DNA of 64,000 nucleotides from contig NZ_CVST01000040.1 of NCBI RefSeq assembly GCF_001180225.1, positions 1-64,000 on the forward strand, read 5' to 3'. Source of the DNA: Candidatus Pelagibacter communis. GTDB taxonomy: Bacteria > Pseudomonadota > Alphaproteobacteria > Pelagibacterales > Pelagibacteraceae. How positions within the stretch are numbered: the stretch's first letter is position 1; each line of letters begins with the position of its first letter. A program made the position numbers and the translations under genes. The notes below the pieces were generated by a model. The model worked only from the letters and a program-made list of their open reading frames with translations. It ran no database searches and was not told where the DNA came from. Shown in pieces: positions 1 through 64,000 of the stretch.

Positions 1-27
1 ATGTTTTTTTAATTTTATAAATTCCAT
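1..27 (-). CDS. Start of a leftward gene cut by the window edge, possibly rsmH
   Basis: An ATG on the minus strand at 27-25 opens a frame of nine codons (MEFIKLKKH) that is still open at the window edge. The RsmH (MraW) 16S rRNA methyltransferase family commonly starts with a short variable stretch followed by K-H-[IT]-P-V-L-L, so the visible end in KKH would fit. In many alphaproteobacteria the division/cell-wall cluster lies next to rnpB and an amidase gene, as here. Nine codons are far too few for an identification; the call rests on context. Confidence 0.35.
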
Positions 28-30
28 AAA

Positions 31-55
31 TGGGAATATATGGGAATATATGGGT
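31..55 (+). promoter_or_regulatory. TGGG direct repeat with 10-base period, MraZ-box-like
   Basis: Three TGGG motifs start at 31, 41 and 51, spaced exactly one helical turn; the first two 10-base units (TGGGAATATA) are identical. MraZ, the repressor of the division/cell-wall cluster, is known to bind TGGGN repeats separated by five bases. The repeat lies directly upstream of the leftward ATG at 27, but on the strand opposite to that gene. Whether it is a true operator cannot be decided here. Confidence 0.35.
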
Positions 56-267
56 ATTTAAAAAGATAGTCAAATGTTGATTCTCTGCTCAATTAAAGTC
101 ATTTTAAGAGGAAAATTCTAAGTAATGATTTGAAATTTGTGAGTTCTTTCATTTATTTGGTTACTGAAATAATGAGGATAATTATTAAAGCTCCATTTAA
201 ACTTATACTTCTAGCTATAAAAATAATTATATAGATATTTAATTTTTTTGTTTTTTTAAACTCTGAG

Positions 268-625
268 GTGCCAGATAAACTATAAGCCGGGTTCTGTCAT
301 TTAAACCTATCATTTGTCTAGGCTTAAGATCACTCTTAAGCTCAAGCAACTAACCCTGATGACTAGCCAAGGACGGCTTTTAGTTTTACAACAATGTCAT
401 CTCTACTTAGTTTTGCTCCCAGTGGGGTTTTCCAGCGTTCATTGTTACCAATAGAACCGGTGCGCTCTTACCACACCTTTTCACCCTTGCCATGTTATGG
501 CGGTTTATTTTCTGTGGCACTATCCCTAGGGTTTCCCCCGCCAGGCATTACCTGGCACTGTGTCCTTGTAGAGCCCGGACTTTCCTCTTTAAAATAAATT
601 AAAGCGATAAGTCATTTATCTGGCA
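268..625 (-). ncRNA. rnpB: RNase P RNA (M1 RNA, bacterial type A)
   Basis: This is the catalytic RNA of RNase P, which removes 5' leaders from tRNA precursors. Read on the minus strand, it has the family's strongest signatures: GAGGAAAGTCCGGGCTC near the 5' end (about 587-571) and ACAGAACCCGGCTTAT near the 3' end (about 299-284), which form the P4 core. GCCAGATAAA at 624-615 and TTTATCTGGC at 279-270 pair perfectly to give helix P1, which sets the ends to within a few bases. The length of about 358 is normal. A 67-codon frame on the opposite strand inside the RNA is spurious. Confidence 0.95.
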
Positions 626-664
626 AAGTGAATTTATAATTAAACTTAAAAATTACAAGATAAT

Positions 665-1396
665 TTAATTCAGCTTTTTTATTAGGTTTTCACTTATTAA
701 CAAACATTCTTTATCAATTTTTCCATCTATCAATTCTTGTCGAAATCTTCTTTGAAATGCTACTGTGATATTTTTATTATATTTATTTTTATTTATTTTT
801 GAGTTCTTAGGATATCCAATTTTATAAAGATTATTTATAAATTTTATTTTTAATAGATTGCTTAATTTTAATTTTCTATAAACTTTAATTTCATTTGATT
901 TTAACTCATGCCAGATACCTATCTTTTTTTTTGACAAAAATTCCCACGGAAATTTTTCACCTGGATCTCTTTTTCTATCTGGTGCAATATCTGAATGACC
1001 TAATACAGATTTTGGATTAATTTTATATTTTTTAATAATATATCTTGTTAATTTAATTAAAGAATAAATTTGTTTTTTTGAAAATTTTTTATACTTAAAC
1101 TCATGACCAGGATTATTTATTTCAATTCCAATAGAGCTTTTATTTAAAGATTTAAATTTTTTCCAACTAGAAACTCCTGCATGCCAAGCAATATATGAGT
1201 CGGGTACCATTCTTAAAATTTCACCGTTATTTTTTATAAAGTAATGGCAACTTACTTTGGACTTAATATCTAATAATTTATCAATAGCTTTTTTCTCATT
1301 TTTCATTCCTGTATAATGAAAAATAATGAAATTAATTTTATCTAAACTCCTTTTTTTTGAATCAAAATTAGGTGAATAATTTGGATTAATTTTCAT
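665..1396 (-). CDS. ampD: N-acetylmuramoyl-L-alanine amidase, AmpD/AmiD type
   Basis: The enzyme cleaves the amide bond between MurNAc (or anhydro-MurNAc) and the stem peptide in peptidoglycan turnover. An Amidase_2 domain fills the first two thirds. Counting from the upstream TTG at 1423, the zinc ligands are H36 (in FHYTGM), H143 (LGHSD) and D153, with catalytic E101 (IGIEI) and K157. The last 80 residues resemble a peptidoglycan-binding domain (FQRRFRQ, then DGKID), as in AmiD. No signal peptide is visible, which favours a cytoplasmic AmpD-like recycling role. I chose ATG 1396, because TTG 1423 and GTG 1420 would only add nine or eight residues; no clear ribosome-binding site decides this. 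It sits between rnpB and the divergent mlaA. Confidence 0.85.
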   Translation of the reverse strand: MKINPNYSPNFDSKKRSLDKINFIIFHYTGMKNEKKAIDKLLDIKSKVSCHYFIKNNGEILRMVPDSYIAWHAGVSSWKKFKSLNKSSIGIEINNPGHEFKYKKFSKKQIYSLIKLTRYIIKKYKINPKSVLGHSDIAPDRKRDPGEKFPWEFLSKKKIGIWHELKSNEIKVYRKLKLSNLLKIKFINNLYKIGYPKNSKINKNKYNKNITVAFQRRFRQELIDGKIDKECLLISENLIKKLN

Positions 1397-1500
1397 GCTC
1401 AATTTGGGGTCTATTTTCACCAATTATTAAACACTTTATCGACATTTTTCTAATTTAAAAATTTCTTTATTATAAGAATTTATATAATATAAAGTGAGCA

Positions 1501-2307
1501 ATGCTTAAGAAAATATTAATAATCTCTGTTCTAATTTTACTACAAGGATTTAATGCCTACGCTGGATCAGATGGAGAAAACACTTTAAACAAAAATAAAA
1601 CTGAGCAAATAACAAAAACTAGAGACTGCTTTGAAAAGTTAAATAGAGCAACTTTTTCATTTAACCAAGGTCTTGATAAAGCATTATTAAAACCTATTGC
1701 AAAAGGATACAGAAAACTACCAGAAGGAGTGCAAACAGGTACAAGTAATGCAGTAAGAAATTTATCTAACTTAATAACAATCCCAAATAATGTTTTACAA
1801 GGTGATGTTAAAACTGCATTCGTTAATACGGGAAGATTATTAGTTAATAGTACTGTTGGAATTTTAGGATTTATTGACGTTGCTAATAAAATGGGATTTC
1901 CAAAATACGAAAGAGAAGATTACGGTCAGACATTAGGTAAATGGGGATTTGGGCCAGGTTGCTACCTTGTGCTTCCAGTACTAGGACCATCTACCGTTAG
2001 GGACACTACAGGATCATTTGTTAATGTATTAGGTGGAGACCCTTGGTATAATGCATCTACTCATGGTAACAATGAATTTTTGAGTGAGGGAGTTTATTTA
2101 GCATCTAAAGGTATAAGTGGTATCGAATTTAGAGCAAATAACATAGAGTCACTTGAAAACCTTGAAAAAAATTCAATAGATTTTTATGCCTCTATCAGAA
2201 GTCTATATTTACAAGATAGAGAAAATAAAATTAAAAATCTTCAAAGAGGAAACTTAGAAATAATTTTTGAAGATGATAATGGCTGGGAAGAAATCGAAAA
2301 CAAATAA
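1501..2307 (+). CDS. mlaA: MlaA (VacJ) outer-membrane lipid-asymmetry protein
   Basis: MlaA takes misplaced phospholipids from the outer leaflet of the outer membrane and passes them to periplasmic MlaC. The 268-residue protein has a signal peptide ending near A-Y-A-G (residues 19-22) and the family core: FEKLNRATFSFN, the KGYRKLPEGVQ stretch, an NNVLQGD segment, and the hallmark EREDYGQTLGKWG block followed by YLVLPVLGPSTVRDTTG. E. coli MlaA is a lipoprotein; this copy has no lipobox cysteine at the signal cleavage site, so anchoring may depend on the amphipathic body. mlaC follows after 17 bases, forming an operon. The other Mla genes (B, D, E, F) are not in the window. Confidence 0.92.
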   Translation: MLKKILIISVLILLQGFNAYAGSDGENTLNKNKTEQITKTRDCFEKLNRATFSFNQGLDKALLKPIAKGYRKLPEGVQTGTSNAVRNLSNLITIPNNVLQGDVKTAFVNTGRLLVNSTVGILGFIDVANKMGFPKYEREDYGQTLGKWGFGPGCYLVLPVLGPSTVRDTTGSFVNVLGGDPWYNASTHGNNEFLSEGVYLASKGISGIEFRANNIESLENLEKNSIDFYASIRSLYLQDRENKIKNLQRGNLEIIFEDDNGWEEIENK

Positions 2308-2324
2308 TTAATTATTCCAATAAA

Positions 2325-2909
2325 ATGAAAAAATTACTTATATTATTGGTCTTGTTTAATCTCAATTTAACAAATAGCTTCTCAATTGAAGCAGATGTTT
2401 TTGTTCAGTCTACTGTAAATAGAGCTGCTGAAACTTTAAGTAGTGGTTTAACTAAAGAGGAAAGGATGGATGAATTGAAATCGATAGCTTTAGACACAGT
2501 TGATATAAGAGGTATAGGTTTCTATTCGCTTGGAGCACATAGGAAAAGTGCGTCTGATGAACAAAAAAATGAATATGAAAAAGTATTCACTGAATATTTT
2601 TTACAAAGTTTCTCAAGTAGATTGGCAGAGTATTCTAATCCAATTATAAACGTCGATTCAAAAAAAAAAATAAATGAAAATTACACTATAGTCTCGAGCA
2701 CTCTTGCGGCGACTGATAAGAGACCAGCTGTAAAAATAGATTGGAGAATTTATACAAAAAATAAGGAACAACCACTTATTAGAGATCTTATTATTGAGGG
2801 ATTAAGTTTAGCAAGAACTCAGAAAGAGGAATTTAATTCAATTATCCTGAGTGCTGATGGTGATATCAATGCATTAATTTCAAAATTAAGGGATTTTTCA
2901 AACAGCTAA
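2325..2909 (+). CDS. mlaC: MlaC periplasmic phospholipid carrier
   Basis: The 194-residue secreted protein belongs to the MlaC/Ttg2D family, which shuttles phospholipid between the outer-membrane MlaA complex and the inner-membrane MlaFEDB transporter. It has a cleavable N-terminal signal (about 20 residues), then the family pattern: a helical start, the middle segment DIRGIGFYSLGAHRK, the segment YFLQSFSSRLAEYSN, and a C-terminal LIIEGLSLARTQKEEFNSII stretch that lines the lipid pocket. Length and order match the family. It lies 17 bases after mlaA and 6 bases before the next membrane protein gene, so all three are probably cotranscribed. Confidence 0.9.
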   Translation: MKKLLILLVLFNLNLTNSFSIEADVFVQSTVNRAAETLSSGLTKEERMDELKSIALDTVDIRGIGFYSLGAHRKSASDEQKNEYEKVFTEYFLQSFSSRLAEYSNPIINVDSKKKINENYTIVSSTLAATDKRPAVKIDWRIYTKNKEQPLIRDLIIEGLSLARTQKEEFNSIILSADGDINALISKLRDFSNS

Positions 2910-2915
2910 TAAATT

Positions 2916-3386
2916 TTGAATATTTCAACTAAATCTGTACTTTTAATTTCAGCTTTAACTTCTTCATTTTTTTTAATTTATTCATCATACAAAGGGACAA
3001 TTTTATACTTTGTTAATGAAGCATTAGAAGACACTTTTGTAGGTGGAAGTACATCTGATATTTCAATTTACCTGTGGTTTACTATTTCTGGAATTTTAAT
3101 ACTCATAACTCTCATGTTTCTTTTTTTTTTAAAAATAAAAGATTTAAAAAGTCAAAAGATAATTGTTGCGTGTTTAACAGTTTTTTGGATTACAATTTCA
3201 ATATTTTTAATACTTATAAATTTATCAAATTTTTGGATTTCGTTGATTACATTAACTGTTGGTGTTCTTTCATTTTTAGCTACGAAAAATCTCAAAAAAA
3301 TAATAATTGCTGAATTAAATAAAAAAGGGTTAACGGATAAAGAAATACACCTTTTGCAGAAACTAGCAGGTATATCAAAAGATTAA
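2916..3386 (+). CDS. Four-helix integral membrane protein of unknown function
   Basis: The 156-residue protein begins with TTG, six bases after mlaC. It has four strongly hydrophobic segments, roughly residues 8-25, 50-72, 82-102 and 105-122, and a short charged C-terminal tail (KKGLTDKEIHLLQKLAGISKD) likely in the cytoplasm. I recognise no catalytic motif or named family. Tight linkage to mlaA-mlaC suggests an envelope role, but that is only inference from position. A shorter frame in another register (3074-3313) is a shadow. Confidence 0.7.
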   Translation: MNISTKSVLLISALTSSFFLIYSSYKGTILYFVNEALEDTFVGGSTSDISIYLWFTISGILILITLMFLFFLKIKDLKSQKIIVACLTVFWITISIFLILINLSNFWISLITLTVGVLSFLATKNLKKIIIAELNKKGLTDKEIHLLQKLAGISKD

Positions 3387-3389
3387 TTA

Positions 3390-3466
3390 TGGTGGGCCCG
3401 CCAGGACTCGAACCTGGGACCAATACATTATGAGTGTACTGCTCTAACCAACTGAGCTACAGGCCC
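3390..3466 (-). tRNA. tRNA with anticodon CAT (Ile2 or elongator Met)
   Basis: A complete 77-base tRNA with CCA encoded (3392-3390). Acceptor stem GGGCCTG pairs with CGGGCCC, the D arm has AGTTGGTTA with the conserved GG, the anticodon loop is CTCATAA (anticodon at 3432-3430), and the T loop is canonical TTCGAGT. A CAT anticodon can be initiator Met, elongator Met or Ile2 (read as AUA after lysidine modification). The 1-72 pair is G-C, so it is not an initiator. Positions 4 and 5 are C-C paired with G-G, as in E. coli tRNA-Ile2, where they help the lysidine enzyme TilS choose its substrate; this tilts towards Ile2 without proving it. Confidence 0.93.
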
Positions 3467-3497
3467 AAAACAATAGTTAGTTATATCATTTTTATTA

Positions 3498-3518
3498 ACT
3501 TATCAATTAAAGATAAGT
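3498..3518. other. Short inverted repeat between the two tRNA genes
   Basis: ACTTATC (3498-3504) and GATAAGT (3512-3518) form a seven-pair stem with a seven-base loop between the tRNA-Val and tRNA-CAT genes. On the minus strand it is followed by only a weak T/A-rich tract, so a processing hairpin is as likely as a terminator. Confidence 0.25.
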
Positions 3519-3524
3519 GAATAA

Positions 3525-3599
3525 TGGTGGGCCGTGTTGGTTACGCTCCAACTACCCCTGCAATGTCAATGCAGTACTCTACTATTGAGCTAACGGCCC
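3525..3599 (-). tRNA. Atypical tRNA-Val(GAC) with non-canonical D and T loops
   Basis: On the minus strand this 75-base gene folds as a full cloverleaf with encoded CCA: acceptor GGGCCGT/ACGGCCC (7 perfect pairs), D stem GCTC/GAGT, anticodon stem CTGCA/TGCAG, loop TTGACAT (anticodon GAC at 3567-3565), and T stem GTTGG/CCAAC (5 perfect pairs). The loops are odd. The T loop (3547-3541) is AGCGTAA instead of TTCRANY, and the D loop (3586-3580) is AATAGTA with a single G instead of the GG pair. Normal tRNAs use G18-psi55 and G19-C56 to lock these loops; both sides are changed here. All stems are intact, so it does not look like a decaying copy. It lies just downstream of rpoD. Confidence 0.75.
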
Positions 3600-3602
3600 A
3601 AT

Positions 3603-5426
3603 CTAACTTTCTAAGAAACTTTTTAGTTGTTTAGATCTACTTGGGTGCTTTAATTTTCTAAGAGCCTTGGCCTCAATCTGCCTAATTCTTTCTCTTGTTA
3701 CAGAAAACTGTAAACCTACTTCCTCTAAAGTGTGATCGGTATTCATACCTACCCCAAATCTCATTCTTAATACTCTTTCCTCTCTTGGGGTTAAGGTAGA
3801 TAGAATTTTTGTAGTTGCCTCTCCAAGGTTAGATTTAATGGCTTGCTCTAATGGAGCTAAAGCTTTCGTATCTTCTATAAAGTCTCCTAAACTACTATCT
3901 TCTTCGTCACCAACTGGTTTCTCAAGAGAAACTGGTTCTTTAGAAATTTTTAATACTTTTCTAACTTTGTCTAACGGCATTCTTAATTTTTGTGCCAACT
4001 CTTCTGGAGTAGCTTCTCTTCCAAACTCACTAAGTATTAACCTTTGAGTTCTGACAATTTTGTTTATAGTTTCAATCATATGAACAGGTATACGAATTGT
4101 TCTTGCTTGATCTGCAATTGATCTAGTAATTGCTTGTCTAATCCACCAAGTTGCATAAGTTGAAAATTTATATCCCCTTCTGTACTCAAACTTATCAACT
4201 GCTTTCATTAACCCAATGTTACCTTCTTGAATTAGATCTAAAAACTGTAATCCTCTATTTGTGTATTTTTTAGCTATTGAAATTACTAATCTAAGATTAG
4301 CTTCAACCATTTCCTTTTTGGCTATTCTTGATTCTTTTTCACCCTTTTGAACTCTACTTACTAGTTTTTTGAAATCAGTTACTGAAATTCCTAATTTGTG
4401 ACTTATTTCAATAAGTCTTTCTCTAATATTTTTAAATTCATCTTTATTTTTAGCAAAAAATTGCTTCCAAACTAAATTAGTATCTAAAAACTTTTTAAGA
4501 TTAGGATTAATTTCGTTTCCTACATAAAACTTTATAAATTCGTTTCTTGGTATTTTTTGATCCATTGCAAGTCTTAAAAGATTTCCTTCTAAAGAAATTA
4601 TTTTTTTATTCTCAACATAATGTTTTTGAACAAGTTCTTCTAAAACAGAAGGAGATAATTGAAGTGATTTAATATTTTCTAAAATATCATTTACAATTTT
4701 TTCATAGCCTTTTTCTTTCGCAGGTGTAAAATTCTGAGAATTTAAGACACAATCTAACTTTTCTTTCTGATACTTAATTAGTTTTGTATATTCTTTGGTT
4801 AATGTATTTACTGTTTTTAATACTTTAGGTTTAATTTCTGTCTCCATTGCAGCAAGAGTAGGATTGAAATCATCATCTTCATCTGAAGAACCATCTTCTT
4901 TATCTGTTTCACCAGCATTTTTTTGTTTAGCACTTGGTCCTGTTGACTCATCTTCCATATAGTTTGTATCGATATCTATAATTTCTCTAACTAATATTTC
5001 ATCTTTTTGAAGTTTGTCATTCCACTCAAAAAATTGTTGTGCTGTTATTGGACTTTGTGATAACGCAATTAACATTACATCCTTTCCAGCTTCTATTCTT
5101 TTTGCAATTGCAATTTCACCTTCTCTTGAAAGTAACTCAACACCTCCCATTTCTCGAAGATACATTCTGATAGGGTCGTCACTTTTCTCAATTGTTTTGC
5201 CTTCTTCTTTATTTGAATTTTCTTTTTTTCTTAGTACTTTAAAATCTGATTTTCTTTCAACTAATGAAATATTTTCATCTAAGATATGGATAAAAGCTTG
5301 AGCAAGATTTTCGTCTGACAAATTTCTTTTACCTAAAGATTTGCTTAATTCTTCGTAAGTTATAAAGCCTCTATGGGTTCCTCGACCCATTAGTCTAGCA
5401 AATGATTTTGTAATAATTCTTTCCAC
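3603..5426 (-). CDS. rpoD: RNA polymerase primary sigma factor RpoD (sigma-70)
   Basis: This sigma factor directs RNA polymerase to housekeeping promoters. All regions are present: 1.1 (RGFITYEEL), 1.2 ([11 protein letters not shown]), an acidic non-conserved insert, 2.1-2.4 ([35 protein letters not shown], then [15 protein letters not shown]), 3 ([11 protein letters not shown]), and 4 with its helix-turn-helix ([27 protein letters not shown]). The open frame extends to TTG 5459, but GTG 5426 gives a start that matches region 1.1 better ([16 protein letters not shown]); ATG in ARLMGRG is a third choice. dnaG lies immediately upstream in the same direction, the usual macromolecular-synthesis pairing. 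Confidence 0.96.
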
Positions 5427-5491
5427 AGCGATAAAGTTGAAAGTCTTATATAATGTCAAATCTGTAAAAATCCATTACAAATTTGTCCAGA

Positions 5492-7267
5492 TTAATTGAG
5501 ATTCTGCTTTTTTTTGAGCTCTTTTAGCTCATTAAATGTGCTCTCACTCATATCGACTGAAAACTTCGATTCTAACTCTTGAATTCTAAACTCAAGATCA
5601 TAATTCATTAAATCTCGTGAAATATCATCAAGCAATTCAATGATTTTCTGGTCATCTTCAGAATTATTTTTTAAAATATATTTTATTGGTGCAAATTTAT
5701 TTATTTTTTCAATTATCTGACTATCCAAATTTAAATCCTGAACAGCTATTTGATTTTCAGATTTTAAAGCTTCAATTATTTGATTAAAGATTTTTTTATT
5801 AACTTCAGTAAATAATTTAATATTTTCAATCAAATGAATATTTGATTGTATTAAGTTTAAATTATTAATTACCAAATAAATTAAAGAAAATTCTTTAAGC
5901 TCAACTCCAGATAAAGATTGGCTTTCATTATAATACTTCTTTGTAGTATCTAAAGATTTAGTAGGTTTTTTATAATTTTTTTTATTTTTTTGATTTGAAT
6001 GAGGAGTTAATTCTGCAATTTTCTCTAAAAAATATTCTAATACATACTTTTTTATATAATCATCCTTAATAGTATTTGTTACCTCTCTTAATCTTTTTTC
6101 GAAAATAGCCATAGAAGAAGGGTTGTTTTCAGTTTGTTTTTTGTAGTGACTAAAAATAAATTGATGAATTGATAACTTAGATTGTTTAGTAAATTCTATG
6201 AAATTAGCTTTTCCATTTTTATTCACATAACTGTCAGGGTCTTCTTTGTTTGGTAAAAATAAGAATGAAATTTGTTTTTCTGGTTTTAATTCTTTAATTG
6301 AATTTTCTGCAGCTCTTAATGCTGCTTTATAACCACTTTCATCACCATCAAAACATATAATTATATCATCAAAAAATTGGTTAAGAATTTGAATTTGTTT
6401 ATCAGTTAGTGAGGTACCAAGATTTGCAACAGCATTATAAATTCCATTTTTACTTAACCCAACAACATCCATATAACCCTCGACTAAATAAATATGATCT
6501 AATTTGTTTGATAATTTTCTAGCTAAATCTAGATTGTATAAGTTTGATCCTTTTTTAAAAAATAAAGTTTCAGGTGAGTTAATATATTTTGCAAGATAAT
6601 CTAGGTTTTCTATTATTCTTCCACCTAAAGCAATTGGTTGACCAGTTATGTTATTAATTGGAAAAATTAATCTTCCTCTAAATCTTTCGACATAAATCTT
6701 CTTTTTTTCATCTAAATAAAATAACCCAGTTTCAATTAAAGTTTGTTCACTATATTTATTTTTTAATTGCTCAAATATATTTGGATTTTTTTCAACATAT
6801 CCCATTTTGAATTTTTTTACGTCTTCTTTACTTAAAGATCGATTTTTTAAATATTCTCTAGCATTTGAATATTGTTCATTTTTAATTAATTCATTATGGT
6901 AAAAATCAACATATTCATTAAAGATTAATTTATATTCATTCCACTTTTTTTCTCTTTCTTCATCTTTTTTTGAAAACAAATAAGGTTGCATGCCAGCTAG
7001 TTGCGCCAAATGCTTAACGGCTTCTCCGAACTTTAAATTTTGAGTTTTCATTATAAAATCAAAAATATTTCCATGTTCTGAGGTAGCAAAACAATGATAA
7101 AATTCTTTTTCATCATTAACTGTAAATGAAGGTGTTTTTTCGTTTTTAAATGGAGATAAACCTACAAATTCTTTACCTCTTTTTTTTAATGAAACTGTTT
7201 TTGAAACAACGGTAGACACTTTCAACCGTGTCTTAATTTCATCTAAATACTCTTTGGGGTATTTCAT
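5492..7267 (-). CDS. dnaG: DNA primase DnaG with degenerate zinc-binding site
   Basis: DnaG synthesises RNA primers on the lagging strand. The order is N-terminal zinc-binding-type domain (residues 1-100), RNA polymerase core with Toprim (EGYMDVVGL and CFDGDESGY, about residues 260-320), and a divergent helicase-binding C-terminus; 591 residues is normal. The zinc site is unusual. The family pattern CPFHNEKTPSF...YHCFGC reads SPFKNEKTPSF...YHCFAT here: S38 for Cys, K41 for His, T62 for the last Cys, with only C59 kept. The surrounding fold is well conserved, so this is loss of metal ligands rather than a frame error. Its ATG overlaps the yqeY stop (TAATG). Confidence 0.95.
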   Translation of the reverse strand: MKYPKEYLDEIKTRLKVSTVVSKTVSLKKRGKEFVGLSPFKNEKTPSFTVNDEKEFYHCFATSEHGNIFDFIMKTQNLKFGEAVKHLAQLAGMQPYLFSKKDEEREKKWNEYKLIFNEYVDFYHNELIKNEQYSNAREYLKNRSLSKEDVKKFKMGYVEKNPNIFEQLKNKYSEQTLIETGLFYLDEKKKIYVERFRGRLIFPINNITGQPIALGGRIIENLDYLAKYINSPETLFFKKGSNLYNLDLARKLSNKLDHIYLVEGYMDVVGLSKNGIYNAVANLGTSLTDKQIQILNQFFDDIIICFDGDESGYKAALRAAENSIKELKPEKQISFLFLPNKEDPDSYVNKNGKANFIEFTKQSKLSIHQFIFSHYKKQTENNPSSMAIFEKRLREVTNTIKDDYIKKYVLEYFLEKIAELTPHSNQKNKKNYKKPTKSLDTTKKYYNESQSLSGVELKEFSLIYLVINNLNLIQSNIHLIENIKLFTEVNKKIFNQIIEALKSENQIAVQDLNLDSQIIEKINKFAPIKYILKNNSEDDQKIIELLDDISRDLMNYDLEFRIQELESKFSVDMSESTFNELKELKKKQNLN

Positions 7268-7728
7268 TAACTATTCAATAATTCCTTAATTATTGATCCA
7301 GCTTTAGAAAAATCAATTTCATCAGAATGAGATTTCTTTAACTCACCCATTATTTTGCCCATATCTTTAATCGAACTAGCACCTAATTTTGAGATTAATT
7401 CAGCGCATAATTTTTTTGTGTCCTCTTCACTCATTTGTTTAGGCAAAAAACTAGTTAAAATATCATATTCATTTTGTTCAACTTCTAACAGATCTGTTCT
7501 GTTATTTTTTTTATAAATCTCAATAGATTCGGCTCTTTGTTTAACCATTTTTTTAAGAAGCTTTTTAATATCTTCATCATCTGTATCTTTTTTGTTGGGC
7601 CCAGAACGATTTGCAATGTCTAAATCCTTAATAGAAGATAAAATTAACCTGTAGGTTGATATTTTATTTTTATCTTTTGATTTTAGAGCATTTTTATATT
7701 CGTTTTCGATAGTGTTCTTTAATGACAT
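7267..7728 (-). CDS. GatB/YqeY-domain protein
   Basis: The 153-residue protein matches the YqeY family, stand-alone relatives of the C-terminal helical domain of the amidotransferase GatB, which contacts tRNA. Visible hallmarks are the N-terminal ALKSKDKNKISTYRLILSSI segment, the central EIYKKNNRTDLLEVEQNEYDILTSFLPKQMSEE block, and the C-terminal DMGKIMGELK stretch. Length is typical (about 150). It is the first gene of a yqeY-dnaG-rpoD operon, overlapping dnaG by one base, and is divergent from carA across a 127-base gap. The cellular role of the family is not firmly known; a tRNA-related role is an inference from the domain. Confidence 0.9.
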   Translation of the reverse strand: MSLKNTIENEYKNALKSKDKNKISTYRLILSSIKDLDIANRSGPNKKDTDDEDIKKLLKKMVKQRAESIEIYKKNNRTDLLEVEQNEYDILTSFLPKQMSEEDTKKLCAELISKLGASSIKDMGKIMGELKKSHSDEIDFSKAGSIIKELLNS

Positions 7729-7855
7729 AATTTTTTTAATCTACTTCAAAGAAAAAATTCTTCAAAAGAAAAATTGTTTTTTTACAATTTTATAATACAT
7801 CTCTGTTGCGATAATAAAGCAATTATTGTATTAACCTTTAACTCATGAGTTGTAA
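7729..7855. promoter_or_regulatory. Divergent intergenic region between yqeY and carA
   Basis: The 127-base gap must hold promoters for the leftward yqeY-dnaG-rpoD operon and the rightward carAB operon. It is very AT rich with several TATAAT-like hexamers (for example TATAAT at 7790-7795). I see no attenuator hairpin, uracil-type leader peptide or recognisable riboswitch. Confidence 0.35.
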
Positions 7856-9052
7856 TTGATCAAAAATTCAAAAAAAATAAACTCAAAAAATAATCATCAA
7901 ATTAATACAGGCGTTTTAGTTCTTGAAAATAAGAAAGTTTTTAAAGGAATTGGTATTGGCTACGAAGGTGAGGCAACTGGAGAAGTGTGTTTTAATACTT
8001 CTTTAACTGGTTACCAGGAAATTATCTCAGATCCTTCTTATGCGGGTCAAATTATCAATTTTACATTTCCCCATATTGGAAATGTAGGTACTAACAAAGA
8101 AGATATAGAGTCTGACAAGATATGGACTAAGGGTGTGATTTTTAATTCAGAAATAACTGATCCATCAAACTATAGAGCTTTTTTACATCTGGATGCATGG
8201 CTTAAGAAGAACAAAATTGTTGGACTCACTGGTCTTGATACTAGAAGTCTAACTAATTTTATCCGAGATAAAGGAGCACCAAGAGGAACAATTGCTTTCT
8301 CAAAAAAACAAAAATTCAATATAAGCAAATTAACAAATACTACTTTAAAATGGAGTGGATTAAAAAATCTAGATCTCGCTAAAGAAGTATCGACTCCAAA
8401 AAATTATATTTGGAAGGGTTTTAAAACTTGGAAAAAGAAAGATGGATTTGTAAAAAATAAAAAAAATCAATTACATGTTGTTGCAATAGATTATGGAGTC
8501 AAAAAAAATATTTTAAGATATTTTTCTGATTTTAATTGCAAAGTGACAGTTGTGAATTGCAAAACATCTGCTGAAAAAATTTTAAGTCTTAAACCAAATG
8601 GAATATTTTTATCAAACGGTCCTGGAGATCCAGCTGCTACAGGAAAGTATGCTATAAATATAATTAAAAACCTTATTAAAAATAACATTCCAATATTTGG
8701 CATTTGTTTGGGTCACCAGATTCTCGCTTTAGCACTTGGTGGTAAAACAAAAAAAATGAAGTTAGGTCATAGAGGTGCAAATCATCCTGTAAAAAATTTA
8801 ATTCATGACAATGTAGAGATCACTAGTCAAAACCATGGCTTTGAAGTTGTTAAAGAAACTTTAACAAAAAATATTCAAGTCACTCATAAATCATTATTTG
8901 ATAATAGTATTGAGGGTATTAAGTTAAAAAATAAACCTGTATTTTCAGTTCAATATCACCCCGAGTCTAACCCTGGACCACAAGATAGTGTCTATTTATT
9001 TCAAGAATTTATTAACAACATGAAAAAAAATGCCAAAAAGAAAAGATCTTAA
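7856..9052 (+). CDS. carA: Carbamoyl-phosphate synthase small subunit
   Basis: CarA hydrolyses glutamine and channels ammonia to CarB to make carbamoyl phosphate for pyrimidines and arginine. The N-terminal CPSase small-chain domain (from [13 protein letters not shown], through [18 protein letters not shown]) is followed by a class I glutamine amidotransferase domain with nucleophile C284 (GICLGHQ) and H368/E370 (YHPES). The 398-residue length is normal. The start is TTG at 7856; the nearby ATG at 7845 runs into a stop after four codons. The end overlaps carB by 23 bases, indicating translational coupling. Confidence 0.97.
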
Positions 9053-12000
9053 AAAAATATTAGTAGTAGGTGCTGGTCCAATTATTATTGGCCAAGCATG
9101 TGAGTTTGATTATTCAGGAACACAAGCTTGTAAAGCTTTAAAAGATGAAGGTTATAAAGTTGTTTTAATTAATTCTAACCCTGCAACCATTATGACAGAT
9201 CCAGATGTTGCAGACAAAACCTATATAGAGCCAATCACTTTAGAGGTTCTAGAGAAAATTCTTATAAAAGAAAAACCTGATGCAATTCTACCAACAATGG
9301 GAGGCCAAACTGCTCTCAATCTTGCAATGGAAGCAGAGAAAAAAGGAATATTGCAAAAATACAAAATAGAACTTATTGGGGCAAATTCTAAAGCAATTTC
9401 TAATGCTGAAGATCGAAAGAAATTTAGAAAAAATATGATTGATATTGGTTTAGATTTACCAAAATCTGAGATTGTTAATAATATCAATCAAGCTTCTAAA
9501 GTTCTAAATAAAATTGGTTTGCCTGCAATTATTAGACCTGCATTTACTCTAGGTGGTCTAGGTGGTGGAATAGCAAAGAATAAAAAAGAATATCTTAAAA
9601 TTATAAAAAATGGATTACACGAGTCACCAGTTAGCCAGGTTCTTGTAGAAGAGTGTTTAGAGGGTTGGAAAGAATTTGAGATGGAAGTTGTAAGAGATAA
9701 AAAAGATAATTGTATAATTATCTGTTCAATAGAAAATATTGATCCGATGGGAATTCACACAGGAGATTCTGTAACTGTTGCTCCAGCTTTAACTCTTACT
9801 GATAAAGAATATCAAGTTATGAGAAATGCCTCTATTGCATGTTTAAGAAAAATTGGAGTTGAAACAGGTGGATCCAATGTTCAATTTGCAATCAATCCAA
9901 AAAATGGACGAATGGTTGTTATTGAAATGAATCCAAGAGTATCTAGATCATCAGCACTTGCATCTAAAGCAACTGGGTTTCCAATTGCAAAAGTAGCGGC
10001 TAAGCTCGCGGTTGGTTATACATTAGACGAACTTAAAAATGAGATTACAAAAGTAACACCTGCTTCTTTTGAACCAAGTATTGATTATGTAGTAACTAAA
10101 ATACCAAGGTTCACTTTTGAAAAATTTTCTACCTCGCCAGCTACTTTAGGTACTTCAATGAAATCTGTTGGTGAGGCAATGGCAATTGGAAGAAATTTCA
10201 AAGAGTCTGTTCAAAAAGCATTGGTTTCTCTAGAAACTGGTTTTTCTGGTTTTGACCAAATATTCAATTTAAATAAAAAACAAATCGAAAAAAAACTTAA
10301 AGATCATATTCCAAACAAAATGCTTCTTGTTGCGGAGGCTTTAAGAAAAAAAATTAGCTTAAAAAGAATATATAGTTTATCTAAAATTGATCCTTGGTTC
10401 TTAGGGCAAATTAAAGAAATTGTTGATAACGAGTTAGTCATAAAAAAAAGAGGTCTTCCAATAAATTATAATGAATTTAATAGAATTAAATCTATTGGTT
10501 TTTCAGATAAAAAATTAGCTGAACTTACTAATTCATCAGAAGATACAGTAAGAAGAAAAAGAACAGCTCTAAAAGTGCTACCTGTATATAAAAAAGTTGA
10601 CACCTGTGCTGCTGAATTTAAATCATTTACGCCTTACATGTACTCAACTTATCAAAGAAATTTTTCAATTAGCACCGAATGTGAGGCAGATCCATCTAAT
10701 AGAAAGAAAATAATAATTCTAGGTGGTGGCCCTAACAGAATAGGCCAAGGGATTGAATTTGATTATTGCTGTTGCCAGGCAAGTTTTTCATTAAAAGACG
10801 CAGGTTTTGAAACCATCATGGTTAATTGTAACCCAGAGACTGTATCTACTGATTATGATACAAGTGATCGGTTATACTTTGAACCTTTGAAGGAAGAGTA
10901 TGTATTTAACATTATTAAAAAAGAGCAAGAAAAAGGAAATTTAATAGGAGTTATTGCTCAGTTTGGAGGACAAACTCCAATTAAGCTTGCTAAATTTTTA
11001 AATGATAACAAACTTCCAATTTTAGGAACGCAATATAACTCTATAGATTTGGCGGAAGATAGAGATCAATTTAGAAATTTATTAATAAAATTAAATTTAA
11101 AACAAGCTGATAGTGGAATTGCAAAAACATTTAAAGAGGCAATTAAAATATCAGAAAAAATTGGTTTACCACTTGTGGTTAGGCCTTCATATGTTCTAGG
11201 TGGAAGAGCAATGGAAATCGTCCACGAAAAAAGTCAGTTAAAAAACTTCGTTGAAGAAGCATTTAAAGCAGCAGAGGAAAATCCAATTCTAATTGATAAA
11301 TTTCTAGATCATGCAATGGAAGTTGATGTGGATGCAATTTCTGATGGTAAAGATGTTTATGTAGCAGGTATCATGCAACATATTGAAGAGGCAGGAATTC
11401 ATTCTGGGGACTCAGCATGTAGTTTACCACCAATATCTATTAAACCATACCTTATAAAAGAAATTGAAAACCAAACAAAGAAACTAGCTCTAGCTTTAAA
11501 TGTAAAAGGTTTTATGAACATTCAATATGCAATCAAGAAAGATGAAATTTATATTATTGAAGTAAATCCTCGTGCTAGTAGAACTGTGCCGTTTGTATCA
11601 AAAGCAAAAGGAATTCCACTTGCAAAGATTGCATCAAGAATAATGGCTGGAGAAAAGCTTTCTAAATTTAATCTTAAAGATAAATCAAAAGGAATGTATG
11701 CAGTAAAAGAAGCTGTATTTCCTTTTAATAAGTTTCCTAATAGTGATTTACTTTTAGGACCTGAGATGAAATCTACAGGTGAAGTAATGGGATTTGACAA
11801 AGATTTTGGAATGGCTTTTGCTAAAAGTCAGATTGCTGCTGCTAATTCACTTCCAAAAGAAGGTCTTGCATTTATATCCTTAAAAGACTCCCACAAAGAT
11901 GAGGGTATTGATTTAGCAAGTCAGCTGATAAAACTTAACTTCAATTTATGTGCAACAAAAGGTACTGCTGAATACATACAAAAACATGGAATGAAGTGTA

Positions 12001-12248
12001 AAATTATTAACAAAGTTAGCAGTGGTAGTCCTCACATTGTAGATGTATTAGACTCAAATAAAATTGCACTTGTAATTAATACTGGTGGTGGAAACAGTGA
12101 GCACAGATTAAATGATGCTATTGCACTTCGAAGAGCAACTCTTAAAAATAAAGTTCCATATTGTACAAACATGTCTACTGCTCTTGCATGTTTGGAGGCA
12201 ATTAAATCTTTAAAAACTAAGAAGCTAGAAGTTCAAGCTATTCAATAA
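9030..12248 (+). CDS. carB: Carbamoyl-phosphate synthase large subunit
   Basis: CarB makes carbamoyl phosphate from bicarbonate, ammonia and two ATP. The 1072-residue protein has the typical internal duplication: two pre-ATP-grasp/ATP-grasp halves ([17 protein letters not shown] with FTLGGLGGG in the first; [17 protein letters not shown] with [11 protein letters not shown] in the second), an oligomerisation domain in between, and a C-terminal MGS-like allosteric domain ([22 protein letters not shown]). Catalytic glutamate/asparagine metal sites are visible as [20 protein letters not shown] and [17 protein letters not shown]. It starts at an ATG inside the end of carA. There is no fragmentation or unusual base use. 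Confidence 0.98.
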
Positions 12249-12303
12249 ATGTCTATAGAAAAATTATATATTAAGCATAGATTATAATATAAATTTTATT
12301 TTA

Positions 12304-12322
12304 AAAAAAACCCAATTTGGGT
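12304..12322. other. Inverted repeat with an adjoining A tract before the wHTH gene
   Basis: ACCCAA(T)TTGGGT at 12310-12322 is a perfect inverted repeat. Read on the minus strand it is a short hairpin followed directly by eight T residues, which looks like a minus-strand terminator, yet both neighbouring genes run on the plus strand. It lies 14 bases before the start of a helix-turn-helix regulator gene, so it could instead be an autoregulatory operator. Confidence 0.3.
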
Positions 12323-12335
12323 AAAAAGTCACTTC

Positions 12336-12722
12336 ATGCATTTACAAAATTACAAAATAATCGAAGATTTAGTCGCTTCAATATATACAAAAGATATATC
12401 AGACTTTGGTGACAGATCTTATTACCCTCAAATATTAAAATTAGTAAGCAGAATTAATTTAAAAAATTTCACAAATGAGAATCTAATTTGTGAAAATGAG
12501 GTTTTTTGCTCTACTTCAAATGGAGCAAGTATTAATTTAATTTCAAGAAGTCTTGGGCTTCCAAGGGAAACTGTTAGAAGAAAAGTTACAGAATTAATTA
12601 AACTTAATTGGTTGATTAGAGATAATTCAAAAATTTATGTATCCCAAGAATGGAGAAAGAAAAATTTAGAAAATAATGAAATAATTCTTAAAGAATTAAT
12701 TGAGCTTTCTACTAAAATTTAA
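12336..12722 (+). CDS. Small winged-helix transcriptional regulator
   Basis: The 128-residue protein carries a clear winged helix-turn-helix in its second half: GASINLISRSLGLPRETVRRKVTELIKLNWLIR, about residues 62-95, with the usual Gly turn and a recognition helix PRETVRRKV resembling Crp/Fnr- and MarR-type readers. There is no cyclic-nucleotide or ligand domain; the first 60 residues are a helical region of unknown role. It probably binds DNA as a dimer. It is followed after three bases by a 70-residue membrane protein gene, so the two are likely cotranscribed. Targets are unknown; the inverted repeat just upstream is a candidate site. Confidence 0.75.
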   Translation: MHLQNYKIIEDLVASIYTKDISDFGDRSYYPQILKLVSRINLKNFTNENLICENEVFCSTSNGASINLISRSLGLPRETVRRKVTELIKLNWLIRDNSKIYVSQEWRKKNLENNEIILKELIELSTKI

Positions 12723-12725
12723 ATT

Positions 12726-12938
12726 ATGAACAATATTCAACATATAATTTTAAAAAATAAAAAACTAAATGATGTTGTGGTGCCTAAAGCTTATTTAGAA
12801 AATAATGAATATAACACTAAGTTAAGCTATGAAGAAATGATAACTAAGATCAAAGTAAAAGAAAATAAGAAGAAGAAACTAATCTATTTAGTATCAACTG
12901 TTTCTGCGATCGCATTAATTGCTGCAAGCTACTCCTAG
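12726..12938 (+). CDS. Small tail-anchored membrane protein, unknown function
   Basis: The 70-residue product has a charged N-terminal part and one C-terminal hydrophobic segment (LIYLVSTVSAIALIAASY, about residues 52-69) preceded by a lysine cluster (KENKKKKL), the signature of a tail-anchored or C-terminal-helix protein with its N-terminus in the cytoplasm. No family is recognised. It begins three bases after the winged-helix regulator, and this close coupling supports it being a real gene; it may tether or sense for the regulator, but that is speculation. Confidence 0.6.
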   Translation: MNNIQHIILKNKKLNDVVVPKAYLENNEYNTKLSYEEMITKIKVKENKKKKLIYLVSTVSAIALIAASYS

Positions 12939-13038
12939 GCACAATTTTTTAAATTAAGTTCAATATTTACCATCAAGCAATAACATTTAAATTTAATGAT
13001 TTTGTTGACTACGTATTTACTCTGATTATATTCAAATT

Positions 13039-13341
13039 ATGGGTTATCCAGAAAAAACTGAAAATGATGTGTTGATTATCTCAGTCAGTGGAGAAATAGA
13101 TCTAGAAAATTCAGGAAACTTAAGACAACAAGTACACGGGGCTCTAGATGACAATAAAGCTGTGTCAGTTGATATGAGCGCTGTAAATTACATTGATAGT
13201 TCAGGAATTGCAGTACTCATTGAAAGCAAACAAAGAGCTGGAGAAGGAAGTAAAGAATTTAAAATAGTTAAACCTAGCGAAGCTGTAGTTTCAGTTTTAA
13301 AACTTGCAAAACTAATAAGTTTTTTTGATATCGAAAATTAA
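13039..13341 (+). CDS. STAS-domain anti-sigma factor antagonist (SpoIIAA/RsbV-like)
   Basis: The 100-residue protein is a single STAS domain. In partner-switching systems such a protein binds an anti-sigma kinase when unphosphorylated and is released when its serine is phosphorylated. The phosphorylation motif YIDSSGIAVL is intact (S54/S55), preceded by the usual GEIDLENSGNLR strand-helix. It is a close paralogue of the STAS domain encoded at 26357. It converges on a type IV pilin gene with 36 bases between stops. No anti-sigma kinase or alternative sigma factor is visible in the window; a SpoIIE-type phosphatase that could act on it is encoded at 39735. Confidence 0.9.
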   Translation: MGYPEKTENDVLIISVSGEIDLENSGNLRQQVHGALDDNKAVSVDMSAVNYIDSSGIAVLIESKQRAGEGSKEFKIVKPSEAVVSVLKLAKLISFFDIEN

Positions 13342-13377
13342 TCTTAAAAATATTAGAAAGTTTAAAGCTCTCAATTA

Positions 13378-14025
13378 TTAATCGTAATCAGCGTCTGTAT
13401 CTATAGCATCTGAGCCTGTATGCCATGCGCCATGGTCTGATAAATTCCAACCACAATCTGCTTGAGCATCTGCAGCACTACTACCAAAATATTTACCACC
13501 AATTGATTTATGTGAATAATCTCCAGTGTCTCTGTGTATTATCACTCTAAATCTAGCTTTTGCCATTGGACAACCACCACCTGAACCATATCCTCCTGTA
13601 GATTTATAACAGAACATTTGGATTTGACCTCGCTTATGATTTCCCCAGGCTTCATTATCAATTGTAATACTTGTTTTATTAGGTTTCCATGGATTCTTAA
13701 ATTTAGAATTATCTGTTCCACCACCTAAAAAATAATTTTTCATTGAAATTAAGAATTGTTTACAAGTGGTGTCAGAATTAACCATGTCGCCTGTTAAATT
13801 ACCACCATCGTCATATTCAGGAGTTGCACTTCCAAGGTCATTTTGAATAATAATAGTTTCTGTGTCCATATATTTTGTAATTGTTGTATAGTTTTGCTCT
13901 AATACTTTTAATCTAGTAGAATCTACATAACTTTGATAGCCAACTACGCCGACACCTGCTAGGACACCAATAATTGCAACCACTACTAAAAGTTCAACTA
14001 AAGAAAATCCTTTTTGAGTTTTCAT
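13378..14025 (-). CDS. Type IV major pilin-like protein, first copy
   Basis: The 215-residue protein has a short leader MKTQKG followed by the classical type IV prepilin helix FSLVELLVVVAIIGVLAGVG, with Glu at position +5, so it is a substrate for the PilD peptidase encoded at 26870. The globular part is rich in Gly, Asp and aromatic residues and holds several cysteines that could form disulfides. The N-terminal 35 residues are nearly identical to those of the pilin at 19754, while the bodies differ. It is monocistronic, lies divergent from the MoxR operon, and is about 31 kb from the pilus assembly operon. Confidence 0.9.
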   Translation of the reverse strand: MKTQKGFSLVELLVVVAIIGVLAGVGVVGYQSYVDSTRLKVLEQNYTTITKYMDTETIIIQNDLGSATPEYDDGGNLTGDMVNSDTTCKQFLISMKNYFLGGGTDNSKFKNPWKPNKTSITIDNEAWGNHKRGQIQMFCYKSTGGYGSGGGCPMAKARFRVIIHRDTGDYSHKSIGGKYFGSSAADAQADCGWNLSDHGAWHTGSDAIDTDADYD

Positions 14026-14160
14026 TATTAATATATTATTAATTAAAATTTTAATCAGTTATATAAATAACAATATATATCAAATTCAAATATTGAAGTA
14101 AATTAAAGTTCGCATTATATCAAACAGCTAAGGTATTTATTTCATTATATTAAATATTAA
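14026..14160. promoter_or_regulatory. Divergent region between pilin and MoxR operon
   Basis: The 135 bases are almost entirely A/T with many TATA-type hexamers and must carry the pilin and moxR promoters. The string CTAAGGTATTT at about 14129 recurs in inverted form (AAATACCTTAG) in the upstream region of the second pilin at about 20423. I see no sigma-54 (GG-N10-GC) element. Confidence 0.3.
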
Positions 14161-15045
14161 ATGATCAAAGAATTAATAGATTTAATTTCGGCTAACATAA
14201 TAGGGAATAAATTTAAAATTAAAATTTCTGTAGCCACCATTTTGAGTGGAGGTCATATATTAATCGAAGATCTTCCAGGTACTGGAAAAACTACTTTTGC
14301 AAAATCTTTAACAAATGCAATGAATTTAAAATTTAAAAGAATTCAATTTACATCTGATTTGTTACCAAGTGATATAATTGGATACACATTCTTAAAAAAT
14401 AACGAATTTGTTATTAACAAAGGTCCAATATTTACAAATATAGTTCTCGCAGACGAGTTAAATCGTGCAAGTCCAAAAACACAAAGTGCTTTTCTAGAGT
14501 CTATGGAAGAAAAAACTGTCACAATTGATAAAGATACCTTTAATCTTCCAATTCCTTTTTCTGTTATTGCAACACAAAATCCTTCAGACCTATCCGGCAC
14601 TTCTTTATTACCTGAATCGCAACTAGATCGTTTTACTATTTCATTTTCTTTAGAGGAACTAAGTAAAGATCAAAGAATAGAATTACTAAAAAATGAGATA
14701 AACAATAATTCAATTAAATCAAATTTTTCGTATGATCAAACTATCAAAGATATTAGCCAGATAAATATCAATGATAGTGTAATTGAATATTTAGATAATG
14801 TATCTCAATTTATAAAGAATAATTTTAATAATATTCATATTTCTCCAAGATGCTTAAAACAAACAATCAGTCTTTCAAAATCATTAAGTTACTTAAACTC
14901 AAATAAATATGTAACATATCAAGAAATTAAGGATGTCCTTCCTTATATACTTCGTCATCGATTGAATATTGTTGAAAAAAAGGAATTTATTGAATTTATG
15001 AAAAATGAAGTTTTAAAGAAAGTTCCTCTACCTGATGAAAAATAG
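14161..15045 (+). CDS. MoxR-family AAA+ ATPase
   Basis: MoxR ATPases act as chaperones, usually with DUF58 and von Willebrand partners. The 294-residue protein has Walker A EDLPGTGKTT (about residues 36-45), Walker B VLADELNRASPKTQSAFLESM (D98/E99) and the MoxR pattern VFATQNP-like VIATQNPSDLSGTSLLPESQLDRF with an arginine finger, then the C-terminal lid (SPRCLKQTISLSKSL). The length is a little short but complete. It starts a four-gene operon whose genes overlap by 11-20 bases (MoxR, DUF58, transglutaminase, membrane glycosyltransferase-like), an arrangement well known for the first three. The client process is not established; an envelope role is likely. Confidence 0.92.
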   Translation: MIKELIDLISANIIGNKFKIKISVATILSGGHILIEDLPGTGKTTFAKSLTNAMNLKFKRIQFTSDLLPSDIIGYTFLKNNEFVINKGPIFTNIVLADELNRASPKTQSAFLESMEEKTVTIDKDTFNLPIPFSVIATQNPSDLSGTSLLPESQLDRFTISFSLEELSKDQRIELLKNEINNNSIKSNFSYDQTIKDISQININDSVIEYLDNVSQFIKNNFNNIHISPRCLKQTISLSKSLSYLNSNKYVTYQEIKDVLPYILRHRLNIVEKKEFIEFMKNEVLKKVPLPDEK

Positions 15046-15946
15046 TTTTTGGAAAAAGTTTTTTTTAAAAAAATCTCTAAAATATCTTAACACTATCAGT
15101 AGAAAAAATTTATATATCTTTCCAAATTTAAGAGGATTTCAAATTGCAGCTTTAATATTTTTTTGTTTTTCGGTAGCTATTTTTTATCAAAATAATTTTG
15201 CACTGCTGTTATCAATTATTTTATTTTTTATTTATTTCATCTCAATTCTAATCTCTTATCAAAACTTACTTAATTTAGATTTATCTATTAATGATAAACT
15301 TCACCCAGCTAATAAAATTGTAAATTTAAAATACCTAATTAGTGACAAACATAAAAGAGAAAGACTTAATATTAATTTTGATTTAGGAAAAGATAGTGTC
15401 AAAGCAGATATCAAAAATAAAATTAATATAAATTTAAAGCATAAATTTAATAAAAGAGGTAATGTTAAAGCCCCAACTTTAGATATTCACTCTCAATTCC
15501 CTTTTGGTATTATAAAAACTTTCACAAATGTGTCTTTTAGCGAATATCTAACTATTTACCCAGAGCCAATTAAACCCTCAAATGAAATTTTTGAACAACT
15601 ATATCAGTTGAATACTGATGAAGGTTTTGATTATGAATTTGATAAAATTGAAGAAAATAAAGAAAATACTAATTTATCTAAAATTTCATGGAAACACTCA
15701 TCAATTAAAAAGAAGCTTTACGAAAAAAAATTCAAGTTCTCTAATAATTTGCAACATGTAACTATAGACTTGCAAAAATTGAATAGTGATAGTTTTGAAA
15801 AAAAACTTTCTTATGCCAGCTATTTGATTGAATATTTTTACAATTTAAAAAAACCATTTTTATTAAAAAATAAAGATTTTATATCTACGATTGCTTGCTC
15901 TTTAGAACATAGAAACAAACTTTTAACATACCTTGCAAATGCATAG
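15035..15946 (+). CDS. DUF58-domain membrane protein
   Basis: The 303-residue protein has two N-terminal transmembrane segments (about residues 33-53 and 57-78), followed by a beta-rich region and the DUF58 core recognisable by the SKISWKHSSIKKKLYEKKF stretch, the counterpart of the family's R-x-I-x-W-x-x-(S/T)A motif. Members accompany MoxR ATPases and are thought to be their substrates or partners at the membrane. It overlaps moxR by 11 bases and the transglutaminase gene by 14, so the three are translationally coupled. The overall function is not known. Confidence 0.85.
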   Translation: MKNSFWKKFFLKKSLKYLNTISRKNLYIFPNLRGFQIAALIFFCFSVAIFYQNNFALLLSIILFFIYFISILISYQNLLNLDLSINDKLHPANKIVNLKYLISDKHKRERLNINFDLGKDSVKADIKNKININLKHKFNKRGNVKAPTLDIHSQFPFGIIKTFTNVSFSEYLTIYPEPIKPSNEIFEQLYQLNTDEGFDYEFDKIEENKENTNLSKISWKHSSIKKKLYEKKFKFSNNLQHVTIDLQKLNSDSFEKKLSYASYLIEYFYNLKKPFLLKNKDFISTIACSLEHRNKLLTYLANA

Positions 15947-17873
15947 TCTTAATTTATTAAATTATAATTTTAATGCTTTGATAATATTAACATCAAGCTA
16001 TTTACTCTTAATTGATGAAGTTGACCTAATAACAAATCTTTTTTTTATTATCTTATATGTTTTTGCTATTCTTCAAAAAAGCTTTAACTACAAATATAAG
16101 AAGGTATTCAGTTCTATTTTAGCTATATCAACAGTTTGCATCTTATTTATTCTAAATGATCAAACATTATCTAAAGAATATTTTATAAATTTGATTTTGG
16201 GTTTAGCTTTTCTTAAATATTCTGAAATTGAAAATAAAGAAAATCATTATTTTTTTGGATTTACTTGTGTATTTTTAGCAATAAGCTCACTTGTCTACGG
16301 TCAAGACTTAATAAGCTCACTACTCTCTCTTGCGATAATTATATTGTCAATCATTCATCTTTATTCACTAAATCAAACTAAGATATTAAAACTAAATTTA
16401 AATAATCTTGTTAAATATTTTATATTTGCAATTAGTATTATTCCTATAATTGCAATTGTGTACTTTATTTTTCCAAGGGCAGAATTGAATATAAGACTAT
16501 TTGAAACCAAGAAAAATCAATTAGGTATACCTGACGAAATCAGCCTAGGTTCATTTCACAATATATCAGGGAGTGAAGAAAACGTTTTTATATTTAAGAC
16601 TAATAATAAAAATATTAATCAAAAGTATTACTTCAGAGTTAAGGTATTTGATAAGTTAAATAACAATAAAGATTGGTTAAATTCAGAATATAAAATATTA
16701 CTCTCACAATTTAAGAATAGTTTTAAAGTCTCTAATCATGTCAAAGACGAAACTATTGATGCTTCATTAATAATGTTTCCACATGAAAAAAATTGGCTAC
16801 CTAAATTAGCAAATTACAATTTTAGTAATTCAAATTTAGATTTAAATTTAATTAATAATACACTCACTTCTAAAGAAATTTTAAGTAATAAAAAATCATA
16901 CAAATTAATGTATGATAAAAAAGATATTACATTTCAAAATAATATTTTGAAGTATTATACACTTTTGCCTAAAAATATTTCTCCTAAATTGAAGCAATGG
17001 GCAAAAACAAATTACGCAGTATCTAAAGATGCTAAGGAATATTTAAATAAAATTTTAAATGAGTTTAAGACTAATGATTTTTATTACAGTCTAACCCCTG
17101 GAACTCAAGGTAATGATTATGCAAACTTTTTTTTCAACACTAAAAATGGTTATTGCGAATATTATGCTGGGACCTTCGCAATACTAGCAAGATTAGCAGG
17201 CATACCGTCTAGAATAGTCACTGGTTATTATGGTGGATCTTATAATGAAATTGGGGATTTCTATACATTCAAACAACAAGATGCTCACTCTTGGGTGGAA
17301 ATATTTATAAATAATGATTGGGTGTTGTATGATCCGACATTATCTGTTCCTAGTAATAATATTTTAAATTCAAACAACAACAATTTTGATAGTTTCAATA
17401 CTTCAACAACAAATGATTTTGAAACTGGACAAATGAATATTAATAAAATTGGAATTTATTTTGAATACATAAACTATATATGGACTAATAGTTTTATTAG
17501 ATATGACGAGAAATCGAGATCAAATTTTATTAAAGAAAAGTTAACAAAAGCTAATAACTATAAATATTTCCTAATCATTATTTTTTTTTCAATTTTTGTC
17601 ATTTACGCTTTCAAAATACTTGCTTTCATTAATTCAAAAAAATTTTTATTTAGATTATTTTTTAAAAAACTTAGAAAAGAAAATAATAACATTTCAGAAT
17701 TTATGACACATCAAGAAATATTTAGTTTACTAAATATAATTGATCAGCATAAATATAAAATTTTATTTGATTTTTATGAAAAGCTTAAATTTAGTAAAAA
17801 TTTCAAAGTTTCAATAAAAAATTTTTATGAGATAAATCTAAAAATATTAAAATATGCTTATTTTAAAAGATAA
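15933..17873 (+). CDS. TgpA-like membrane transglutaminase
   Basis: The 646-residue protein matches the TgpA/DUF3488 arrangement: about six N-terminal membrane helices (residues 10-180), a periplasmic transglutaminase-like domain, one further membrane helix near residue 545, and a cytoplasmic tail. The catalytic triad is intact: C408 (GYCEYYAG), H452 (DAHSWVE) and D467 (LYDPTLS). The flanking FAILARLAGIPSRIVTGYYGG segment is diagnostic of bacterial transglutaminase-like proteases/ligases. With MoxR and DUF58 upstream this is the standard trio. The natural substrate is unknown; periplasmic protein or peptidoglycan peptide crosslinking or cleavage is the usual suggestion. Confidence 0.9.
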   Translation: MQMHSLNLLNYNFNALIILTSSYLLLIDEVDLITNLFFIILYVFAILQKSFNYKYKKVFSSILAISTVCILFILNDQTLSKEYFINLILGLAFLKYSEIENKENHYFFGFTCVFLAISSLVYGQDLISSLLSLAIIILSIIHLYSLNQTKILKLNLNNLVKYFIFAISIIPIIAIVYFIFPRAELNIRLFETKKNQLGIPDEISLGSFHNISGSEENVFIFKTNNKNINQKYYFRVKVFDKLNNNKDWLNSEYKILLSQFKNSFKVSNHVKDETIDASLIMFPHEKNWLPKLANYNFSNSNLDLNLINNTLTSKEILSNKKSYKLMYDKKDITFQNNILKYYTLLPKNISPKLKQWAKTNYAVSKDAKEYLNKILNEFKTNDFYYSLTPGTQGNDYANFFFNTKNGYCEYYAGTFAILARLAGIPSRIVTGYYGGSYNEIGDFYTFKQQDAHSWVEIFINNDWVLYDPTLSVPSNNILNSNNNNFDSFNTSTTNDFETGQMNINKIGIYFEYINYIWTNSFIRYDEKSRSNFIKEKLTKANNYKYFLIIIFFSIFVIYAFKILAFINSKKFLFRLFFKKLRKENNNISEFMTHQEIFSLLNIIDQHKYKILFDFYEKLKFSKNFKVSIKNFYEINLKILKYAYFKR

Positions 17874-19713
17874 ATCAAAACTAGTATTATTTTTATCGGG
17901 AGTTTTAATTTTTTTAATTCATCAAATTATTTTCTTATCCTATTTAGATTTTGAGAAACACCATTTTGATTTTCAATCTGCATTATCAAGGTTAATATTT
18001 GGTAAAATCTGGTTTTTAAAAAATGGTTTAGATGTTCCTTGGTTTGCTCCCCATGTTTGCTGTGGATTACCTTTATATTCAAACCCAGAATCAGAATTTT
18101 ATTCGCCAATTCAATTTTTATTTTTGTTTTTAAACCCATTAACTACATTCAAAGTTATTTTCTTTTTATACTCGTTAATTGGTTTTTGTGGTTTTTTCTT
18201 AGTTTTAAGAAATATTTTTAAACTATCGAACAACGCATCTTTAATTGGATCAACAATATTTTTGTTTAACCATTGTTTTGCTTTTCATTATTTATCAGGT
18301 CATATTGCTTGGGGTTTATATTATGTGGTGCCATTTTTTTTCTATGTTTGTGCTATATCCTTAAATAATTTAAAAAAAATATCCTCTTTATTTTTAATTT
18401 CATGTGCCGGGTTAATCTTTGCAATTATCATGCACAGCGGTGGAACAAGAATTGTTATTGAAATCTTAATTTTTGTTTTTTTTCTAACAGTATTACACTT
18501 AATCAATTTCAAAAATTTTAAAATTATATTGCATGTATCTGTAGCTGTTTTAATTGGCTTGATGATTTCATCTTCAAAAATTTATGCTGGATGGTCATTT
18601 GTTGGTGAATTAGAGAGAGATGTGTCGGTTCTATACTTTAAGAGTATTCGACACTTTATTTCTGTGTTTTTTGATTTCTTTTTCTTATCACCTAGAGAAG
18701 TTCTTGGAAATGATGTTGCTAAATTTGATGTTCTTTTATCAATTGAAGAATTGTCATTTAATTTATCAATTGTACCTTTGATTATTCTAGTTATTTACTT
18801 AAGAAATGTTCCTGAAATTACAAAGGATAGATTTAAATTATTGATTAGTTTAGTACTAATAATTGCAGTTTTTGTATTAATTTTATTAAATTTCTCAAAT
18901 ACATTTCTTGGTTCTCTAGCTGGAAAAATTCCTTTCATGACAACAGACTGGCTGTCGCTTAGAAAGCTTACTCCATTTGTTCTGTTATTTTCAATCCTTA
19001 CAGCAATGATGTTTGATAAGATTTCTTTTAAAAAATACAATTTGATTACGTTGTTATTTATATCAATTATTATTATTCAAAATATTTCATTTGATCGAAA
19101 TAAATTAAATAAAGTGTTTAGGTATTCAGAATTAGATATACTACTTAATTATAATGTTACAAAAAATAACGTTGATGATTTTAGAATCGAAAAAGTTCTT
19201 TCAATTGTTAATGATGAAACTAGTTATTCTCGTCCTTATGAGCATCATTATTTTTTAAAAAATCTGTCTATTCAATACTGTTATTTTCCTATTTTAGGCT
19301 ATGACTTAAAATTACTAAAACCTATAGTTTCAAAAATAAAATTTAATGAATACAAAATATACGATGGCTCTGATGAAAATAATTCCACGACATTAAATTC
19401 TGAAAAAAAACTTAAGTTAAGATTTTATCAGGGTGATCCTTTTCTTACAATAAATAATGAAGATTTAAATTTTATTAATCCTTCCTGTTATTTAAATCCA
19501 GAGGGAAATAATTGTGAAAAAAACTTTTTTTTTAAAATTGATCAAAAAGAGGAACTAGTAAAGTTTTTAAATTATAAACCTTTTAAATTTAAACATTTAA
19601 AACTTCAAATATTTTTTAATTATTTAAGTATATTTACGCTAATTTTAATTTTTACTTTATTCTTTCTTTGTACAATTTACAGAATAAAAAAAAACCCCTC
19701 TAACAAACATTAG
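17854..19713 (+). CDS. YfhO/GT-C-like polytopic membrane glycosyltransferase
   Basis: The 619-residue protein has about twelve hydrophobic segments spread over residues 10-420, a soluble region at 420-590 and a last helix near 590-612. The first periplasmic loop includes DVPWFAPHVCCGLPLYSNPESEFYSP, which resembles the G-x-P-L-x-x-N-P-(x)-SP loop of YfhO-type GT-C enzymes that transfer sugars from lipid-linked donors. This identification is by architecture and that loop only. It is the last gene of the MoxR operon (20-base overlap with the transglutaminase gene), and its stop codon (19711-19713) lies inside the terminator hairpin. The acceptor is unknown. Confidence 0.6.
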   Translation: MLILKDKSKLVLFLSGVLIFLIHQIIFLSYLDFEKHHFDFQSALSRLIFGKIWFLKNGLDVPWFAPHVCCGLPLYSNPESEFYSPIQFLFLFLNPLTTFKVIFFLYSLIGFCGFFLVLRNIFKLSNNASLIGSTIFLFNHCFAFHYLSGHIAWGLYYVVPFFFYVCAISLNNLKKISSLFLISCAGLIFAIIMHSGGTRIVIEILIFVFFLTVLHLINFKNFKIILHVSVAVLIGLMISSSKIYAGWSFVGELERDVSVLYFKSIRHFISVFFDFFFLSPREVLGNDVAKFDVLLSIEELSFNLSIVPLIILVIYLRNVPEITKDRFKLLISLVLIIAVFVLILLNFSNTFLGSLAGKIPFMTTDWLSLRKLTPFVLLFSILTAMMFDKISFKKYNLITLLFISIIIIQNISFDRNKLNKVFRYSELDILLNYNVTKNNVDDFRIEKVLSIVNDETSYSRPYEHHYFLKNLSIQYCYFPILGYDLKLLKPIVSKIKFNEYKIYDGSDENNSTTLNSEKKLKLRFYQGDPFLTINNEDLNFINPSCYLNPEGNNCEKNFFFKIDQKEELVKFLNYKPFKFKHLKLQIFFNYLSIFTLILIFTLFFLCTIYRIKKNPSNKH

Positions 19714-19725
19714 AGGGGTTTTTTT
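19688..19725. terminator. Bidirectional intrinsic terminator
   Basis: ACCCCTCTAA (19694-19703) pairs with TTAGAGGGGT (19710-19719) around a CAAACA loop. An A tract precedes the first arm and a T tract follows the second, extending the stem and supplying a U run in both directions. It ends the rightward MoxR operon and the leftward pilin gene at 19754. The stop codon of the rightward gene is built into the hairpin. It is the strongest terminator in the window. Confidence 0.9.
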
Positions 19726-19753
19726 AAAATTTTAATTTTAACTTATTTTAAAA

Positions 19754-20341
19754 TTATTTAAGTTGAAATTCTTTAGCTTTATATTCACCTTCACTTCCGG
19801 CCTCACCGTCAGCAGTGTAATATTCCACGTAAAAATATCCTGAAGTCCCAGCTGATGAGAATAATCCGCCTGAAGGAATTACAGCACCATTTTGTGTGTA
19901 ATCTTCAGCTGTAAAATGGGCTATGTTAATCTGACCCTTTTTAACGTCAGCAGCAGCAGAATTATAAACAATCTGATTTCCACCTGCGGCATCATATGGG
20001 TTTTTAAACGCATTACCATATCCATCAGTACCAAAGTAACAAGTTAGTCCCTTGATAAAGTCTCCTAGGTTATTACTGTAAACAGTGTATGCCTGAAGAG
20101 AAGAACAATCAGATCCAGCGCTTATTGCTCCAGAAACCGTTTGGATATTGTTGTTAAGCAGAGTTAGCTCTGTTTCAACAAATCTTTTTACTGAGTTAAA
20201 GTTAGCTACCGCAACTCTACTTTTCGCAGAGTCTGTGTAACTTTGATAACCCACAATTCCAACACCTGCTAAAACTCCAATAATTGCAACAACAACTAGA
20301 AGTTCTACAAGTGAGAAACCTTTTTGTAGTGTTTTTTTCAT
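19754..20341 (-). CDS. Type IV major pilin-like protein, second copy
   Basis: The 195-residue prepilin has leader MKKTLQKG, then FSLVELLVVVAIIGVLAGVG with Glu at +5, the consensus for cleavage and methylation by PilD. The body has two cysteines (SDCSSLQ and LTCYFGTDGYG), a small-residue-rich composition, and a beta-type C-terminus ending EYKAKEFQLK. The N-terminal helix is almost identical to the pilin at 13378. It is a single-gene unit with its own terminator and a long upstream region, consistent with high expression. A TMTC-like glycosyltransferase and a GT2 enzyme gene follow on the other side of that upstream region. Confidence 0.9.
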   Translation of the reverse strand: MKKTLQKGFSLVELLVVVAIIGVLAGVGIVGYQSYTDSAKSRVAVANFNSVKRFVETELTLLNNNIQTVSGAISAGSDCSSLQAYTVYSNNLGDFIKGLTCYFGTDGYGNAFKNPYDAAGGNQIVYNSAAADVKKGQINIAHFTAEDYTQNGAVIPSGGLFSSAGTSGYFYVEYYTADGEAGSEGEYKAKEFQLK

Positions 20342-20586
20342 AATTATGTTTTTCCTATATTCTAGAATTATATATATATATGAAGTCCTTCTACCAATAT
20401 TCTTTACTATGTAAACTATAAAAAATACCTTAGTTAAATAGTTATTTAAATTTTTTATGCACCCATTTTGGGGGTATTATATATGGAATATTGAGAAAAA
20501 ACTGAGTGGTAGATTCACAAATTTTTAAATTAATAATTAAATTTATTGCAGTTTAAATTATTTAAAACTCAATTATTAAGAAAAAT
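20342..20586. promoter_or_regulatory. Long divergent region between pilin and glycosyltransferase genes
   Basis: At 245 bases this is one of the longest gaps in the window. Directly before the pilin ATG lies AGGAAAA (minus strand, about 20355), a possible ribosome-binding site, and an alternating TATATATATATA run that could serve as the -10 region. An ACCC...GGGT imperfect inverted repeat occurs at about 20461-20475. No small open frame or known RNA is evident. Confidence 0.35.
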
Positions 20587-22476
20587 ATGAAGCTAACAAA
20601 CTCACAAAATAAGATATTTGAGTATTGTATTTATCTAATTGCATTTAGTCTTTTTTTATTTTTTTTTAAACACACACTAGATTATGGAAGAACCTACGAT
20701 GATGATGCTTTACTAGATCAATTCACAAGATCCCCTGGAGATGCAAAACTTATCTCTAGTTTTTTATATGCAAAATTTCATTTTTATCCTGTGTATTTTC
20801 TAACACATGAATTGGATAATTTTTTAACCTTTTTATTTAACTTTAGTGGGATTGAAATATTAAATACAAAAATAGCTAAATTCACAAATATTTTTTTGCA
20901 CGTAACAAATAGTTTTTTAGTTTATTTATTCATAAAGAAAATTTTAAGAATTGAGAATAATTTAAGAGATAATATTTTAATTTTTCTAAGTTCTTTAATA
21001 TTTTTATTTCACCCTATTACTTCACAAATTATTTTTAATATAACTACCCGTAATGAAAGTTTAGCATTATTTTTTGGGCTTTTAACTTTTATTTATTGTC
21101 TAAACAATGCCTATGATAAAAAATTTATTAATTATTTATTTATAGCATTGTTATTTTTTCTGTCATTGTGTTCAAAACTAATGACTATCTATTTAGCTGG
21201 TTTAATTCCACTAACAATCTTTTTGCTCAATTTTCATCAAATAAATTTAAAAGAAAATTTTAAAAAAAATTTTGATGTTTTTATTCTACTATGTGTAACA
21301 TTTTTTGTTTACTATTATTTAAGAAGTGTTTTCACTGAGAAAAATGATATTTTTTTCTACGACAGTTTTAATGATTTATTATTTTATTTTTTTACTTCAT
21401 CAAAATTTTATTTAATTGGATTATTTTATCCTTTTGAACATATTTATGTTTATGCAACAAACTATGACTTAAATTTAGCCATTATTTTATTTACTCTCTT
21501 CATAATTTATTCAATCTTTGCGACATATTTATTTTTTAATAAGAGAGATCCAATTTTATTAATTAGTGTTTTTTGGATCATTGCAAGTTTAACATTGCCT
21601 GTTATTTTTGGAATGGTTGATAAAGGTTTTCCACTAATTTCAAATTTAGCTGAGAGATATCAATATTCATCAGTTGTTGCAATTTCAATAATATTTTTTT
21701 GGATTTTAAAAAATTTATCTAATCATCTTTACAAAAAAACATTAGCTCTGAGTTTTTATTGTTTAATACTATTTTCTTGTATTTTTATTTTGTATGACAG
21801 AAGCAAAGTTTATATTGATAACTATACTTTTATGACTGAAACAGATGAGAAAAGTCCTAAAAATGTTCATAGATATTCATTTTCGGTTCCAATGAGAAAT
21901 GCTGTAAAAAATAATGACTGGACGGCTTATAAGTTTAATCTTTATCAATTTTATCAATTAAATACTAAATTTGACGAAGTTATATTGGAATTTTTAAGAT
22001 ATTTCATTCACGAAGAAAACGAGGCGGGCATTAAATTTTTTGAAGACGAATTTGAAAAACAATTTAAAGATAAACCTTATGGAATTTTTAAATTAGCAAG
22101 ATTTTATGTTTTTAATGAAGAATATCAAAAAGCTAAAAATGAAATAAAAAAAATTTTTAAACAATATGATAAAATTAAGAAGCAATTAGAAGCTTCAGGG
22201 AAAAAAGTTACATTTTTAGATCCACCAATTGATGACTTATATTTTGAACTTGGAAAAATTAATTTTTATCAAAAAAACTATGACAAAGCCTTAGAAAATT
22301 TTAAAACAGCAAATGTAATTAACCCCCTGCACGCAACAGCACTTTACAATGCAGCTATAACGCTTAAAAAACTTGGACTAAATAAAGAGGCTACACAATT
22401 ATATAAGGATGCTATTGAAATAAATCCTTTTTTAAGAGAAACAGCTAATAATTTAATTGCTAATACAAATGAGTAA
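20587..22476 (+). CDS. TMTC-like membrane glycosyltransferase with C-terminal TPR repeats
   Basis: The 629-residue protein has about ten to eleven membrane helices in residues 10-400 followed by tetratricopeptide-type repeats (about 470-625, for example LYFELGKINFYQKNYDKALENFKTA). The first periplasmic loop has an acidic cluster (YDDDALLDQF), the position where GT-C enzymes such as PMT and TMTC proteins carry catalytic acidic residues, and the loop TTRNESLALFFGLLTF resembles the TMTC R-x-E motif. Such proteins transfer a sugar from a polyprenyl-phosphate donor to protein Ser/Thr. The next gene, a DPM1-like GT2, would make that donor. Its position beside a pilin gene suggests pilin glycosylation; that is inference. 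Confidence 0.7.
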   Translation: MKLTNSQNKIFEYCIYLIAFSLFLFFFKHTLDYGRTYDDDALLDQFTRSPGDAKLISSFLYAKFHFYPVYFLTHELDNFLTFLFNFSGIEILNTKIAKFTNIFLHVTNSFLVYLFIKKILRIENNLRDNILIFLSSLIFLFHPITSQIIFNITTRNESLALFFGLLTFIYCLNNAYDKKFINYLFIALLFFLSLCSKLMTIYLAGLIPLTIFLLNFHQINLKENFKKNFDVFILLCVTFFVYYYLRSVFTEKNDIFFYDSFNDLLFYFFTSSKFYLIGLFYPFEHIYVYATNYDLNLAIILFTLFIIYSIFATYLFFNKRDPILLISVFWIIASLTLPVIFGMVDKGFPLISNLAERYQYSSVVAISIIFFWILKNLSNHLYKKTLALSFYCLILFSCIFILYDRSKVYIDNYTFMTETDEKSPKNVHRYSFSVPMRNAVKNNDWTAYKFNLYQFYQLNTKFDEVILEFLRYFIHEENEAGIKFFEDEFEKQFKDKPYGIFKLARFYVFNEEYQKAKNEIKKIFKQYDKIKKQLEASGKKVTFLDPPIDDLYFELGKINFYQKNYDKALENFKTANVINPLHATALYNAAITLKKLGLNKEATQLYKDAIEINPFLRETANNLIANTNE

Positions 22477-23176
22477 TGAATTAAGCATAATTTCTCCTGC
22501 ACTCAATGAAGAAAAAAATATTGAACCTTTAACTTTAAAAATCATTGAGCATACAAAAAAAACTAAATTTGAAATTATTTTCGTTGATGATAATTCAACT
22601 GATCAAAGTAAAAAAATACTCTTAAATTTATCTAAAAAATACAAATTTTTTAATCCAATCTTAAGAAAGAAAAAGAGAGATCTTACCCAATCTTGTTTTG
22701 ATGGGATTAACAAATCTAAATATAAAAATATTCTTATTTTAGACGCCGATATGCAACATGATCCAAAATATATTCCTCAGATGCTTAAGGAATTTAACAA
22801 AGGACAGGATATTGTTATAGGAGCTCGAAAACTAACATCAGGAAAAAATAAAGGTTTATCTGAGACAAGAAGATTTGCTTCAATATTTTTAATATTTTTT
22901 TTTAAAATTTTTAATATTCAAACAAAAGATCCAATGAGTGGTTTTTTTCTATTTAAAAAGGATATTTATCTAAAAAACAAGAAAAGATTTTTTGGTAAGG
23001 GATTTAAAATCCTAGCTGATATATTAATTAACTCAAAAACAAAATTGAAAGCTAAAGATGTTCCAATAAATTTTAACAGACGTTATGAGAGTGAAAGTAA
23101 AATGAATACTAAAATTTTGCTGATATTAATTAATTTTTATATAATTAGTTTGATAAAAAAATTTCTAACCTATTAA
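22469..23176 (+). CDS. GT2 family glycosyltransferase, polyprenyl-phosphate sugar synthase type
   Basis: The protein has a GT-A fold of the dolichol-phosphate mannosyltransferase (DPM1) kind: start LSIISPALNEEKNIEPL, nucleotide-binding IIFVDDNSTDQSKKIL, the metal-binding DADMQHDP, and the DPMSGFFLFKKDIY stretch that is diagnostic of DPM1-type enzymes. The size (about 235 residues) is that of the single-domain, soluble or peripheral form without added membrane helices. I place the start at ATG 22469, overlapping the upstream stop by eight bases, rather than at TTG 22457. Together with the upstream TMTC-like transferase it forms a donor-making and donor-using pair. Confidence 0.88.
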   Translation: MSNELSIISPALNEEKNIEPLTLKIIEHTKKTKFEIIFVDDNSTDQSKKILLNLSKKYKFFNPILRKKKRDLTQSCFDGINKSKYKNILILDADMQHDPKYIPQMLKEFNKGQDIVIGARKLTSGKNKGLSETRRFASIFLIFFFKIFNIQTKDPMSGFFLFKKDIYLKNKKRFFGKGFKILADILINSKTKLKAKDVPINFNRRYESESKMNTKILLILINFYIISLIKKFLTY

Positions 23177-24790
23177 TTTTTTTGCAATTTCATCAATCAT
23201 AAACTCATTATGTTTTATCCATTCTCTTGATTTTTTTGAAATTGAATTTTTAACATATTTTTTTGCATCAACTAAATTTGAAAATTTTTTAATTGGTTTT
23301 TTAAATTCTTTATTTAAATCTGTAGAACCAATTTTATCTAAAATACTTTTTATTTCATACTCAGATAGTTGTTCTTTTAACAAGTTGAATTGTTTATCCA
23401 TTTCTTTTTGAATTTTTGGGAAAAATTCTTTTTTTATTTCTTCTGAAATTAATTCTGGATTAAAAGATTTTTGCTCTGGCACTGTAGTTTTGGCTTCCAT
23501 ATTTTTTTGCAGTATAGAGTGACTATGTTGCAGCTCAGATGAGTGATACATCTGCAACATTCTCATATTTTGCATATCCATAATTTTTGACATTTGATCA
23601 AATTTATCTTGAAGTTTTTCAGACTCGCTTTTGTTTTTTTGTTTTTCTTCAATTTTGTTAAACAACTCCGGCTCTATATTTTGAATTTTTTGATTTAACT
23701 CTTCAATCTTTTGACTGGCTTCGTTTCTATAAGTTGAGATGTTGTCTAAAGTTTCATCAATTTTATTATTTAGACTATTTAATGAGTTTTCGATTTTTAA
23801 ATTATAATCTTTTAAATCATTTATTTTATCTTCAAATCGTTTTTCTAAATTTACATTTTCATTTAATTTTTGAGGATCATTCAATTGTCTAATGCTATCA
23901 TCTATTTTAGTTGAAATAGAATTGATATTATTTTGGATATCATCAAACTGATTATTTAAATTACCGATTTGATCCTCTAAATTTGCAAAATTTTTGTTTG
24001 CTTCGTCTTCATATTTTTCAAACTCTTGGTGGTAACTTTCGTTAATGTTATTAAGTTTATTTTCAATGCTTTCTTCTGATCTGGTAAGTGCTTCAGTTAG
24101 TTTTGTATCAAGTTCATCATTAAATTTTTCAGAGAATAGGTTTTTCTGATTTAATAACTCATCTAATTTTTCTGTAAGTTCAGAACTACTTAGATCTAAG
24201 TCATTTATTTTTGCATTTAACATCTCCAACTGTTCGTTAGAGAATATTTGAGAACTTTTTACTTCTTCTTTAATTACCTCACCATTTGCAGATTTTTCAT
24301 AATCAGCTTCTTGAGCATTCACAACAGTTTCTGCAACTTCTTCGGTTAAATTAATGATATCATCTACTTCTTCAATTAAATCTATTATTTTTTGATTATT
24401 AATGTCAGCAACTTCATCTTTGAGTTCAATAATATTTTCATCAACATTTCCAAAATTAGACAAATCATTATTAGCTTCATCTACTTCGCTTAAATTTTGA
24501 TCAACAATTTCATTATTAAGAAAAATAATTTTTTCACTATTATTACTTCTTGGAGTTGATTTTGGTTTTGCGGTTGTATCTTGAGACGATGAAACTACAA
24601 CGGTTTTATCTGTTCCTGTTGATGACATCTTTGCTTCCATGCCATCCTTAAGATCAATTACTTGATCGTTGAAAATTTCCTTGAGTTTTTGCACATAAAG
24701 CTGTCTTGATAGTTTAAGTTTTTTATCTTTTAGTAACTCAAGCCTAATTTCATCAAGAGTTTTTTTGATGTAAATTGGAGTTTTTTTCAT
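23165..24790 (-). CDS. Large coiled-coil protein of unknown function
   Basis: The 541-residue protein has no signal peptide or membrane helix. Residues 1-50 are basic and helical, 60-190 are acidic and low complexity, and about 190-400 is a long heptad-patterned coiled coil (repeated Leu/Ile with Asn, Glu and Lys, e.g. KINDLDLSSSELTEKLDELL). The last 110 residues form a more globular helical domain. I recognise no family. It is divergent from the PilO-like gene and converges on the GT2 gene with a 12-base overlap of ends. A cytoplasmic scaffold role, perhaps for pilus or polar organisation, would suit the composition but is speculative. Confidence 0.65.
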   Translation of the reverse strand: MKKTPIYIKKTLDEIRLELLKDKKLKLSRQLYVQKLKEIFNDQVIDLKDGMEAKMSSTGTDKTVVVSSSQDTTAKPKSTPRSNNSEKIIFLNNEIVDQNLSEVDEANNDLSNFGNVDENIIELKDEVADINNQKIIDLIEEVDDIINLTEEVAETVVNAQEADYEKSANGEVIKEEVKSSQIFSNEQLEMLNAKINDLDLSSSELTEKLDELLNQKNLFSEKFNDELDTKLTEALTRSEESIENKLNNINESYHQEFEKYEDEANKNFANLEDQIGNLNNQFDDIQNNINSISTKIDDSIRQLNDPQKLNENVNLEKRFEDKINDLKDYNLKIENSLNSLNNKIDETLDNISTYRNEASQKIEELNQKIQNIEPELFNKIEEKQKNKSESEKLQDKFDQMSKIMDMQNMRMLQMYHSSELQHSHSILQKNMEAKTTVPEQKSFNPELISEEIKKEFFPKIQKEMDKQFNLLKEQLSEYEIKSILDKIGSTDLNKEFKKPIKKFSNLVDAKKYVKNSISKKSREWIKHNEFMIDEIAKKLIG

Positions 24791-24857
24791 ATAATAAATT
24801 TAAACGTACGAATCATTTACAGTTTATCAAATCTATAAATGATAGTAAAAATTTATA

Positions 24858-25535
24858 ATGTTTGGATTAGGAAAAAATAAATCAAAAACAGTCGAAGACG
24901 AATCTATTAAAGATAAATCAAAATTTGTTGTCGTAGGTTTTACCGTAATGATTTTTGCTTTTTTGGCATTTTTGATAGGTGAAATTTACACTTCACTTCA
25001 ACTTTCTAAGCAAAGCAAACTTTTAGCTAATACAGGGAGTATCCAAGAAGAGTCTGATAAAATCATTATTGAAATGGCCAAAGTTGGTAAAGATGTGAAT
25101 AAAAGTGAATATGAATACATTAAAGAAATAATGATGTTTATGTCTCCAACTGAATTTCAAAATTTCAAAAATTCTATTTCAGGAATTGCAAGTGAATTTA
25201 ATGTGCAAATTAATAGCTTAAATGAAAGTCAAGCCGATCCATTAGGTGAGAAATATTCAATTAATTACATTGAGTATCAGTTCTTAAGTACTTTTCAAAA
25301 CTTAACTTATTTAAAAAACAAAATTGCAGAGAGTGAATTTAAAATAAATATTATCGAGGAAAAAATTTCTAGAGAAAATGCTAACTCTGATAAAGTACTA
25401 GCTAGTGGAAAAATTGGAGTTTATGTTTTTCCTGGTAAAGAAAAATTATTAAAAGATAAGTCAAAAATAATTGAAATATTTAAGGCTGAAGAAGAAAAAT
25501 TAGCTGAAAAAGAAAAGCAAGAAACTGAAAATTAA
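24858..25535 (+). CDS. PilO-like bitopic inner-membrane protein
   Basis: The 225-residue protein has a short basic cytoplasmic N-terminus, one membrane helix (about residues 24-46), a helical periplasmic stretch, and an alpha/beta domain (SGIASEFNVQINSLNESQADP ... FLSTFQNLTYLKNKI ... KIGVYVFPGK). That order, helix then a Gly-less F-x-x-L-x-x-L repeat and edge strand, matches PilO of the type IV pilus alignment complex, which is otherwise absent from the pilus operon here. Sequence similarity is weak, so the call rests on topology and on genomic company: prepilin peptidase 1.3 kb downstream and pilM-N fused elsewhere. It could be a different bitopic protein. Confidence 0.5.
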   Translation: MFGLGKNKSKTVEDESIKDKSKFVVVGFTVMIFAFLAFLIGEIYTSLQLSKQSKLLANTGSIQEESDKIIIEMAKVGKDVNKSEYEYIKEIMMFMSPTEFQNFKNSISGIASEFNVQINSLNESQADPLGEKYSINYIEYQFLSTFQNLTYLKNKIAESEFKINIIEEKISRENANSDKVLASGKIGVYVFPGKEKLLKDKSKIIEIFKAEEEKLAEKEKQETEN

Positions 25536-25544
25536 AGTATCTAC

Positions 25545-26318
25545 CTAACTTAGTCCTAAAGGTCCTTTAATATAATCATACATAGGTATTAAAAACTCTA
25601 GATAACTTTCCATAATTGGAAATGCCATTCCTACCTGATCTCTAAATGGAACAATTAAAACAGAAAAAACTATCAATAACAATAAAAGTAGATAAGTGAG
25701 CAATCTTGCTCTTCTTCCTTTATTTAACTGTTGCTCAGATTGTTCTTGTAGTTGCTGCTCTTTTTCTAAAGATTTTTTTGCCTCTTTAATTCTATCTTTT
25801 TTAAATAATTTTTGAAAAAAATTTAGATTTTTATCTCTATCAACTTTGTATTCATCTAAATTTTTATCCATCTCTTCTTTTGATGGAAGATCGTTTTGAT
25901 CTTCATCTGTAAATATTTTAAAGTTTGAAATACTCTCTGGGTTTTCTTTTTTTATTTCATCAAAGTTTTCATTTCCAACTTCCTCCTCAGACAATTTATC
26001 TTCAGGAGTGGACAATAAATCTTCTGGGTCTTCTAAACTAGATGCTTGATTTACATTTTCAGTTTCTTGTACTTCAGATTGAGTTGTTGCAGCTAAATTA
26101 TCAATTTCTTTATTTTCTCCAATATTATTCTCATTTTCTATTAATGAATTTTGCTCTTCATTAACATTATCAACTTGATTGATTGGATTGTTGCCTTGAT
26201 CTGGATGATAAAACCATACCTCAGAACATGAGCCACATCTAACTTTTGAGCCCTGTTGTGGCATAACACCGTCAGCTAACTTAAATTTTTTTTTTCCGCA
26301 AATACAGTCGATAATCAT
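25545..26318 (-). CDS. Zinc-ribbon (MJ0042-type) single-pass membrane protein
   Basis: The 257-residue protein opens with a zinc ribbon: C5, C7, C28, C31 in the pattern CIC...VRCGSCSEVWFYHP, like the MJ0042/DUF3426 family common in proteobacteria. Residues 40-150 are acidic and low complexity, then a basic stretch, then one membrane helix (LLTYLLLLLLIVFSVLIVPF, about 208-227) and a short C-terminal periplasmic segment. The zinc ribbon should be cytoplasmic. The function of this family is not known. It lies convergent with the PilO-like gene (gap nine bases) and divergent from the STAS gene at 26357. Confidence 0.75.
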   Translation of the reverse strand: MIIDCICGKKKFKLADGVMPQQGSKVRCGSCSEVWFYHPDQGNNPINQVDNVNEEQNSLIENENNIGENKEIDNLAATTQSEVQETENVNQASSLEDPEDLLSTPEDKLSEEEVGNENFDEIKKENPESISNFKIFTDEDQNDLPSKEEMDKNLDEYKVDRDKNLNFFQKLFKKDRIKEAKKSLEKEQQLQEQSEQQLNKGRRARLLTYLLLLLLIVFSVLIVPFRDQVGMAFPIMESYLEFLIPMYDYIKGPLGLS

Positions 26319-26356
26319 ATGTTGTAATTTAAAACTAATAATATAAAAAAATACAT

Positions 26357-26869
26357 ATGTCTATCGAACAAAAAATTAATGGAAATGTAGGAAAATTGTT
26401 TGTTACTGGTGAAGTTGATTTAGATAGTTCACCCGAATTAAGAGATAATATAAAAGATTTAATTGATAATGTTAAGACAATTGAAGTTCAGCTGTCAAAG
26501 GTGAACTACATAGACTCTTCAGGTATAGCTGCATTAGTTGAAGGTATGCAACTTTCAAAAAGTAAATCAAAAGAATTTTTTCTAACTGATGTGAGCAATG
26601 AGGTCATGAAAGTAATTAAATTAGCTCACTTAGATAAAATTTTTAAAATTAAAAATGTAACTGGTACAAATGCAGCTGAAGTAAGTTCAGAGCCAGAAAC
26701 AGTTCAAGAACCTGAACCTCAAGCAAGTGAAAACGTGGATCTTGCTCCAAACGAAGAACCTCAGCAACAATCTGAGAATGCAGAAACAGAAAACAAAGAA
26801 ACTGAGGAAACAAACCCTAGCATCAAAAGAGATGATGACGATGGAGATAAAATAAAATTTAAAAGGTAA
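26357..26869 (+). CDS. STAS-domain protein with long acidic tail
   Basis: Residues 1-100 form a STAS domain with intact phosphorylation motif YIDSSGIAAL (S54/S55) and the same layout as the STAS protein encoded at 13039. Residues 105-170 are a Glu/Pro/Gln-rich tail ending KRDDDDGDKIKFKR, unusual for a stand-alone anti-sigma antagonist. The stop codon abuts the GTG start of the prepilin peptidase gene, so the two are almost certainly translated from one message. This places a partner-switch component directly with pilus biogenesis. Confidence 0.88.
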   Translation: MSIEQKINGNVGKLFVTGEVDLDSSPELRDNIKDLIDNVKTIEVQLSKVNYIDSSGIAALVEGMQLSKSKSKEFFLTDVSNEVMKVIKLAHLDKIFKIKNVTGTNAAEVSSEPETVQEPEPQASENVDLAPNEEPQQQSENAETENKETEETNPSIKRDDDDGDKIKFKR

Positions 26870-27625
26870 GTGCTTACCCTTTCTCTGTTTATTATTGGAT
26901 CAATCTTTGGTAGTTTTTATAATGTCTGTATTTATAGACTTCCTAATGATTTAGATGTTGTCGCAAAACGATCATTTTGCACAACTTGTAAATATAAAAT
27001 ACCTTTTTATCTCAATGTTCCAATCATCTCATACATAGCTAATCTTGGTGAATGTAGAAATTGCAAAAGTAAAATAAGTGTAAGTTATCTTATAGTAGAG
27101 ATTTTAACGGCATGCTTATTTGTCTACGCTTATAGTTTACACGGAATTAGTTTTAAAACTTTAGCTTATATTATTTTTTATTCAGGTTTATTAATAATTT
27201 TTTTTACTGATTTTAAATATTATTTAATTTTAGATAAAATCACAATTCCACTTTCTGTTCTTGGGTTAGTTTTAACTTTTTTCAAGTTTAATCCTTTTGA
27301 TGTGAGTATATTAAGCTCTATCATTGGCGGGATAGTTGGCTATTTAATTATTTATATTATTAGATTTTTATTCTTTAAAATTAGAAAAGTTGAAGGTATG
27401 GGGTTAGGAGATGCAAAATTATTTTTAATGGTTGGTATTTGGCTTGGAATAAAATCAATTTATTTAATTTTAGCAAGCTCAGCAATTACTGGGGCTATTG
27501 TTGGTCTAATGATTATTTATATTTACAAAAAAGATAAAGATTTTCAAATTCCATACGGGTGTTTTATTGTCATAGCTTCAGCACTTTATCCATATCTAGG
27601 ATCAGTCTTTTATAATTGGATTTAA
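26870..27625 (+). CDS. pilD: Prepilin peptidase / N-methyltransferase PilD
   Basis: This integral-membrane aspartic protease cleaves type IV prepilin leaders and methylates the new N-terminus. It has the N-terminal GSFYNVCIYRLP signature, the two CxxC pairs of the methyltransferase loop (C37/C40 and C62/C65), about seven membrane helices, and the catalytic aspartates D114 (FTDFKYYLILD) and D180 in the GMGLGDAK motif. At 251 residues it is complete. The start is GTG directly after the STAS gene stop. Likely substrates are the two pilins at 13378 and 19754 and the four minor pilins at 44835-55637. It is not located in the main pilus operon. Confidence 0.96.
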   Translation: MLTLSLFIIGSIFGSFYNVCIYRLPNDLDVVAKRSFCTTCKYKIPFYLNVPIISYIANLGECRNCKSKISVSYLIVEILTACLFVYAYSLHGISFKTLAYIIFYSGLLIIFFTDFKYYLILDKITIPLSVLGLVLTFFKFNPFDVSILSSIIGGIVGYLIIYIIRFLFFKIRKVEGMGLGDAKLFLMVGIWLGIKSIYLILASSAITGAIVGLMIIYIYKKDKDFQIPYGCFIVIASALYPYLGSVFYNWI

Positions 27626-27658
27626 AGATATATTGTTAGATAACTGATTCGTTTAAAA

Positions 27659-29356
27659 ATGAATAAATCTCTTGTTGCTCAAAACATAAAAAAAAATTAT
27701 CAATTATTAGACAATAGACAATATGGTCTGGCTGAACAGAATGCATGCAATTTATTAAAACATGATCCTAACAATCATGAAATTTATAATTTAATAGGAG
27801 ATATTCATTATAAACAAAACAATTTTGATAAATCTATTTGGTATTATCTTTCTTCACTAGATAGGAACTTTGATCGTAAAGCTCTTAATAGATTGGGTAC
27901 AAATATTTTTTTATTAAACAATAATTCTGCTGCTGAAAAAGTTTTAACAAACCTTTTGGCTCATGATCCTACTTATGTTGATGGTTACTTAAGTTTAGGT
28001 CTAGTATATGAACAAAGTAAAAACTTAGAAAAAGCGGTAGAATGTTATAAGGCTGTAATCAAAATAGATCCTAAAGAAATAAAGGCATATTTAAGTCTTG
28101 CAACTTTATACAAACAAGATCAAAAATATGATGAAGCAATAAAAGTTTATCAACAAGGCCTTATAAATAATCCAAGTAATCATTTCATTTTAAGTAACCT
28201 TGGGAACTTATTCTATCTTCAGCATAAATACGAAGATGCAATAATCTGTCATCAAAGAGCAATTAAGGCTAAACCAGACTCACATGTAGTACATTTCAAT
28301 TTTGCAAATACTTTATTAAACGCTGGAAAATATTCTGAGGCAATTGAAATGTATAGAAAAACAATTGAACTTAATCCTAACTTTAATAAATCAAAAATTA
28401 ATTTAGGAACTACTCTTTTATCAATGTCAAATTTTGAAGAAGGTTTTAAAGAATATCATCATAGAATATATGAAGATAAAAATTTTAAATCAGTACTTCA
28501 TAAAAAAAATTTAATTTGGAATGGTCAAAATATTGAGAATAAAAAAATTCTTATTATCGCAGAAAATGGATTAGGTAATACTTTACAATTTTCGAGATAT
28601 CTTGAAACATTAAGCCAACTAAATTGTAAAATTATATTCCAGTGCCAAGAAGAACTGCATCATTTTTTTGAGGATATGGTTTTTATAGAAGAAATTATTT
28701 CTAATGAAAGTGAATATGATGATTATGATTATTGGATACCCTTACAAAATTTAATCTATTTACTTACACCAGATCTTAATAGCAATTGTCCTTTTCCATC
28801 ACCTCTAAAAATAAATGATAATAAACTTCTGGAATGGGAAACTCTTATCGAAGTAAATGATAATGTGAAAATTGGTTTAAATTGGCAAGGTAGCAGTTTA
28901 AATCCTAGAGTTGCTAATAACTCAGTTTCTTTAAATAGTTTTAAGAGCATTGTTAAGAATCCATTAGCTACATTCATAAATTTGCAAAAAGGCAACGCTG
29001 TTTCCGAAATTGAAAAATTTCAGTTGGAAGAACACATTGTAAATTATGATTTACTAATGGATACAGGATCAAAAAAATTTGTAGATACAGCTGCAATTAT
29101 AAAATATTTAGATCTAGTTATTACAACTGACACCTCAATTGCTCACTTGGCTGGAACACTTGGTACTCAAACTTGGTTATTACTTCCAAAAGTTTCTGAT
29201 TGGCGATGGTTAAATTCTAAAGATGAAACTATTTGGTATGACAATTTTAGAATTTATCGCCAAAAAATACAGGGAGACTGGTCGGATGTATTTTCAAGGG
29301 TGGAAAAAGATTGCCAAGAGCTAATTAAAAATATCAGTGATTTAAGAAAATCTTAA
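27659..29356 (+). CDS. TPR protein with C-terminal glycosyltransferase-like domain
   Basis: The 565-residue cytoplasmic protein has about seven tetratricopeptide repeats (residues 10-270; e.g. LGLVYEQSKNLEKAVECYKA and LGNLFYLQHKYEDAIICHQRA) and then a GT-B-like domain related to glycosyltransferase families 9/41 (NVKIGLNWQGS, DLVITTDTSIAHLAGTLGTQTWLLLP, VSDWRWL, FRIYRQ). Proteins with this layout are widespread in alphaproteobacteria and may glycosylate proteins or glycans, but the substrate is not known. It follows pilD after 33 bases and ends with a four-base overlap with the convergent zinc peptidase gene. Confidence 0.8.
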   Translation: MNKSLVAQNIKKNYQLLDNRQYGLAEQNACNLLKHDPNNHEIYNLIGDIHYKQNNFDKSIWYYLSSLDRNFDRKALNRLGTNIFLLNNNSAAEKVLTNLLAHDPTYVDGYLSLGLVYEQSKNLEKAVECYKAVIKIDPKEIKAYLSLATLYKQDQKYDEAIKVYQQGLINNPSNHFILSNLGNLFYLQHKYEDAIICHQRAIKAKPDSHVVHFNFANTLLNAGKYSEAIEMYRKTIELNPNFNKSKINLGTTLLSMSNFEEGFKEYHHRIYEDKNFKSVLHKKNLIWNGQNIENKKILIIAENGLGNTLQFSRYLETLSQLNCKIIFQCQEELHHFFEDMVFIEEIISNESEYDDYDYWIPLQNLIYLLTPDLNSNCPFPSPLKINDNKLLEWETLIEVNDNVKIGLNWQGSSLNPRVANNSVSLNSFKSIVKNPLATFINLQKGNAVSEIEKFQLEEHIVNYDLLMDTGSKKFVDTAAIIKYLDLVITTDTSIAHLAGTLGTQTWLLLPKVSDWRWLNSKDETIWYDNFRIYRQKIQGDWSDVFSRVEKDCQELIKNISDLRKS

Positions 29357-30417
29357 TTTAATTTTTTCCAAAAACTTTTATCTATTTCTTTAGAAATTCC
29401 TTTAAGTCTTGAAATCATTAGTTTTGATTTCTTTAATAATATTTCATCCTTAGCAATGGCTTTTTTAAATTCTTTATGTTGAGCTACCATAAAAGCAAAT
29501 AATTCTGCTTTATCTTCTGCAGAATTATTTCTAGCATAACCTGAAATAAAACCTTCAACAGATGTATCTATTCCAATACCCCCTGTTATTAAATCATTAG
29601 AATAGTCTACTTTGTTTATTTTTTCCCAAGCTTCATCTAATTGCATTAAAGATAATTTAGAATCGATTATGTGATAAAATTCGTGATGGAACAAAATTCT
29701 AATATAATCTTTTTTTGCTTTTGAATTTTTAATTTTATTAACCGCTGACAAGTTCAAATAAAAAACTCCAGGTGATTGATCGACATGTCCTGGTGCCAAT
29801 CCACCTGGCTCAAATCCTAATGATTTGTCAGTTATTTTTTCACAAATCATTACATATTTTAGTCCTGAATTTTTTAAGAAAGATGCCGGATAAACATTTA
29901 TTTCTTTTACAAGATTATTAATAACATCTTTATAATTTGACTTTGTTTGACCACAAAAAAAATCATTTTTGTTTTTAAAGTTTTCAGTACTAATTAAGAT
30001 ATCTATCCCTTTAGAAGAAAATTTTTTTTTTGATTTAATATGTTCACCCAAAACTTTTAAACTTGATTTTGATTTAATATATTTTGCGTATCTATTGTAT
30101 TTAGGATTTTTCTTAAGTGTTCTAAATCGCACAAGACATTCAATCTCGCCATCACTTTTACAATTTTTTAAAGCTTTTTGATCTAATTCATATTGAGATA
30201 AGGTCCCCCAGCTAGTGTATAATCTTCCAGAAACAGCTTCGACTATACTTCCCTTAAATTTTTTATTTGTTTTTCTATTCTCTTTTATCGTGGATATATA
30301 TTTTTTTACAAATTCTGTTCTTTCCTTGTAAGCTTGTCTTACCTCAGGAGTAATATTACCAGCGTATAATTGATTATGAACAAAGACACTTAGTATGAGA
30401 ATAACAAAAATTCTCAT
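29353..30417 (-). CDS. Secreted zinc metallopeptidase (gluzincin-like)
   Basis: The 354-residue protein has a signal peptide (MRIFVILILSVFVHNQLYAG). The zincin motif H245-E246-F-Y-H249 sits in LFHHEFYHIID, and about 50 residues later NNSAEDKAELFAF supplies E301 or E305 as the third ligand in an ExxAE arrangement typical of gluzincins. Upstream, GGLAPGHVDQSPGVFYLNL forms a likely substrate-groove strand. I do not recognise a named family; it resembles putative zinc-binding metallopeptidases of bacterial envelopes. Its ATG overlaps the stop of the preceding exported-protein gene, so the two probably work together. Confidence 0.7.
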   Translation of the reverse strand: MRIFVILILSVFVHNQLYAGNITPEVRQAYKERTEFVKKYISTIKENRKTNKKFKGSIVEAVSGRLYTSWGTLSQYELDQKALKNCKSDGEIECLVRFRTLKKNPKYNRYAKYIKSKSSLKVLGEHIKSKKKFSSKGIDILISTENFKNKNDFFCGQTKSNYKDVINNLVKEINVYPASFLKNSGLKYVMICEKITDKSLGFEPGGLAPGHVDQSPGVFYLNLSAVNKIKNSKAKKDYIRILFHHEFYHIIDSKLSLMQLDEAWEKINKVDYSNDLITGGIGIDTSVEGFISGYARNNSAEDKAELFAFMVAQHKEFKKAIAKDEILLKKSKLMISRLKGISKEIDKSFWKKLN

Positions 30418-31049
30418 TAAACATTTTTGAAAAATTTAATACTAAAACTAGATGATATATCTCTAAATTGTTCATCATAACAAGAAGCAAAGATTTCAAT
30501 ACTATTTTTTTGAGGAGCATCAGTTAATACGAAATTTAATGAATTATCTTTAGGTTCTTTTTCGATTAAATCATAACTATTAAAATAATCTTTCCAAAGA
30601 GAAATCTTCTCTTTGCACTTATTTAGGTCACCTTGTCTTTTATTATTAAATGCAATTATTGAATAAACTTGATTTTGAGAATTTGTGTAAAAGTAATAAT
30701 TGTTAAAATGATTTGATAATTTATTTGGCTCTACTTTAAAACATTTTCCCTCTGCAAGATTGTTTTCACACTCACCAATTATATTTAATTGATCCCTATT
30801 AAGTTCAGCTAAAAAAAACTGATTGAATATTTTCTCTAGCCTATTTTTAGGAAGTACAACTTCTGTATTTTTTGGTTTCAATAATTCAGTAATATTTGAA
30901 ACATCCAAACCTTCTTTTTCAGTGGGTTTTTCATCAAACATTTCTTCTGGCTTTTTTTGTTCTTCTCCAGGTAAATCTCCAGGCTCGCCTGAATACAAAA
31001 AAGAAGATAAAAAAAATAAAATTAAAAGTGTTTGAATTATTAGTTTCAT
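30417..31049 (-). CDS. Exported protein of unknown function
   Basis: The 210-residue protein has a signal sequence (about 20 residues, ending near LYSG), a charged low-complexity linker (PGEEQKKPEEMFDEKPTEKEG), and a folded part from about residue 60 with two to four cysteines (IGECENNLAEGKCFKV, NKCKEK, ASCYDEQF) that could form disulfides in the periplasm. No family is recognised. It precedes the zinc peptidase gene with a one-base stop/start overlap, so a partner, pro-domain or inhibitor role is conceivable but not shown. Confidence 0.7.
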   Translation of the reverse strand: MKLIIQTLLILFFLSSFLYSGEPGDLPGEEQKKPEEMFDEKPTEKEGLDVSNITELLKPKNTEVVLPKNRLEKIFNQFFLAELNRDQLNIIGECENNLAEGKCFKVEPNKLSNHFNNYYFYTNSQNQVYSIIAFNNKRQGDLNKCKEKISLWKDYFNSYDLIEKEPKDNSLNFVLTDAPQKNSIEIFASCYDEQFRDISSSFSIKFFKNV

Positions 31050-31100
31050 TTAAATAAAAAGATCTTAAATTAATTTTTAACTATAATTCAATAGAAATCA

Positions 31101-31937
31101 ATGAGTGAAGATCTCGAAAAAAACCTGAATGAAATAAATAGATTACCTGGACTAAAAAAAGTAAAGGAAGAAGTTAAAAGCTTATTAGCTTTTCTTCAAA
31201 ATTCTAAAGATAGAAAAGAGCAAGGTTTAGGTGATGCAATGCCACTTACCTACCACTTAATTTTTTCTGGCAATCCAGGAACTGGAAAAACGACAGTGGC
31301 GAGACTTTTAGCTAATATTTACAGAGATCTAGGCATCATTGCCGGAGGAAAACTAATAGAGGTAACCAGAAGTGATTTGGTTGTTGCAGAAAAAGGCAAA
31401 ACAGCAGAAAGAGCGGCAGAAAAATTTAATCAAGCAATAGACAATGTTTTATTTATTGATGAAGCTTATACATTGTCAAATAAAGACGACCCAAACGATA
31501 ATGGTCAAGAAGCAATTGACGAATTGCTGAAATTTATGGAGGATTATAGGGACAGATTAATAGTGATCGTAGCTGGTTATGAAAATAATATGAAACAATT
31601 CATATCATCAAATGCTGGTCTCGCGTCACGTTTTAAAAGAAATATAATTTTCGAAAATTACAATGATTTAGAGTTGTACCAAATTTTCTACAAGCTTTGT
31701 CGAGATAACAAATACATGATTGCAAATGATGCAAGTGCTTCAATTAAAAACTCTTGTAATAAAATTATAGAAATAACTGGCGAGCGTTATTCTAATGGAA
31801 GAGATATAAGAAGGTTTTTTGAAAGCTGTATTCAAATTCAGTCCGTAAGACTAAATAAGAAAGAAAATAAAACAAAACTAGATTTAATGATGATAAAAAA
31901 AGAAGATATTGAAAATACCATCAATAATTTTTCTTAA
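31101..31937 (+). CDS. CbbX/SpoVK-type AAA+ ATPase
   Basis: The 278-residue protein has the compact single-module AAA+ form of the CbbX/SpoVK group: LPGLKKVKEEVKSLL at the start, Walker A SGNPGTGKTT (residues 56-65), the pore-loop region EVTRSDLVVAEKGKTAERA, Walker B NVLFIDEAYTL (D119/E120), a GYE sensor motif, and arginines in LASRFKRNI and SNGRDIRRFFE. CbbX remodels Rubisco in some bacteria, but no Rubisco genes are in view, so a different remodelling target is likely. It is a single gene, divergent from the exported-protein/peptidase pair, and overlaps the end of the autotransporter gene by four bases. Confidence 0.88.
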   Translation: MSEDLEKNLNEINRLPGLKKVKEEVKSLLAFLQNSKDRKEQGLGDAMPLTYHLIFSGNPGTGKTTVARLLANIYRDLGIIAGGKLIEVTRSDLVVAEKGKTAERAAEKFNQAIDNVLFIDEAYTLSNKDDPNDNGQEAIDELLKFMEDYRDRLIVIVAGYENNMKQFISSNAGLASRFKRNIIFENYNDLELYQIFYKLCRDNKYMIANDASASIKNSCNKIIEITGERYSNGRDIRRFFESCIQIQSVRLNKKENKTKLDLMMIKKEDIENTINNFS

Positions 31938-34900
31938 CCTATAATTCTCGATTTATATCGATAAGTAATAAATCTTCTAATAATTTCATAAAAAAGAACG
32001 ATTATCGCTATAAAAGTTACGATTGGTATGTAACTTAAAATTTTAAGATATCTTGAATATAAAATCTCAATGGCAGATCTCTCATCCATCTGAATATCAT
32101 GCAACCTACTAGCAATTAAATGCACTTTAGGATCTTTTAGCTGAGAACATTTATCTAATATTTGATATAATTGTAATTTATCGTAGTAATTAATTAGTTC
32201 TTTTAGATTTTGTTCAACTGCATAACAATTTGCAAATAAATTATTATAAACGTCATCTAAAGTTAGATCTCTTTTAGATGAATTTCTCATTTCATTATTT
32301 AAACTAATATATATTTCTTCTACTTCTTCTTTTGTTGGATTTTCTTTTAAAACTATTTCAATATTTTTTTCAAAATTTTCGATTTTGTCTTTAACATCAT
32401 TGTTTATATTTTGATCTGGGAAAGTTGCTACAATTTTTTCATCTTTTCCTATTTCGTTATCACTCAATATGACTTTGTTATTCTGTCCTACATCTTTCTC
32501 AAATGTAATAGGAGGATCTTTTTTTGAAACTACTTTAGTATGTTCATCATTATCCTTTTTATCTTGATCAGAGTTAGTAGGTATATCTTTTTTAGCTATC
32601 ACACTTGGTATTCTTCCTTTTGCAAATTCACCGAAGAATTTTCTAAATGTTATTGAAAAAATATTAGAGCTAATGTCTTCTTTTGTATTTTCTAACAAAA
32701 ACGCATTGGCCATTAGACTTGTGTTGTTATCTTTGTTAAGAAAATTGTACCCTACCCCTAAAGAATAGTAGTTTTCCTTATCTCTTGGTAAATCGTGATT
32801 AAAAGTAGAGCCTGATGCAAATCTTGCCTTGTTTTCTGTTCCTTCGATAAAATAGTCTCTAGATACAAAAGCTGCTAATTCCAATTGGCTTAATTTATTA
32901 TCTTTCTCTGAAAAGTTTTTTGATACTGAAATTCCAACCTCAGGTTTAATAATAAAAAGATCTTCATTATCAACTGACAATGCCAAATCACCACCTGTTT
33001 CTTTTGTGTCTCCCTTAAAAATATAGCTATAATTTATTTTAGCAGATGGAGAGATTTTATATCCATCAAAGTCATACTTTGCTATATGCTGAGCTTCTAA
33101 ATTTAAACCAACATCATAAAAGTCAGATTTATACTTATCATCTACAGAAGTTCCAAATACTGATACATTTCTGTTACTGTTGGTCTTAGAGACAAATGCG
33201 CTACCTAACAAATTAAATGCATAATCTTCGTCGTCAATTTGCTTAAACATTGAAGCGTGCATTGAATAAATTTCTGCATCCCCATAACTATCATTATAAG
33301 TTGTATCAGTTTTTGAAAGTCCAATTGAATAACCATCAAAATTTATCTCGTCTTTCTTAAATTGCTCTCCAAACAATATTCCAGTCGTATCAGAATTATA
33401 TCCGGTGTAGCCTTCACCAATATTATCTCTTTTAGTGTTTGTTCCAAAAGTTCTCAAAAATGAGGCACTATCATCTGACTCGAACCTTTCAAAAAATGAT
33501 TTGTTTTTATTATTTTTTATAAAACCTAAAACTGATACATCACTATAATCGTAGTATTCACTATATCTTTTTTTATCTCCATACAAACCTTGGTCTTGTA
33601 ATGATGCTAAAGTAAGCTCGTTAGCTGTTGAGGTAAAATTTGATACAAAAGTTGTATTTGAAAGAGAAGTTGTATTTGCTACAGCTCTATTAAAATAATT
33701 ATGATTAGTATTTGATTGAATAGATGATGTTGCAATAACAGTTCCTTTTAATTTATCTAATTCAGTATTTACAGAAGAAACTGTTGCGCTATCCAAAACA
33801 TCTTTAACCTCTTTTAATTTCCCAGTAGTTGCGTTGTCAAATACTTTTGCAATATCTTTTGATGATGAAACTGTTGTCGTGCAATTTATGTTACATGTAC
33901 TAGCTGCTTCAGTAATTTGTAAAGAAACAGTTTTAGCCGAAGTATTATAGACAATATCCCAAGTAGCATCATTAAGATTACTCTCGTTATTCATTGTCTC
34001 TGTTGAAAAAGTTCCATTAAATGTTCCACCACCAGAAGCATCTACAATTGTATGTGTCACATCTGAGTAAGTGGTATCTTCAGGGTATAAAGAAATAGTT
34101 CCGGCAAGTTCAGTATTTCCATTAATTACAATCTTGTCTGCTGTAGTTGAATTAAATTCTATGTTTGTAGTATCGTCTGCAGATAGCGTTAAGTTACCAG
34201 TTATAGTAAGAGTACCTATGCTATTTCCAGGTGCTAAAGTACCTGCGGTAGATAAAAATGTAACATTACGCCCTATAACACCACCTCCACTTAATGTACC
34301 TCCCTCTACACTAATATCTCTTGGAATAATGGTATTTGATCCATCGCTTGCAGTTCCAACGTATAAAGTCCCTGCGGTTAATGTTGTATCTCCTATGAAA
34401 GTATTTGTTCCTGTTAAAGTCAAATTACCTGAACCAGATTTATTTAGATCTCCTGAACCTGATAATGTTCCAGATAAAGTTTGACTGTTAGATGAACTAA
34501 AAGTTAACGTCCCAGAATTTGATATATTACCAGCGTATGATCCATTATTTAATTGTCCACTTACATCAATTGTACCTGCTGATATAGTCGTATTACCTGA
34601 ATAAGTGTTTGTTCCACTTAAAGTAAGAGTTCCGGAACCTGCTTTTGTTAATCCACCAGATCCTGAAATTACACCAGAAACAGTTTTGTTGTTAGTATCA
34701 CCAGCAGTTAGAACTTGTGAACTTGCTATTTCAATATTTCCAGCTCCTTCTATTGAGGCGACTGTATCAGTTGCATCTACGTCATAAACTGCTCCTGAAG
34801 CAACTGTTACTGCTGTACTATCTGATAAAGTCCCTGAAACAGTTAAAGTTCCAGAGTTAATTGTTGTTACTCCTCCATAGTTATTAGTACCAGATAAAGT

Positions 34901-37900
34901 TAAAGTTCCTGATCCATTTTTTGTTAAAGAACCTTCCCTTGTAATATTTCCTGAAATAATCTGATCACTTGAGGAGCTAAATATTAATGTTGATCTATTA
35001 GTAATGTTTCCAGAATATGATCCACTATCTAATAGTCCACTTACTTCCATTGTACCATTAGAAATAACAATTGCTCCTACGTCAGACCCTGTTCCACTCA
35101 GTGTAAGTTTACCAGTACCAGTTTTATTAAATACTCCTGATCCTGTTATAGTACCTGAAATTTCTTGATCGCTACTATTTCCAGTAGTTAATGTTCGTGA
35201 ACTTGCTATATCAATTGTACCTGCTCCAGCTAATGATGATATAGTATCGCTTGCATCAACATCATAAGTGGCGCCACTTGAAACCGTTACTGCTGTGTTA
35301 TTGTCAAGAGTTCCTGTTACATTTAAAGTTCCAGCACTGATGGTAGTAGTACCGTCGTAACCATTTGATCCTGTTAAAGTTAGGGTGCCACTTCCCAATT
35401 TTGTAAAGTTATAGGAATTCGAACCATCATCTATTGCTGCCATTGATACAGAACTTTGAATAGTTGCGGAAGTATTGCCAGTTAAAGTATTGGTTCCTGA
35501 AAAAGTAGTTGCATTAGAGGCGCCCGTATTACCCAATATAATTGAACTCTGTAAATTTAAGTTTTCATTTATATTGTATGCTGTTGCGTCAGTTGTATAA
35601 AACTTACCACCTGTCATAGTAATCGCACCTGTACCAAAAGCATCATCAGCTCCATACAATAAAGATCCAGACGAAATTGATGTGCCGCCTGAATAAGTGT
35701 TTGAAGTTTCAGAAAAAAGAGTTCCTGATGCTGACATGGAAACACTACCACTATTGATATTAATTCCACCTGCAGTTCTTATCTCTCCACTATTACCTGT
35801 AAATGTTAGATCATAACTATCCGAACCTGATGCTATTGCTTGATCAAATCTTAAATTACTATTTCCAATATTTATAGTAGTATCGGAACCGAGCGTTGTT
35901 GATCCAGTAAGCAAAACTATTCCTGAAGAATTAGTAGTTTGTAAAGCACCTGCTCCACTAACACCTGTCCCATTAAGTACAAGCGCTTCGTTCGCTATTG
36001 TAATACCATCGGTGATTTTTAAAGTAGCTCCATCAGCAATTGTTGTGCCGTTAGTATCAGTACCTAAAGAATATTGATTTGAAATTTCTAAAATACCTGC
36101 ATTTACTGTGATTGTTCCATCATTCTGGTTAGCTCCACCCAAGACTAAAGTACCACTTCCAGATTTAGTCAAATTACCAGAATCTGTAATGATACCATCA
36201 AAAGTCATTGTATTAGATGATGCTACGTCAATTGTGCCATTGCCAGTTAACGTAATTCCTTTATTTGTGCCTAAAGTAAAATCATTTGTAGCACTTAAAG
36301 TTCCACCATTAAAAATTATATTGTCTCCATCTGCACTGCCAGGGGTCGCTCCTAAATTAGCTGAACTTGAAACACTAATTGTTCCATTTGTAATAGTTGT
36401 TGAACCAGAATAGGTATTTGTACCTGAAAGAGTTAAAGTTCCACTACCTGATTTATTTAATGCACCAGTTCCTGAAATTACACCTGCTAAAGTTTGGTTA
36501 GATGAGGAGTTTATTGTAAAAGTACCTGAATTTGCAATTGCACCATCATAATTTCCACTTTCAAGCTGACCTTCAACTGTAATACCTCCTTGGGAAATAG
36601 TTGTATCACCAGTATATGTGTTTGTTCCACTAAGAGTTAATGTGCCAGTTCCAGTTTTTGTAAGTCCTCCAGATCCTTGAATAACACCTGAAAAAGTTTT
36701 GTTTGTAGCATCCCCTGCTGTTAATGTTTGGCTACTTGCAATATCAATTGTTCCAGCTCCTTCAATTGAAGCTACCGTATCACTTGCATCTACGTCATAA
36801 GTAGCACCTGATGCAACGGAAACTGCAGTGCTATTCGACAATGATCCTGTAACAGTTAGGGTTCCATCATTAACTGTTGTGGCACCTGTATAAGTGTTTG
36901 TGCCACTTAAAACTAAGGTTCCATCTCCAGTCTTTGTTAAAGGACCATTTTGACTAATTATACCACCATAACTTAATGTAGTTGATGCATCAGTATTAAT
37001 TGTTCCTCCACTACCAACAACTATAATTCCTTTATTTGAACCTATTGAAAAAGAGTTGGTAGTCTGAAGTGTTCCATTATTTAAAACTATGTTGTTATTT
37101 GTTGCAGAATCAGGTTCTGCACCTAAACTAGACGAGTTTGAAGCAACGACAGTTCCACCTTCAATTGTTGTTTGGCCACTGTAAGTATTTGTTCCTGTGA
37201 GTGTGAGTGTACCAGAACCAGTTTTGGCTAAAATTCCTGTACCTGAAATTGTTCCAGCTAAAGTTTGATTTGAAGATGAATTAATTGTTAATTGACCGGA
37301 ATTAGAAATCGTATTGGTATAATTTCCACTGTCTAATTGTCCTTGAATTTCTAATATGCCAGCTGATATAACTGTTCCACCATCATAAGTATTAGTACCA
37401 GATAAAACTAAAGTTCCTGCACCACTTTTTGTTAGTGTTCCATTCGATACAGCACCTGTAACTGTTGAAGTAACTCCACTAGAAACTGAAAGAGTGTTAG
37501 GATCACTCCCTAAATCAATATTTGAAATAGAATTATTACTGTTTGATGTTAATGTAAAATTTTTATCAGTGAAAGTTATGCCTCCAGACAACGTAAGTAC
37601 TCCTGAATTGGTAGAATTTCCTAATGTACTGGAGTTTTGTACTTGAATTGCATTGGCCAAAGTTCTTGCAGTTGTATTAAATGATGACAATGAACCACCA
37701 TTTAAAATTATTGATCCAGTTCCCAATGTGTTATCACTAGAAACACTTACTGTTCCAGCGCTGATAATAGTTGAAGCTGAAAAATCTGAGATATTAGTAT
37801 CCATGAATACCAAGGTACCATCTCCAGTCTTTGTAATAGTATTGGGATTAGATGCATCAACGTAAGTATCAAGACGATACGTGCCACCTGTTATATTAAA

Positions 37901-38098
37901 TGTGAAAGGAGCTTTAATATCACCATCTATATTTACAAAACCATCTGTACAGTGAAAATCAGATGACACAGTTACACTTGGGCTTCCTGATGGACATGCT
38001 GCAATAGATGTATCAATTTTAAAAATTAAAATTATTGAAGATATAAATATTAAGGAGAATAACTTGTATATTATATTTTTACTTAGCCTCGAAAACAT
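31934..38098 (-). CDS. Giant PATR autotransporter with C-terminal periplasmic and membrane extension
   Basis: The 2054-residue protein has a long signal peptide (about 34 residues, TSIAACPSG). A passenger of about eleven autotransporter-associated beta repeats (pattern SGSGTLTLSGTNTYSG followed by GTLxVSG) extends to about residue 1370. A linker leads to an autotransporter beta-barrel (about 1560-1820) with alternating strands up to SITFRKFF. Normal autotransporters end there. This one goes on for about 230 residues: a charged linker (1825-1920), a helical domain with two cysteines (about 1930-2010) and a strongly hydrophobic helix (SYIPIVTFIAIIVLFYEI, about 2020-2038) followed by basic residues. 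The frame is open throughout. Antisense frames of 60-137 codons are repeat shadows. Confidence 0.9.
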   Translation of the reverse strand: MFSRLSKNIIYKLFSLIFISSIILIFKIDTSIAACPSGSPSVTVSSDFHCTDGFVNIDGDIKAPFTFNITGGTYRLDTYVDASNPNTITKTGDGTLVFMDTNISDFSASTIISAGTVSVSSDNTLGTGSIILNGGSLSSFNTTARTLANAIQVQNSSTLGNSTNSGVLTLSGGITFTDKNFTLTSNSNNSISNIDLGSDPNTLSVSSGVTSTVTGAVSNGTLTKSGAGTLVLSGTNTYDGGTVISAGILEIQGQLDSGNYTNTISNSGQLTINSSSNQTLAGTISGTGILAKTGSGTLTLTGTNTYSGQTTIEGGTVVASNSSSLGAEPDSATNNNIVLNNGTLQTTNSFSIGSNKGIIVVGSGGTINTDASTTLSYGGIISQNGPLTKTGDGTLVLSGTNTYTGATTVNDGTLTVTGSLSNSTAVSVASGATYDVDASDTVASIEGAGTIDIASSQTLTAGDATNKTFSGVIQGSGGLTKTGTGTLTLSGTNTYTGDTTISQGGITVEGQLESGNYDGAIANSGTFTINSSSNQTLAGVISGTGALNKSGSGTLTLSGTNTYSGSTTITNGTISVSSSANLGATPGSADGDNIIFNGGTLSATNDFTLGTNKGITLTGNGTIDVASSNTMTFDGIITDSGNLTKSGSGTLVLGGANQNDGTITVNAGILEISNQYSLGTDTNGTTIADGATLKITDGITIANEALVLNGTGVSGAGALQTTNSSGIVLLTGSTTLGSDTTINIGNSNLRFDQAIASGSDSYDLTFTGNSGEIRTAGGININSGSVSMSASGTLFSETSNTYSGGTSISSGSLLYGADDAFGTGAITMTGGKFYTTDATAYNINENLNLQSSIILGNTGASNATTFSGTNTLTGNTSATIQSSVSMAAIDDGSNSYNFTKLGSGTLTLTGSNGYDGTTTISAGTLNVTGTLDNNTAVTVSSGATYDVDASDTISSLAGAGTIDIASSRTLTTGNSSDQEISGTITGSGVFNKTGTGKLTLSGTGSDVGAIVISNGTMEVSGLLDSGSYSGNITNRSTLIFSSSSDQIISGNITREGSLTKNGSGTLTLSGTNNYGGVTTINSGTLTVSGTLSDSTAVTVASGAVYDVDATDTVASIEGAGNIEIASSQVLTAGDTNNKTVSGVISGSGGLTKAGSGTLTLSGTNTYSGNTTISAGTIDVSGQLNNGSYAGNISNSGTLTFSSSNSQTLSGTLSGSGDLNKSGSGNLTLTGTNTFIGDTTLTAGTLYVGTASDGSNTIIPRDISVEGGTLSGGGVIGRNVTFLSTAGTLAPGNSIGTLTITGNLTLSADDTTNIEFNSTTADKIVINGNTELAGTISLYPEDTTYSDVTHTIVDASGGGTFNGTFSTETMNNESNLNDATWDIVYNTSAKTVSLQITEAASTCNINCTTTVSSSKDIAKVFDNATTGKLKEVKDVLDSATVSSVNTELDKLKGTVIATSSIQSNTNHNYFNRAVANTTSLSNTTFVSNFTSTANELTLASLQDQGLYGDKKRYSEYYDYSDVSVLGFIKNNKNKSFFERFESDDSASFLRTFGTNTKRDNIGEGYTGYNSDTTGILFGEQFKKDEINFDGYSIGLSKTDTTYNDSYGDAEIYSMHASMFKQIDDEDYAFNLLGSAFVSKTNSNRNVSVFGTSVDDKYKSDFYDVGLNLEAQHIAKYDFDGYKISPSAKINYSYIFKGDTKETGGDLALSVDNEDLFIIKPEVGISVSKNFSEKDNKLSQLELAAFVSRDYFIEGTENKARFASGSTFNHDLPRDKENYYSLGVGYNFLNKDNNTSLMANAFLLENTKEDISSNIFSITFRKFFGEFAKGRIPSVIAKKDIPTNSDQDKKDNDEHTKVVSKKDPPITFEKDVGQNNKVILSDNEIGKDEKIVATFPDQNINNDVKDKIENFEKNIEIVLKENPTKEEVEEIYISLNNEMRNSSKRDLTLDDVYNNLFANCYAVEQNLKELINYYDKLQLYQILDKCSQLKDPKVHLIASRLHDIQMDERSAIEILYSRYLKILSYIPIVTFIAIIVLFYEIIRRFITYRYKSRIIG

Positions 38099-38211
38099 TT
38101 AATTTTTTGTCATGATTGATTGTATTAATTCTTGTTTGTACAACCTATGATATAAAATATTAAGTATATATACAATTTGATTTAGTATAAAAAAATTCTA
38201 TAAATACGGCC
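38099..38211. promoter_or_regulatory. Divergent region between autotransporter and LysR genes
   Basis: The 113 bases separate a leftward autotransporter gene and a rightward LysR gene, the arrangement in which LysR proteins usually control the divergent neighbour. A palindrome TTGTACAA lies at 38136-38143 and several TATA-like hexamers follow (TATAAAATA at 38151). No RNA element is seen. Confidence 0.35.
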
Positions 38212-39159
38212 ATGAGCAATCAAGAGTTCTTAAACCCTAAGTTTTTAAAGTATTTTATAACTGTTGCAGATACTGGAAGTATTTTATCTGCAAGTTCGAG
38301 TTTAAATGTTGCTCAACCTTCAATTACAAGATCTGTACAAATTATTGAAAATAGTTTGGGAAAAAAATTATTTATCAGAACTAAAAAAGGAGTCACTCTA
38401 ACTAAAGAAGGTGAAATTTTTTACATGAATGCAAAATCAATTTTAGCGTTCAATGATAAAGTTATAGAAAATATAAAATCTATAGAATTTGATGATGAAA
38501 GTATAAATAATGATAAAATTACTTTTGGTATTCCAAGTACCCTTACCTATTCCCATAAACAAAATATACTTTGGTTGATTAAAAAAAATAATCCTAAAGT
38601 AAGAATAAAAGTTATTGAGAATGATAGTTTTGAAATGATTAATCTAGTTGAAAAAAATAAAATTGATTTTGCGATAAGTTGTATCAAATTTTCAAATGAT
38701 AATATTGATAAAGTCAATTTATATGAAGATCCGTTTTGTGTTGCCTTTTATAAGGGGCACCAATTTCAAGAAGTTAAAGAAGTAAGTATTGATATGGTTC
38801 GAAAAGAAAAAAATTATATCTTTAGAAATACTTGCGAATTTTTTTACTATGATTATTTAAAAAATAAAGGTTCCTTTCCAAACTTTAAAGAAATCCAAAA
38901 AAATATTAAAAAAAGAAAGCAAGAAAATAGTGATAGAGATATTGTTTTTACTGATAGTGATACAACAGCAGCCTCTTGTATTAAAAGTGGTTTAGGGGTC
39001 GCAATAATTCCTGAAAGTGTAGCAATTGATCATAAACTTTTATTTACTAAAATTAATAAACCTCAAATGAATAGGGACATTTTATTAATTCAAAACAAAA
39101 ATAATAAGAAAAATATTAATACAACCAATGAAGCTTTAAAGAATGCTTTATGGTTATAA
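38212..39159 (+). CDS. LysR-type transcriptional regulator
   Basis: The 315-residue protein has a LysR helix-turn-helix (LKYFITVADTGSILSASSSLNVAQPSITRSVQ, about residues 12-45, then KKLFIRTKKGVTLTKEG) and a periplasmic-binding-protein-like effector domain (about 95-310) ending in the GLGVAIIPES signature loop. Members bind T-N11-A palindromes upstream of divergent genes and respond to small molecules. The divergent gene is the giant autotransporter; the downstream gene is the IalB-like protein, 17 bases away. Either may be its target. The effector is unknown. Confidence 0.9.
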   Translation: MSNQEFLNPKFLKYFITVADTGSILSASSSLNVAQPSITRSVQIIENSLGKKLFIRTKKGVTLTKEGEIFYMNAKSILAFNDKVIENIKSIEFDDESINNDKITFGIPSTLTYSHKQNILWLIKKNNPKVRIKVIENDSFEMINLVEKNKIDFAISCIKFSNDNIDKVNLYEDPFCVAFYKGHQFQEVKEVSIDMVRKEKNYIFRNTCEFFYYDYLKNKGSFPNFKEIQKNIKKRKQENSDRDIVFTDSDTTAASCIKSGLGVAIIPESVAIDHKLLFTKINKPQMNRDILLIQNKNNKKNINTTNEALKNALWL

Positions 39160-39176
39160 CGACTGGAGATTAAAAT

Positions 39177-39728
39177 ATGAGATTATTACTAACTTTTATA
39201 TTTATATTCGTATTTAGTTTAAATTTTACTCATGCAGAACAAAGTGAAGAAAAAGTTCCAACTGTTACCACAAAACAGTTTAGAGATTGGACTTTGCGAT
39301 GTGTTACTGAAAACAAGAAACAAAAATGTGAAATTGTACAATTTTTACAAGTTAAAAATTTAAATCTACAATTTACAGTAGTGTATTCTGAATTTTTAAA
39401 TAATAAAAATGAGTTAAAAGAATTAATCAATATAATTACTCCTCTAGGTGTTAATGTTCAAAGACCTGCATCAATAAATTTTCATAAAGGGACTGCAGTT
39501 AATTTACCTTTCATAAAATGTGAAGTTGTTGGATGTATAATATCAATTTCAAATGATACTACCGATCCTGCGATAGAGAGTCTTTTTAAACAAATTAAAG
39601 AAGCAATGAAAAAATCAATCTACTTTGAAATTTTAGTTGATGGATTTAGAGAAAAGCCATTTTTAATTAAATCTTCATTACAAGGTTTTGAAGATGCACT
39701 TACTGAATTTGAAAAACAAAAAAATTAA
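39177..39728 (+). CDS. IalB (invasion-associated locus B) family exported protein
   Basis: The 183-residue protein has a signal peptide (ending near SLNFTHAEQ) and the IalB pattern common in alphaproteobacteria: FRDWTLRCVTENKKQKCEIVQ near the start, then LPFIKCEVVGCIISISND with the paired cysteines. The name derives from a Bartonella protein; in free-living species the family is a periplasmic or outer-membrane protein of unknown role. The start is supported by a good ribosome-binding site, GGAG at 39165-39168, eight bases before the ATG, rare in this window. It leads into the phosphatase gene after six bases. Confidence 0.85.
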   Translation: MRLLLTFIFIFVFSLNFTHAEQSEEKVPTVTTKQFRDWTLRCVTENKKQKCEIVQFLQVKNLNLQFTVVYSEFLNNKNELKELINIITPLGVNVQRPASINFHKGTAVNLPFIKCEVVGCIISISNDTTDPAIESLFKQIKEAMKKSIYFEILVDGFREKPFLIKSSLQGFEDALTEFEKQKN

Positions 39729-39734
39729 AAATTT

Positions 39735-41729
39735 GTGAAAAATTTAAAAAAATACCTTGGGCTTATTTTTCTAGCGCTGTTAGTGCTAATTAAAATCCAG
39801 GATAGTAATTTTGTTAAACGAATAGAGAATATCTCATATGATATTTACCAGTCTATTTTTGAGCAAAATAGCGAGTTTAATGATGTTTTAATCGTTGATA
39901 TTGACGAGAAAAGTATAGGTGAAATAGGCCAATTTCCCTGGAGAAGAGACGTTTTTGCCAACCTTGTTGAGAAATTAGAGAATTTGGAAGCGTCAGTAAT
40001 TTCTTTCGATATTTTTTTTAGTGAAGAAGACAAACAAAATCCTAGCAAAATATTAGGAGAACTTAATATTTCTAATAAAGGAGTATTAGACACTGACCAG
40101 TCCCTCATTACTGCAATACAAAATTCAAATGTGATACTGCCAGTTTTAGGAGACATTTCTGTTTTTGATAAAATGAATAATTCTAAACCAAAAACAAACT
40201 TTATATCAAGAGGAGGTGATGCAGAAAACTACTTATACAATTTTAAAAACAAAATCACTTCACTTGAAGTTATAAATAATGCAGCAAAAGGTATTGGTAA
40301 CATTTCTTATCTTGATAATCAGGATGGTGTATTACGATCATTGCCAATTTTACTTAAAATCGATGGAGATATCTGGCCATCTTTAAGTTTAGAAACATTA
40401 AGGTTGTTGCATAAAAATAAAAGTATTTTAATTCAATCATCTGAAAGTGGAATAAAAACAATTAGAACCAAGAACTATAGTTTTAATACAGATCCAAACG
40501 CAATAGTCCATATCAACTATAAAAAATTTAGTAAAGATAAATACATTTCAGCTGTTGATATTTTAAATGACAAAATTAGTAAAAATATAATTAAAGATAA
40601 AATAATTTTAATTGGAAGCTCAGCACAAGGTTTATTTGATTTTGTTAAAATACCTAGTGGAAAAGTTATCCCTGGAGTTGAAACACATGCTCATGCAATT
40701 GAAAATATTATAAATAATGACTTTATAATTAAAAACTTAAAAACAGATATTATTGAAATAATTATATTATTAATTTCTTTAATCTTAGTATTAATAATTC
40801 CAAAAAAAGTTAATCCAAAACTAAGTATAGTTTTTTTTGTAGGCTTATGTGTATTTCTAATAACCTCTAGCTTAGTCTTTTACCAATTTAATTATTTTAT
40901 AGATATATTCTACACTACTTTAGGCTCTGCATTTCTATTTTTAGTTACTCTATATTTTAGATATCTCCAGGAAAATGAAATAGCTATTGAAAATGAAAAA
41001 AAACAAATAGTTTTAAAAAAAGAAAGAGAAATTGCTGGTGAGGTACAAAAAAAATTATTTCCAAAAGAATTTGAACAAAAAAATATTCTTTACGCAAAGA
41101 ATGTTCCTGCGCGAGATGTTTCTGGTGATTACTATGACTACATAAAAATATCTGAGGATGAATTTTATTTCACATTAGCAGATGTTTCTGGCAAAGGAGT
41201 TAAGGCTGGAATACTAATGGCAAATGCTGCAGCTGTTTTTAGATCGATGGCAAAACTTAATAAAGAAGTATCTACAATTGCAAGATACATTAACAATCAA
41301 GTTGCAGACTCATCTTATCAAGGAATGTTTATAACTGCGGTTGTAGGAAAATATAATATTAAAGAAAAAAAAATAGAATACATCAATCTTGGGCATGAAC
41401 CAATTATGGTTTATGACGAAAATTTTAATTTTGAATATTATAAATCTACACTACCTCCGCTTGGAATTATGGCTATGGATAACGACGATTTCTTTCAGAC
41501 AAATGAAATAAGCTTGGCAAATAAAAATTTAGTTATTTATACTGATGGTGTTACAGAGGGATATTTAGAGAATAATCAAGAATTAGAGGCAAAAGGTGTA
41601 GAAAAGGAAATTATTGATAACAAATTTAAGTCACCTGTATCGATTATTGAACATTTAAGCGGTATTTTAACCAAAAGAAAAGAGCCTTTAAGAGACGACA
41701 TTACCTGTCTGATCATTTCTGGATTTTAA
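39735..41729 (+). CDS. CHASE2 sensor with SpoIIE/RsbU-type PP2C phosphatase
   Basis: The 664-residue membrane protein begins with GTG. It has one N-terminal helix (about 7-20), a periplasmic CHASE2 domain (about 30-330; DVLIVDIDEKSIGEIGQFPWRR and VISFDIFF are typical), three membrane helices (about 335-410), a short helix with a coiled-coil start, and a PP2C/SpoIIE phosphatase with metal-binding aspartates D465 (SGDYYDY), D483 (LADVSGKG) and D654/D655 (LRDDITCL). Such enzymes dephosphorylate STAS-domain antagonists and so release sigma factors. Two STAS proteins with intact serines are encoded at 13039 and 26357. It is the third gene in a five-gene co-directional set. Confidence 0.92.
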   Translation: MKNLKKYLGLIFLALLVLIKIQDSNFVKRIENISYDIYQSIFEQNSEFNDVLIVDIDEKSIGEIGQFPWRRDVFANLVEKLENLEASVISFDIFFSEEDKQNPSKILGELNISNKGVLDTDQSLITAIQNSNVILPVLGDISVFDKMNNSKPKTNFISRGGDAENYLYNFKNKITSLEVINNAAKGIGNISYLDNQDGVLRSLPILLKIDGDIWPSLSLETLRLLHKNKSILIQSSESGIKTIRTKNYSFNTDPNAIVHINYKKFSKDKYISAVDILNDKISKNIIKDKIILIGSSAQGLFDFVKIPSGKVIPGVETHAHAIENIINNDFIIKNLKTDIIEIIILLISLILVLIIPKKVNPKLSIVFFVGLCVFLITSSLVFYQFNYFIDIFYTTLGSAFLFLVTLYFRYLQENEIAIENEKKQIVLKKEREIAGEVQKKLFPKEFEQKNILYAKNVPARDVSGDYYDYIKISEDEFYFTLADVSGKGVKAGILMANAAAVFRSMAKLNKEVSTIARYINNQVADSSYQGMFITAVVGKYNIKEKKIEYINLGHEPIMVYDENFNFEYYKSTLPPLGIMAMDNDDFFQTNEISLANKNLVIYTDGVTEGYLENNQELEAKGVEKEIIDNKFKSPVSIIEHLSGILTKRKEPLRDDITCLIISGF

Positions 41730-41737
41730 TAATATTT

Positions 41738-43354
41738 ATGAGAATACTGATCTTTCTTTTTTTTATATTTATTTCAATCACTAAGGCTCATGCAAATTTA
41801 GTTTTAAGTGAAGTTTTAAATAAACCAGAGGATCTTAAACAAGCATTTTTATTTGTTGAGCAAGAAAAAAATAACAAAGTTAATGAAGCGATTTATGCAC
41901 TTGAGGTTTTAAAGAAAGTTTACCCAGAAAATTTAGAGATCAAAATAAAATTATTTTACCTTTATGAAAAAACTCAAAATGAAAAAGAGCTAAAAAAATT
42001 ATTAAATGAGTTAAAGGAATTTGAAAATGTTCCAAGTTATATTGCAAATAAAATAAATGAAATAATTGTTTCAGAAAATAAATCTGAGAAAGAAGCTTTA
42101 CAAATATCAAATGATAATTCCAAAGTAATAAAATATTCTGAAATTCTTAATAATCCAACAGATCTTGAATTAAATTTGAGATTTGCAAAGGAACAAGAAA
42201 GTTTAGGAAACTATAAAACTGTTATTGCAACTTTGGAAAGACTATCTGATCTATACTCAGAAAATTTAGATTTAAAATTATATTTATTATCAATATCGTT
42301 AAAAATAGATTCTAAAGAAAGAACTAAAGCAATAATTGATGAAATTAAACAAAGTGAAAAATTAACAGCTGATATTAGAGAGCAGCTCAATTCATTAACT
42401 AAAACAATAGAAAGTCAGAAAAAACCAAGAGATGAAAATGACTGGATTAGATATGTAGATTTTGGTGTCAATCTTGCAGAAGAAAACAATGTTAATACTG
42501 TTTCAAATTCAAAAACATTATATATCAGTGATAGTTTAAGTAATTATGCTGCAGATACTATTTACAATGATTCTTATAGTGACATCTTTATAAGAACAGG
42601 TGCTTTTAAGAAACTATCTGATACTTCAAATTTAAGTTTAAGTTTAGGTAAAAATGTAACAAGACAAAATAGAGACAAGAATAAAGAAAATGATCTAGAC
42701 TCTTTGTTTGTTAATTATAACAAACAATTCAATAAAAATTATACGTCAGCTTTCTTTTCAATGAATAATAATAATTTTGTTAATGACGCTGAAAATGTAA
42801 TTTACAATGTTGCTCTTGAAAATAGATACCTAACTAAACCAAACCAAAATCTTTTAGTGTCTTCAAATATGGGTATTACAGATTATAGAACAGATACTAC
42901 TTTTAGTTCTGCAGATAATAAAAATAATACTTATTATGGACTTGCAACAGGTTATGAGTATTTTTTTAGTAATACTAACAATATAAAATTTAAATTAGGT
43001 ATAAATCAGTATAACGCTAAGCTAGATTCTTATGGATATGAGAATAATTTTTATACTATTTCAAATTCAGGAAAAATTGGATTTTTAAATTATACAATTT
43101 CTCATTCAAATAACTCAAATAAATATGATAAATCTGACACTTTCGTAAAAAGCGATACAGTCAGAGATGATGAGATTATAACAAATAGTCTTACACTTTC
43201 TGGAAATTTAGAAGATTTAATAAAGAATAAGTATCTAAAGAATATTTTTTACAATCTTTCCTATTCTGATATAGAGTCGAGCTCAAATATCCTTAATTAT
43301 GACTACGATAAGGAAATAATTAAATTTGGATTAACAAAAAGGATGCTGTTTTGA
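41738..43354 (+). CDS. TPR-plus-beta-barrel outer-membrane protein
   Basis: The 538-residue protein has a signal peptide (MRILIFLFFIFISITKAHA), two helical repeat blocks that look like degenerate tetratricopeptide repeats (about 25-115 and 130-220; LEVLKKVYPENLEIKIKLFYLYEKTQNE and its later echo), and then from about residue 240 an alternating-residue beta-strand region to the end (QRMLF-type aromatic C-terminus: GLTKRMLF). That layout is shared by the surface lipoprotein assembly modulator (Slam)-like proteins, but I cannot confirm that family. It overlaps the FecR gene start by four bases and follows the phosphatase by eight. Confidence 0.7.
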   Translation: MRILIFLFFIFISITKAHANLVLSEVLNKPEDLKQAFLFVEQEKNNKVNEAIYALEVLKKVYPENLEIKIKLFYLYEKTQNEKELKKLLNELKEFENVPSYIANKINEIIVSENKSEKEALQISNDNSKVIKYSEILNNPTDLELNLRFAKEQESLGNYKTVIATLERLSDLYSENLDLKLYLLSISLKIDSKERTKAIIDEIKQSEKLTADIREQLNSLTKTIESQKKPRDENDWIRYVDFGVNLAEENNVNTVSNSKTLYISDSLSNYAADTIYNDSYSDIFIRTGAFKKLSDTSNLSLSLGKNVTRQNRDKNKENDLDSLFVNYNKQFNKNYTSAFFSMNNNNFVNDAENVIYNVALENRYLTKPNQNLLVSSNMGITDYRTDTTFSSADNKNNTYYGLATGYEYFFSNTNNIKFKLGINQYNAKLDSYGYENNFYTISNSGKIGFLNYTISHSNNSNKYDKSDTFVKSDTVRDDEIITNSLTLSGNLEDLIKNKYLKNIFYNLSYSDIESSSNILNYDYDKEIIKFGLTKRMLF

Positions 43355-44832
43355 AGAAAATATTGGCTCTAATTTTAACCCTATTTTTTATCAGCCATTC
43401 AGTTGCTGATGAGAAAATTGTAGGTGCAATTACATTATCGATTGGAAAAATTACCAATCAAAAAGGAGAAATTTTAAAAGCTGGAGATAAAATTTTCTTT
43501 GGAGATGAAATTATTTCTGATGGAAAATCTAAATCTCAAATAATCTTTTTAGATGAAACGGTTCTTACAATCGGAGAAAAAACATCAATTTCAATAGATG
43601 AATTTGTTTTTGATCCAAGTACATTAGATGGTAGTTTTTTAGCGACACTTAATGAAGGGAGTGTAAAAGTTTTAAGTGGATTAATTAATCAAAAGAACCC
43701 TGAAAAATTAGAAGTTAAGACTGCAGCTGGAACAATAGGTTCAAGAGGTACAGAGTTTCAAACAATTATAGATGAGGAAGATAACGCCCAAGTATTACTA
43801 ATTGGTCCTGGGGAAGACAACACTTTAGGATTAAGGCCAGGTGCGGTAGAAGTTGCAAATGAACTTGGGAGTGTATTACTAGATACACCTTTTTCATTCA
43901 CTCAATTATCTTTAAACCAAATTCCAACTCCTCCAGTTGAAATTACACAAGAACAATTACAACAATTCCAAAATTTTTTAGATGTTAAAGCAAATCTTGA
44001 TGTTCAAGATGTAGAGAGTGCAATTAAAGAAGGTTTGTTTGATGATCAACAAATAAGTGGAAATGAAATAATAGGTGAAATAGTTACCACTGCTCTAAAT
44101 TTAAGTGATGGTGGATTAACTTTTGATCAAATTGCAGAAGTACTCGGTGTTGATGTAGTAGATATTATTGGTGAAGAAGGTCAGGCTGAATTTGAAAACG
44201 AGTCTGCAGAAAATCAAATTGCAATGGCGAATGCTGAAGGAGGTGATGGTTTAGCATATATTTTACGTTATGGTGGTACCAATTTAGGGGAAACTACTTA
44301 TGGAGATTTCCAGGGTATTACTTCTGGAACTTACACATATACTGGAAACAATATTAATATGGCAGCAACTAAAGGAACTGGTTCTGGGACTTTTAGTGGT
44401 GTAACAACAGTTAACTTTGCATCTCAAACGATAAACAATACTTATTCGGGAACATTGTCTTTAGATGGTAATGCTGATGTAGATTTTAGTTATTCTTTTA
44501 CAACTGATTACTCTAGTGGATCAGCATCTACATCAATGTATGGAGGCAATAATGGAATTTTTAGTATAAATAATTCAAACGGCACAACAGCTACAACCAC
44601 TAAATCAGGTGATGCAGGTTTTGATCCGTCAGACTTTACTTCAGCTGCTGGAAGTTATTATGCTGATGCCGCGACAGATTTCTTTAATGTTCAAATGAAT
44701 GGATCTCCAAATCCATCAACTGGTTCAGTTGCAACAATTGCCTTAAATGTTACTGATTATAATGATGCTGCAACTGATACAGAAAATACTATAGATGGCC
44801 AAAGAACTGGGATAATGCCATCAAGAGATTAA
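43351..44832 (+). CDS. FecR-domain exported protein
   Basis: The 493-residue protein starts with TTG in a TTGA overlap with the upstream stop. It has a signal peptide (about 19 residues, SHSVADEK), then a FecR domain (about 22-150: GDKIFFGDEIISDGKSKSQIIFLDETVLTIGEKTSISIDEF and LEVKTAAGTIGSRGTEFQ). Residues 190-290 are acidic and helical, and the C-terminal 200 are a Gly/Ser/Thr-rich beta region. Unlike the iron-sensing FecR anti-sigma protein there is no cytoplasmic or membrane part, so this is an exported FecR-only form as often found beside CHASE2 proteins. It ends two bases from the convergent giant minor-pilin gene. Confidence 0.88.
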   Translation: MKKILALILTLFFISHSVADEKIVGAITLSIGKITNQKGEILKAGDKIFFGDEIISDGKSKSQIIFLDETVLTIGEKTSISIDEFVFDPSTLDGSFLATLNEGSVKVLSGLINQKNPEKLEVKTAAGTIGSRGTEFQTIIDEEDNAQVLLIGPGEDNTLGLRPGAVEVANELGSVLLDTPFSFTQLSLNQIPTPPVEITQEQLQQFQNFLDVKANLDVQDVESAIKEGLFDDQQISGNEIIGEIVTTALNLSDGGLTFDQIAEVLGVDVVDIIGEEGQAEFENESAENQIAMANAEGGDGLAYILRYGGTNLGETTYGDFQGITSGTYTYTGNNINMAATKGTGSGTFSGVTTVNFASQTINNTYSGTLSLDGNADVDFSYSFTTDYSSGSASTSMYGGNNGIFSINNSNGTTATTTKSGDAGFDPSDFTSAAGSYYADAATDFFNVQMNGSPNPSTGSVATIALNVTDYNDAATDTENTIDGQRTGIMPSRD

Positions 44833-44834
44833 AA

Positions 44835-47800
44835 TTATCTATTATTCCAAGATATAGGTGTAACCGTAACAGCGTTTCTACTACCTATTGCTTTAACAAT
44901 TCCAACTTCTTGGTTTAATGATGTATCTCCATAAACAAGCTTAACTTTTATTCTTCTATTTCCTGGAGTGAAATCACTAGTGTCTGTATTTTGATAGTAT
45001 ACTTTTTCTAGCTCATCTCTCCATTCCTCAATTGTAGGAACTGTATTTGAAGGTGGTGTTATTTTTAAAGGAGAATTGGATGATCCAATAAATGTAGCAG
45101 ATCTTGACCAACCAGAGGACAGAGCATTATCTCCTGTTGTATTAATTTTAACTGTATCCTCGTCACTTATAAAAATGCTGTTTTCACTTCCATCATTGAA
45201 AAATGATACTTCCGCTCTAATAGGACCCAATACTACATCTATGTTGTTACCATCTTCTTCAATAACTGCCCCTGTATAATCTCCAACACTACCCCCAAAA
45301 CGAACAATATATCCCTCAACATCTGAACTAGCATCACCTTCTCGTGTCATAATTTTTGTTGTGGATGAAGAGCTAGTTTGTTTAAATGTTAAATAATCAT
45401 TATCATCAGCTGCTGGATGACTGCTCATCCAGTTTGCTGAAGCGAATGGTCCAACACGTACACTTGATTCTGAGGAACGCAATGTTGTCTGGTTGCAACT
45501 GGCTTCATTTTCAAGATCTGCATCGGTTAAAGAAGTATTTATTCTCACGCGCCAAAACTCTTTATCTTTCCATGGTCCAGAAGTGTATCTCCAAAAACCA
45601 GATCTATATAAACCACCCTGGCACTCATCAGTACCGTTAACCCACGCTTCTTTATTGTTAGACACACCTAATTGTTTTAGAGCATCCAAATCTGCTGTGG
45701 TTGTTACATTAGCTAAGTATCCTTGAATTCCACATAAGTTTGCATAAGTTGCTTGAAAATTTGCTTGATTGTAATTTAATTCCTTAATATTCAGTTGATA
45801 GTAATGTTCAGCGTCAGTTGGTTTTTTGACATCTCCAATTAAAACTTCAATTTCTCTAGTTCCAGCTGTTGAAGCATCGTGCTCAAAATACATTGATTTA
45901 ATTAAATCTAAGTAATTTTGACAAGTAGCATCTCCAGTTATTGTAACCGTGGCTGTTTCGTTATTTGTGGCTGATAAACCTAAAGATGAAAGTTCATTAG
46001 TTCCAGCTACTAATTTATCACCACTTTGAGAACCTGTCTTTATCTTAACTATCGCTTTAGTTACCCTTCTATCATAAAGTTTAATTACTCTTTTTGTGGC
46101 AATTCTTATAATTGGATCTTCATCATTTTCCATACCGCCATATTCAACAATAATTCCTCTTATTGAGTAATCAGAATAAGAGTCGTCTGGACCATTATTC
46201 CAATTATGTAAATCATTCCAAGTTAATTGCTGACTTTCAGAAAAATGAGTTCCCAGCATGTGTACGCCATGTTCTGTTCCAGCAACATTGTTTGGTTCAT
46301 TTTCTCCACTCCAATTTCTAAATGGCATCCCGTCAACAAAAATTTCACCAATTTGTTGTCCTGATGGATTTGCTCTGGTCCAATCTGGTTCACCACGATT
46401 AGGTTGTCCAGACTTTGGCAAAGTAATCTCTTCTTGGTTTGCAGATGGATCCTCACTTGCCGTTCTATTTGGAGCGAAAGCTAAACCTCTAGCATTCCAT
46501 AACATTCCTTCTGGTCCAGTAACCCATCTCCAAAAAGGACACTCATCATCATCTACTGTGTCATCTACATTGCTCAAACTTGCATTAAAAAATATTCTAG
46601 TTCTATTTCCAGTTATTGCAGCATTTGTTTCTAAAGCGATTTTTGGATCTTTATAAAATAATTCTATACCTGATTGAGACTGAGGATTATTATTTGCACT
46701 TGAAATTGTTGTTGTTTCTTTTCTATAAAATTCATTTTGAATACCTTCTAGCTCCCATAATTGAGCTGTGCTCGCAGTATAATTTGAATAAGAACTCGTG
46801 TTTATATTTTCTCTAGTATCAAGATCTACAAGATTAAAGGTCGTATTTGAGACAACTCGAACCCTATAAAATCCCGTACTAAGTTGTGTCATCCCATCTA
46901 CGTTCATTTGATTAGATGAGCTGATATCTGCAATTTTTATAATGTCATCATGTACTAATCCATGATTTGAACTTGTGGTGATAAGGGCAGGATTTGCTTT
47001 AGATATTGATGAAATTGTTATCGCAGAAACTGTGCCTCTATATTTTTCAACAATATTTCTTAGATAGTTTACTGAAGAACCATAAGATTGGCCTCCTCTA
47101 TACATTGTAATTTCCTCAAAATCTCTTAAAGCTCTAAAATCTGCAGTAGCTTGAGCTCTATTATCCCTTTGCCTAAAACCACCACACTTATTTAAATCAG
47201 TATTTGAATTTTGATCATCTGAAGATGCAATTCCTCCCATCCATCCATTCCCAACTGCTTTATCAGTTACAATATCGTTTTCTGCTTCACTTGTTATAGT
47301 TGCCAGATATCCACTTTTTCCAAAGTAGTCTAGTTGTCTCGCAAGTGAGAAGCCTTCGTTCATTCTTCTATTTTTATCATTGAAGATATCATTATTAGCA
47401 TTTGAACTGGCTCTTCTTGGAAATTCATAAAATTCGTAAAAATGATTATAACCATCACGATGCTCGTTCACATGAAGAGGACCTAATGAAAATAAAATTG
47501 TTCTTTCACCTAATGAAGGAGTTGTAACATCCTCAGCATCTGGATCCGTTCCATCTGTACCATCTGTCCCTTCATCTGCAAATGGATTTTCACCATCCTC
47601 AGCATCTGGCTCTAATGTATTGTAATATTTTACAGACTCGAATGCCTGTTCCCATACATCTATATCATCACATGGTGCATCAGACTCGTCACCTGTGTAC
47701 ATAGTCCAAACTTGAGGATTAAAAATTGTAGGCGTTTCAGATATATCTAATGAAGATCCACCTGTAATTGTTGAGCCTGATGTATTTTTCCAAACTCTAT

Positions 47801-50546
47801 TATTATACCAAACAAAATCATTTGCATTATATGAGGTTGCGGGACTCCAATCATCTGGTTTTCCAGAGTGAACTAAAGTTAATACTCCAGTATAAGCATT
47901 CCAACCTAAATAATCATCAGAGGTATTATTATCTGATGCAGAAGTATTATCTGCAGTAATTGCTGAAGGATAATCTTCTGCACTTGTATCAATTTGCAAT
48001 ATATCTTCATAAACATCAGGATTATCATCAAGATCAAGATCATTTAAATCACCATCATTATTTCCATCAATAGCAGCAACATAAGTATCTGCCTCTATAG
48101 TAACACGCGCCATACAAAAGTTTGTATCGCTATAATTTACTTCATCAGCATCATCTGTATCACCATCTTGGTTAATATCGTGCTCTAAGCTAAAATGATC
48201 ATACCCTCCATATTCAACTACATATCCTGTAATACAATCTAGTCCTCCAGAACCACAGTTTGGAATTCTCCTCAAATCATTCCATTCTCCATCATCTCTC
48301 CCAGATCTATTAATTTCCATATCTGCATATGGTTCAGCAGCATTATTCGGTTCACCAGTTTGCCAATTAGTATAGGAAACGCTCATTCCCATTAACGGAC
48401 CTGACTCAGATTGCATGTTAGCTGCGTTACTAGTTGGATCTCGCCAATCTGAATTAGATAGCCATAAATAATGTTGGTCATCAGAACCATCTAATCTTGC
48501 TCCATAATACACAGCTCTAGTTTCTCCAGCCGCTACATGAAAAGGAGTTACACCTGTGCATCCTGAATCTGTACTGTTATCGCACATAACAGCATCTTTT
48601 ATAAATTCATTTTCAGCTGCACTTTCAATAGAGACCAAATAACCTCTCATACCACCACATGTTGATTGTTCGGCTCTTCTTTTTGCTTCCCACCAGTCAA
48701 TGGAGTCTCCGTTGTATCCAAGATCACTTGAAATATTTGGTGCTGTTGAAAAATATTTATAATAGTGACCGTAACTATTATCCCCAGATGAAGATTTAAA
48801 TTGAACTCCATCACATCCGCTACCTAAAACTTCTGACCAGTCATCCTCTTCAAAATCAACATTTGCACTTTTTCCATCATCTTTCTCTAAATAATAAAGT
48901 TTATCGTCATACTCTACACAATCACCTTCGTTGTAAGATGAAGAAGCACTAAAATCAGTAAAGGTAGTTGTGTTATTACATTGCTCCATCGCTCTTTTAT
49001 AAACATAGAAATTAGTATTAGTATTATCTTTAGTTTGAATATTGATATCTCCGTCAGTTCCTAATTGACCAACATAAGTATTTAAAGGTGTGATCAATGG
49101 TGTTCCTTCCTGACCTGTTAAGTCATTTAAATCTTCTGAAGTTAATGCAATTTTCCCATCACCAACATCTCCTTTTTGAAGAGGAGCGCTAACAATTAAT
49201 TCTAATGGTACTATTTGATTTTGTGGACCTTTTCCACAAGATAGAATTTTATAATATACAAGATCTTCTGCGGGCGGGACATTAAGTGTCGGGGCAGAAT
49301 CTGTTTCGGAAGTTACTTCGTAATCTACAAATTCAGTTTTCCACAAAGTCCCCTTGTTCCCTATTCCAAAAATTGTAGCATCATTTTTTCTATCTGCTCC
49401 CCTAGACGTGTTAGAGTCTTTAGCTATATTTCCAGATCCATCATTAAACTTGTAGTAAGAAACAAGACCAGGCTCAGATCCTGATAACCTTTTTCTATAA
49501 TTATTTGATATTTCTGTTGCAGAACGAGCAACATTCCATATTCTTAATTCAGCTATATTTCCTTTCCAAGGCAAACTTTGAATTTTTACATCACCAGTTT
49601 GATAGTTTGATGGTGAAAAACCCGCCAAACCTTCGCCTATAGCTAAAGGCCAAAAATCACCAGTTGGCAAAGTCTCTGTTTGATTAGTATAGTTTGATCC
49701 ACTGACAGCATCTAAATCAAAATCATACTCATCAGAATCGCTCAATACACCATTTTGATATATTTTTACGTTATTTGTGTCAGTTGCTGAAGTACCACCC
49801 TCCCAAACCCAGGCAATGTGAACCCACTTATCTTTTGTGTTGTTTGGATTTCCCACTGTTGCAGTTTCACTGGCAGCAACAGTATCTTCACCCATCCTAG
49901 GTGACCATTTATCATTTTTTACTTTAAAGGTTAAATCTTCAGGTCTCCCAAATTCAAAAGCATGCATTTCATAATTACTTGTGGATTGAGTATTTTTTAT
50001 CCACATCTCAATTGTAAATTTAGTTGTTGGAAAATCTTTAAAGTTCTCAACTAAAGCAAAAGATCTATCTGCATACGTTGTATTTTGATCGCTTCCACCT
50101 TTTGCACCTTCTGCTGAAAAATAAATTGACCTTATTGCATCAGAATGTCTTTGAACAAAAACTTCATAAGACATATCTTGAAATTTTGCTTCATCAGACC
50201 CTAAATCTGCTTCAATTCTTTTGGCAAAATAAACATTCTCATCAGGGTTAGTAAAACCATGTCTATTTAGGCATTTATTATCAGAATCCTCAATATTAAA
50301 GTCATTTTGGATATCTACCAAAGAAAAACTGTTGGAATTTAATTGATCTGAAATCCATTTCTGGCCTTCTTGCAAACCAGTTTCAGCAGCTAGATTTACC
50401 TGCTGCATAACTGAATTTCTTGAAACACTTTTTAAATCATTATCATAATAAAAAAACATTGCTCCTGTCATTATTGATAAAGCAGAAACAACAGCGATAA
50501 CAAAAACTAAAACAAATCCTTTTTCTTTTTGATTTTTTAAATCCAT
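44835..50546 (-). CDS. Giant PilX/GspK-type minor pilin with LamG and C-type-lectin-like domains
   Basis: The 1903-residue protein begins MDLKNQKEKG, then FVLVFVIAVVSALSIMTGAMFF, a prepilin-type helix that lacks Glu at +5, as in PilX and GspK tip subunits. Residues about 130-400 form a LamG/concanavalin-like domain (FTIEMWIKN, WVHIAWVWEGG, GNIAELRIWNVARS). C-type-lectin-like regions occupy about 585-775 (WWEAKRRAEQ, NWQTGEPNNA, DGEWNDL, GYVVEYGG), 1035-1475 (NWSGENEPNN, LTWNDL, IIVEYGG; it holds an FCCH-like insert at about 1175-1260) and 1580-1755. Between the first two are DINQDGDTDDAD calcium-type loops. It is the last gene of the pilus operon. Usual family length is 150-350. Confidence 0.88.
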   Translation of the reverse strand: MDLKNQKEKGFVLVFVIAVVSALSIMTGAMFFYYDNDLKSVSRNSVMQQVNLAAETGLQEGQKWISDQLNSNSFSLVDIQNDFNIEDSDNKCLNRHGFTNPDENVYFAKRIEADLGSDEAKFQDMSYEVFVQRHSDAIRSIYFSAEGAKGGSDQNTTYADRSFALVENFKDFPTTKFTIEMWIKNTQSTSNYEMHAFEFGRPEDLTFKVKNDKWSPRMGEDTVAASETATVGNPNNTKDKWVHIAWVWEGGTSATDTNNVKIYQNGVLSDSDEYDFDLDAVSGSNYTNQTETLPTGDFWPLAIGEGLAGFSPSNYQTGDVKIQSLPWKGNIAELRIWNVARSATEISNNYRKRLSGSEPGLVSYYKFNDGSGNIAKDSNTSRGADRKNDATIFGIGNKGTLWKTEFVDYEVTSETDSAPTLNVPPAEDLVYYKILSCGKGPQNQIVPLELIVSAPLQKGDVGDGKIALTSEDLNDLTGQEGTPLITPLNTYVGQLGTDGDINIQTKDNTNTNFYVYKRAMEQCNNTTTFTDFSASSSYNEGDCVEYDDKLYYLEKDDGKSANVDFEEDDWSEVLGSGCDGVQFKSSSGDNSYGHYYKYFSTAPNISSDLGYNGDSIDWWEAKRRAEQSTCGGMRGYLVSIESAAENEFIKDAVMCDNSTDSGCTGVTPFHVAAGETRAVYYGARLDGSDDQHYLWLSNSDWRDPTSNAANMQSESGPLMGMSVSYTNWQTGEPNNAAEPYADMEINRSGRDDGEWNDLRRIPNCGSGGLDCITGYVVEYGGYDHFSLEHDINQDGDTDDADEVNYSDTNFCMARVTIEADTYVAAIDGNNDGDLNDLDLDDNPDVYEDILQIDTSAEDYPSAITADNTSASDNNTSDDYLGWNAYTGVLTLVHSGKPDDWSPATSYNANDFVWYNNRVWKNTSGSTITGGSSLDISETPTIFNPQVWTMYTGDESDAPCDDIDVWEQAFESVKYYNTLEPDAEDGENPFADEGTDGTDGTDPDAEDVTTPSLGERTILFSLGPLHVNEHRDGYNHFYEFYEFPRRASSNANNDIFNDKNRRMNEGFSLARQLDYFGKSGYLATITSEAENDIVTDKAVGNGWMGGIASSDDQNSNTDLNKCGGFRQRDNRAQATADFRALRDFEEITMYRGGQSYGSSVNYLRNIVEKYRGTVSAITISSISKANPALITTSSNHGLVHDDIIKIADISSSNQMNVDGMTQLSTGFYRVRVVSNTTFNLVDLDTRENINTSSYSNYTASTAQLWELEGIQNEFYRKETTTISSANNNPQSQSGIELFYKDPKIALETNAAITGNRTRIFFNASLSNVDDTVDDDECPFWRWVTGPEGMLWNARGLAFAPNRTASEDPSANQEEITLPKSGQPNRGEPDWTRANPSGQQIGEIFVDGMPFRNWSGENEPNNVAGTEHGVHMLGTHFSESQQLTWNDLHNWNNGPDDSYSDYSIRGIIVEYGGMENDEDPIIRIATKRVIKLYDRRVTKAIVKIKTGSQSGDKLVAGTNELSSLGLSATNNETATVTITGDATCQNYLDLIKSMYFEHDASTAGTREIEVLIGDVKKPTDAEHYYQLNIKELNYNQANFQATYANLCGIQGYLANVTTTADLDALKQLGVSNNKEAWVNGTDECQGGLYRSGFWRYTSGPWKDKEFWRVRINTSLTDADLENEASCNQTTLRSSESSVRVGPFASANWMSSHPAADDNDYLTFKQTSSSSTTKIMTREGDASSDVEGYIVRFGGSVGDYTGAVIEEDGNNIDVVLGPIRAEVSFFNDGSENSIFISDEDTVKINTTGDNALSSGWSRSATFIGSSNSPLKITPPSNTVPTIEEWRDELEKVYYQNTDTSDFTPGNRRIKVKLVYGDTSLNQEVGIVKAIGSRNAVTVTPISWNNR

Positions 50547-50552
50547 AATTTA

Positions 50553-53500
50553 CTACGAGTCACTCCATAACTGCTGTCTATCTATATAGTTATGAGAAGT
50601 TTTACACCTATTTGAAAGCATTCCGATCGTAACATCTTCTCCATCTACAGTTACTGTTTTTTCAGCAATTTTAACAGACGGTTGGACAGATCTTTCTGGG
50701 AAATCAAAAGTAATAACCGCTTCATCTAAGTTACTTGTAAAAGGTACAGTTTGCCTTCTAAAAACTTTCTCACCTTCTTTTCCATAGATGTAGCCCTCTA
50801 TGGTCATTGCTGCCTTCGTTTTGTAAACAGAAATATTTTCCATTGCTGTTTCTGAACAATCTACTCTATCAACATGAACTTTTTCAGTTGTTGCAAGTTG
50901 ATTTCCTCTTAAGTCAGTTGCAATTATTCTAACTGCAAAATATTTTTTATTAGTTGGCAAATTTGCCCATCTAATATCTGAGTCATCATTTAAAACTAAA
51001 TAAAATTTATCATCTTTTTGATCTATTCTAAATCTTGTTCCATGATCGACATCTTTATCTGAGTCATCATTTGGTACTTCACCAAGATTAAATCTTACAA
51101 AATCATGGTCATCTGGCTCTTGTGCATCATCCCCAGTGGTTGTTACATATATTTGGCCAATGACTAAATCTTTATTTGCGTCTTCTGCCATATCAAAGTT
51201 GGTTTTATCCGAAATAGCAGTACCGTCTTCTTCTTTAAAAGAAACTCCAGATGGTGTTGTGTTTTCTATATTAAAACCAATATAAACTTTTTTAATATCA
51301 GAAATTCTTGTATTCGAAGTGTCCTCAGTTTGTACAGCATAATAAAAAGAGTCTTCGTGAGCTTCTCCATCATCAAAGCCGGTTGGTAAAGTATCATACT
51401 TAAAAGAGCCATCTGCATAAACATGCATTTTTCCTCCGGCAGTTGTGGTAACTGTTGCTCTAGCACCACTGTAGCTTGCTTTGTTTCTAGTATCATACAT
51501 TTCACCAATATTTGGTAATTCGCTATTGTTTGCCCATACTGCAGTTACTGCTCTCCAAGTTCCACTTAACCTACAATCCATGGTCCTATCAGAACCATCA
51601 ACACTTTGAGTTTTATAAGTCGCTGACTCAGCTAGGTCACCTGCTACAGTTCCTATTTCATCACAACTATTCGAATCTGAATTTGCATCAACTAATACTT
51701 CCAAGTGTTCTCCCTGTGGATCGTAAGATTTGCTTAAAAGTCCATAGATTCTATTTACAGTTTTATAGTCTTCATCCATATAGTAATATAAATTCTGTGC
51801 TTTAGGCATTGGTTTGTTGTCTGCAGTTTTTATGGGAACGTATCTTGGCAGTCTTGCAATCTGTATATTTGAATATCTATTGTCAGGTTGTGAAAATGAG
51901 ACTATTGCAACTGAACCTCTTTGAAATCTTTTAAAATTTGCTTTTTTTAAATCATCTCTGTCTTGACTTCTTCCGGGTAAAGTAACTTCCACTCCATCAT
52001 CAACTTCTGAAAATGGAAATGTAGATGAAGTATGATCATGCAAGGTTCCATCTGAATCAAAACGATAATCAAAAGCAGTAAATCTTTGGCTTAGCGTATT
52101 AGATAGATGTGGTTTATTTTCAATATTTGCTCTAAATTTATTTGGATGAAATGTCATGGTGATTGTGTTTTTTACACCTGTGTTTCTTCCCCAACTACAG
52201 TTCCATCTATGCGTAGCTCCAGGGTTGTAACTTATTCTAGAAAATGATCTGCCTCTGCTATTGCAATTTCTAAATCCAGTGTTGGCTGGTCGTGTGTTAT
52301 CAAATCTTGCAAACAATCTATCATAGCCTTTGGTATTATAGTTCATCTGTTGAGAACTACTTGGTGTTGACCAGCCTGTCAGATGACTCATATTTGCATG
52401 TGAAAGATAAGACCCCTCAGATCTTCCACAATTTCTTGTATGGCTAAATTCATAACCTTTAAAATGATGTAAGTGTATTGCTGATTGGTTGCCTCTAGCT
52501 CCCCACCAGGACCACAAATACATATCATAAGTCAAATCCGCTGGTTCTCCCCACCAACTATTTTTATCTGAGGCAGATAAACTATCCCACTCAGCCTTAT
52601 CAATTCCCCTAAGAGAGTTTTTTAACTTTGTGGCATCAAAATTACTATCTCCACTTAATCTTTCATAATCAATTCCAGCACATGCTCTTATTTTGCCATC
52701 AGGCCATTTTTTTTGAACTACACTGGGTCTTTGATATCCAGCTGCAAAACCTAACATATCATCATCCATCCATGCATTCATTTGTGGATTACAATCAGGA
52801 TAACCACCTGAACATATCATTCCTTTCAATACAAAAGAATCGTATTGATCAGTTGAAACTAAAAATGATGGTGATGCTAAATTTTGTTGGATATAAAAAG
52901 ATCTACCATCATCAGTTAAATCATAGTTTGGTCCTCCATTATAACTTGAAGAACCTCTACTCTCGTAGTTAGCTTTACCATAAGTAAACCCTTTTGGTTC
53001 CCAGGTATGAAGATTAATATCTGAAAATTGTGGAGCTTCAAATTTCATAACTCTTATGGTGTAGTCTTTGTAAGCTTCATTTTGGTCAACCCATCCCTCA
53101 CCATCACAATTAGTATCTAGATCGGCTTTTACTCTTATATTAAAATCTTGATAACCATCAGAATTAAAAGAATAACCTGTGTCAGTTTTTGTTAAATCTC
53201 CTGAAATTTTAAGTGTTCCATTCCACTCACCATCATCTGCTACATTGTCATTATCAAGATCATCATAACCAGAGGTTACTGATAAACCTGGAGGTATAGT
53301 TGTATCTGTACTAACTGTTACTAATTTTAATCTCATTTCACTATGAGTAATATCTGGGATACCTGTCACCTCTGGTGGTTTTTCAGATCTAAAGATTATA
53401 TCGTCATAAGTTCTATTTAAAGCTGTTGTGCCAACTTTTTCACCTTGATGTAAAATTATAACATCATCATTAGTTACAAAATTTGATAACTGAATATCTC

Positions 53501-54245
53501 TAGTTAAATTATTTGCACATTGAGCTTTTAGACTACCTGTAAATTGTATTACAGGTGTCCTATTTTCATGTAAATCTTCCTCATCATAAACATAAAATGT
53601 AGATCCTCCAAAATTAAGATTTCTCATATAAGCTGAGGCAGTATAAGTTTCGGATACTTTTTCATCGACAGACTCTAATTCTACTTCAAAGTCAATATGC
53701 TTACTTCTAAGTCTAATTTTAAATTCCTCAAAAAATTGAGCCACAGGCATCCAATCTACATCAACTGTGGTATTAGAATCACTTTCGTCGCAATTAGTTG
53801 TATTCCAAATTTTCTTTTTTAATACTGTCTTTTCAGTTTCTGGTGAGTAGGGTATTTTTAATTCGTATTTAATTAATTTTCTTCGAATAGTGCCATCGTT
53901 TTCTTCTGTATCAAAACAAAATAATACTTTTTCTCCATACTCTGTGTCATCAGATACTTCAGTTTCATCAGCATCATCATTCAATACTTTAACTGGTTCT
54001 TGAACTTCACCAAGAGTGCTATCAGGATGTTTGTAACCAGCCATTTTGCTATCAAATTGCAACATATGCAGTGCAAATCGAGCCTCTTGCTTCATGTTGT
54101 TGTGATTAATTTGTCTAATAAATGTCCCCTGAAAATTATTATAAATTGTATAAGTTGCTCCCATAACAATAGTTGAAACAACTACTGCAACTAATGCTTC
54201 CGTAAGAGATAATCCTTTTTGAGTAATAAATTTTTTTAAATTCAT
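50553..54245 (-). CDS. Giant PilW/GspJ-type minor pilin
   Basis: The 1230-residue protein begins MNLKKFITQKG, then LSLTEALVAVVVSTIVMGATY with Glu at +5, and QEARFALHMLQFDSKMAGY, the PilW/GspJ signature after the helix. Residues 240-420 hold beta-sandwich, cadherin-like sequence (ITHSEMRLKLVTVSTD, GLSVTSGYDDLDND). A Trp-, His- and Gly-rich central domain covers about 440-800. A VCBS-like stretch (ARATVTTTAGGKMHVYADGSFKYD) lies near 920-985, followed by a second cadherin-like domain with calcium-type acidic clusters (about 1000-1120). The usual PilW length is 250-350, so nearly 900 residues are extra. It begins one base after the PilV-like gene stop. Confidence 0.87.
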   Translation of the reverse strand: MNLKKFITQKGLSLTEALVAVVVSTIVMGATYTIYNNFQGTFIRQINHNNMKQEARFALHMLQFDSKMAGYKHPDSTLGEVQEPVKVLNDDADETEVSDDTEYGEKVLFCFDTEENDGTIRRKLIKYELKIPYSPETEKTVLKKKIWNTTNCDESDSNTTVDVDWMPVAQFFEEFKIRLRSKHIDFEVELESVDEKVSETYTASAYMRNLNFGGSTFYVYDEEDLHENRTPVIQFTGSLKAQCANNLTRDIQLSNFVTNDDVIILHQGEKVGTTALNRTYDDIIFRSEKPPEVTGIPDITHSEMRLKLVTVSTDTTIPPGLSVTSGYDDLDNDNVADDGEWNGTLKISGDLTKTDTGYSFNSDGYQDFNIRVKADLDTNCDGEGWVDQNEAYKDYTIRVMKFEAPQFSDINLHTWEPKGFTYGKANYESRGSSSYNGGPNYDLTDDGRSFYIQQNLASPSFLVSTDQYDSFVLKGMICSGGYPDCNPQMNAWMDDDMLGFAAGYQRPSVVQKKWPDGKIRACAGIDYERLSGDSNFDATKLKNSLRGIDKAEWDSLSASDKNSWWGEPADLTYDMYLWSWWGARGNQSAIHLHHFKGYEFSHTRNCGRSEGSYLSHANMSHLTGWSTPSSSQQMNYNTKGYDRLFARFDNTRPANTGFRNCNSRGRSFSRISYNPGATHRWNCSWGRNTGVKNTITMTFHPNKFRANIENKPHLSNTLSQRFTAFDYRFDSDGTLHDHTSSTFPFSEVDDGVEVTLPGRSQDRDDLKKANFKRFQRGSVAIVSFSQPDNRYSNIQIARLPRYVPIKTADNKPMPKAQNLYYYMDEDYKTVNRIYGLLSKSYDPQGEHLEVLVDANSDSNSCDEIGTVAGDLAESATYKTQSVDGSDRTMDCRLSGTWRAVTAVWANNSELPNIGEMYDTRNKASYSGARATVTTTAGGKMHVYADGSFKYDTLPTGFDDGEAHEDSFYYAVQTEDTSNTRISDIKKVYIGFNIENTTPSGVSFKEEDGTAISDKTNFDMAEDANKDLVIGQIYVTTTGDDAQEPDDHDFVRFNLGEVPNDDSDKDVDHGTRFRIDQKDDKFYLVLNDDSDIRWANLPTNKKYFAVRIIATDLRGNQLATTEKVHVDRVDCSETAMENISVYKTKAAMTIEGYIYGKEGEKVFRRQTVPFTSNLDEAVITFDFPERSVQPSVKIAEKTVTVDGEDVTIGMLSNRCKTSHNYIDRQQLWSDS

Positions 54246-54246
54246 T

Positions 54247-55062
54247 TTACGTTCCAGCTAAAAACAGTCTTCTAAATTTTTCTTCAATTTTGTCTTGTTT
54301 AATAATTATTGTAACTTGTTTCTTTTTGACAGTTTCATAAATATCAACGCCATCTTCTTGATCAGTAACTCCATCATTATCTTTATCAACAGGGACATCT
54401 TTTTCAATATCCTCAATTTCTAATAATCTTTTATCTCCAGTTCTTGCAGGACCAAGATGTTTCTTTAATAGAGCTCCCCAATTATCTAGATCAGTCAAAA
54501 CTTTTTGATTAGTAATTGTTCCTTTATATGTTGTGTCTTCAAATTTAGTCATATCTAAATCATCATAAGGATCTAAGCTACCTTCAGAATTAGATATAAA
54601 TGTAATTGGAGCATTTTTTGTAGCATCAGATGCCATGTTTTTATTAGGCGTATCATCAGGAACATCTGATCGTTCTAAAGATAAAACTGTATTATTATCA
54701 TCATCAAACTCAGTAGAATCTGTAATTTCGTACTTGCCGCCTACTCCCTCAATTATTATTTGATCCCCATCACCTGGTAATTGGGCAAGCCCTTTTACCT
54801 TTAAAGAAGCGCCTGCTGTAGTATCTTCAAACACTCTTGGATTTCCATATTGCGCAGCTACAGGATTGTAGACAGCAGCAAGTTCTTCAAACATTAATTC
54901 TACTGCATAAGCAGCTTTGTCAAACTTCCTTAAATTTGCAAAATCTCTTTCTTGATAAGATTGTAATGTCATAAATACAGTTACAGCTATACCTAGAACG
55001 CCTGCTGCAGTCATTCCTTCAACTAAAGATACTCCCTTTTGAAATTTATGTTTTAAATTCAT
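54247..55062 (-). CDS. PilV/GspI-type minor pilin
   Basis: The 271-residue protein has leader MNLKHKFQKG and a helix VSLVEGMTAAGVLGIAVTVFMTLQ with Glu at +5. Next to PilW and PilX genes, this matches the PilV/GspI position in minor-pilin clusters. The body is acidic with an Asp-rich stretch DVPVDKDNDGVTDQEDGVDIYE near residue 225, resembling a thrombospondin type 3-like calcium loop (DxDxDGxxDxxD). It overlaps the stop of the upstream FimT/GspH gene by one base. It probably forms part of the initiation and tip complex of the pilus. Confidence 0.85.
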   Translation of the reverse strand: MNLKHKFQKGVSLVEGMTAAGVLGIAVTVFMTLQSYQERDFANLRKFDKAAYAVELMFEELAAVYNPVAAQYGNPRVFEDTTAGASLKVKGLAQLPGDGDQIIIEGVGGKYEITDSTEFDDDNNTVLSLERSDVPDDTPNKNMASDATKNAPITFISNSEGSLDPYDDLDMTKFEDTTYKGTITNQKVLTDLDNWGALLKKHLGPARTGDKRLLEIEDIEKDVPVDKDNDGVTDQEDGVDIYETVKKKQVTIIIKQDKIEEKFRRLFLAGT

Positions 55063-55637
55063 TACATTCTTTTCCCATTGTTAAAAAAACCTGTCTCGTA
55101 TATATGAAGATAATCCTTTTTTCCTCCAGCGTTTTCAGAAGCTTGCATTTCTCCTCTAGCATTTTCAGGTGATGAGCCATCAGGCAAAAAACAAAAAAAG
55201 TTATTTGAAGCAGAAACTTTAGTGCAGTTTCCAGTTGTAGATGTGCATCTACTAATTGTCATATGCTCAAGTTTTTTTGTTAAATCTGTTAGTTTAGTTC
55301 CTTTGTCATTAGTGCCATCAAAATCAGAACATTTTGTAGCTGTAGATTTATGATATTCCACATTATATCTGTTCAAACCTTGTGCCTGCCAAACTTCTAA
55401 ATCTGCAGTATTGTTGGAAGTATCATTTATAACTCTAATCGTATAAGCGTTTCCATCTTCCAATGAAAGTTGTCTAACATAATTTATTTGGCCTCGAATT
55501 GTTGCAAGGTCACTTTCAAAATTTTCTTGATCACCAAAGTTATCAATTGCTGGAAAACCAACTGCACCAATGATGGATACAATGGCTATAGTTGTCATCA
55601 GCTCCAAAATACTGAAACCTTTTTCTTTAATTCCCAT
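55062..55637 (-). CDS. FimT/GspH-type minor pilin
   Basis: The 191-residue protein has a short leader MGIKEKG and helix FSILELMTTIAIVSIIGAVGFPAIDNF with Glu at +5, followed by the FimT/GspH pattern in which a helix (SDLATIRGQINYVRQLSLEDG) leads to a strand containing YTIRVI. The remaining part is a small beta domain with cysteine pairs (TKCSDFDG, SRCTST, NCTKVS, FFCFLPDG). It is the first of four consecutive minor pilin genes in GspH-I-J-K order and starts six bases after pilC. Confidence 0.88.
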   Translation of the reverse strand: MGIKEKGFSILELMTTIAIVSIIGAVGFPAIDNFGDQENFESDLATIRGQINYVRQLSLEDGNAYTIRVINDTSNNTADLEVWQAQGLNRYNVEYHKSTATKCSDFDGTNDKGTKLTDLTKKLEHMTISRCTSTTGNCTKVSASNNFFCFLPDGSSPENARGEMQASENAGGKKDYLHIYETGFFNNGKRM

Positions 55638-55643
55638 TAAAGT

Positions 55644-56933
55644 CTATCCTACAGCTTGACCAATGCTGAAGATTGGCATGTACAAAGCTATCATAAGAAG
55701 CCCAATAATTGCGCCAATTATTACGATCATTAATGGTTCTATGATTGAGGATAGAGCAGCAACAACACCATCAAATTCTTCTTCATAATAATTTGCAATT
55801 GATTGGAACATTTCTTCCATATTTCCTGTTCGTTCACCAACAGCTGTTAACTGGGAAAGAGCTGGAGGAAATATGTGCTCTTCTTTTTGGAGTAGCGCAG
55901 ACAAAGTTTGACCAGTTACTATCTGCCTCCCAATTCTTTCTAATGCATAAATAAAGACAAGATTTGTTGTTACAGATTTAGAAATTTTTATTGTGTCTAT
56001 GATGCTTACCCCAGCTCTTGTTAAATTAGCCATAATCATACACATCCTAGATACTGTTGCTTTAACGATTAAATCGCCAAACAATGGGAACTTTAAAAAC
56101 CTTTTATGCATTACATGTCTAAAACCTTCTATATTTTTATACATAAAGTTATATGTAACCCTAATAATTATGATAATTCCCAAAATTTTCATTATATTTG
56201 TAGGATTAGCAATAAATCTACTTGCATTAACAATAACTAAAGTTGCTGCAGGGAGTTGAACACCCATGGAACCATACATTTTCTCAAAAACAGGAACAAC
56301 TTTCCACAACATGAAAATTGTAATCACTGTTGCAACTGTCAAAAGCATTACTGGATAAAATAATGCACTTTTTATCCCTTGTTTAATTTTTGCATTTTTC
56401 TCTAATAATTCTACAAGTTTAATTAAAAACTCATCTAACTTACCACTGGCCTCACCTGCAGAGATCATATTCAAATAAATATTATCAAAAATTTTAGGAT
56501 GCTTAGCAAATGCATCCGTTAAATTCATACCGCCATTTAAATCTTTAATTATAGCGTGAGCAGTCATTTTCATTTTCATGTGTACAGTTTGATCTCTGAT
56601 CATCATTATAGACTCGAGAATAGGCAGACCTGCTTTGATCATGGTTGATACTTTTTTTGTAAACTGCAGTAATTCCTTTGGCGGAACTTTGGCCCAAGGT
56701 CCAAAATTTAAATAAATATTTCCTTTTGAAATAATAATAGGGGCATTACTTATAGGAACATCATCTAAAGACGGTGGACCTTTTGTTTCAGATTTACCGT
56801 TACCTTTTTTAATCGAGGTAACAATTATTTTTTTTTTTCTAAGTTCTACTGCAGCACTTTTTGGATCAGATGCAGAAATTACACCATTTATTTTTTTTCC
56901 AGCTTGAACACCAGCATATTGAAATGTTGCCAT
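55644..56933 (-). CDS. pilC: Type IV pilus inner-membrane platform protein PilC/GspF
   Basis: PilC couples the PilB and PilT ATPases to pilin insertion and removal. The 429-residue protein has the N-terminal domain (MATFQYAGVQAGKKINGVI, SAAVELRKKKI) and two copies of the T2SSF domain (VSTMIKAGLPILESI ... MISAGEASGKLDEFLIKL; and MANLTRAGVSIIDTIKIS ... LTAVGERTGNMEEMFQSIANYYEEEF), with three membrane helices (about 190-215, 240-265, and 395-425). Length is slightly above the usual 400. It follows pilB after three bases. Confidence 0.95.
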   Translation of the reverse strand: MATFQYAGVQAGKKINGVISASDPKSAAVELRKKKIIVTSIKKGNGKSETKGPPSLDDVPISNAPIIISKGNIYLNFGPWAKVPPKELLQFTKKVSTMIKAGLPILESIMMIRDQTVHMKMKMTAHAIIKDLNGGMNLTDAFAKHPKIFDNIYLNMISAGEASGKLDEFLIKLVELLEKNAKIKQGIKSALFYPVMLLTVATVITIFMLWKVVPVFEKMYGSMGVQLPAATLVIVNASRFIANPTNIMKILGIIIIIRVTYNFMYKNIEGFRHVMHKRFLKFPLFGDLIVKATVSRMCMIMANLTRAGVSIIDTIKISKSVTTNLVFIYALERIGRQIVTGQTLSALLQKEEHIFPPALSQLTAVGERTGNMEEMFQSIANYYEEEFDGVVAALSSIIEPLMIVIIGAIIGLLMIALYMPIFSIGQAVG

Positions 56934-56936
56934 AAA

Positions 56937-58688
56937 CTAAACTACTAAAATTCTAGAATATTCTTCAACAGATAATATACCTTTTTTAATAAAATTTCTG
57001 CCAATAACTTGCATAGTTTTGAAACCATCCTTAATTGCAACTTCAAGCATTTCATCTCCTCTAGCATCTCTTAATATCGCTGCTTCTAAGTTGGGAGTTT
57101 TTTTTAACACTTCGTAAATTCCTTGTCTTCCTTTATATCCAGTGTTATTACATTCTGCACAACCTGCACCCATTTTGGGGGTAAAAGTATTTAACTCTTC
57201 TTCTTTAAAACCAAGTTGTAATAAACTTTCTCTTGTTGCCTTGTCATCATCCACGGTACAAGAAGAACAATTCTTTCTTGCTAACCTTTGAGCAACAATT
57301 AAACTTAAAGCTGATGCAACCATGAAACTTGGAACACCCATATTTACTAATCTGACAACTGTAGACACTGCATCATTTGTATGAAGTGTACTTAATAACA
57401 AGTGTCCAGTTAAAGCGGCTTTAATTGCAATATCTACGGTAGATTTATCTCTTATCTCTCCAACTAGAATTACCTCTGGGTCTTGTCTTAAGAAAGATTT
57501 TAATATTGCCTCAAATGTTAAACCAATTTCATTGTTAGCTTGAATTTGACCTACTCCTTTTAAATAAAATTCAACTGGATCCTCAGCTGTCATTATATTT
57601 GTTCCAGGATTATTTATTTTTTTAATACATCCATAAAGAGTTGTACTTTTACCACTACCTGTTGGGCCTGTAACCAAAACCATCCCTTGGGGAGCGGTTA
57701 TAGCTGTGACCAAGTTATCGTAATCTTCTTTATCAAGACCGATTTGCTCTAAACCAAGATCTGGTCCAGCAGCAAGTAAACGCATAACAACTCTTTCACC
57801 TTCTTTAGCTGGAATAACTGAAAATCTAACATCAATATCAACATCATCTTCATTTTTTGGTTGTGGATTTTTAAATTGAAGTTTTCCATCTTGTGGCAAC
57901 CTTTTTTCAGAAATATCACAACCCGACATAATCTTTAGTCTTGTCACTATTGCATTATAATTCTCCATCAAAAATTGTTTAAATTGTAATTGTTCTTGAA
58001 GGACACCATCTTTTCTAAATCTTACTCTTGCCTCACCTCTTCTAAAAATTTCAATATGGATATCACTCGTACCACTAAAAAAAGACTCGTTTAAAAGTTT
58101 ATCAACAAACTCAACTACAGCATTTTCACCTTGCGTAATTTTTACATTCGGGACCTTCACATTTAAATTTGGTTTTGAAAGTGATGATTTTTGTGCTTGA
58201 TTATTTGTTGAGTTTGCAGACTCTTGTGTTGCTTCAATTACAGATTTAAACTTTAGAGCTTGATCCAAATTTGATGGTTTAGCAACATATAGCTCTACAT
58301 TACATCCTGTCATGCTTTTAATCTTGCCTGCCAATGTAGATTTGGTTGGATCAAATAAAGCAATTTTCAAAATTCTCCCATTTAATTCGAATGGAAGCAT
58401 TTCATTTTCCATTATAAAATCTTTTGGAAGTTTTTTTACAGCTTCTTTTTTAATATTTTGCTCAGTTAGAATAGTTTTACGTAAAGCATAATTTCTTGAA
58501 ACTGCTGAAACAATATCATCTTCACTTACTAATTTGTCATCAATTAAATACTCTAGAACTCCAAGGGGAACCTTGCCATTACTATCGTATTTTTTTTTAG
58601 CCTCATTAAAATTTGCTTCAGATAATTTTCCACTAGTTTTTAAAAGGTTTGAAATCTTAATACTTATTTCAGGATTTATTGAAGGCAT
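56937..58688 (-). CDS. pilB: Type IV pilus extension ATPase PilB/GspE
   Basis: PilB powers pilus assembly. The 583-residue protein has an N-terminal N1/N2 domain region (about 1-160), and the secretion ATPase core: Asp box region FSGTSDIHIEIFRRGEARVRFR, Walker A GPTGSGKSTT at residues 341-350, Walker B/Asp-Glu stretch DPEVILVGEIRD, His box TALTGHLLLSTLHTNDA, and the zinc-binding tetracysteine CSSC...CAECNNTGYKGRQGIYE (about 475-515). It is complete. It starts 27 bases after the secretin gene stop. The retraction ATPase pilT is encoded on the other strand at 63456. Confidence 0.96.
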   Translation of the reverse strand: MPSINPEISIKISNLLKTSGKLSEANFNEAKKKYDSNGKVPLGVLEYLIDDKLVSEDDIVSAVSRNYALRKTILTEQNIKKEAVKKLPKDFIMENEMLPFELNGRILKIALFDPTKSTLAGKIKSMTGCNVELYVAKPSNLDQALKFKSVIEATQESANSTNNQAQKSSLSKPNLNVKVPNVKITQGENAVVEFVDKLLNESFFSGTSDIHIEIFRRGEARVRFRKDGVLQEQLQFKQFLMENYNAIVTRLKIMSGCDISEKRLPQDGKLQFKNPQPKNEDDVDIDVRFSVIPAKEGERVVMRLLAAGPDLGLEQIGLDKEDYDNLVTAITAPQGMVLVTGPTGSGKSTTLYGCIKKINNPGTNIMTAEDPVEFYLKGVGQIQANNEIGLTFEAILKSFLRQDPEVILVGEIRDKSTVDIAIKAALTGHLLLSTLHTNDAVSTVVRLVNMGVPSFMVASALSLIVAQRLARKNCSSCTVDDDKATRESLLQLGFKEEELNTFTPKMGAGCAECNNTGYKGRQGIYEVLKKTPNLEAAILRDARGDEMLEVAIKDGFKTMQVIGRNFIKKGILSVEEYSRILVV

Positions 58689-58715
58689 GTTTAAAGTTAT
58701 AATAAAAATTATAAC

Positions 58716-60332
58716 TTATACAACATTTGCACTTAGGAATATTAACAGTTGAGTTTTATCGTCTTTATCAGTTGTTTGTCTAAAAAATGCTCCTAGTAAT
58801 GGAATTTTTGAGAAGAACGGCACATAAGTTTCACTGTTTTCTCTAGTATTTTTATAAACACCTCCAAGTACAGCTACATCACCAGCATTAATTTGGACTA
58901 TAGATGTAAGCGATTCCTCGTTCGTTACAACGTCATCACCTGAGCTTTCACCTGGTGCATCATTTGCAAGTGATAATTCAATTTTTACTCTACTTTCTCC
59001 AACAATTTCTGGTTTCACCGTGATGCTTAAATTTTGTGGAATTTCTACTGTAGATCCTGCAGCATCACCTGAAGCTGGAATTACTTTTACTAAAGTTGTA
59101 CCTTGAGTAAGAGTTGCTTCTTCACCGTCCATTGCAAATAGTTTTGGATTTGAAACTGTTTCTGTATTAGAGTCTTTCACTGATGCAGTGATTACAGCTT
59201 TGATCTTTGTCATTCCTATATTTCCAAGCAAAAATGCTCCTCCTGCCAAACTGACTGCATCTGATAAATCTGCATTAGATATAGCCTCAGGATTCGTATC
59301 TGCTACAGGTGTTATAGAAGTTGTGTTTCCTGGGTTAGTATCAATCCCTGAAAAGGTTATTCGGTCTTTTCCATTTGCAGTTGCCGCAGCATTTAATGCA
59401 TCTATGTTTGCACTAAAGTTTTTATTAAAGCCATCAGTTGCATTAACAATATAAGCCTCGATCATTACTTGTTTTTTTTCCAAGTCAATTTTGTTTAGAA
59501 TGTTCTCTGCCTGATTTAATTGCGCATATGTGCCTGTGATTATAATTTGATTATTTTTTTCATCATCTACCATAGTAAAACCTTCGGTCTCACCCATAAC
59601 TTCCCCAAGAGATTCTACTAAATCTGTTGAACTTTGATAAAAGACTTTAAAGATCTCTGTAACCAAAGGTTCTGAACCATCTCCTTCGTTTGAAACTGAG
59701 CCTCCAATATCTAAGGAAGCTAAATTATTATTTTCCTCTATTGTATTGTCTATTTTGGCTTTTTCTAATTCAGCAAAAAATTCTTTTGTATGAACTCTTA
59801 ACAGACCAGAGTCTTCATCAACAGTCATAATTAAACTATTAATATCTAAAATGGCATAAACAGCAGAACCCCATTTTATATTTTCAAAGTCTATAGTTAT
59901 TTCTCCATCAACTTCATTACCTATGATGATATTTCTCTGAACCAATCCAGCAAGTAATTTTAAAGCTGATCTTATATTCATATTATTAAGCTTTAAACTT
60001 ACTTCGGTATCTTCTAATTTTTTAATCTTTAAATTTCTATCAATTAGTTTAAGTGATTTTTTTTCTAGCGCCTTACCCTCTGTTAAAGAAATTCTTCTTA
60101 CTAACTTTTCCTCTTTTTTATTTTTATTTAAAATATCATTTGAATCTTGATTAAATTGTTCTGCAGTTTGTCTAAAATTTTCAGCGCTTGCTTTTACATT
60201 GAAAGACTCAATTTCTTGAACAGCTCCTTTATCCTTTTGATCATAAGCCATTTTAGGCCTTTTTGAACTACTACAACTTACCAGTAATATAGACAGTGTT
60301 AATACTAGTAATAATTTAATAAATTTTGTCAT
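58716..60332 (-). CDS. pilQ: Type IV pilus secretin, MshL/PilQ type lipoprotein
   Basis: The 538-residue protein forms the outer-membrane channel for the pilus. It has a lipoprotein signal with lipobox LLVSC (C20), an STN domain (SLKLNNMNIRSALKLLAGLVQRNIIIG, about 110-160), an N1-type domain with YAQLNQAENILNKIDLEKKQVMIEAYIV, and a secretin core (ETVSNPKLFAMDGEEATLTQGTT, VIPASGD, VEIPQNLSITVKPEIVGESRVKIELSL, DVAVLGGVYKN, VPFFSKIPLLGAFFRQ). The short form with a lipobox and only one N-domain is that of MshL rather than classic PilQ. It is start-stop overlapped with the LysM-PilP gene. Confidence 0.94.
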   Translation of the reverse strand: MTKFIKLLLVLTLSILLVSCSSSKRPKMAYDQKDKGAVQEIESFNVKASAENFRQTAEQFNQDSNDILNKNKKEEKLVRRISLTEGKALEKKSLKLIDRNLKIKKLEDTEVSLKLNNMNIRSALKLLAGLVQRNIIIGNEVDGEITIDFENIKWGSAVYAILDINSLIMTVDEDSGLLRVHTKEFFAELEKAKIDNTIEENNNLASLDIGGSVSNEGDGSEPLVTEIFKVFYQSSTDLVESLGEVMGETEGFTMVDDEKNNQIIITGTYAQLNQAENILNKIDLEKKQVMIEAYIVNATDGFNKNFSANIDALNAAATANGKDRITFSGIDTNPGNTTSITPVADTNPEAISNADLSDAVSLAGGAFLLGNIGMTKIKAVITASVKDSNTETVSNPKLFAMDGEEATLTQGTTLVKVIPASGDAAGSTVEIPQNLSITVKPEIVGESRVKIELSLANDAPGESSGDDVVTNEESLTSIVQINAGDVAVLGGVYKNTRENSETYVPFFSKIPLLGAFFRQTTDKDDKTQLLIFLSANVV

Positions 60333-61552
60333 TAATTGAATAAATCCTCAACATTAGTTACTGTTTCACTGTCGTTATCATTGTTATCGTTTTCATTATT
60401 CTCTGTTTGATTTTCAATATTTGTATCATCATTGTTCACATCATCATTAATTATATCTTCATTATTTGATTGTGGTAAAGATGCAATTGCCATTCCTACT
60501 ATTGGAGTATTAATTAAAAATTCATATTCAATATTGTCCTCTAAAACAATCATTTTATTTTTTTCAATTGAGACTATCACGCCATCTCTGTTACCTATTC
60601 TATCTCCCTCTCTAACCATAAATTGACTGTTACTTATTTCAATTATTGCAAGATTTTTTCTATTTATTTTAAAATCGTTAATACTCTTCTTGTCTAAGTT
60701 TTCATAAGAAATATTCTCATTAGTATAAATTGGAATTTTTACTAATTGATTTTCATTTAATATTACTGTGTTTTTATCAAAAGCATTAAATTCTATTAAT
60801 TCGCTTATTTCTCTTTCATATCTTTTGCCAATATCAGCTATTGTTTCATTCTCATTTGTTACATGAATAAAGAAAGGTAGTAATAATTTATCACCAATTA
60901 AAATAATATTTTCATCTTCTAAATTATTGTAAGAAGCAAGTTGTGTTGCGCTTAAATTATATCTCTCAGCAATTGTTTTTAAGTTTTGACCTTCTTTTAC
61001 GATATGAAATCTATTTGGTATAACTACTTTATCACCAACTACTAATTTTCTTGATCCAGGATAAATTGCATTTGCAACTTCGATTTCTCTTAAAGAAAAT
61101 CCATATCTAAAAGCAATTTTCTCAATTGTATCGTTTTCCGATACGGTATGAGTTGTAGGTGTTTTTGCTCTATCGATTTTTTTTACTTTAGCTCTTTGAA
61201 ATTGATGAGCAGACTCTTTACTTAGCGCAACACCTTTGAGCAAATAATCTTTTAGAGAATATGCGATGATCGGATCAATATTCAAAACTGTAACAATTTC
61301 TGTGTCCTGGGGTTCGTTCTCGACAACTTCATTTACCTGGTCCGTCTTCTCAATAATTTCTTCTGCTAATTCTATTTCAGGAGCTTCTTCCTCTATTGCT
61401 AAATCCGTCTCAGTTTCGACGATATCTTCAACTTTTATCTCTACGACTTCTGGCTCTCTTACAATACCAATTTCATTTGTAAATGGATCACTGCTGAAAG
61501 AATTGCCGAAATACAATACAAAGATGGTTGTTAATATAAATCTTAGCAACAT
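60332..61552 (-). CDS. LysM-repeat protein with PilP-like C-terminus
   Basis: The 406-residue protein has an N-terminal hydrophobic signal (about 1-20), an acidic linker, a PilP-like stretch SLKDYLLKGVALS (99-111), three LysM domains (about 135-179, 182-226 and 229-274) and a C-terminal beta domain (about 300-346) with REGDRIGNRDGVIVSIEKNKMIVLED, which matches the PilP pattern G-D-x-x-G-x-x-x-G-x-(I/V)-x-x-I. PilP bridges the inner-membrane PilN/PilO complex to the secretin. Position between pilM-N and the secretin gene is where pilP lies in other species. LysM domains would bind peptidoglycan. Confidence 0.78.
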   Translation of the reverse strand: MLLRFILTTIFVLYFGNSFSSDPFTNEIGIVREPEVVEIKVEDIVETETDLAIEEEAPEIELAEEIIEKTDQVNEVVENEPQDTEIVTVLNIDPIIAYSLKDYLLKGVALSKESAHQFQRAKVKKIDRAKTPTTHTVSENDTIEKIAFRYGFSLREIEVANAIYPGSRKLVVGDKVVIPNRFHIVKEGQNLKTIAERYNLSATQLASYNNLEDENIILIGDKLLLPFFIHVTNENETIADIGKRYEREISELIEFNAFDKNTVILNENQLVKIPIYTNENISYENLDKKSINDFKINRKNLAIIEISNSQFMVREGDRIGNRDGVIVSIEKNKMIVLEDNIEYEFLINTPIVGMAIASLPQSNNEDIINDDVNNDDTNIENQTENNENDNNDNDSETVTNVEDLFN

Positions 61553-63318
61553 TATTTTTTACCTGCCTCTAATAAATCTGAAACTATTGTTTCATCGTCA
61601 AAAACTTCATCAGCTAGAGGTTTTAAAGATAATCTTGAGTTAAATTTTTTTGTTATTTTTTCTTTTGGCAAATCTTCTTCTTTTAGATCAGGTTGTCCAG
61701 CAACTGTGTAAAGAGCTATTCGATCTTCTTTAGAAAATTCAACTAATGCCTCAATTTTACTATCATTAACAACTTCATTTTCTGAAAAACTATTCATCAT
61801 ATTTACCACAGCTTGGTCGTTCATAGCTACACCAGAAAATAAAATATTATGTTTTTCTTGTATTCCAAAACTAGTCAATCTTATATTTTTTGGAACTATT
61901 TGATCTAAACTTGCATAAAGATTTGCAGTTGTTTTTAAATTTGATCCAAAGGCTGCTGCAATTCTTTTATCTTCATTAATGCTATCGATTTTTGCATTAT
62001 AACCTTGCAAAAGATTATTTTTACTTTCAAGATCTTCCTCTAAAATTTTAGTGGCAGCTAATTTAGATGAATTGTTCATTAATTTAAAAATTTTAAATGG
62101 AACAATGTGTCCAATAATACCCAAAACAAAAATCATCGAAATCATTAAACAAAAATTACCTAAAGATTTTGATCTTCTGTTAGTTTTTACCTGATCAAAA
62201 TTAGATAAAAGATTTACTGAAATTATTTCGTTAGTTTCTAGATTAAAAGAATTTAATTTTCTTGATGCTATACCAATTGCTTCCGATGCAAGAGATTTAT
62301 TGCTAAGTGAATCTATATATTTTTTTGCACTATCAGAAATTTCAGCGGAGTCTTCTGGATTATAAAGCTTAACAACAACATCTCCCAATTGTCGCTCAAT
62401 TCCTTTTGAAACATTTTTAATTTTTGACTTATCTGAAATTACTGTGATGATGTTTATAGGATCAAATTCATACTTTGTTTCATACTCAACTAAATACTGT
62501 TTAATTTGAGAACCAAGTCTTTCAAAAATTTCATCCCAAAATTCTGTTTCAACACTCTCAACTTCCTCAACTGTATCAAGCAATACTTGATCTGCTTCAA
62601 TAATATTTAATTCTGAATACTGAAAACCTTTATTGGAACAAATAGTAATACTTTTCTCATCTTTTGAATAATTGAAAATAACATTTGGAGTTTCAAAACC
62701 TTCTTTCCCAAGAAGTATTCCTTGAGAGTTAACATGAGCGAAAGGTGCAAGATCAATTACCACAGGATTATAACCTGCAAGCCTAAATATATTCGAATAA
62801 GTTTCCACAAACTTTATCTCCATAGCAACTAAAACTACATCCATTACACCAAGCTCTTCATTTGTATTCATAACAGAATAACTTGTTTCAAATTCATCTA
62901 AATTTTCAGGTGTTTCATCAAACTGATCCCAAAATCCACCTAAAGCAGTTGCTTCCCTTAAACTTTCTTCATCCATAATTGGAATTTGTAAATTATAAAT
63001 TTGTGCTTTGGATGTATCTAAAGAAACGGCAATGTCTTTTGTTTTAGTCTTAATAGAGTCTAATGCATTTTTTACTTGATCACTTAAATATGTTGTTGCG
63101 GATAAAAAATCTTGGTCTTCTCCAATTCCTGCTATTTGTTGATTAGAGAAATTATCAATTTTACAAACACCTTTTTTGTATGAAATTTCTGCAGCTTGAA
63201 TAAATTTATCTCTAAAAACTACACCTATTACTTTTTCTTTTTTTGAGTGATTTTTTCCTATTAATTTAATGATAGGAGCAAAAGCTTTTGCAATAGGAGG
63301 TCCAATTTTATCAATCAT
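61552..63318 (-). CDS. PilM-PilN fusion protein
   Basis: The 588-residue protein combines two pilus alignment proteins. Residues about 25-370 resemble PilM, the actin-like cytoplasmic ATPase (VIGVVFRDKFIQAAEIS, IAVSLDTSKAQIYNLQIP, VVIDLAPFAHVNS, INIITVISDKSKIKNVSKGIE). At residues about 387-408 is one membrane helix (CLMISMIFVLGIIGHIVPF), and the periplasmic remainder has the PilN pattern (LLQGYNAKIDSINEDKRIAAAFG, LYASLDQIVPKNIRLTSFGIQEKHNILFSGVA, FSEN). In most bacteria pilM and pilN are separate genes in which the PilN N-terminus (about ten residues) docks in PilM. It starts the nine-gene pilus operon. Confidence 0.8.
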   Translation of the reverse strand: MIDKIGPPIAKAFAPIIKLIGKNHSKKEKVIGVVFRDKFIQAAEISYKKGVCKIDNFSNQQIAGIGEDQDFLSATTYLSDQVKNALDSIKTKTKDIAVSLDTSKAQIYNLQIPIMDEESLREATALGGFWDQFDETPENLDEFETSYSVMNTNEELGVMDVVLVAMEIKFVETYSNIFRLAGYNPVVIDLAPFAHVNSQGILLGKEGFETPNVIFNYSKDEKSITICSNKGFQYSELNIIEADQVLLDTVEEVESVETEFWDEIFERLGSQIKQYLVEYETKYEFDPINIITVISDKSKIKNVSKGIERQLGDVVVKLYNPEDSAEISDSAKKYIDSLSNKSLASEAIGIASRKLNSFNLETNEIISVNLLSNFDQVKTNRRSKSLGNFCLMISMIFVLGIIGHIVPFKIFKLMNNSSKLAATKILEEDLESKNNLLQGYNAKIDSINEDKRIAAAFGSNLKTTANLYASLDQIVPKNIRLTSFGIQEKHNILFSGVAMNDQAVVNMMNSFSENEVVNDSKIEALVEFSKEDRIALYTVAGQPDLKEEDLPKEKITKKFNSRLSLKPLADEVFDDETIVSDLLEAGKK

Positions 63319-63455
63319 AATTTTTTATAAAAACCGAATAAAATCACAATAATAAATACCGAATCGGTACACAAGCATTAGTTGTGTTACTTTATATATG
63401 TATCAATATTAAAAAAAACTTGAAAAGCTATAACTTTTAGAGCATCAAAACATTT
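63319..63455. promoter_or_regulatory. Divergent pilus promoter region with two inverted repeats
   Basis: The 137 bases separate the leftward pilus operon and rightward pilT. TACCGA(A)TCGGTA at 63357-63369 is a perfect 13-base palindrome. Immediately after it, GTACACAA (63367-63374) and TTGTGTTAC (63382-63390) form a longer inverted repeat with one bulged base around a GCATTAG spacer. The elements abut and lie roughly equidistant from the two starts, fitting shared operators. CCGAAT also occurs at 63333 as a third half-site. No regulator is identified. Confidence 0.5.
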
Positions 63456-64000
63456 ATGAGTCTTCATGATAAATTAAAATCATATCCAAAAGAATATGAT
63501 TTGTCAGATATCCACATCAGATCGAATCAACCATTTGCAATCAGAGAAAATGGTGAGATTAAAGTTTTCAGCGAAGATATTGTTTCAAGACAAGATATAG
63601 AAACTTTTTGGAAACAATCTTTAGATAAAGCGCAATATGATTATTTAATTAGCAATGGTGATTTAGATTTTGCTGTTGTTGTTGATGGACAGAGATTTAG
63701 AGCAAACGGTTATTATTCTTCATATGGACCAAGTATGGTTCTTAGAAAAATTATAAGTGAGATTCCAAATATTGAAAAACTAGGTTTGCCACCTGCAGCA
63801 CATGAAGCAATTACTCACAAAACAGGATTGGTTCTTGTTACAGGACAAACTGGATCTGGTAAATCTACATCACTTGCTGCAATGATAGATCAAATTAATT
63901 CTCATAGAGCAGAAAACATAATTACAATTGAAGATCCTATTGAGTTTGTTCACCCTGCTAAAAAAAGTATTATTTCTCAAAGAGAAGTTGGAAAAGATAC
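63456..64000 (+). CDS. pilT: Type IV pilus retraction ATPase PilT, N-terminal part (cut by window end)
   Basis: From ATG 63456 an open frame runs off the right edge after 181 codons. It has the PAS-like N-terminal domain of PilT (YDLSDIHIRSNQPFAIRENG, DLDFAVVVDGQRFRANGYY), Walker A GQTGSGKSTS (about residues 130-139), the Asp box TIEDPIEFVHPAKKSIISQREVG. PilT disassembles the pilus by pulling subunits back into the membrane, powering twitching or DNA uptake. It is divergent from the pilus operon. The Walker B and His box lie beyond the window. Confidence 0.93.
   Translation, partial: MSLHDKLKSYPKEYDLSDIHIRSNQPFAIRENGEIKVFSEDIVSRQDIETFWKQSLDKAQYDYLISNGDLDFAVVVDGQRFRANGYYSSYGPSMVLRKIISEIPNIEKLGLPPAAHEAITHKTGLVLVTGQTGSGKSTSLAAMIDQINSHRAENIITIEDPIEFVHPAKKSIISQREVGKD

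Follow-up and report, generated by a model that had tools for sequence, protein, structure and literature searches.

Modular pilins that bind glycans have been described in Streptococcus sanguinis, in which the minor pilin PilC carries a LamG/ConA-type module and is placed at the pilus tip by modelling (PMC9934059). The available text of that paper also discusses the rule that K subunits lacking Glu5 cap the tip, and assigns the part of tip effector to PilC/PilY1 in the diderm species used as models. A survey of modular pilins starting from IPR012902 has, in its available text, more than 1,200 proteins in 264 architectures, with PF13385 among the listed carbohydrate-binding modules and 860 residues for the most extreme multi-domain case (PMC8179133). 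For SAR11, the role of the pilus is treated as open and attachment as not seen in what is available of PMC12636525.

A pilus operon with two giant minor pilins

The window, a stretch of 64,000 nucleotides from Candidatus Pelagibacter communis (1.02 Mb assembly, 74% complete), carries the predicted pilus genes collected in Table 1. The operon reads in the order PilM/PilN-like fusion, LysM protein, secretin, PilB, PilC/GspF and four prepilins of 191, 271, 1230 and 1903 residues. PilT is divergent from the operon, and a PilT-family ATPase is encoded in all five genomes in which we found a giant K-slot pilin; its presence marks the system as a type IV pilus rather than a type II secretion system (T2SS). 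A PATR-repeat protein, which may belong to the large autotransporter adhesin type, is encoded at 31934-38098 of the window.

Table 1. Predicted pilus genes of the window and segments of the K-slot pilin (residue numbers refer to that protein)
Feature	Position	Strand	Basis
Second candidate major pilin	13378..14025	(-)	TIGR02532 1.3e-8
Candidate major pilin KGFSLVELLVVVAIIG	19754..20341	(-)	TIGR02532 1.4e-8
Prepilin peptidase (PilD)	26870..27625	(+)	PF01478 6.6e-20
Giant K-slot minor pilin (PilX/GspK position)	44835..50546	(-)	1903 aa; one open frame
K: C-terminal domain (residues 1756-1903), common to 621-aa K of HIMB114	44838..45281	(-)	Alignment
K: CTLD3-like region without EPN/WND (residues 1581-1755)	45282..45806	(-)	HMM
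K: region between CTLD2 and CTLD3 (residues 1475-1580)	45807..46124	(-)	Alignment
K: CTLD2 C-terminal half (residues 1369-1474), EPNN at 1417, WND at 1443	46125..46442	(-)	HMM
K: insert within CTLD2 (residues 1137-1368), E1_FCCH / phage-tail-like stretch ~1174-1257	46443..47138	(-)	
K: CTLD2 N-terminal half (residues 1034-1136)	47139..47447	(-)	HMM, hhalign
K: CBM5/12 module (residues 896-950; Pfam 900-923)	47697..47861	(-)	PF02839
K: CTLD1 (residues 591-785), EPNN at 732, WND at 755	48192..48776	(-)	Lectin_C, PDB profile, HMM
K: possible first CBM5/12-like copy (~residues 531-570)	48837..48956	(-)	Place judged by eye
K: possible last strand of pilin head (residues 427-455), collinear with canonical K C-terminus	49182..49268	(-)	
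K: LamG / ConA-like domain (residues 143-410; Pfam 166-347)	49317..50120	(-)	PF13385
K: prepilin leader, hydrophobic helix without Glu+5, start of pilin head (residues 1-142)	50121..50546	(-)	Sequence, alignments
Giant J-slot minor pilin (PilW/GspJ position), 1230 aa	50553..54245	(-)	Glu+5 prepilin motif, J-family HMM
I-slot minor pilin, 271 aa	54247..55062	(-)	Position, prepilin motif
H-slot minor pilin, 191 aa	55062..55637	(-)	N_methyl over cut-off; GspH model below cut-off
PilC/GspF inner-membrane platform	55644..56933	(-)	T2SSF 3.8e-53
PilB extension ATPase	56937..58688	(-)	T2SSE 2.5e-113; type_IV_pilB 1.2e-163, below model cut-off
PilQ-type secretin	58716..60332	(-)	Secretin 1.5e-30; IV_pilus_PilQ 6.7e-60, below model cut-off
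LysM-domain protein	60332..61552	(-)	LysM 7.9e-22
PilM/PilN-like fusion	61552..63318	(-)	PilM_2 7e-6, PilN 1.1e-4, pilM 2e-12, all below cut-offs
PilT retraction ATPase, to 64442 of contig	63492..64000	(+)	TIGR01420 2.6e-123

The 1903-residue protein is encoded by the last gene of the H-I-J-K minor pilin set. Its prepilin leader is predicted to be cut after G10 (KEKG/FVLVF), placing Phe at +5; Glu+5 is absent from all seven rows of the K N-terminal alignment, while H, I and J have Glu at this position. A K-family HMM was built from 28 canonical SAR11 K pilins out of 33 loci, the remainder having been missed by the name pattern or having no K; it matches residues 5-73 of the giant protein with an E-value of 1.4e-9 (14 targets), the best of 280 shuffled proteins reaching 0.0015. 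The one canonical K pilin that was scanned matches PilX (PF13681) over cut-off, and the giant K itself gives no PilX match in the Pfam scan. We conclude that the ORF is a predicted K-slot (PilX/GspK) pilin, homologous to the K pilins of other SAR11, in which a pilin moiety and domains foreign to type IV pili are joined in one polypeptide, as in a modular pilin.

The canonical K pilins of other SAR11 extend to at most 307 residues: K ORFs measure 192-307 residues in 32 of the 33 loci with PilY1, the one of 192 being without its N-terminus, and the 33rd locus stops before K. In four other genomes the giant ORF is likewise single and unbroken, at 1729-1909 residues, and three of these are single-contig assemblies that are 99-100% complete. 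A single ORF in each of five genomes leads us to reject the possibility of separate genes or of a misassembly. The earlier note had described a PilX/GspK-type prepilin helix without Glu+5 and a size unusual for the K slot, and both descriptions hold; the processable helix is present as judged by sequence, in none of the relatives read are the N-terminal part and the lectin part split into two genes, and a search of SAR11 genomes gives a giant K in five.

The J-slot pilin consists of a pilin part (residues 1-212) and a tail of some 1,020 residues. A J-family HMM, made from the 29 of 33 canonical loci that were caught by the name pattern (the rest were dropped), matches it at 1.4e-12, compared with 0.0081 for the best shuffled protein. 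Searches of the tail against the PDB give no match, and those against Pfam none that is significant. In HIMB114 and G447, members of another genus of the family, J is 210 residues long and aligns with the giant J over the latter's pilin part. The dN/dS of the tail is 0.05-0.10 in comparisons with three other giant genomes, G130, G012 and G448. The feature under study is, on these predictions, a pair of giant J and K pilins in a pilus without detected PilY1, and not one protein.

Domains of the K-slot pilin

The LamG domain (Pfam Laminin_G_3, PF13385) is recognised over cut-off at 3.1e-13, and in all seven homologues at E ≤ 0.5. We infer that it is inserted inside the pilin head, and put this no more strongly because the collinear end of the K profile (positions 196-220 of 224, aligning to residues 430-452, after LamG) scores -0.1 bits and is not significant alone. 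The CBM5/12 module (PF02839) reaches 2.8e-8, with 34.1 bits against a gathering cut-off of 26.2, and covers positions 2-29 of 44; it is found in five of the seven homologues (E ≤ 0.5). Pfam counts two CBM_5_12 stretches at E ≤ 0.5, the second one weak. The usual ligands of CBM5/12 modules are of the chitin/cellulose type. Neither this module nor the giant J pilin figures in the earlier note.

For CTLD1, the first of the C-type-lectin-like regions, the Lectin_C model stays under the Pfam cut-off in the window protein, with 0.0029, and matches five of the seven homologues at E ≤ 0.5 with a best value of 1.9e-5; these are presumably the five giants, since members are not named in the output. A CTLD1 profile compared with the PDB matches 13 chains at E-values of 0.007-0.1, which, going by their names, we take to be C-type-lectin-fold proteins. 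CTLD2 is split into halves, at residues 1034-1136 and 1369-1474, by about 230 residues. An HMM seeded with CTLD1 was iterated on 812 ORFs of pilus loci, with a shuffled copy as control. In round 1 it gave 3.0e-4 for the C-terminal half of CTLD2 (9.7e-5 in G448) before any inclusion, 0.099 for the N-terminal half and 1.7 for CTLD3, the best shuffled value being 0.18. In round 2, with the C-terminal half already in the model and the N-terminal half not, the latter reached 4.1e-7, and CTLD3, before its own inclusion, 4.5e-4 (3.8e-5 in G012), compared with 0.58 for the best shuffled sequence. Alignment of CTLD2 with CTLD1 by hhalign has a probability of 88%, over the N-terminal half only; that of CTLD1 with CTLD3 is weak, with a probability of 5%. 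Compared with the PDB, CTLD2 has no lectin match, and CTLD3 has no match in Pfam or the PDB.

The EPN and WND motifs, which are calcium/sugar-binding signatures of C-type lectins, are present in CTLD1 and CTLD2 of all five giants and missing from CTLD3. Homology and the two motifs together support the reading of CTLD1 and CTLD2 as C-type-lectin regions of the calcium/glycan type. A single EPN also occurs in the 621-residue K pilins of HIMB114 and G447, outside any CTLD. The insert within CTLD2 resembles E1_FCCH (PF16190) at 0.0038, and residues 1174-1249 match phrog_584, annotated 'major tail protein', at 6.7e-6. The counterpart of this insert is shorter in the giant K of G145. A repeat relation between residues 1475-1580 and the C-terminal domain was considered and rejected, there being no significant similarity. 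AlphaFold gave pLDDT values of 29.2 for residues 12-1000 (4-row alignment) and 28.4 for residues 1000-1903 (2 rows), too low for a usable model of either part.

The LamG-like domain proposed in the earlier note is borne out at the level of sequence by these searches. Of the three C-type-lectin-like regions with motifs that it had listed, CTLD1 and CTLD2 stand with EPN and WND in place, and the third is a doubtful, degenerate region without the motifs; the FCCH-like insert survives as a faint E1_FCCH resemblance that lies below the Pfam cut-off and is seen in two of seven members only. LamG, CBM5/12 and CTLDs with EPN/WND are typical carbohydrate-binding modules. LamG and CTLD folds are also capable of protein binding or a structural role.

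Relatives, PilY1 and chromosomal setting

A giant K is present in four of 399 genomes of the genus at E ≤ 1e-20, the window's own included, and the fifth, from G448 of the same genus, came from a sample of 397 genomes of the order. Named relatives reached through the profile are AG-901-M14, CC_bin40 (Pelagibacteraceae SAG/MAG) and HIMB114, which belongs to the same family as the window genome and which we take to be SAR11. In HIMB114 and G447 the K pilin has 621 residues and consists of pilin, LamG and the C-terminal domain, without the lectin array; the C-terminal domain is 35-36% identical in the alignment with K of this type. In G458, of a third genus, I has 703 residues, J has 615 with a CTLD (1.7e-5, HMM round 1) and K has 219. 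Elsewhere in 385 genomes of the class, SAR11 aside, matches to the giant K are limited to the LamG region in five genomes and to a 408-residue frame in G1008, which matches positions 1501-1643 of the giant K profile. Among phages there is a LamG-region match in one phage only (two records) and no match to CTLD1, and on these searches we reject a phage origin of K.

The presence of PilY1 (PF05567) and PilT was surveyed in the same 82 genomes of the order. PilY1 is matched in 36 (32 over cut-off) and PilT in 41; both occur in 33, and three have PilY1 without a PilT match. At all 33 loci with PilT and PilY1, no H-K ORF exceeds 394 residues (the contig ends after I in L087, and the K ORF of L076, also of this type, is without its N-terminus). 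PilT without PilY1 is found in eight genomes: four giants, including the incomplete window genome, two of the HIMB114 genus, G458 and G250. A minor pilin of at least 615 residues is encoded in all seven of these that can be read, G250 being cut by a contig end beside PilT. G145, outside the census and 69% complete, has giant J and K and no PilY1 match. PF05567 thus matches none of the five giant genomes, three of which are 99-100% complete single contigs. A divergent PilY1 could be overlooked because the model scores some SAR11 PilY1 poorly, four of the 36 matching genomes being without any match over its cut-off.

With the window's PilT, that of HIMB114 shares 87% identity and that of G458 73%, and those of five to six SAR11 of the PilY1 type share, in the same comparison, 52-54%. 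A PilT tree separates the two types, and the PilY1-less entries (window, G447, G449 and G458) form one clade, so that the contrast in PilY1 represents few independent events and is no statistical proof.

Beside PilT in the window genome (G000) and G130 lie orf221, ELM1, TrxB, aspAT, UvrB and UvrC, in an order that recurs next to the PilY1-type pilus in G036 and G451; identities with these two are 90-92% for TrxB and 86-97% for UvrB, but only 59-78% for ELM1. The orf221-UvrC genes were not found in the stretches read at the pilus of G012 (about 37 kb to the right and 20 kb to the left), in about 17 kb to the right of the G448 operon or in about 39 kb to the right of that of HIMB114. One chromosomal site for all giants was rejected; it holds for G000 and G130 only, and the contig of G145 ends there. 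Going by gene content, the predicted cassette is common to another genus, and it sits where other Pelagibacter have a different pilus in part of the giant genomes only, because the flanking genes match in G000 and G130 and the surroundings differ elsewhere.

The dN/dS of K (NG86) is 0.088 against G130, 0.141 against G012, 0.129 against G448 and 0.308 against G145, with dS above 1.3 in all comparisons except that with G130. The K ORF is real and under purifying selection. Between G000 and G130 identity is 93-99% in most regions of K but falls mostly to 52-80% at residues ~75-420; in LamG, G130 shares 81% with G012 and 70% with G000. It looks as if the pilin head and LamG have been exchanged.

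A putative adhesive head and its known counterparts

We think it probable, with room for doubt, that the locus encodes a retractile type IV pilus without PilY1, the adhesive head of which is built into the tip minor pilins J and K. The sequence-level basis of this reading is the predicted H-I-J-K set, the domains of K, the tail of J, and PilT and PilD, with PilY1 not detected. K would be expected to cap the tip because it lacks Glu+5, with J beneath it, and the tails of both would extend outwards in the manner of the large PilY1 adhesin of other pili. Their modules may attach to glycans or to polymers of the chitin type present on particles, algae or zooplankton, and PilT, by retracting the pilus, would then draw the cell towards the surface. 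The analogy is with S. sanguinis PilC, a pilin whose ConA-type module binds glycans (PMC9934059); in the pilus of the window the head would be borne by J and K and retracted by PilT. The size of J and K is not prohibitive in principle, because PilY1 proteins of 1,360-1,707 residues (in uncut ORFs) accompany the PilY1-type pili of SAR11. Against this reading can be set the missing EPN/WND of CTLD3 and the J tail, in which no domain is recognisable.

The pilus could instead serve mainly in competence, its J and K tails binding or filtering DNA or remaining passive, with sugar binding not their function. Transformation competence and DNA uptake are among the pilus functions named in the available text of PMC12636525, and a PilT and a J tail without lectin signature would suit such a pilus. 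DNA uptake would not need tails, however, because the PilY1-type Pelagibacter pilus has none of this kind. LamG, CBM5/12 and EPN/WND CTLDs are typically carbohydrate-binding, and we consider a mainly competence-related role unlikely. It is quite unlikely, in our estimation, that recognition by phages or grazers, and not a single ligand, has shaped the modules as an exchangeable surface, with domains swapped to vary the exposed tip. The divergence of head and LamG between G000 and G130, with the latter nearer G012 over LamG, the phage-tail-type stretch in the CTLD2 insert and the occurrence of the cassette in two genera and at least two chromosomal contexts would all fit swapping; but the swap pattern is confined to the head/LamG part and to G000 and G130, all five giants keep EPN/WND, and the whole of K shows a low dN/dS in comparison with the three closest giants. 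A pseudopilus of the type II secretion kind, in which the K modules would act in secretion and not at a surface pilus, seems very improbable indeed: GspF, GspE and GspH models do match, GspF better than the PilC models, and a secretin and a LysM protein are present, but so is a PilT-family ATPase in all five giants, together with a PilM-like protein, and the PilQ and PilB models score above GspD and GspE.

Beyond the retractile pilus with its head in J and K, we offer with more hesitation, as possible but somewhat short of probable, a wider proposal for SAR11. There may be two exchangeable type IV pilus cassettes, one tipped by PilY1 and one without PilY1 that has acquired its head in the minor pilins by repeated domain insertion, in J and K in the window lineage, in K in HIMB114 and in I and J in the third genus. 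Giant J and K would together make a multi-module head of about 3,100 residues, grasping glycans or chitin and attaching some supposedly planktonic cells to particles.

SAR11 is the ocean's most abundant bacterial group, and some of its members carry a predicted pilus with sugar-binding-type domains on giant putative tip subunits, with which they may be able to grip surfaces. In genomes of 1.3-1.4 Mb, about 9.4 kb is given over to these two putative tip pilins, one of them with modules of the sugar-binding type, and is maintained by purifying selection. If the modules bind, part of SAR11 could cling to particles or algae, and carbon-cycling models of the group would change accordingly; if the proposed structure is true, it would be a second way to build the adhesive head of a type IV pilus, in minor pilins rather than in PilY1. 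With natural intermediates at hand (short, 621 residues and 1.7-1.9 thousand residues), the steps could be tested in isolates, HIMB114 among them.

A literature search from which subscription papers were mostly outside found no CTLD-bearing or giant K-slot pilin and no such SAR11 system. The earlier suggestion that no described pilin has this domain set is upheld in that search for pilins with CTLDs, but LamG pilins are in print (PMC8179133, PMC9934059). Modular pilins resemble the SAR11 K in having functional modules grafted on a pilin, and the available account of the 15 commonest architectures names no CTLD (PMC8179133). A large putative autotransporter adhesin beside type IV pilus genes in coastal Pelagibacteraceae, as described in the available text of PMC12636525, is likewise large but no pilin. 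S. sanguinis PilC is similar as a minor pilin with a ConA-like lectin module in a monoderm system without PilY1; according to the same partly available source it is a protein of 52.8 kDa with Glu5 and one lectin module (PMC9934059). In contrast, the SAR11 K lacks Glu5, has 1903 residues with LamG, CBM5/12 and CTLDs, and belongs to a diderm with an H-I-J-K set and a giant J. The PilY1-tipped type IVa pili of SAR11 and of Myxococcus (PMC7541494, available text) likewise combine a large tip protein with minor pilins and PilT retraction. In those pili the head is a separate PilY1, whereas in the SAR11 giants it is apparently built into J and K.

Chromosomal setting of the giant-type cassette

Comparison of the pilus loci of two other giant-K genomes, G012 and G448 (L143 and L147–L149), with those of the window and G130 revealed that the neighbours of the giant-type cassette differ, and we therefore conclude that it occupies at least two chromosomal contexts. 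The genes convergent with giant K, the 1903-aa minor pilin of the window, comprise a set (see table) in which the PP2C-type C-terminus was called by eye and the TPR-like match lies below cut-off; the same set adjoins K in the loci read from G130 and G145.

CTLDs and PilY1-like proteins in other genomes

Five CTLD ORFs bear no evident resemblance to pilins. The one of them that was scanned, in L032, ends in an autotransporter beta-domain; that in L071 has PilY1 as its immediate neighbour. The J pilin of G458, from a third genus, itself holds a CTLD; PilY1 was not found in this genome by profile search with PF05567. G452 has three PF05567 matches, one of them below cut-off, because a tandem pair adds two PilY1-like proteins.

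Features in the window and in related genomes
Feature	Position	Strand	Remark
PP2C-type C-terminus, TPR-like and FecR-domain proteins	39735-44832	+	convergent with giant K gene
PATR-repeat protein, 2054 aa	31934-38098	-	13 PATR stretches
ORF with giant-K-type CTLD	L032:10440-12674		CTLD HMM search
ORF with giant-K-type CTLD	L033:5675-7909		CTLD HMM search
ORF with giant-K-type CTLD	L034:6299-8485		CTLD HMM search
ORF with giant-K-type CTLD	L035:4934-7063		CTLD HMM search
ORF with giant-K-type CTLD	L071:1-1401		CTLD HMM search
I (703 aa) and J (615 aa) pilins, SAR11-family pilus	L070:5841-9792 (G458)
Two extra PilY1-like proteins, tandem	L110:4428-13314 (G452)		apart from pilus operon

The PATR-repeat protein

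Judged from its sequence, the PATR-repeat protein of the window is probably an autotransporter-type adhesin. It may be a member of the large autotransporter adhesin of coastal SAR11, which is reported to adjoin type IV pilus genes (PMC12636525).
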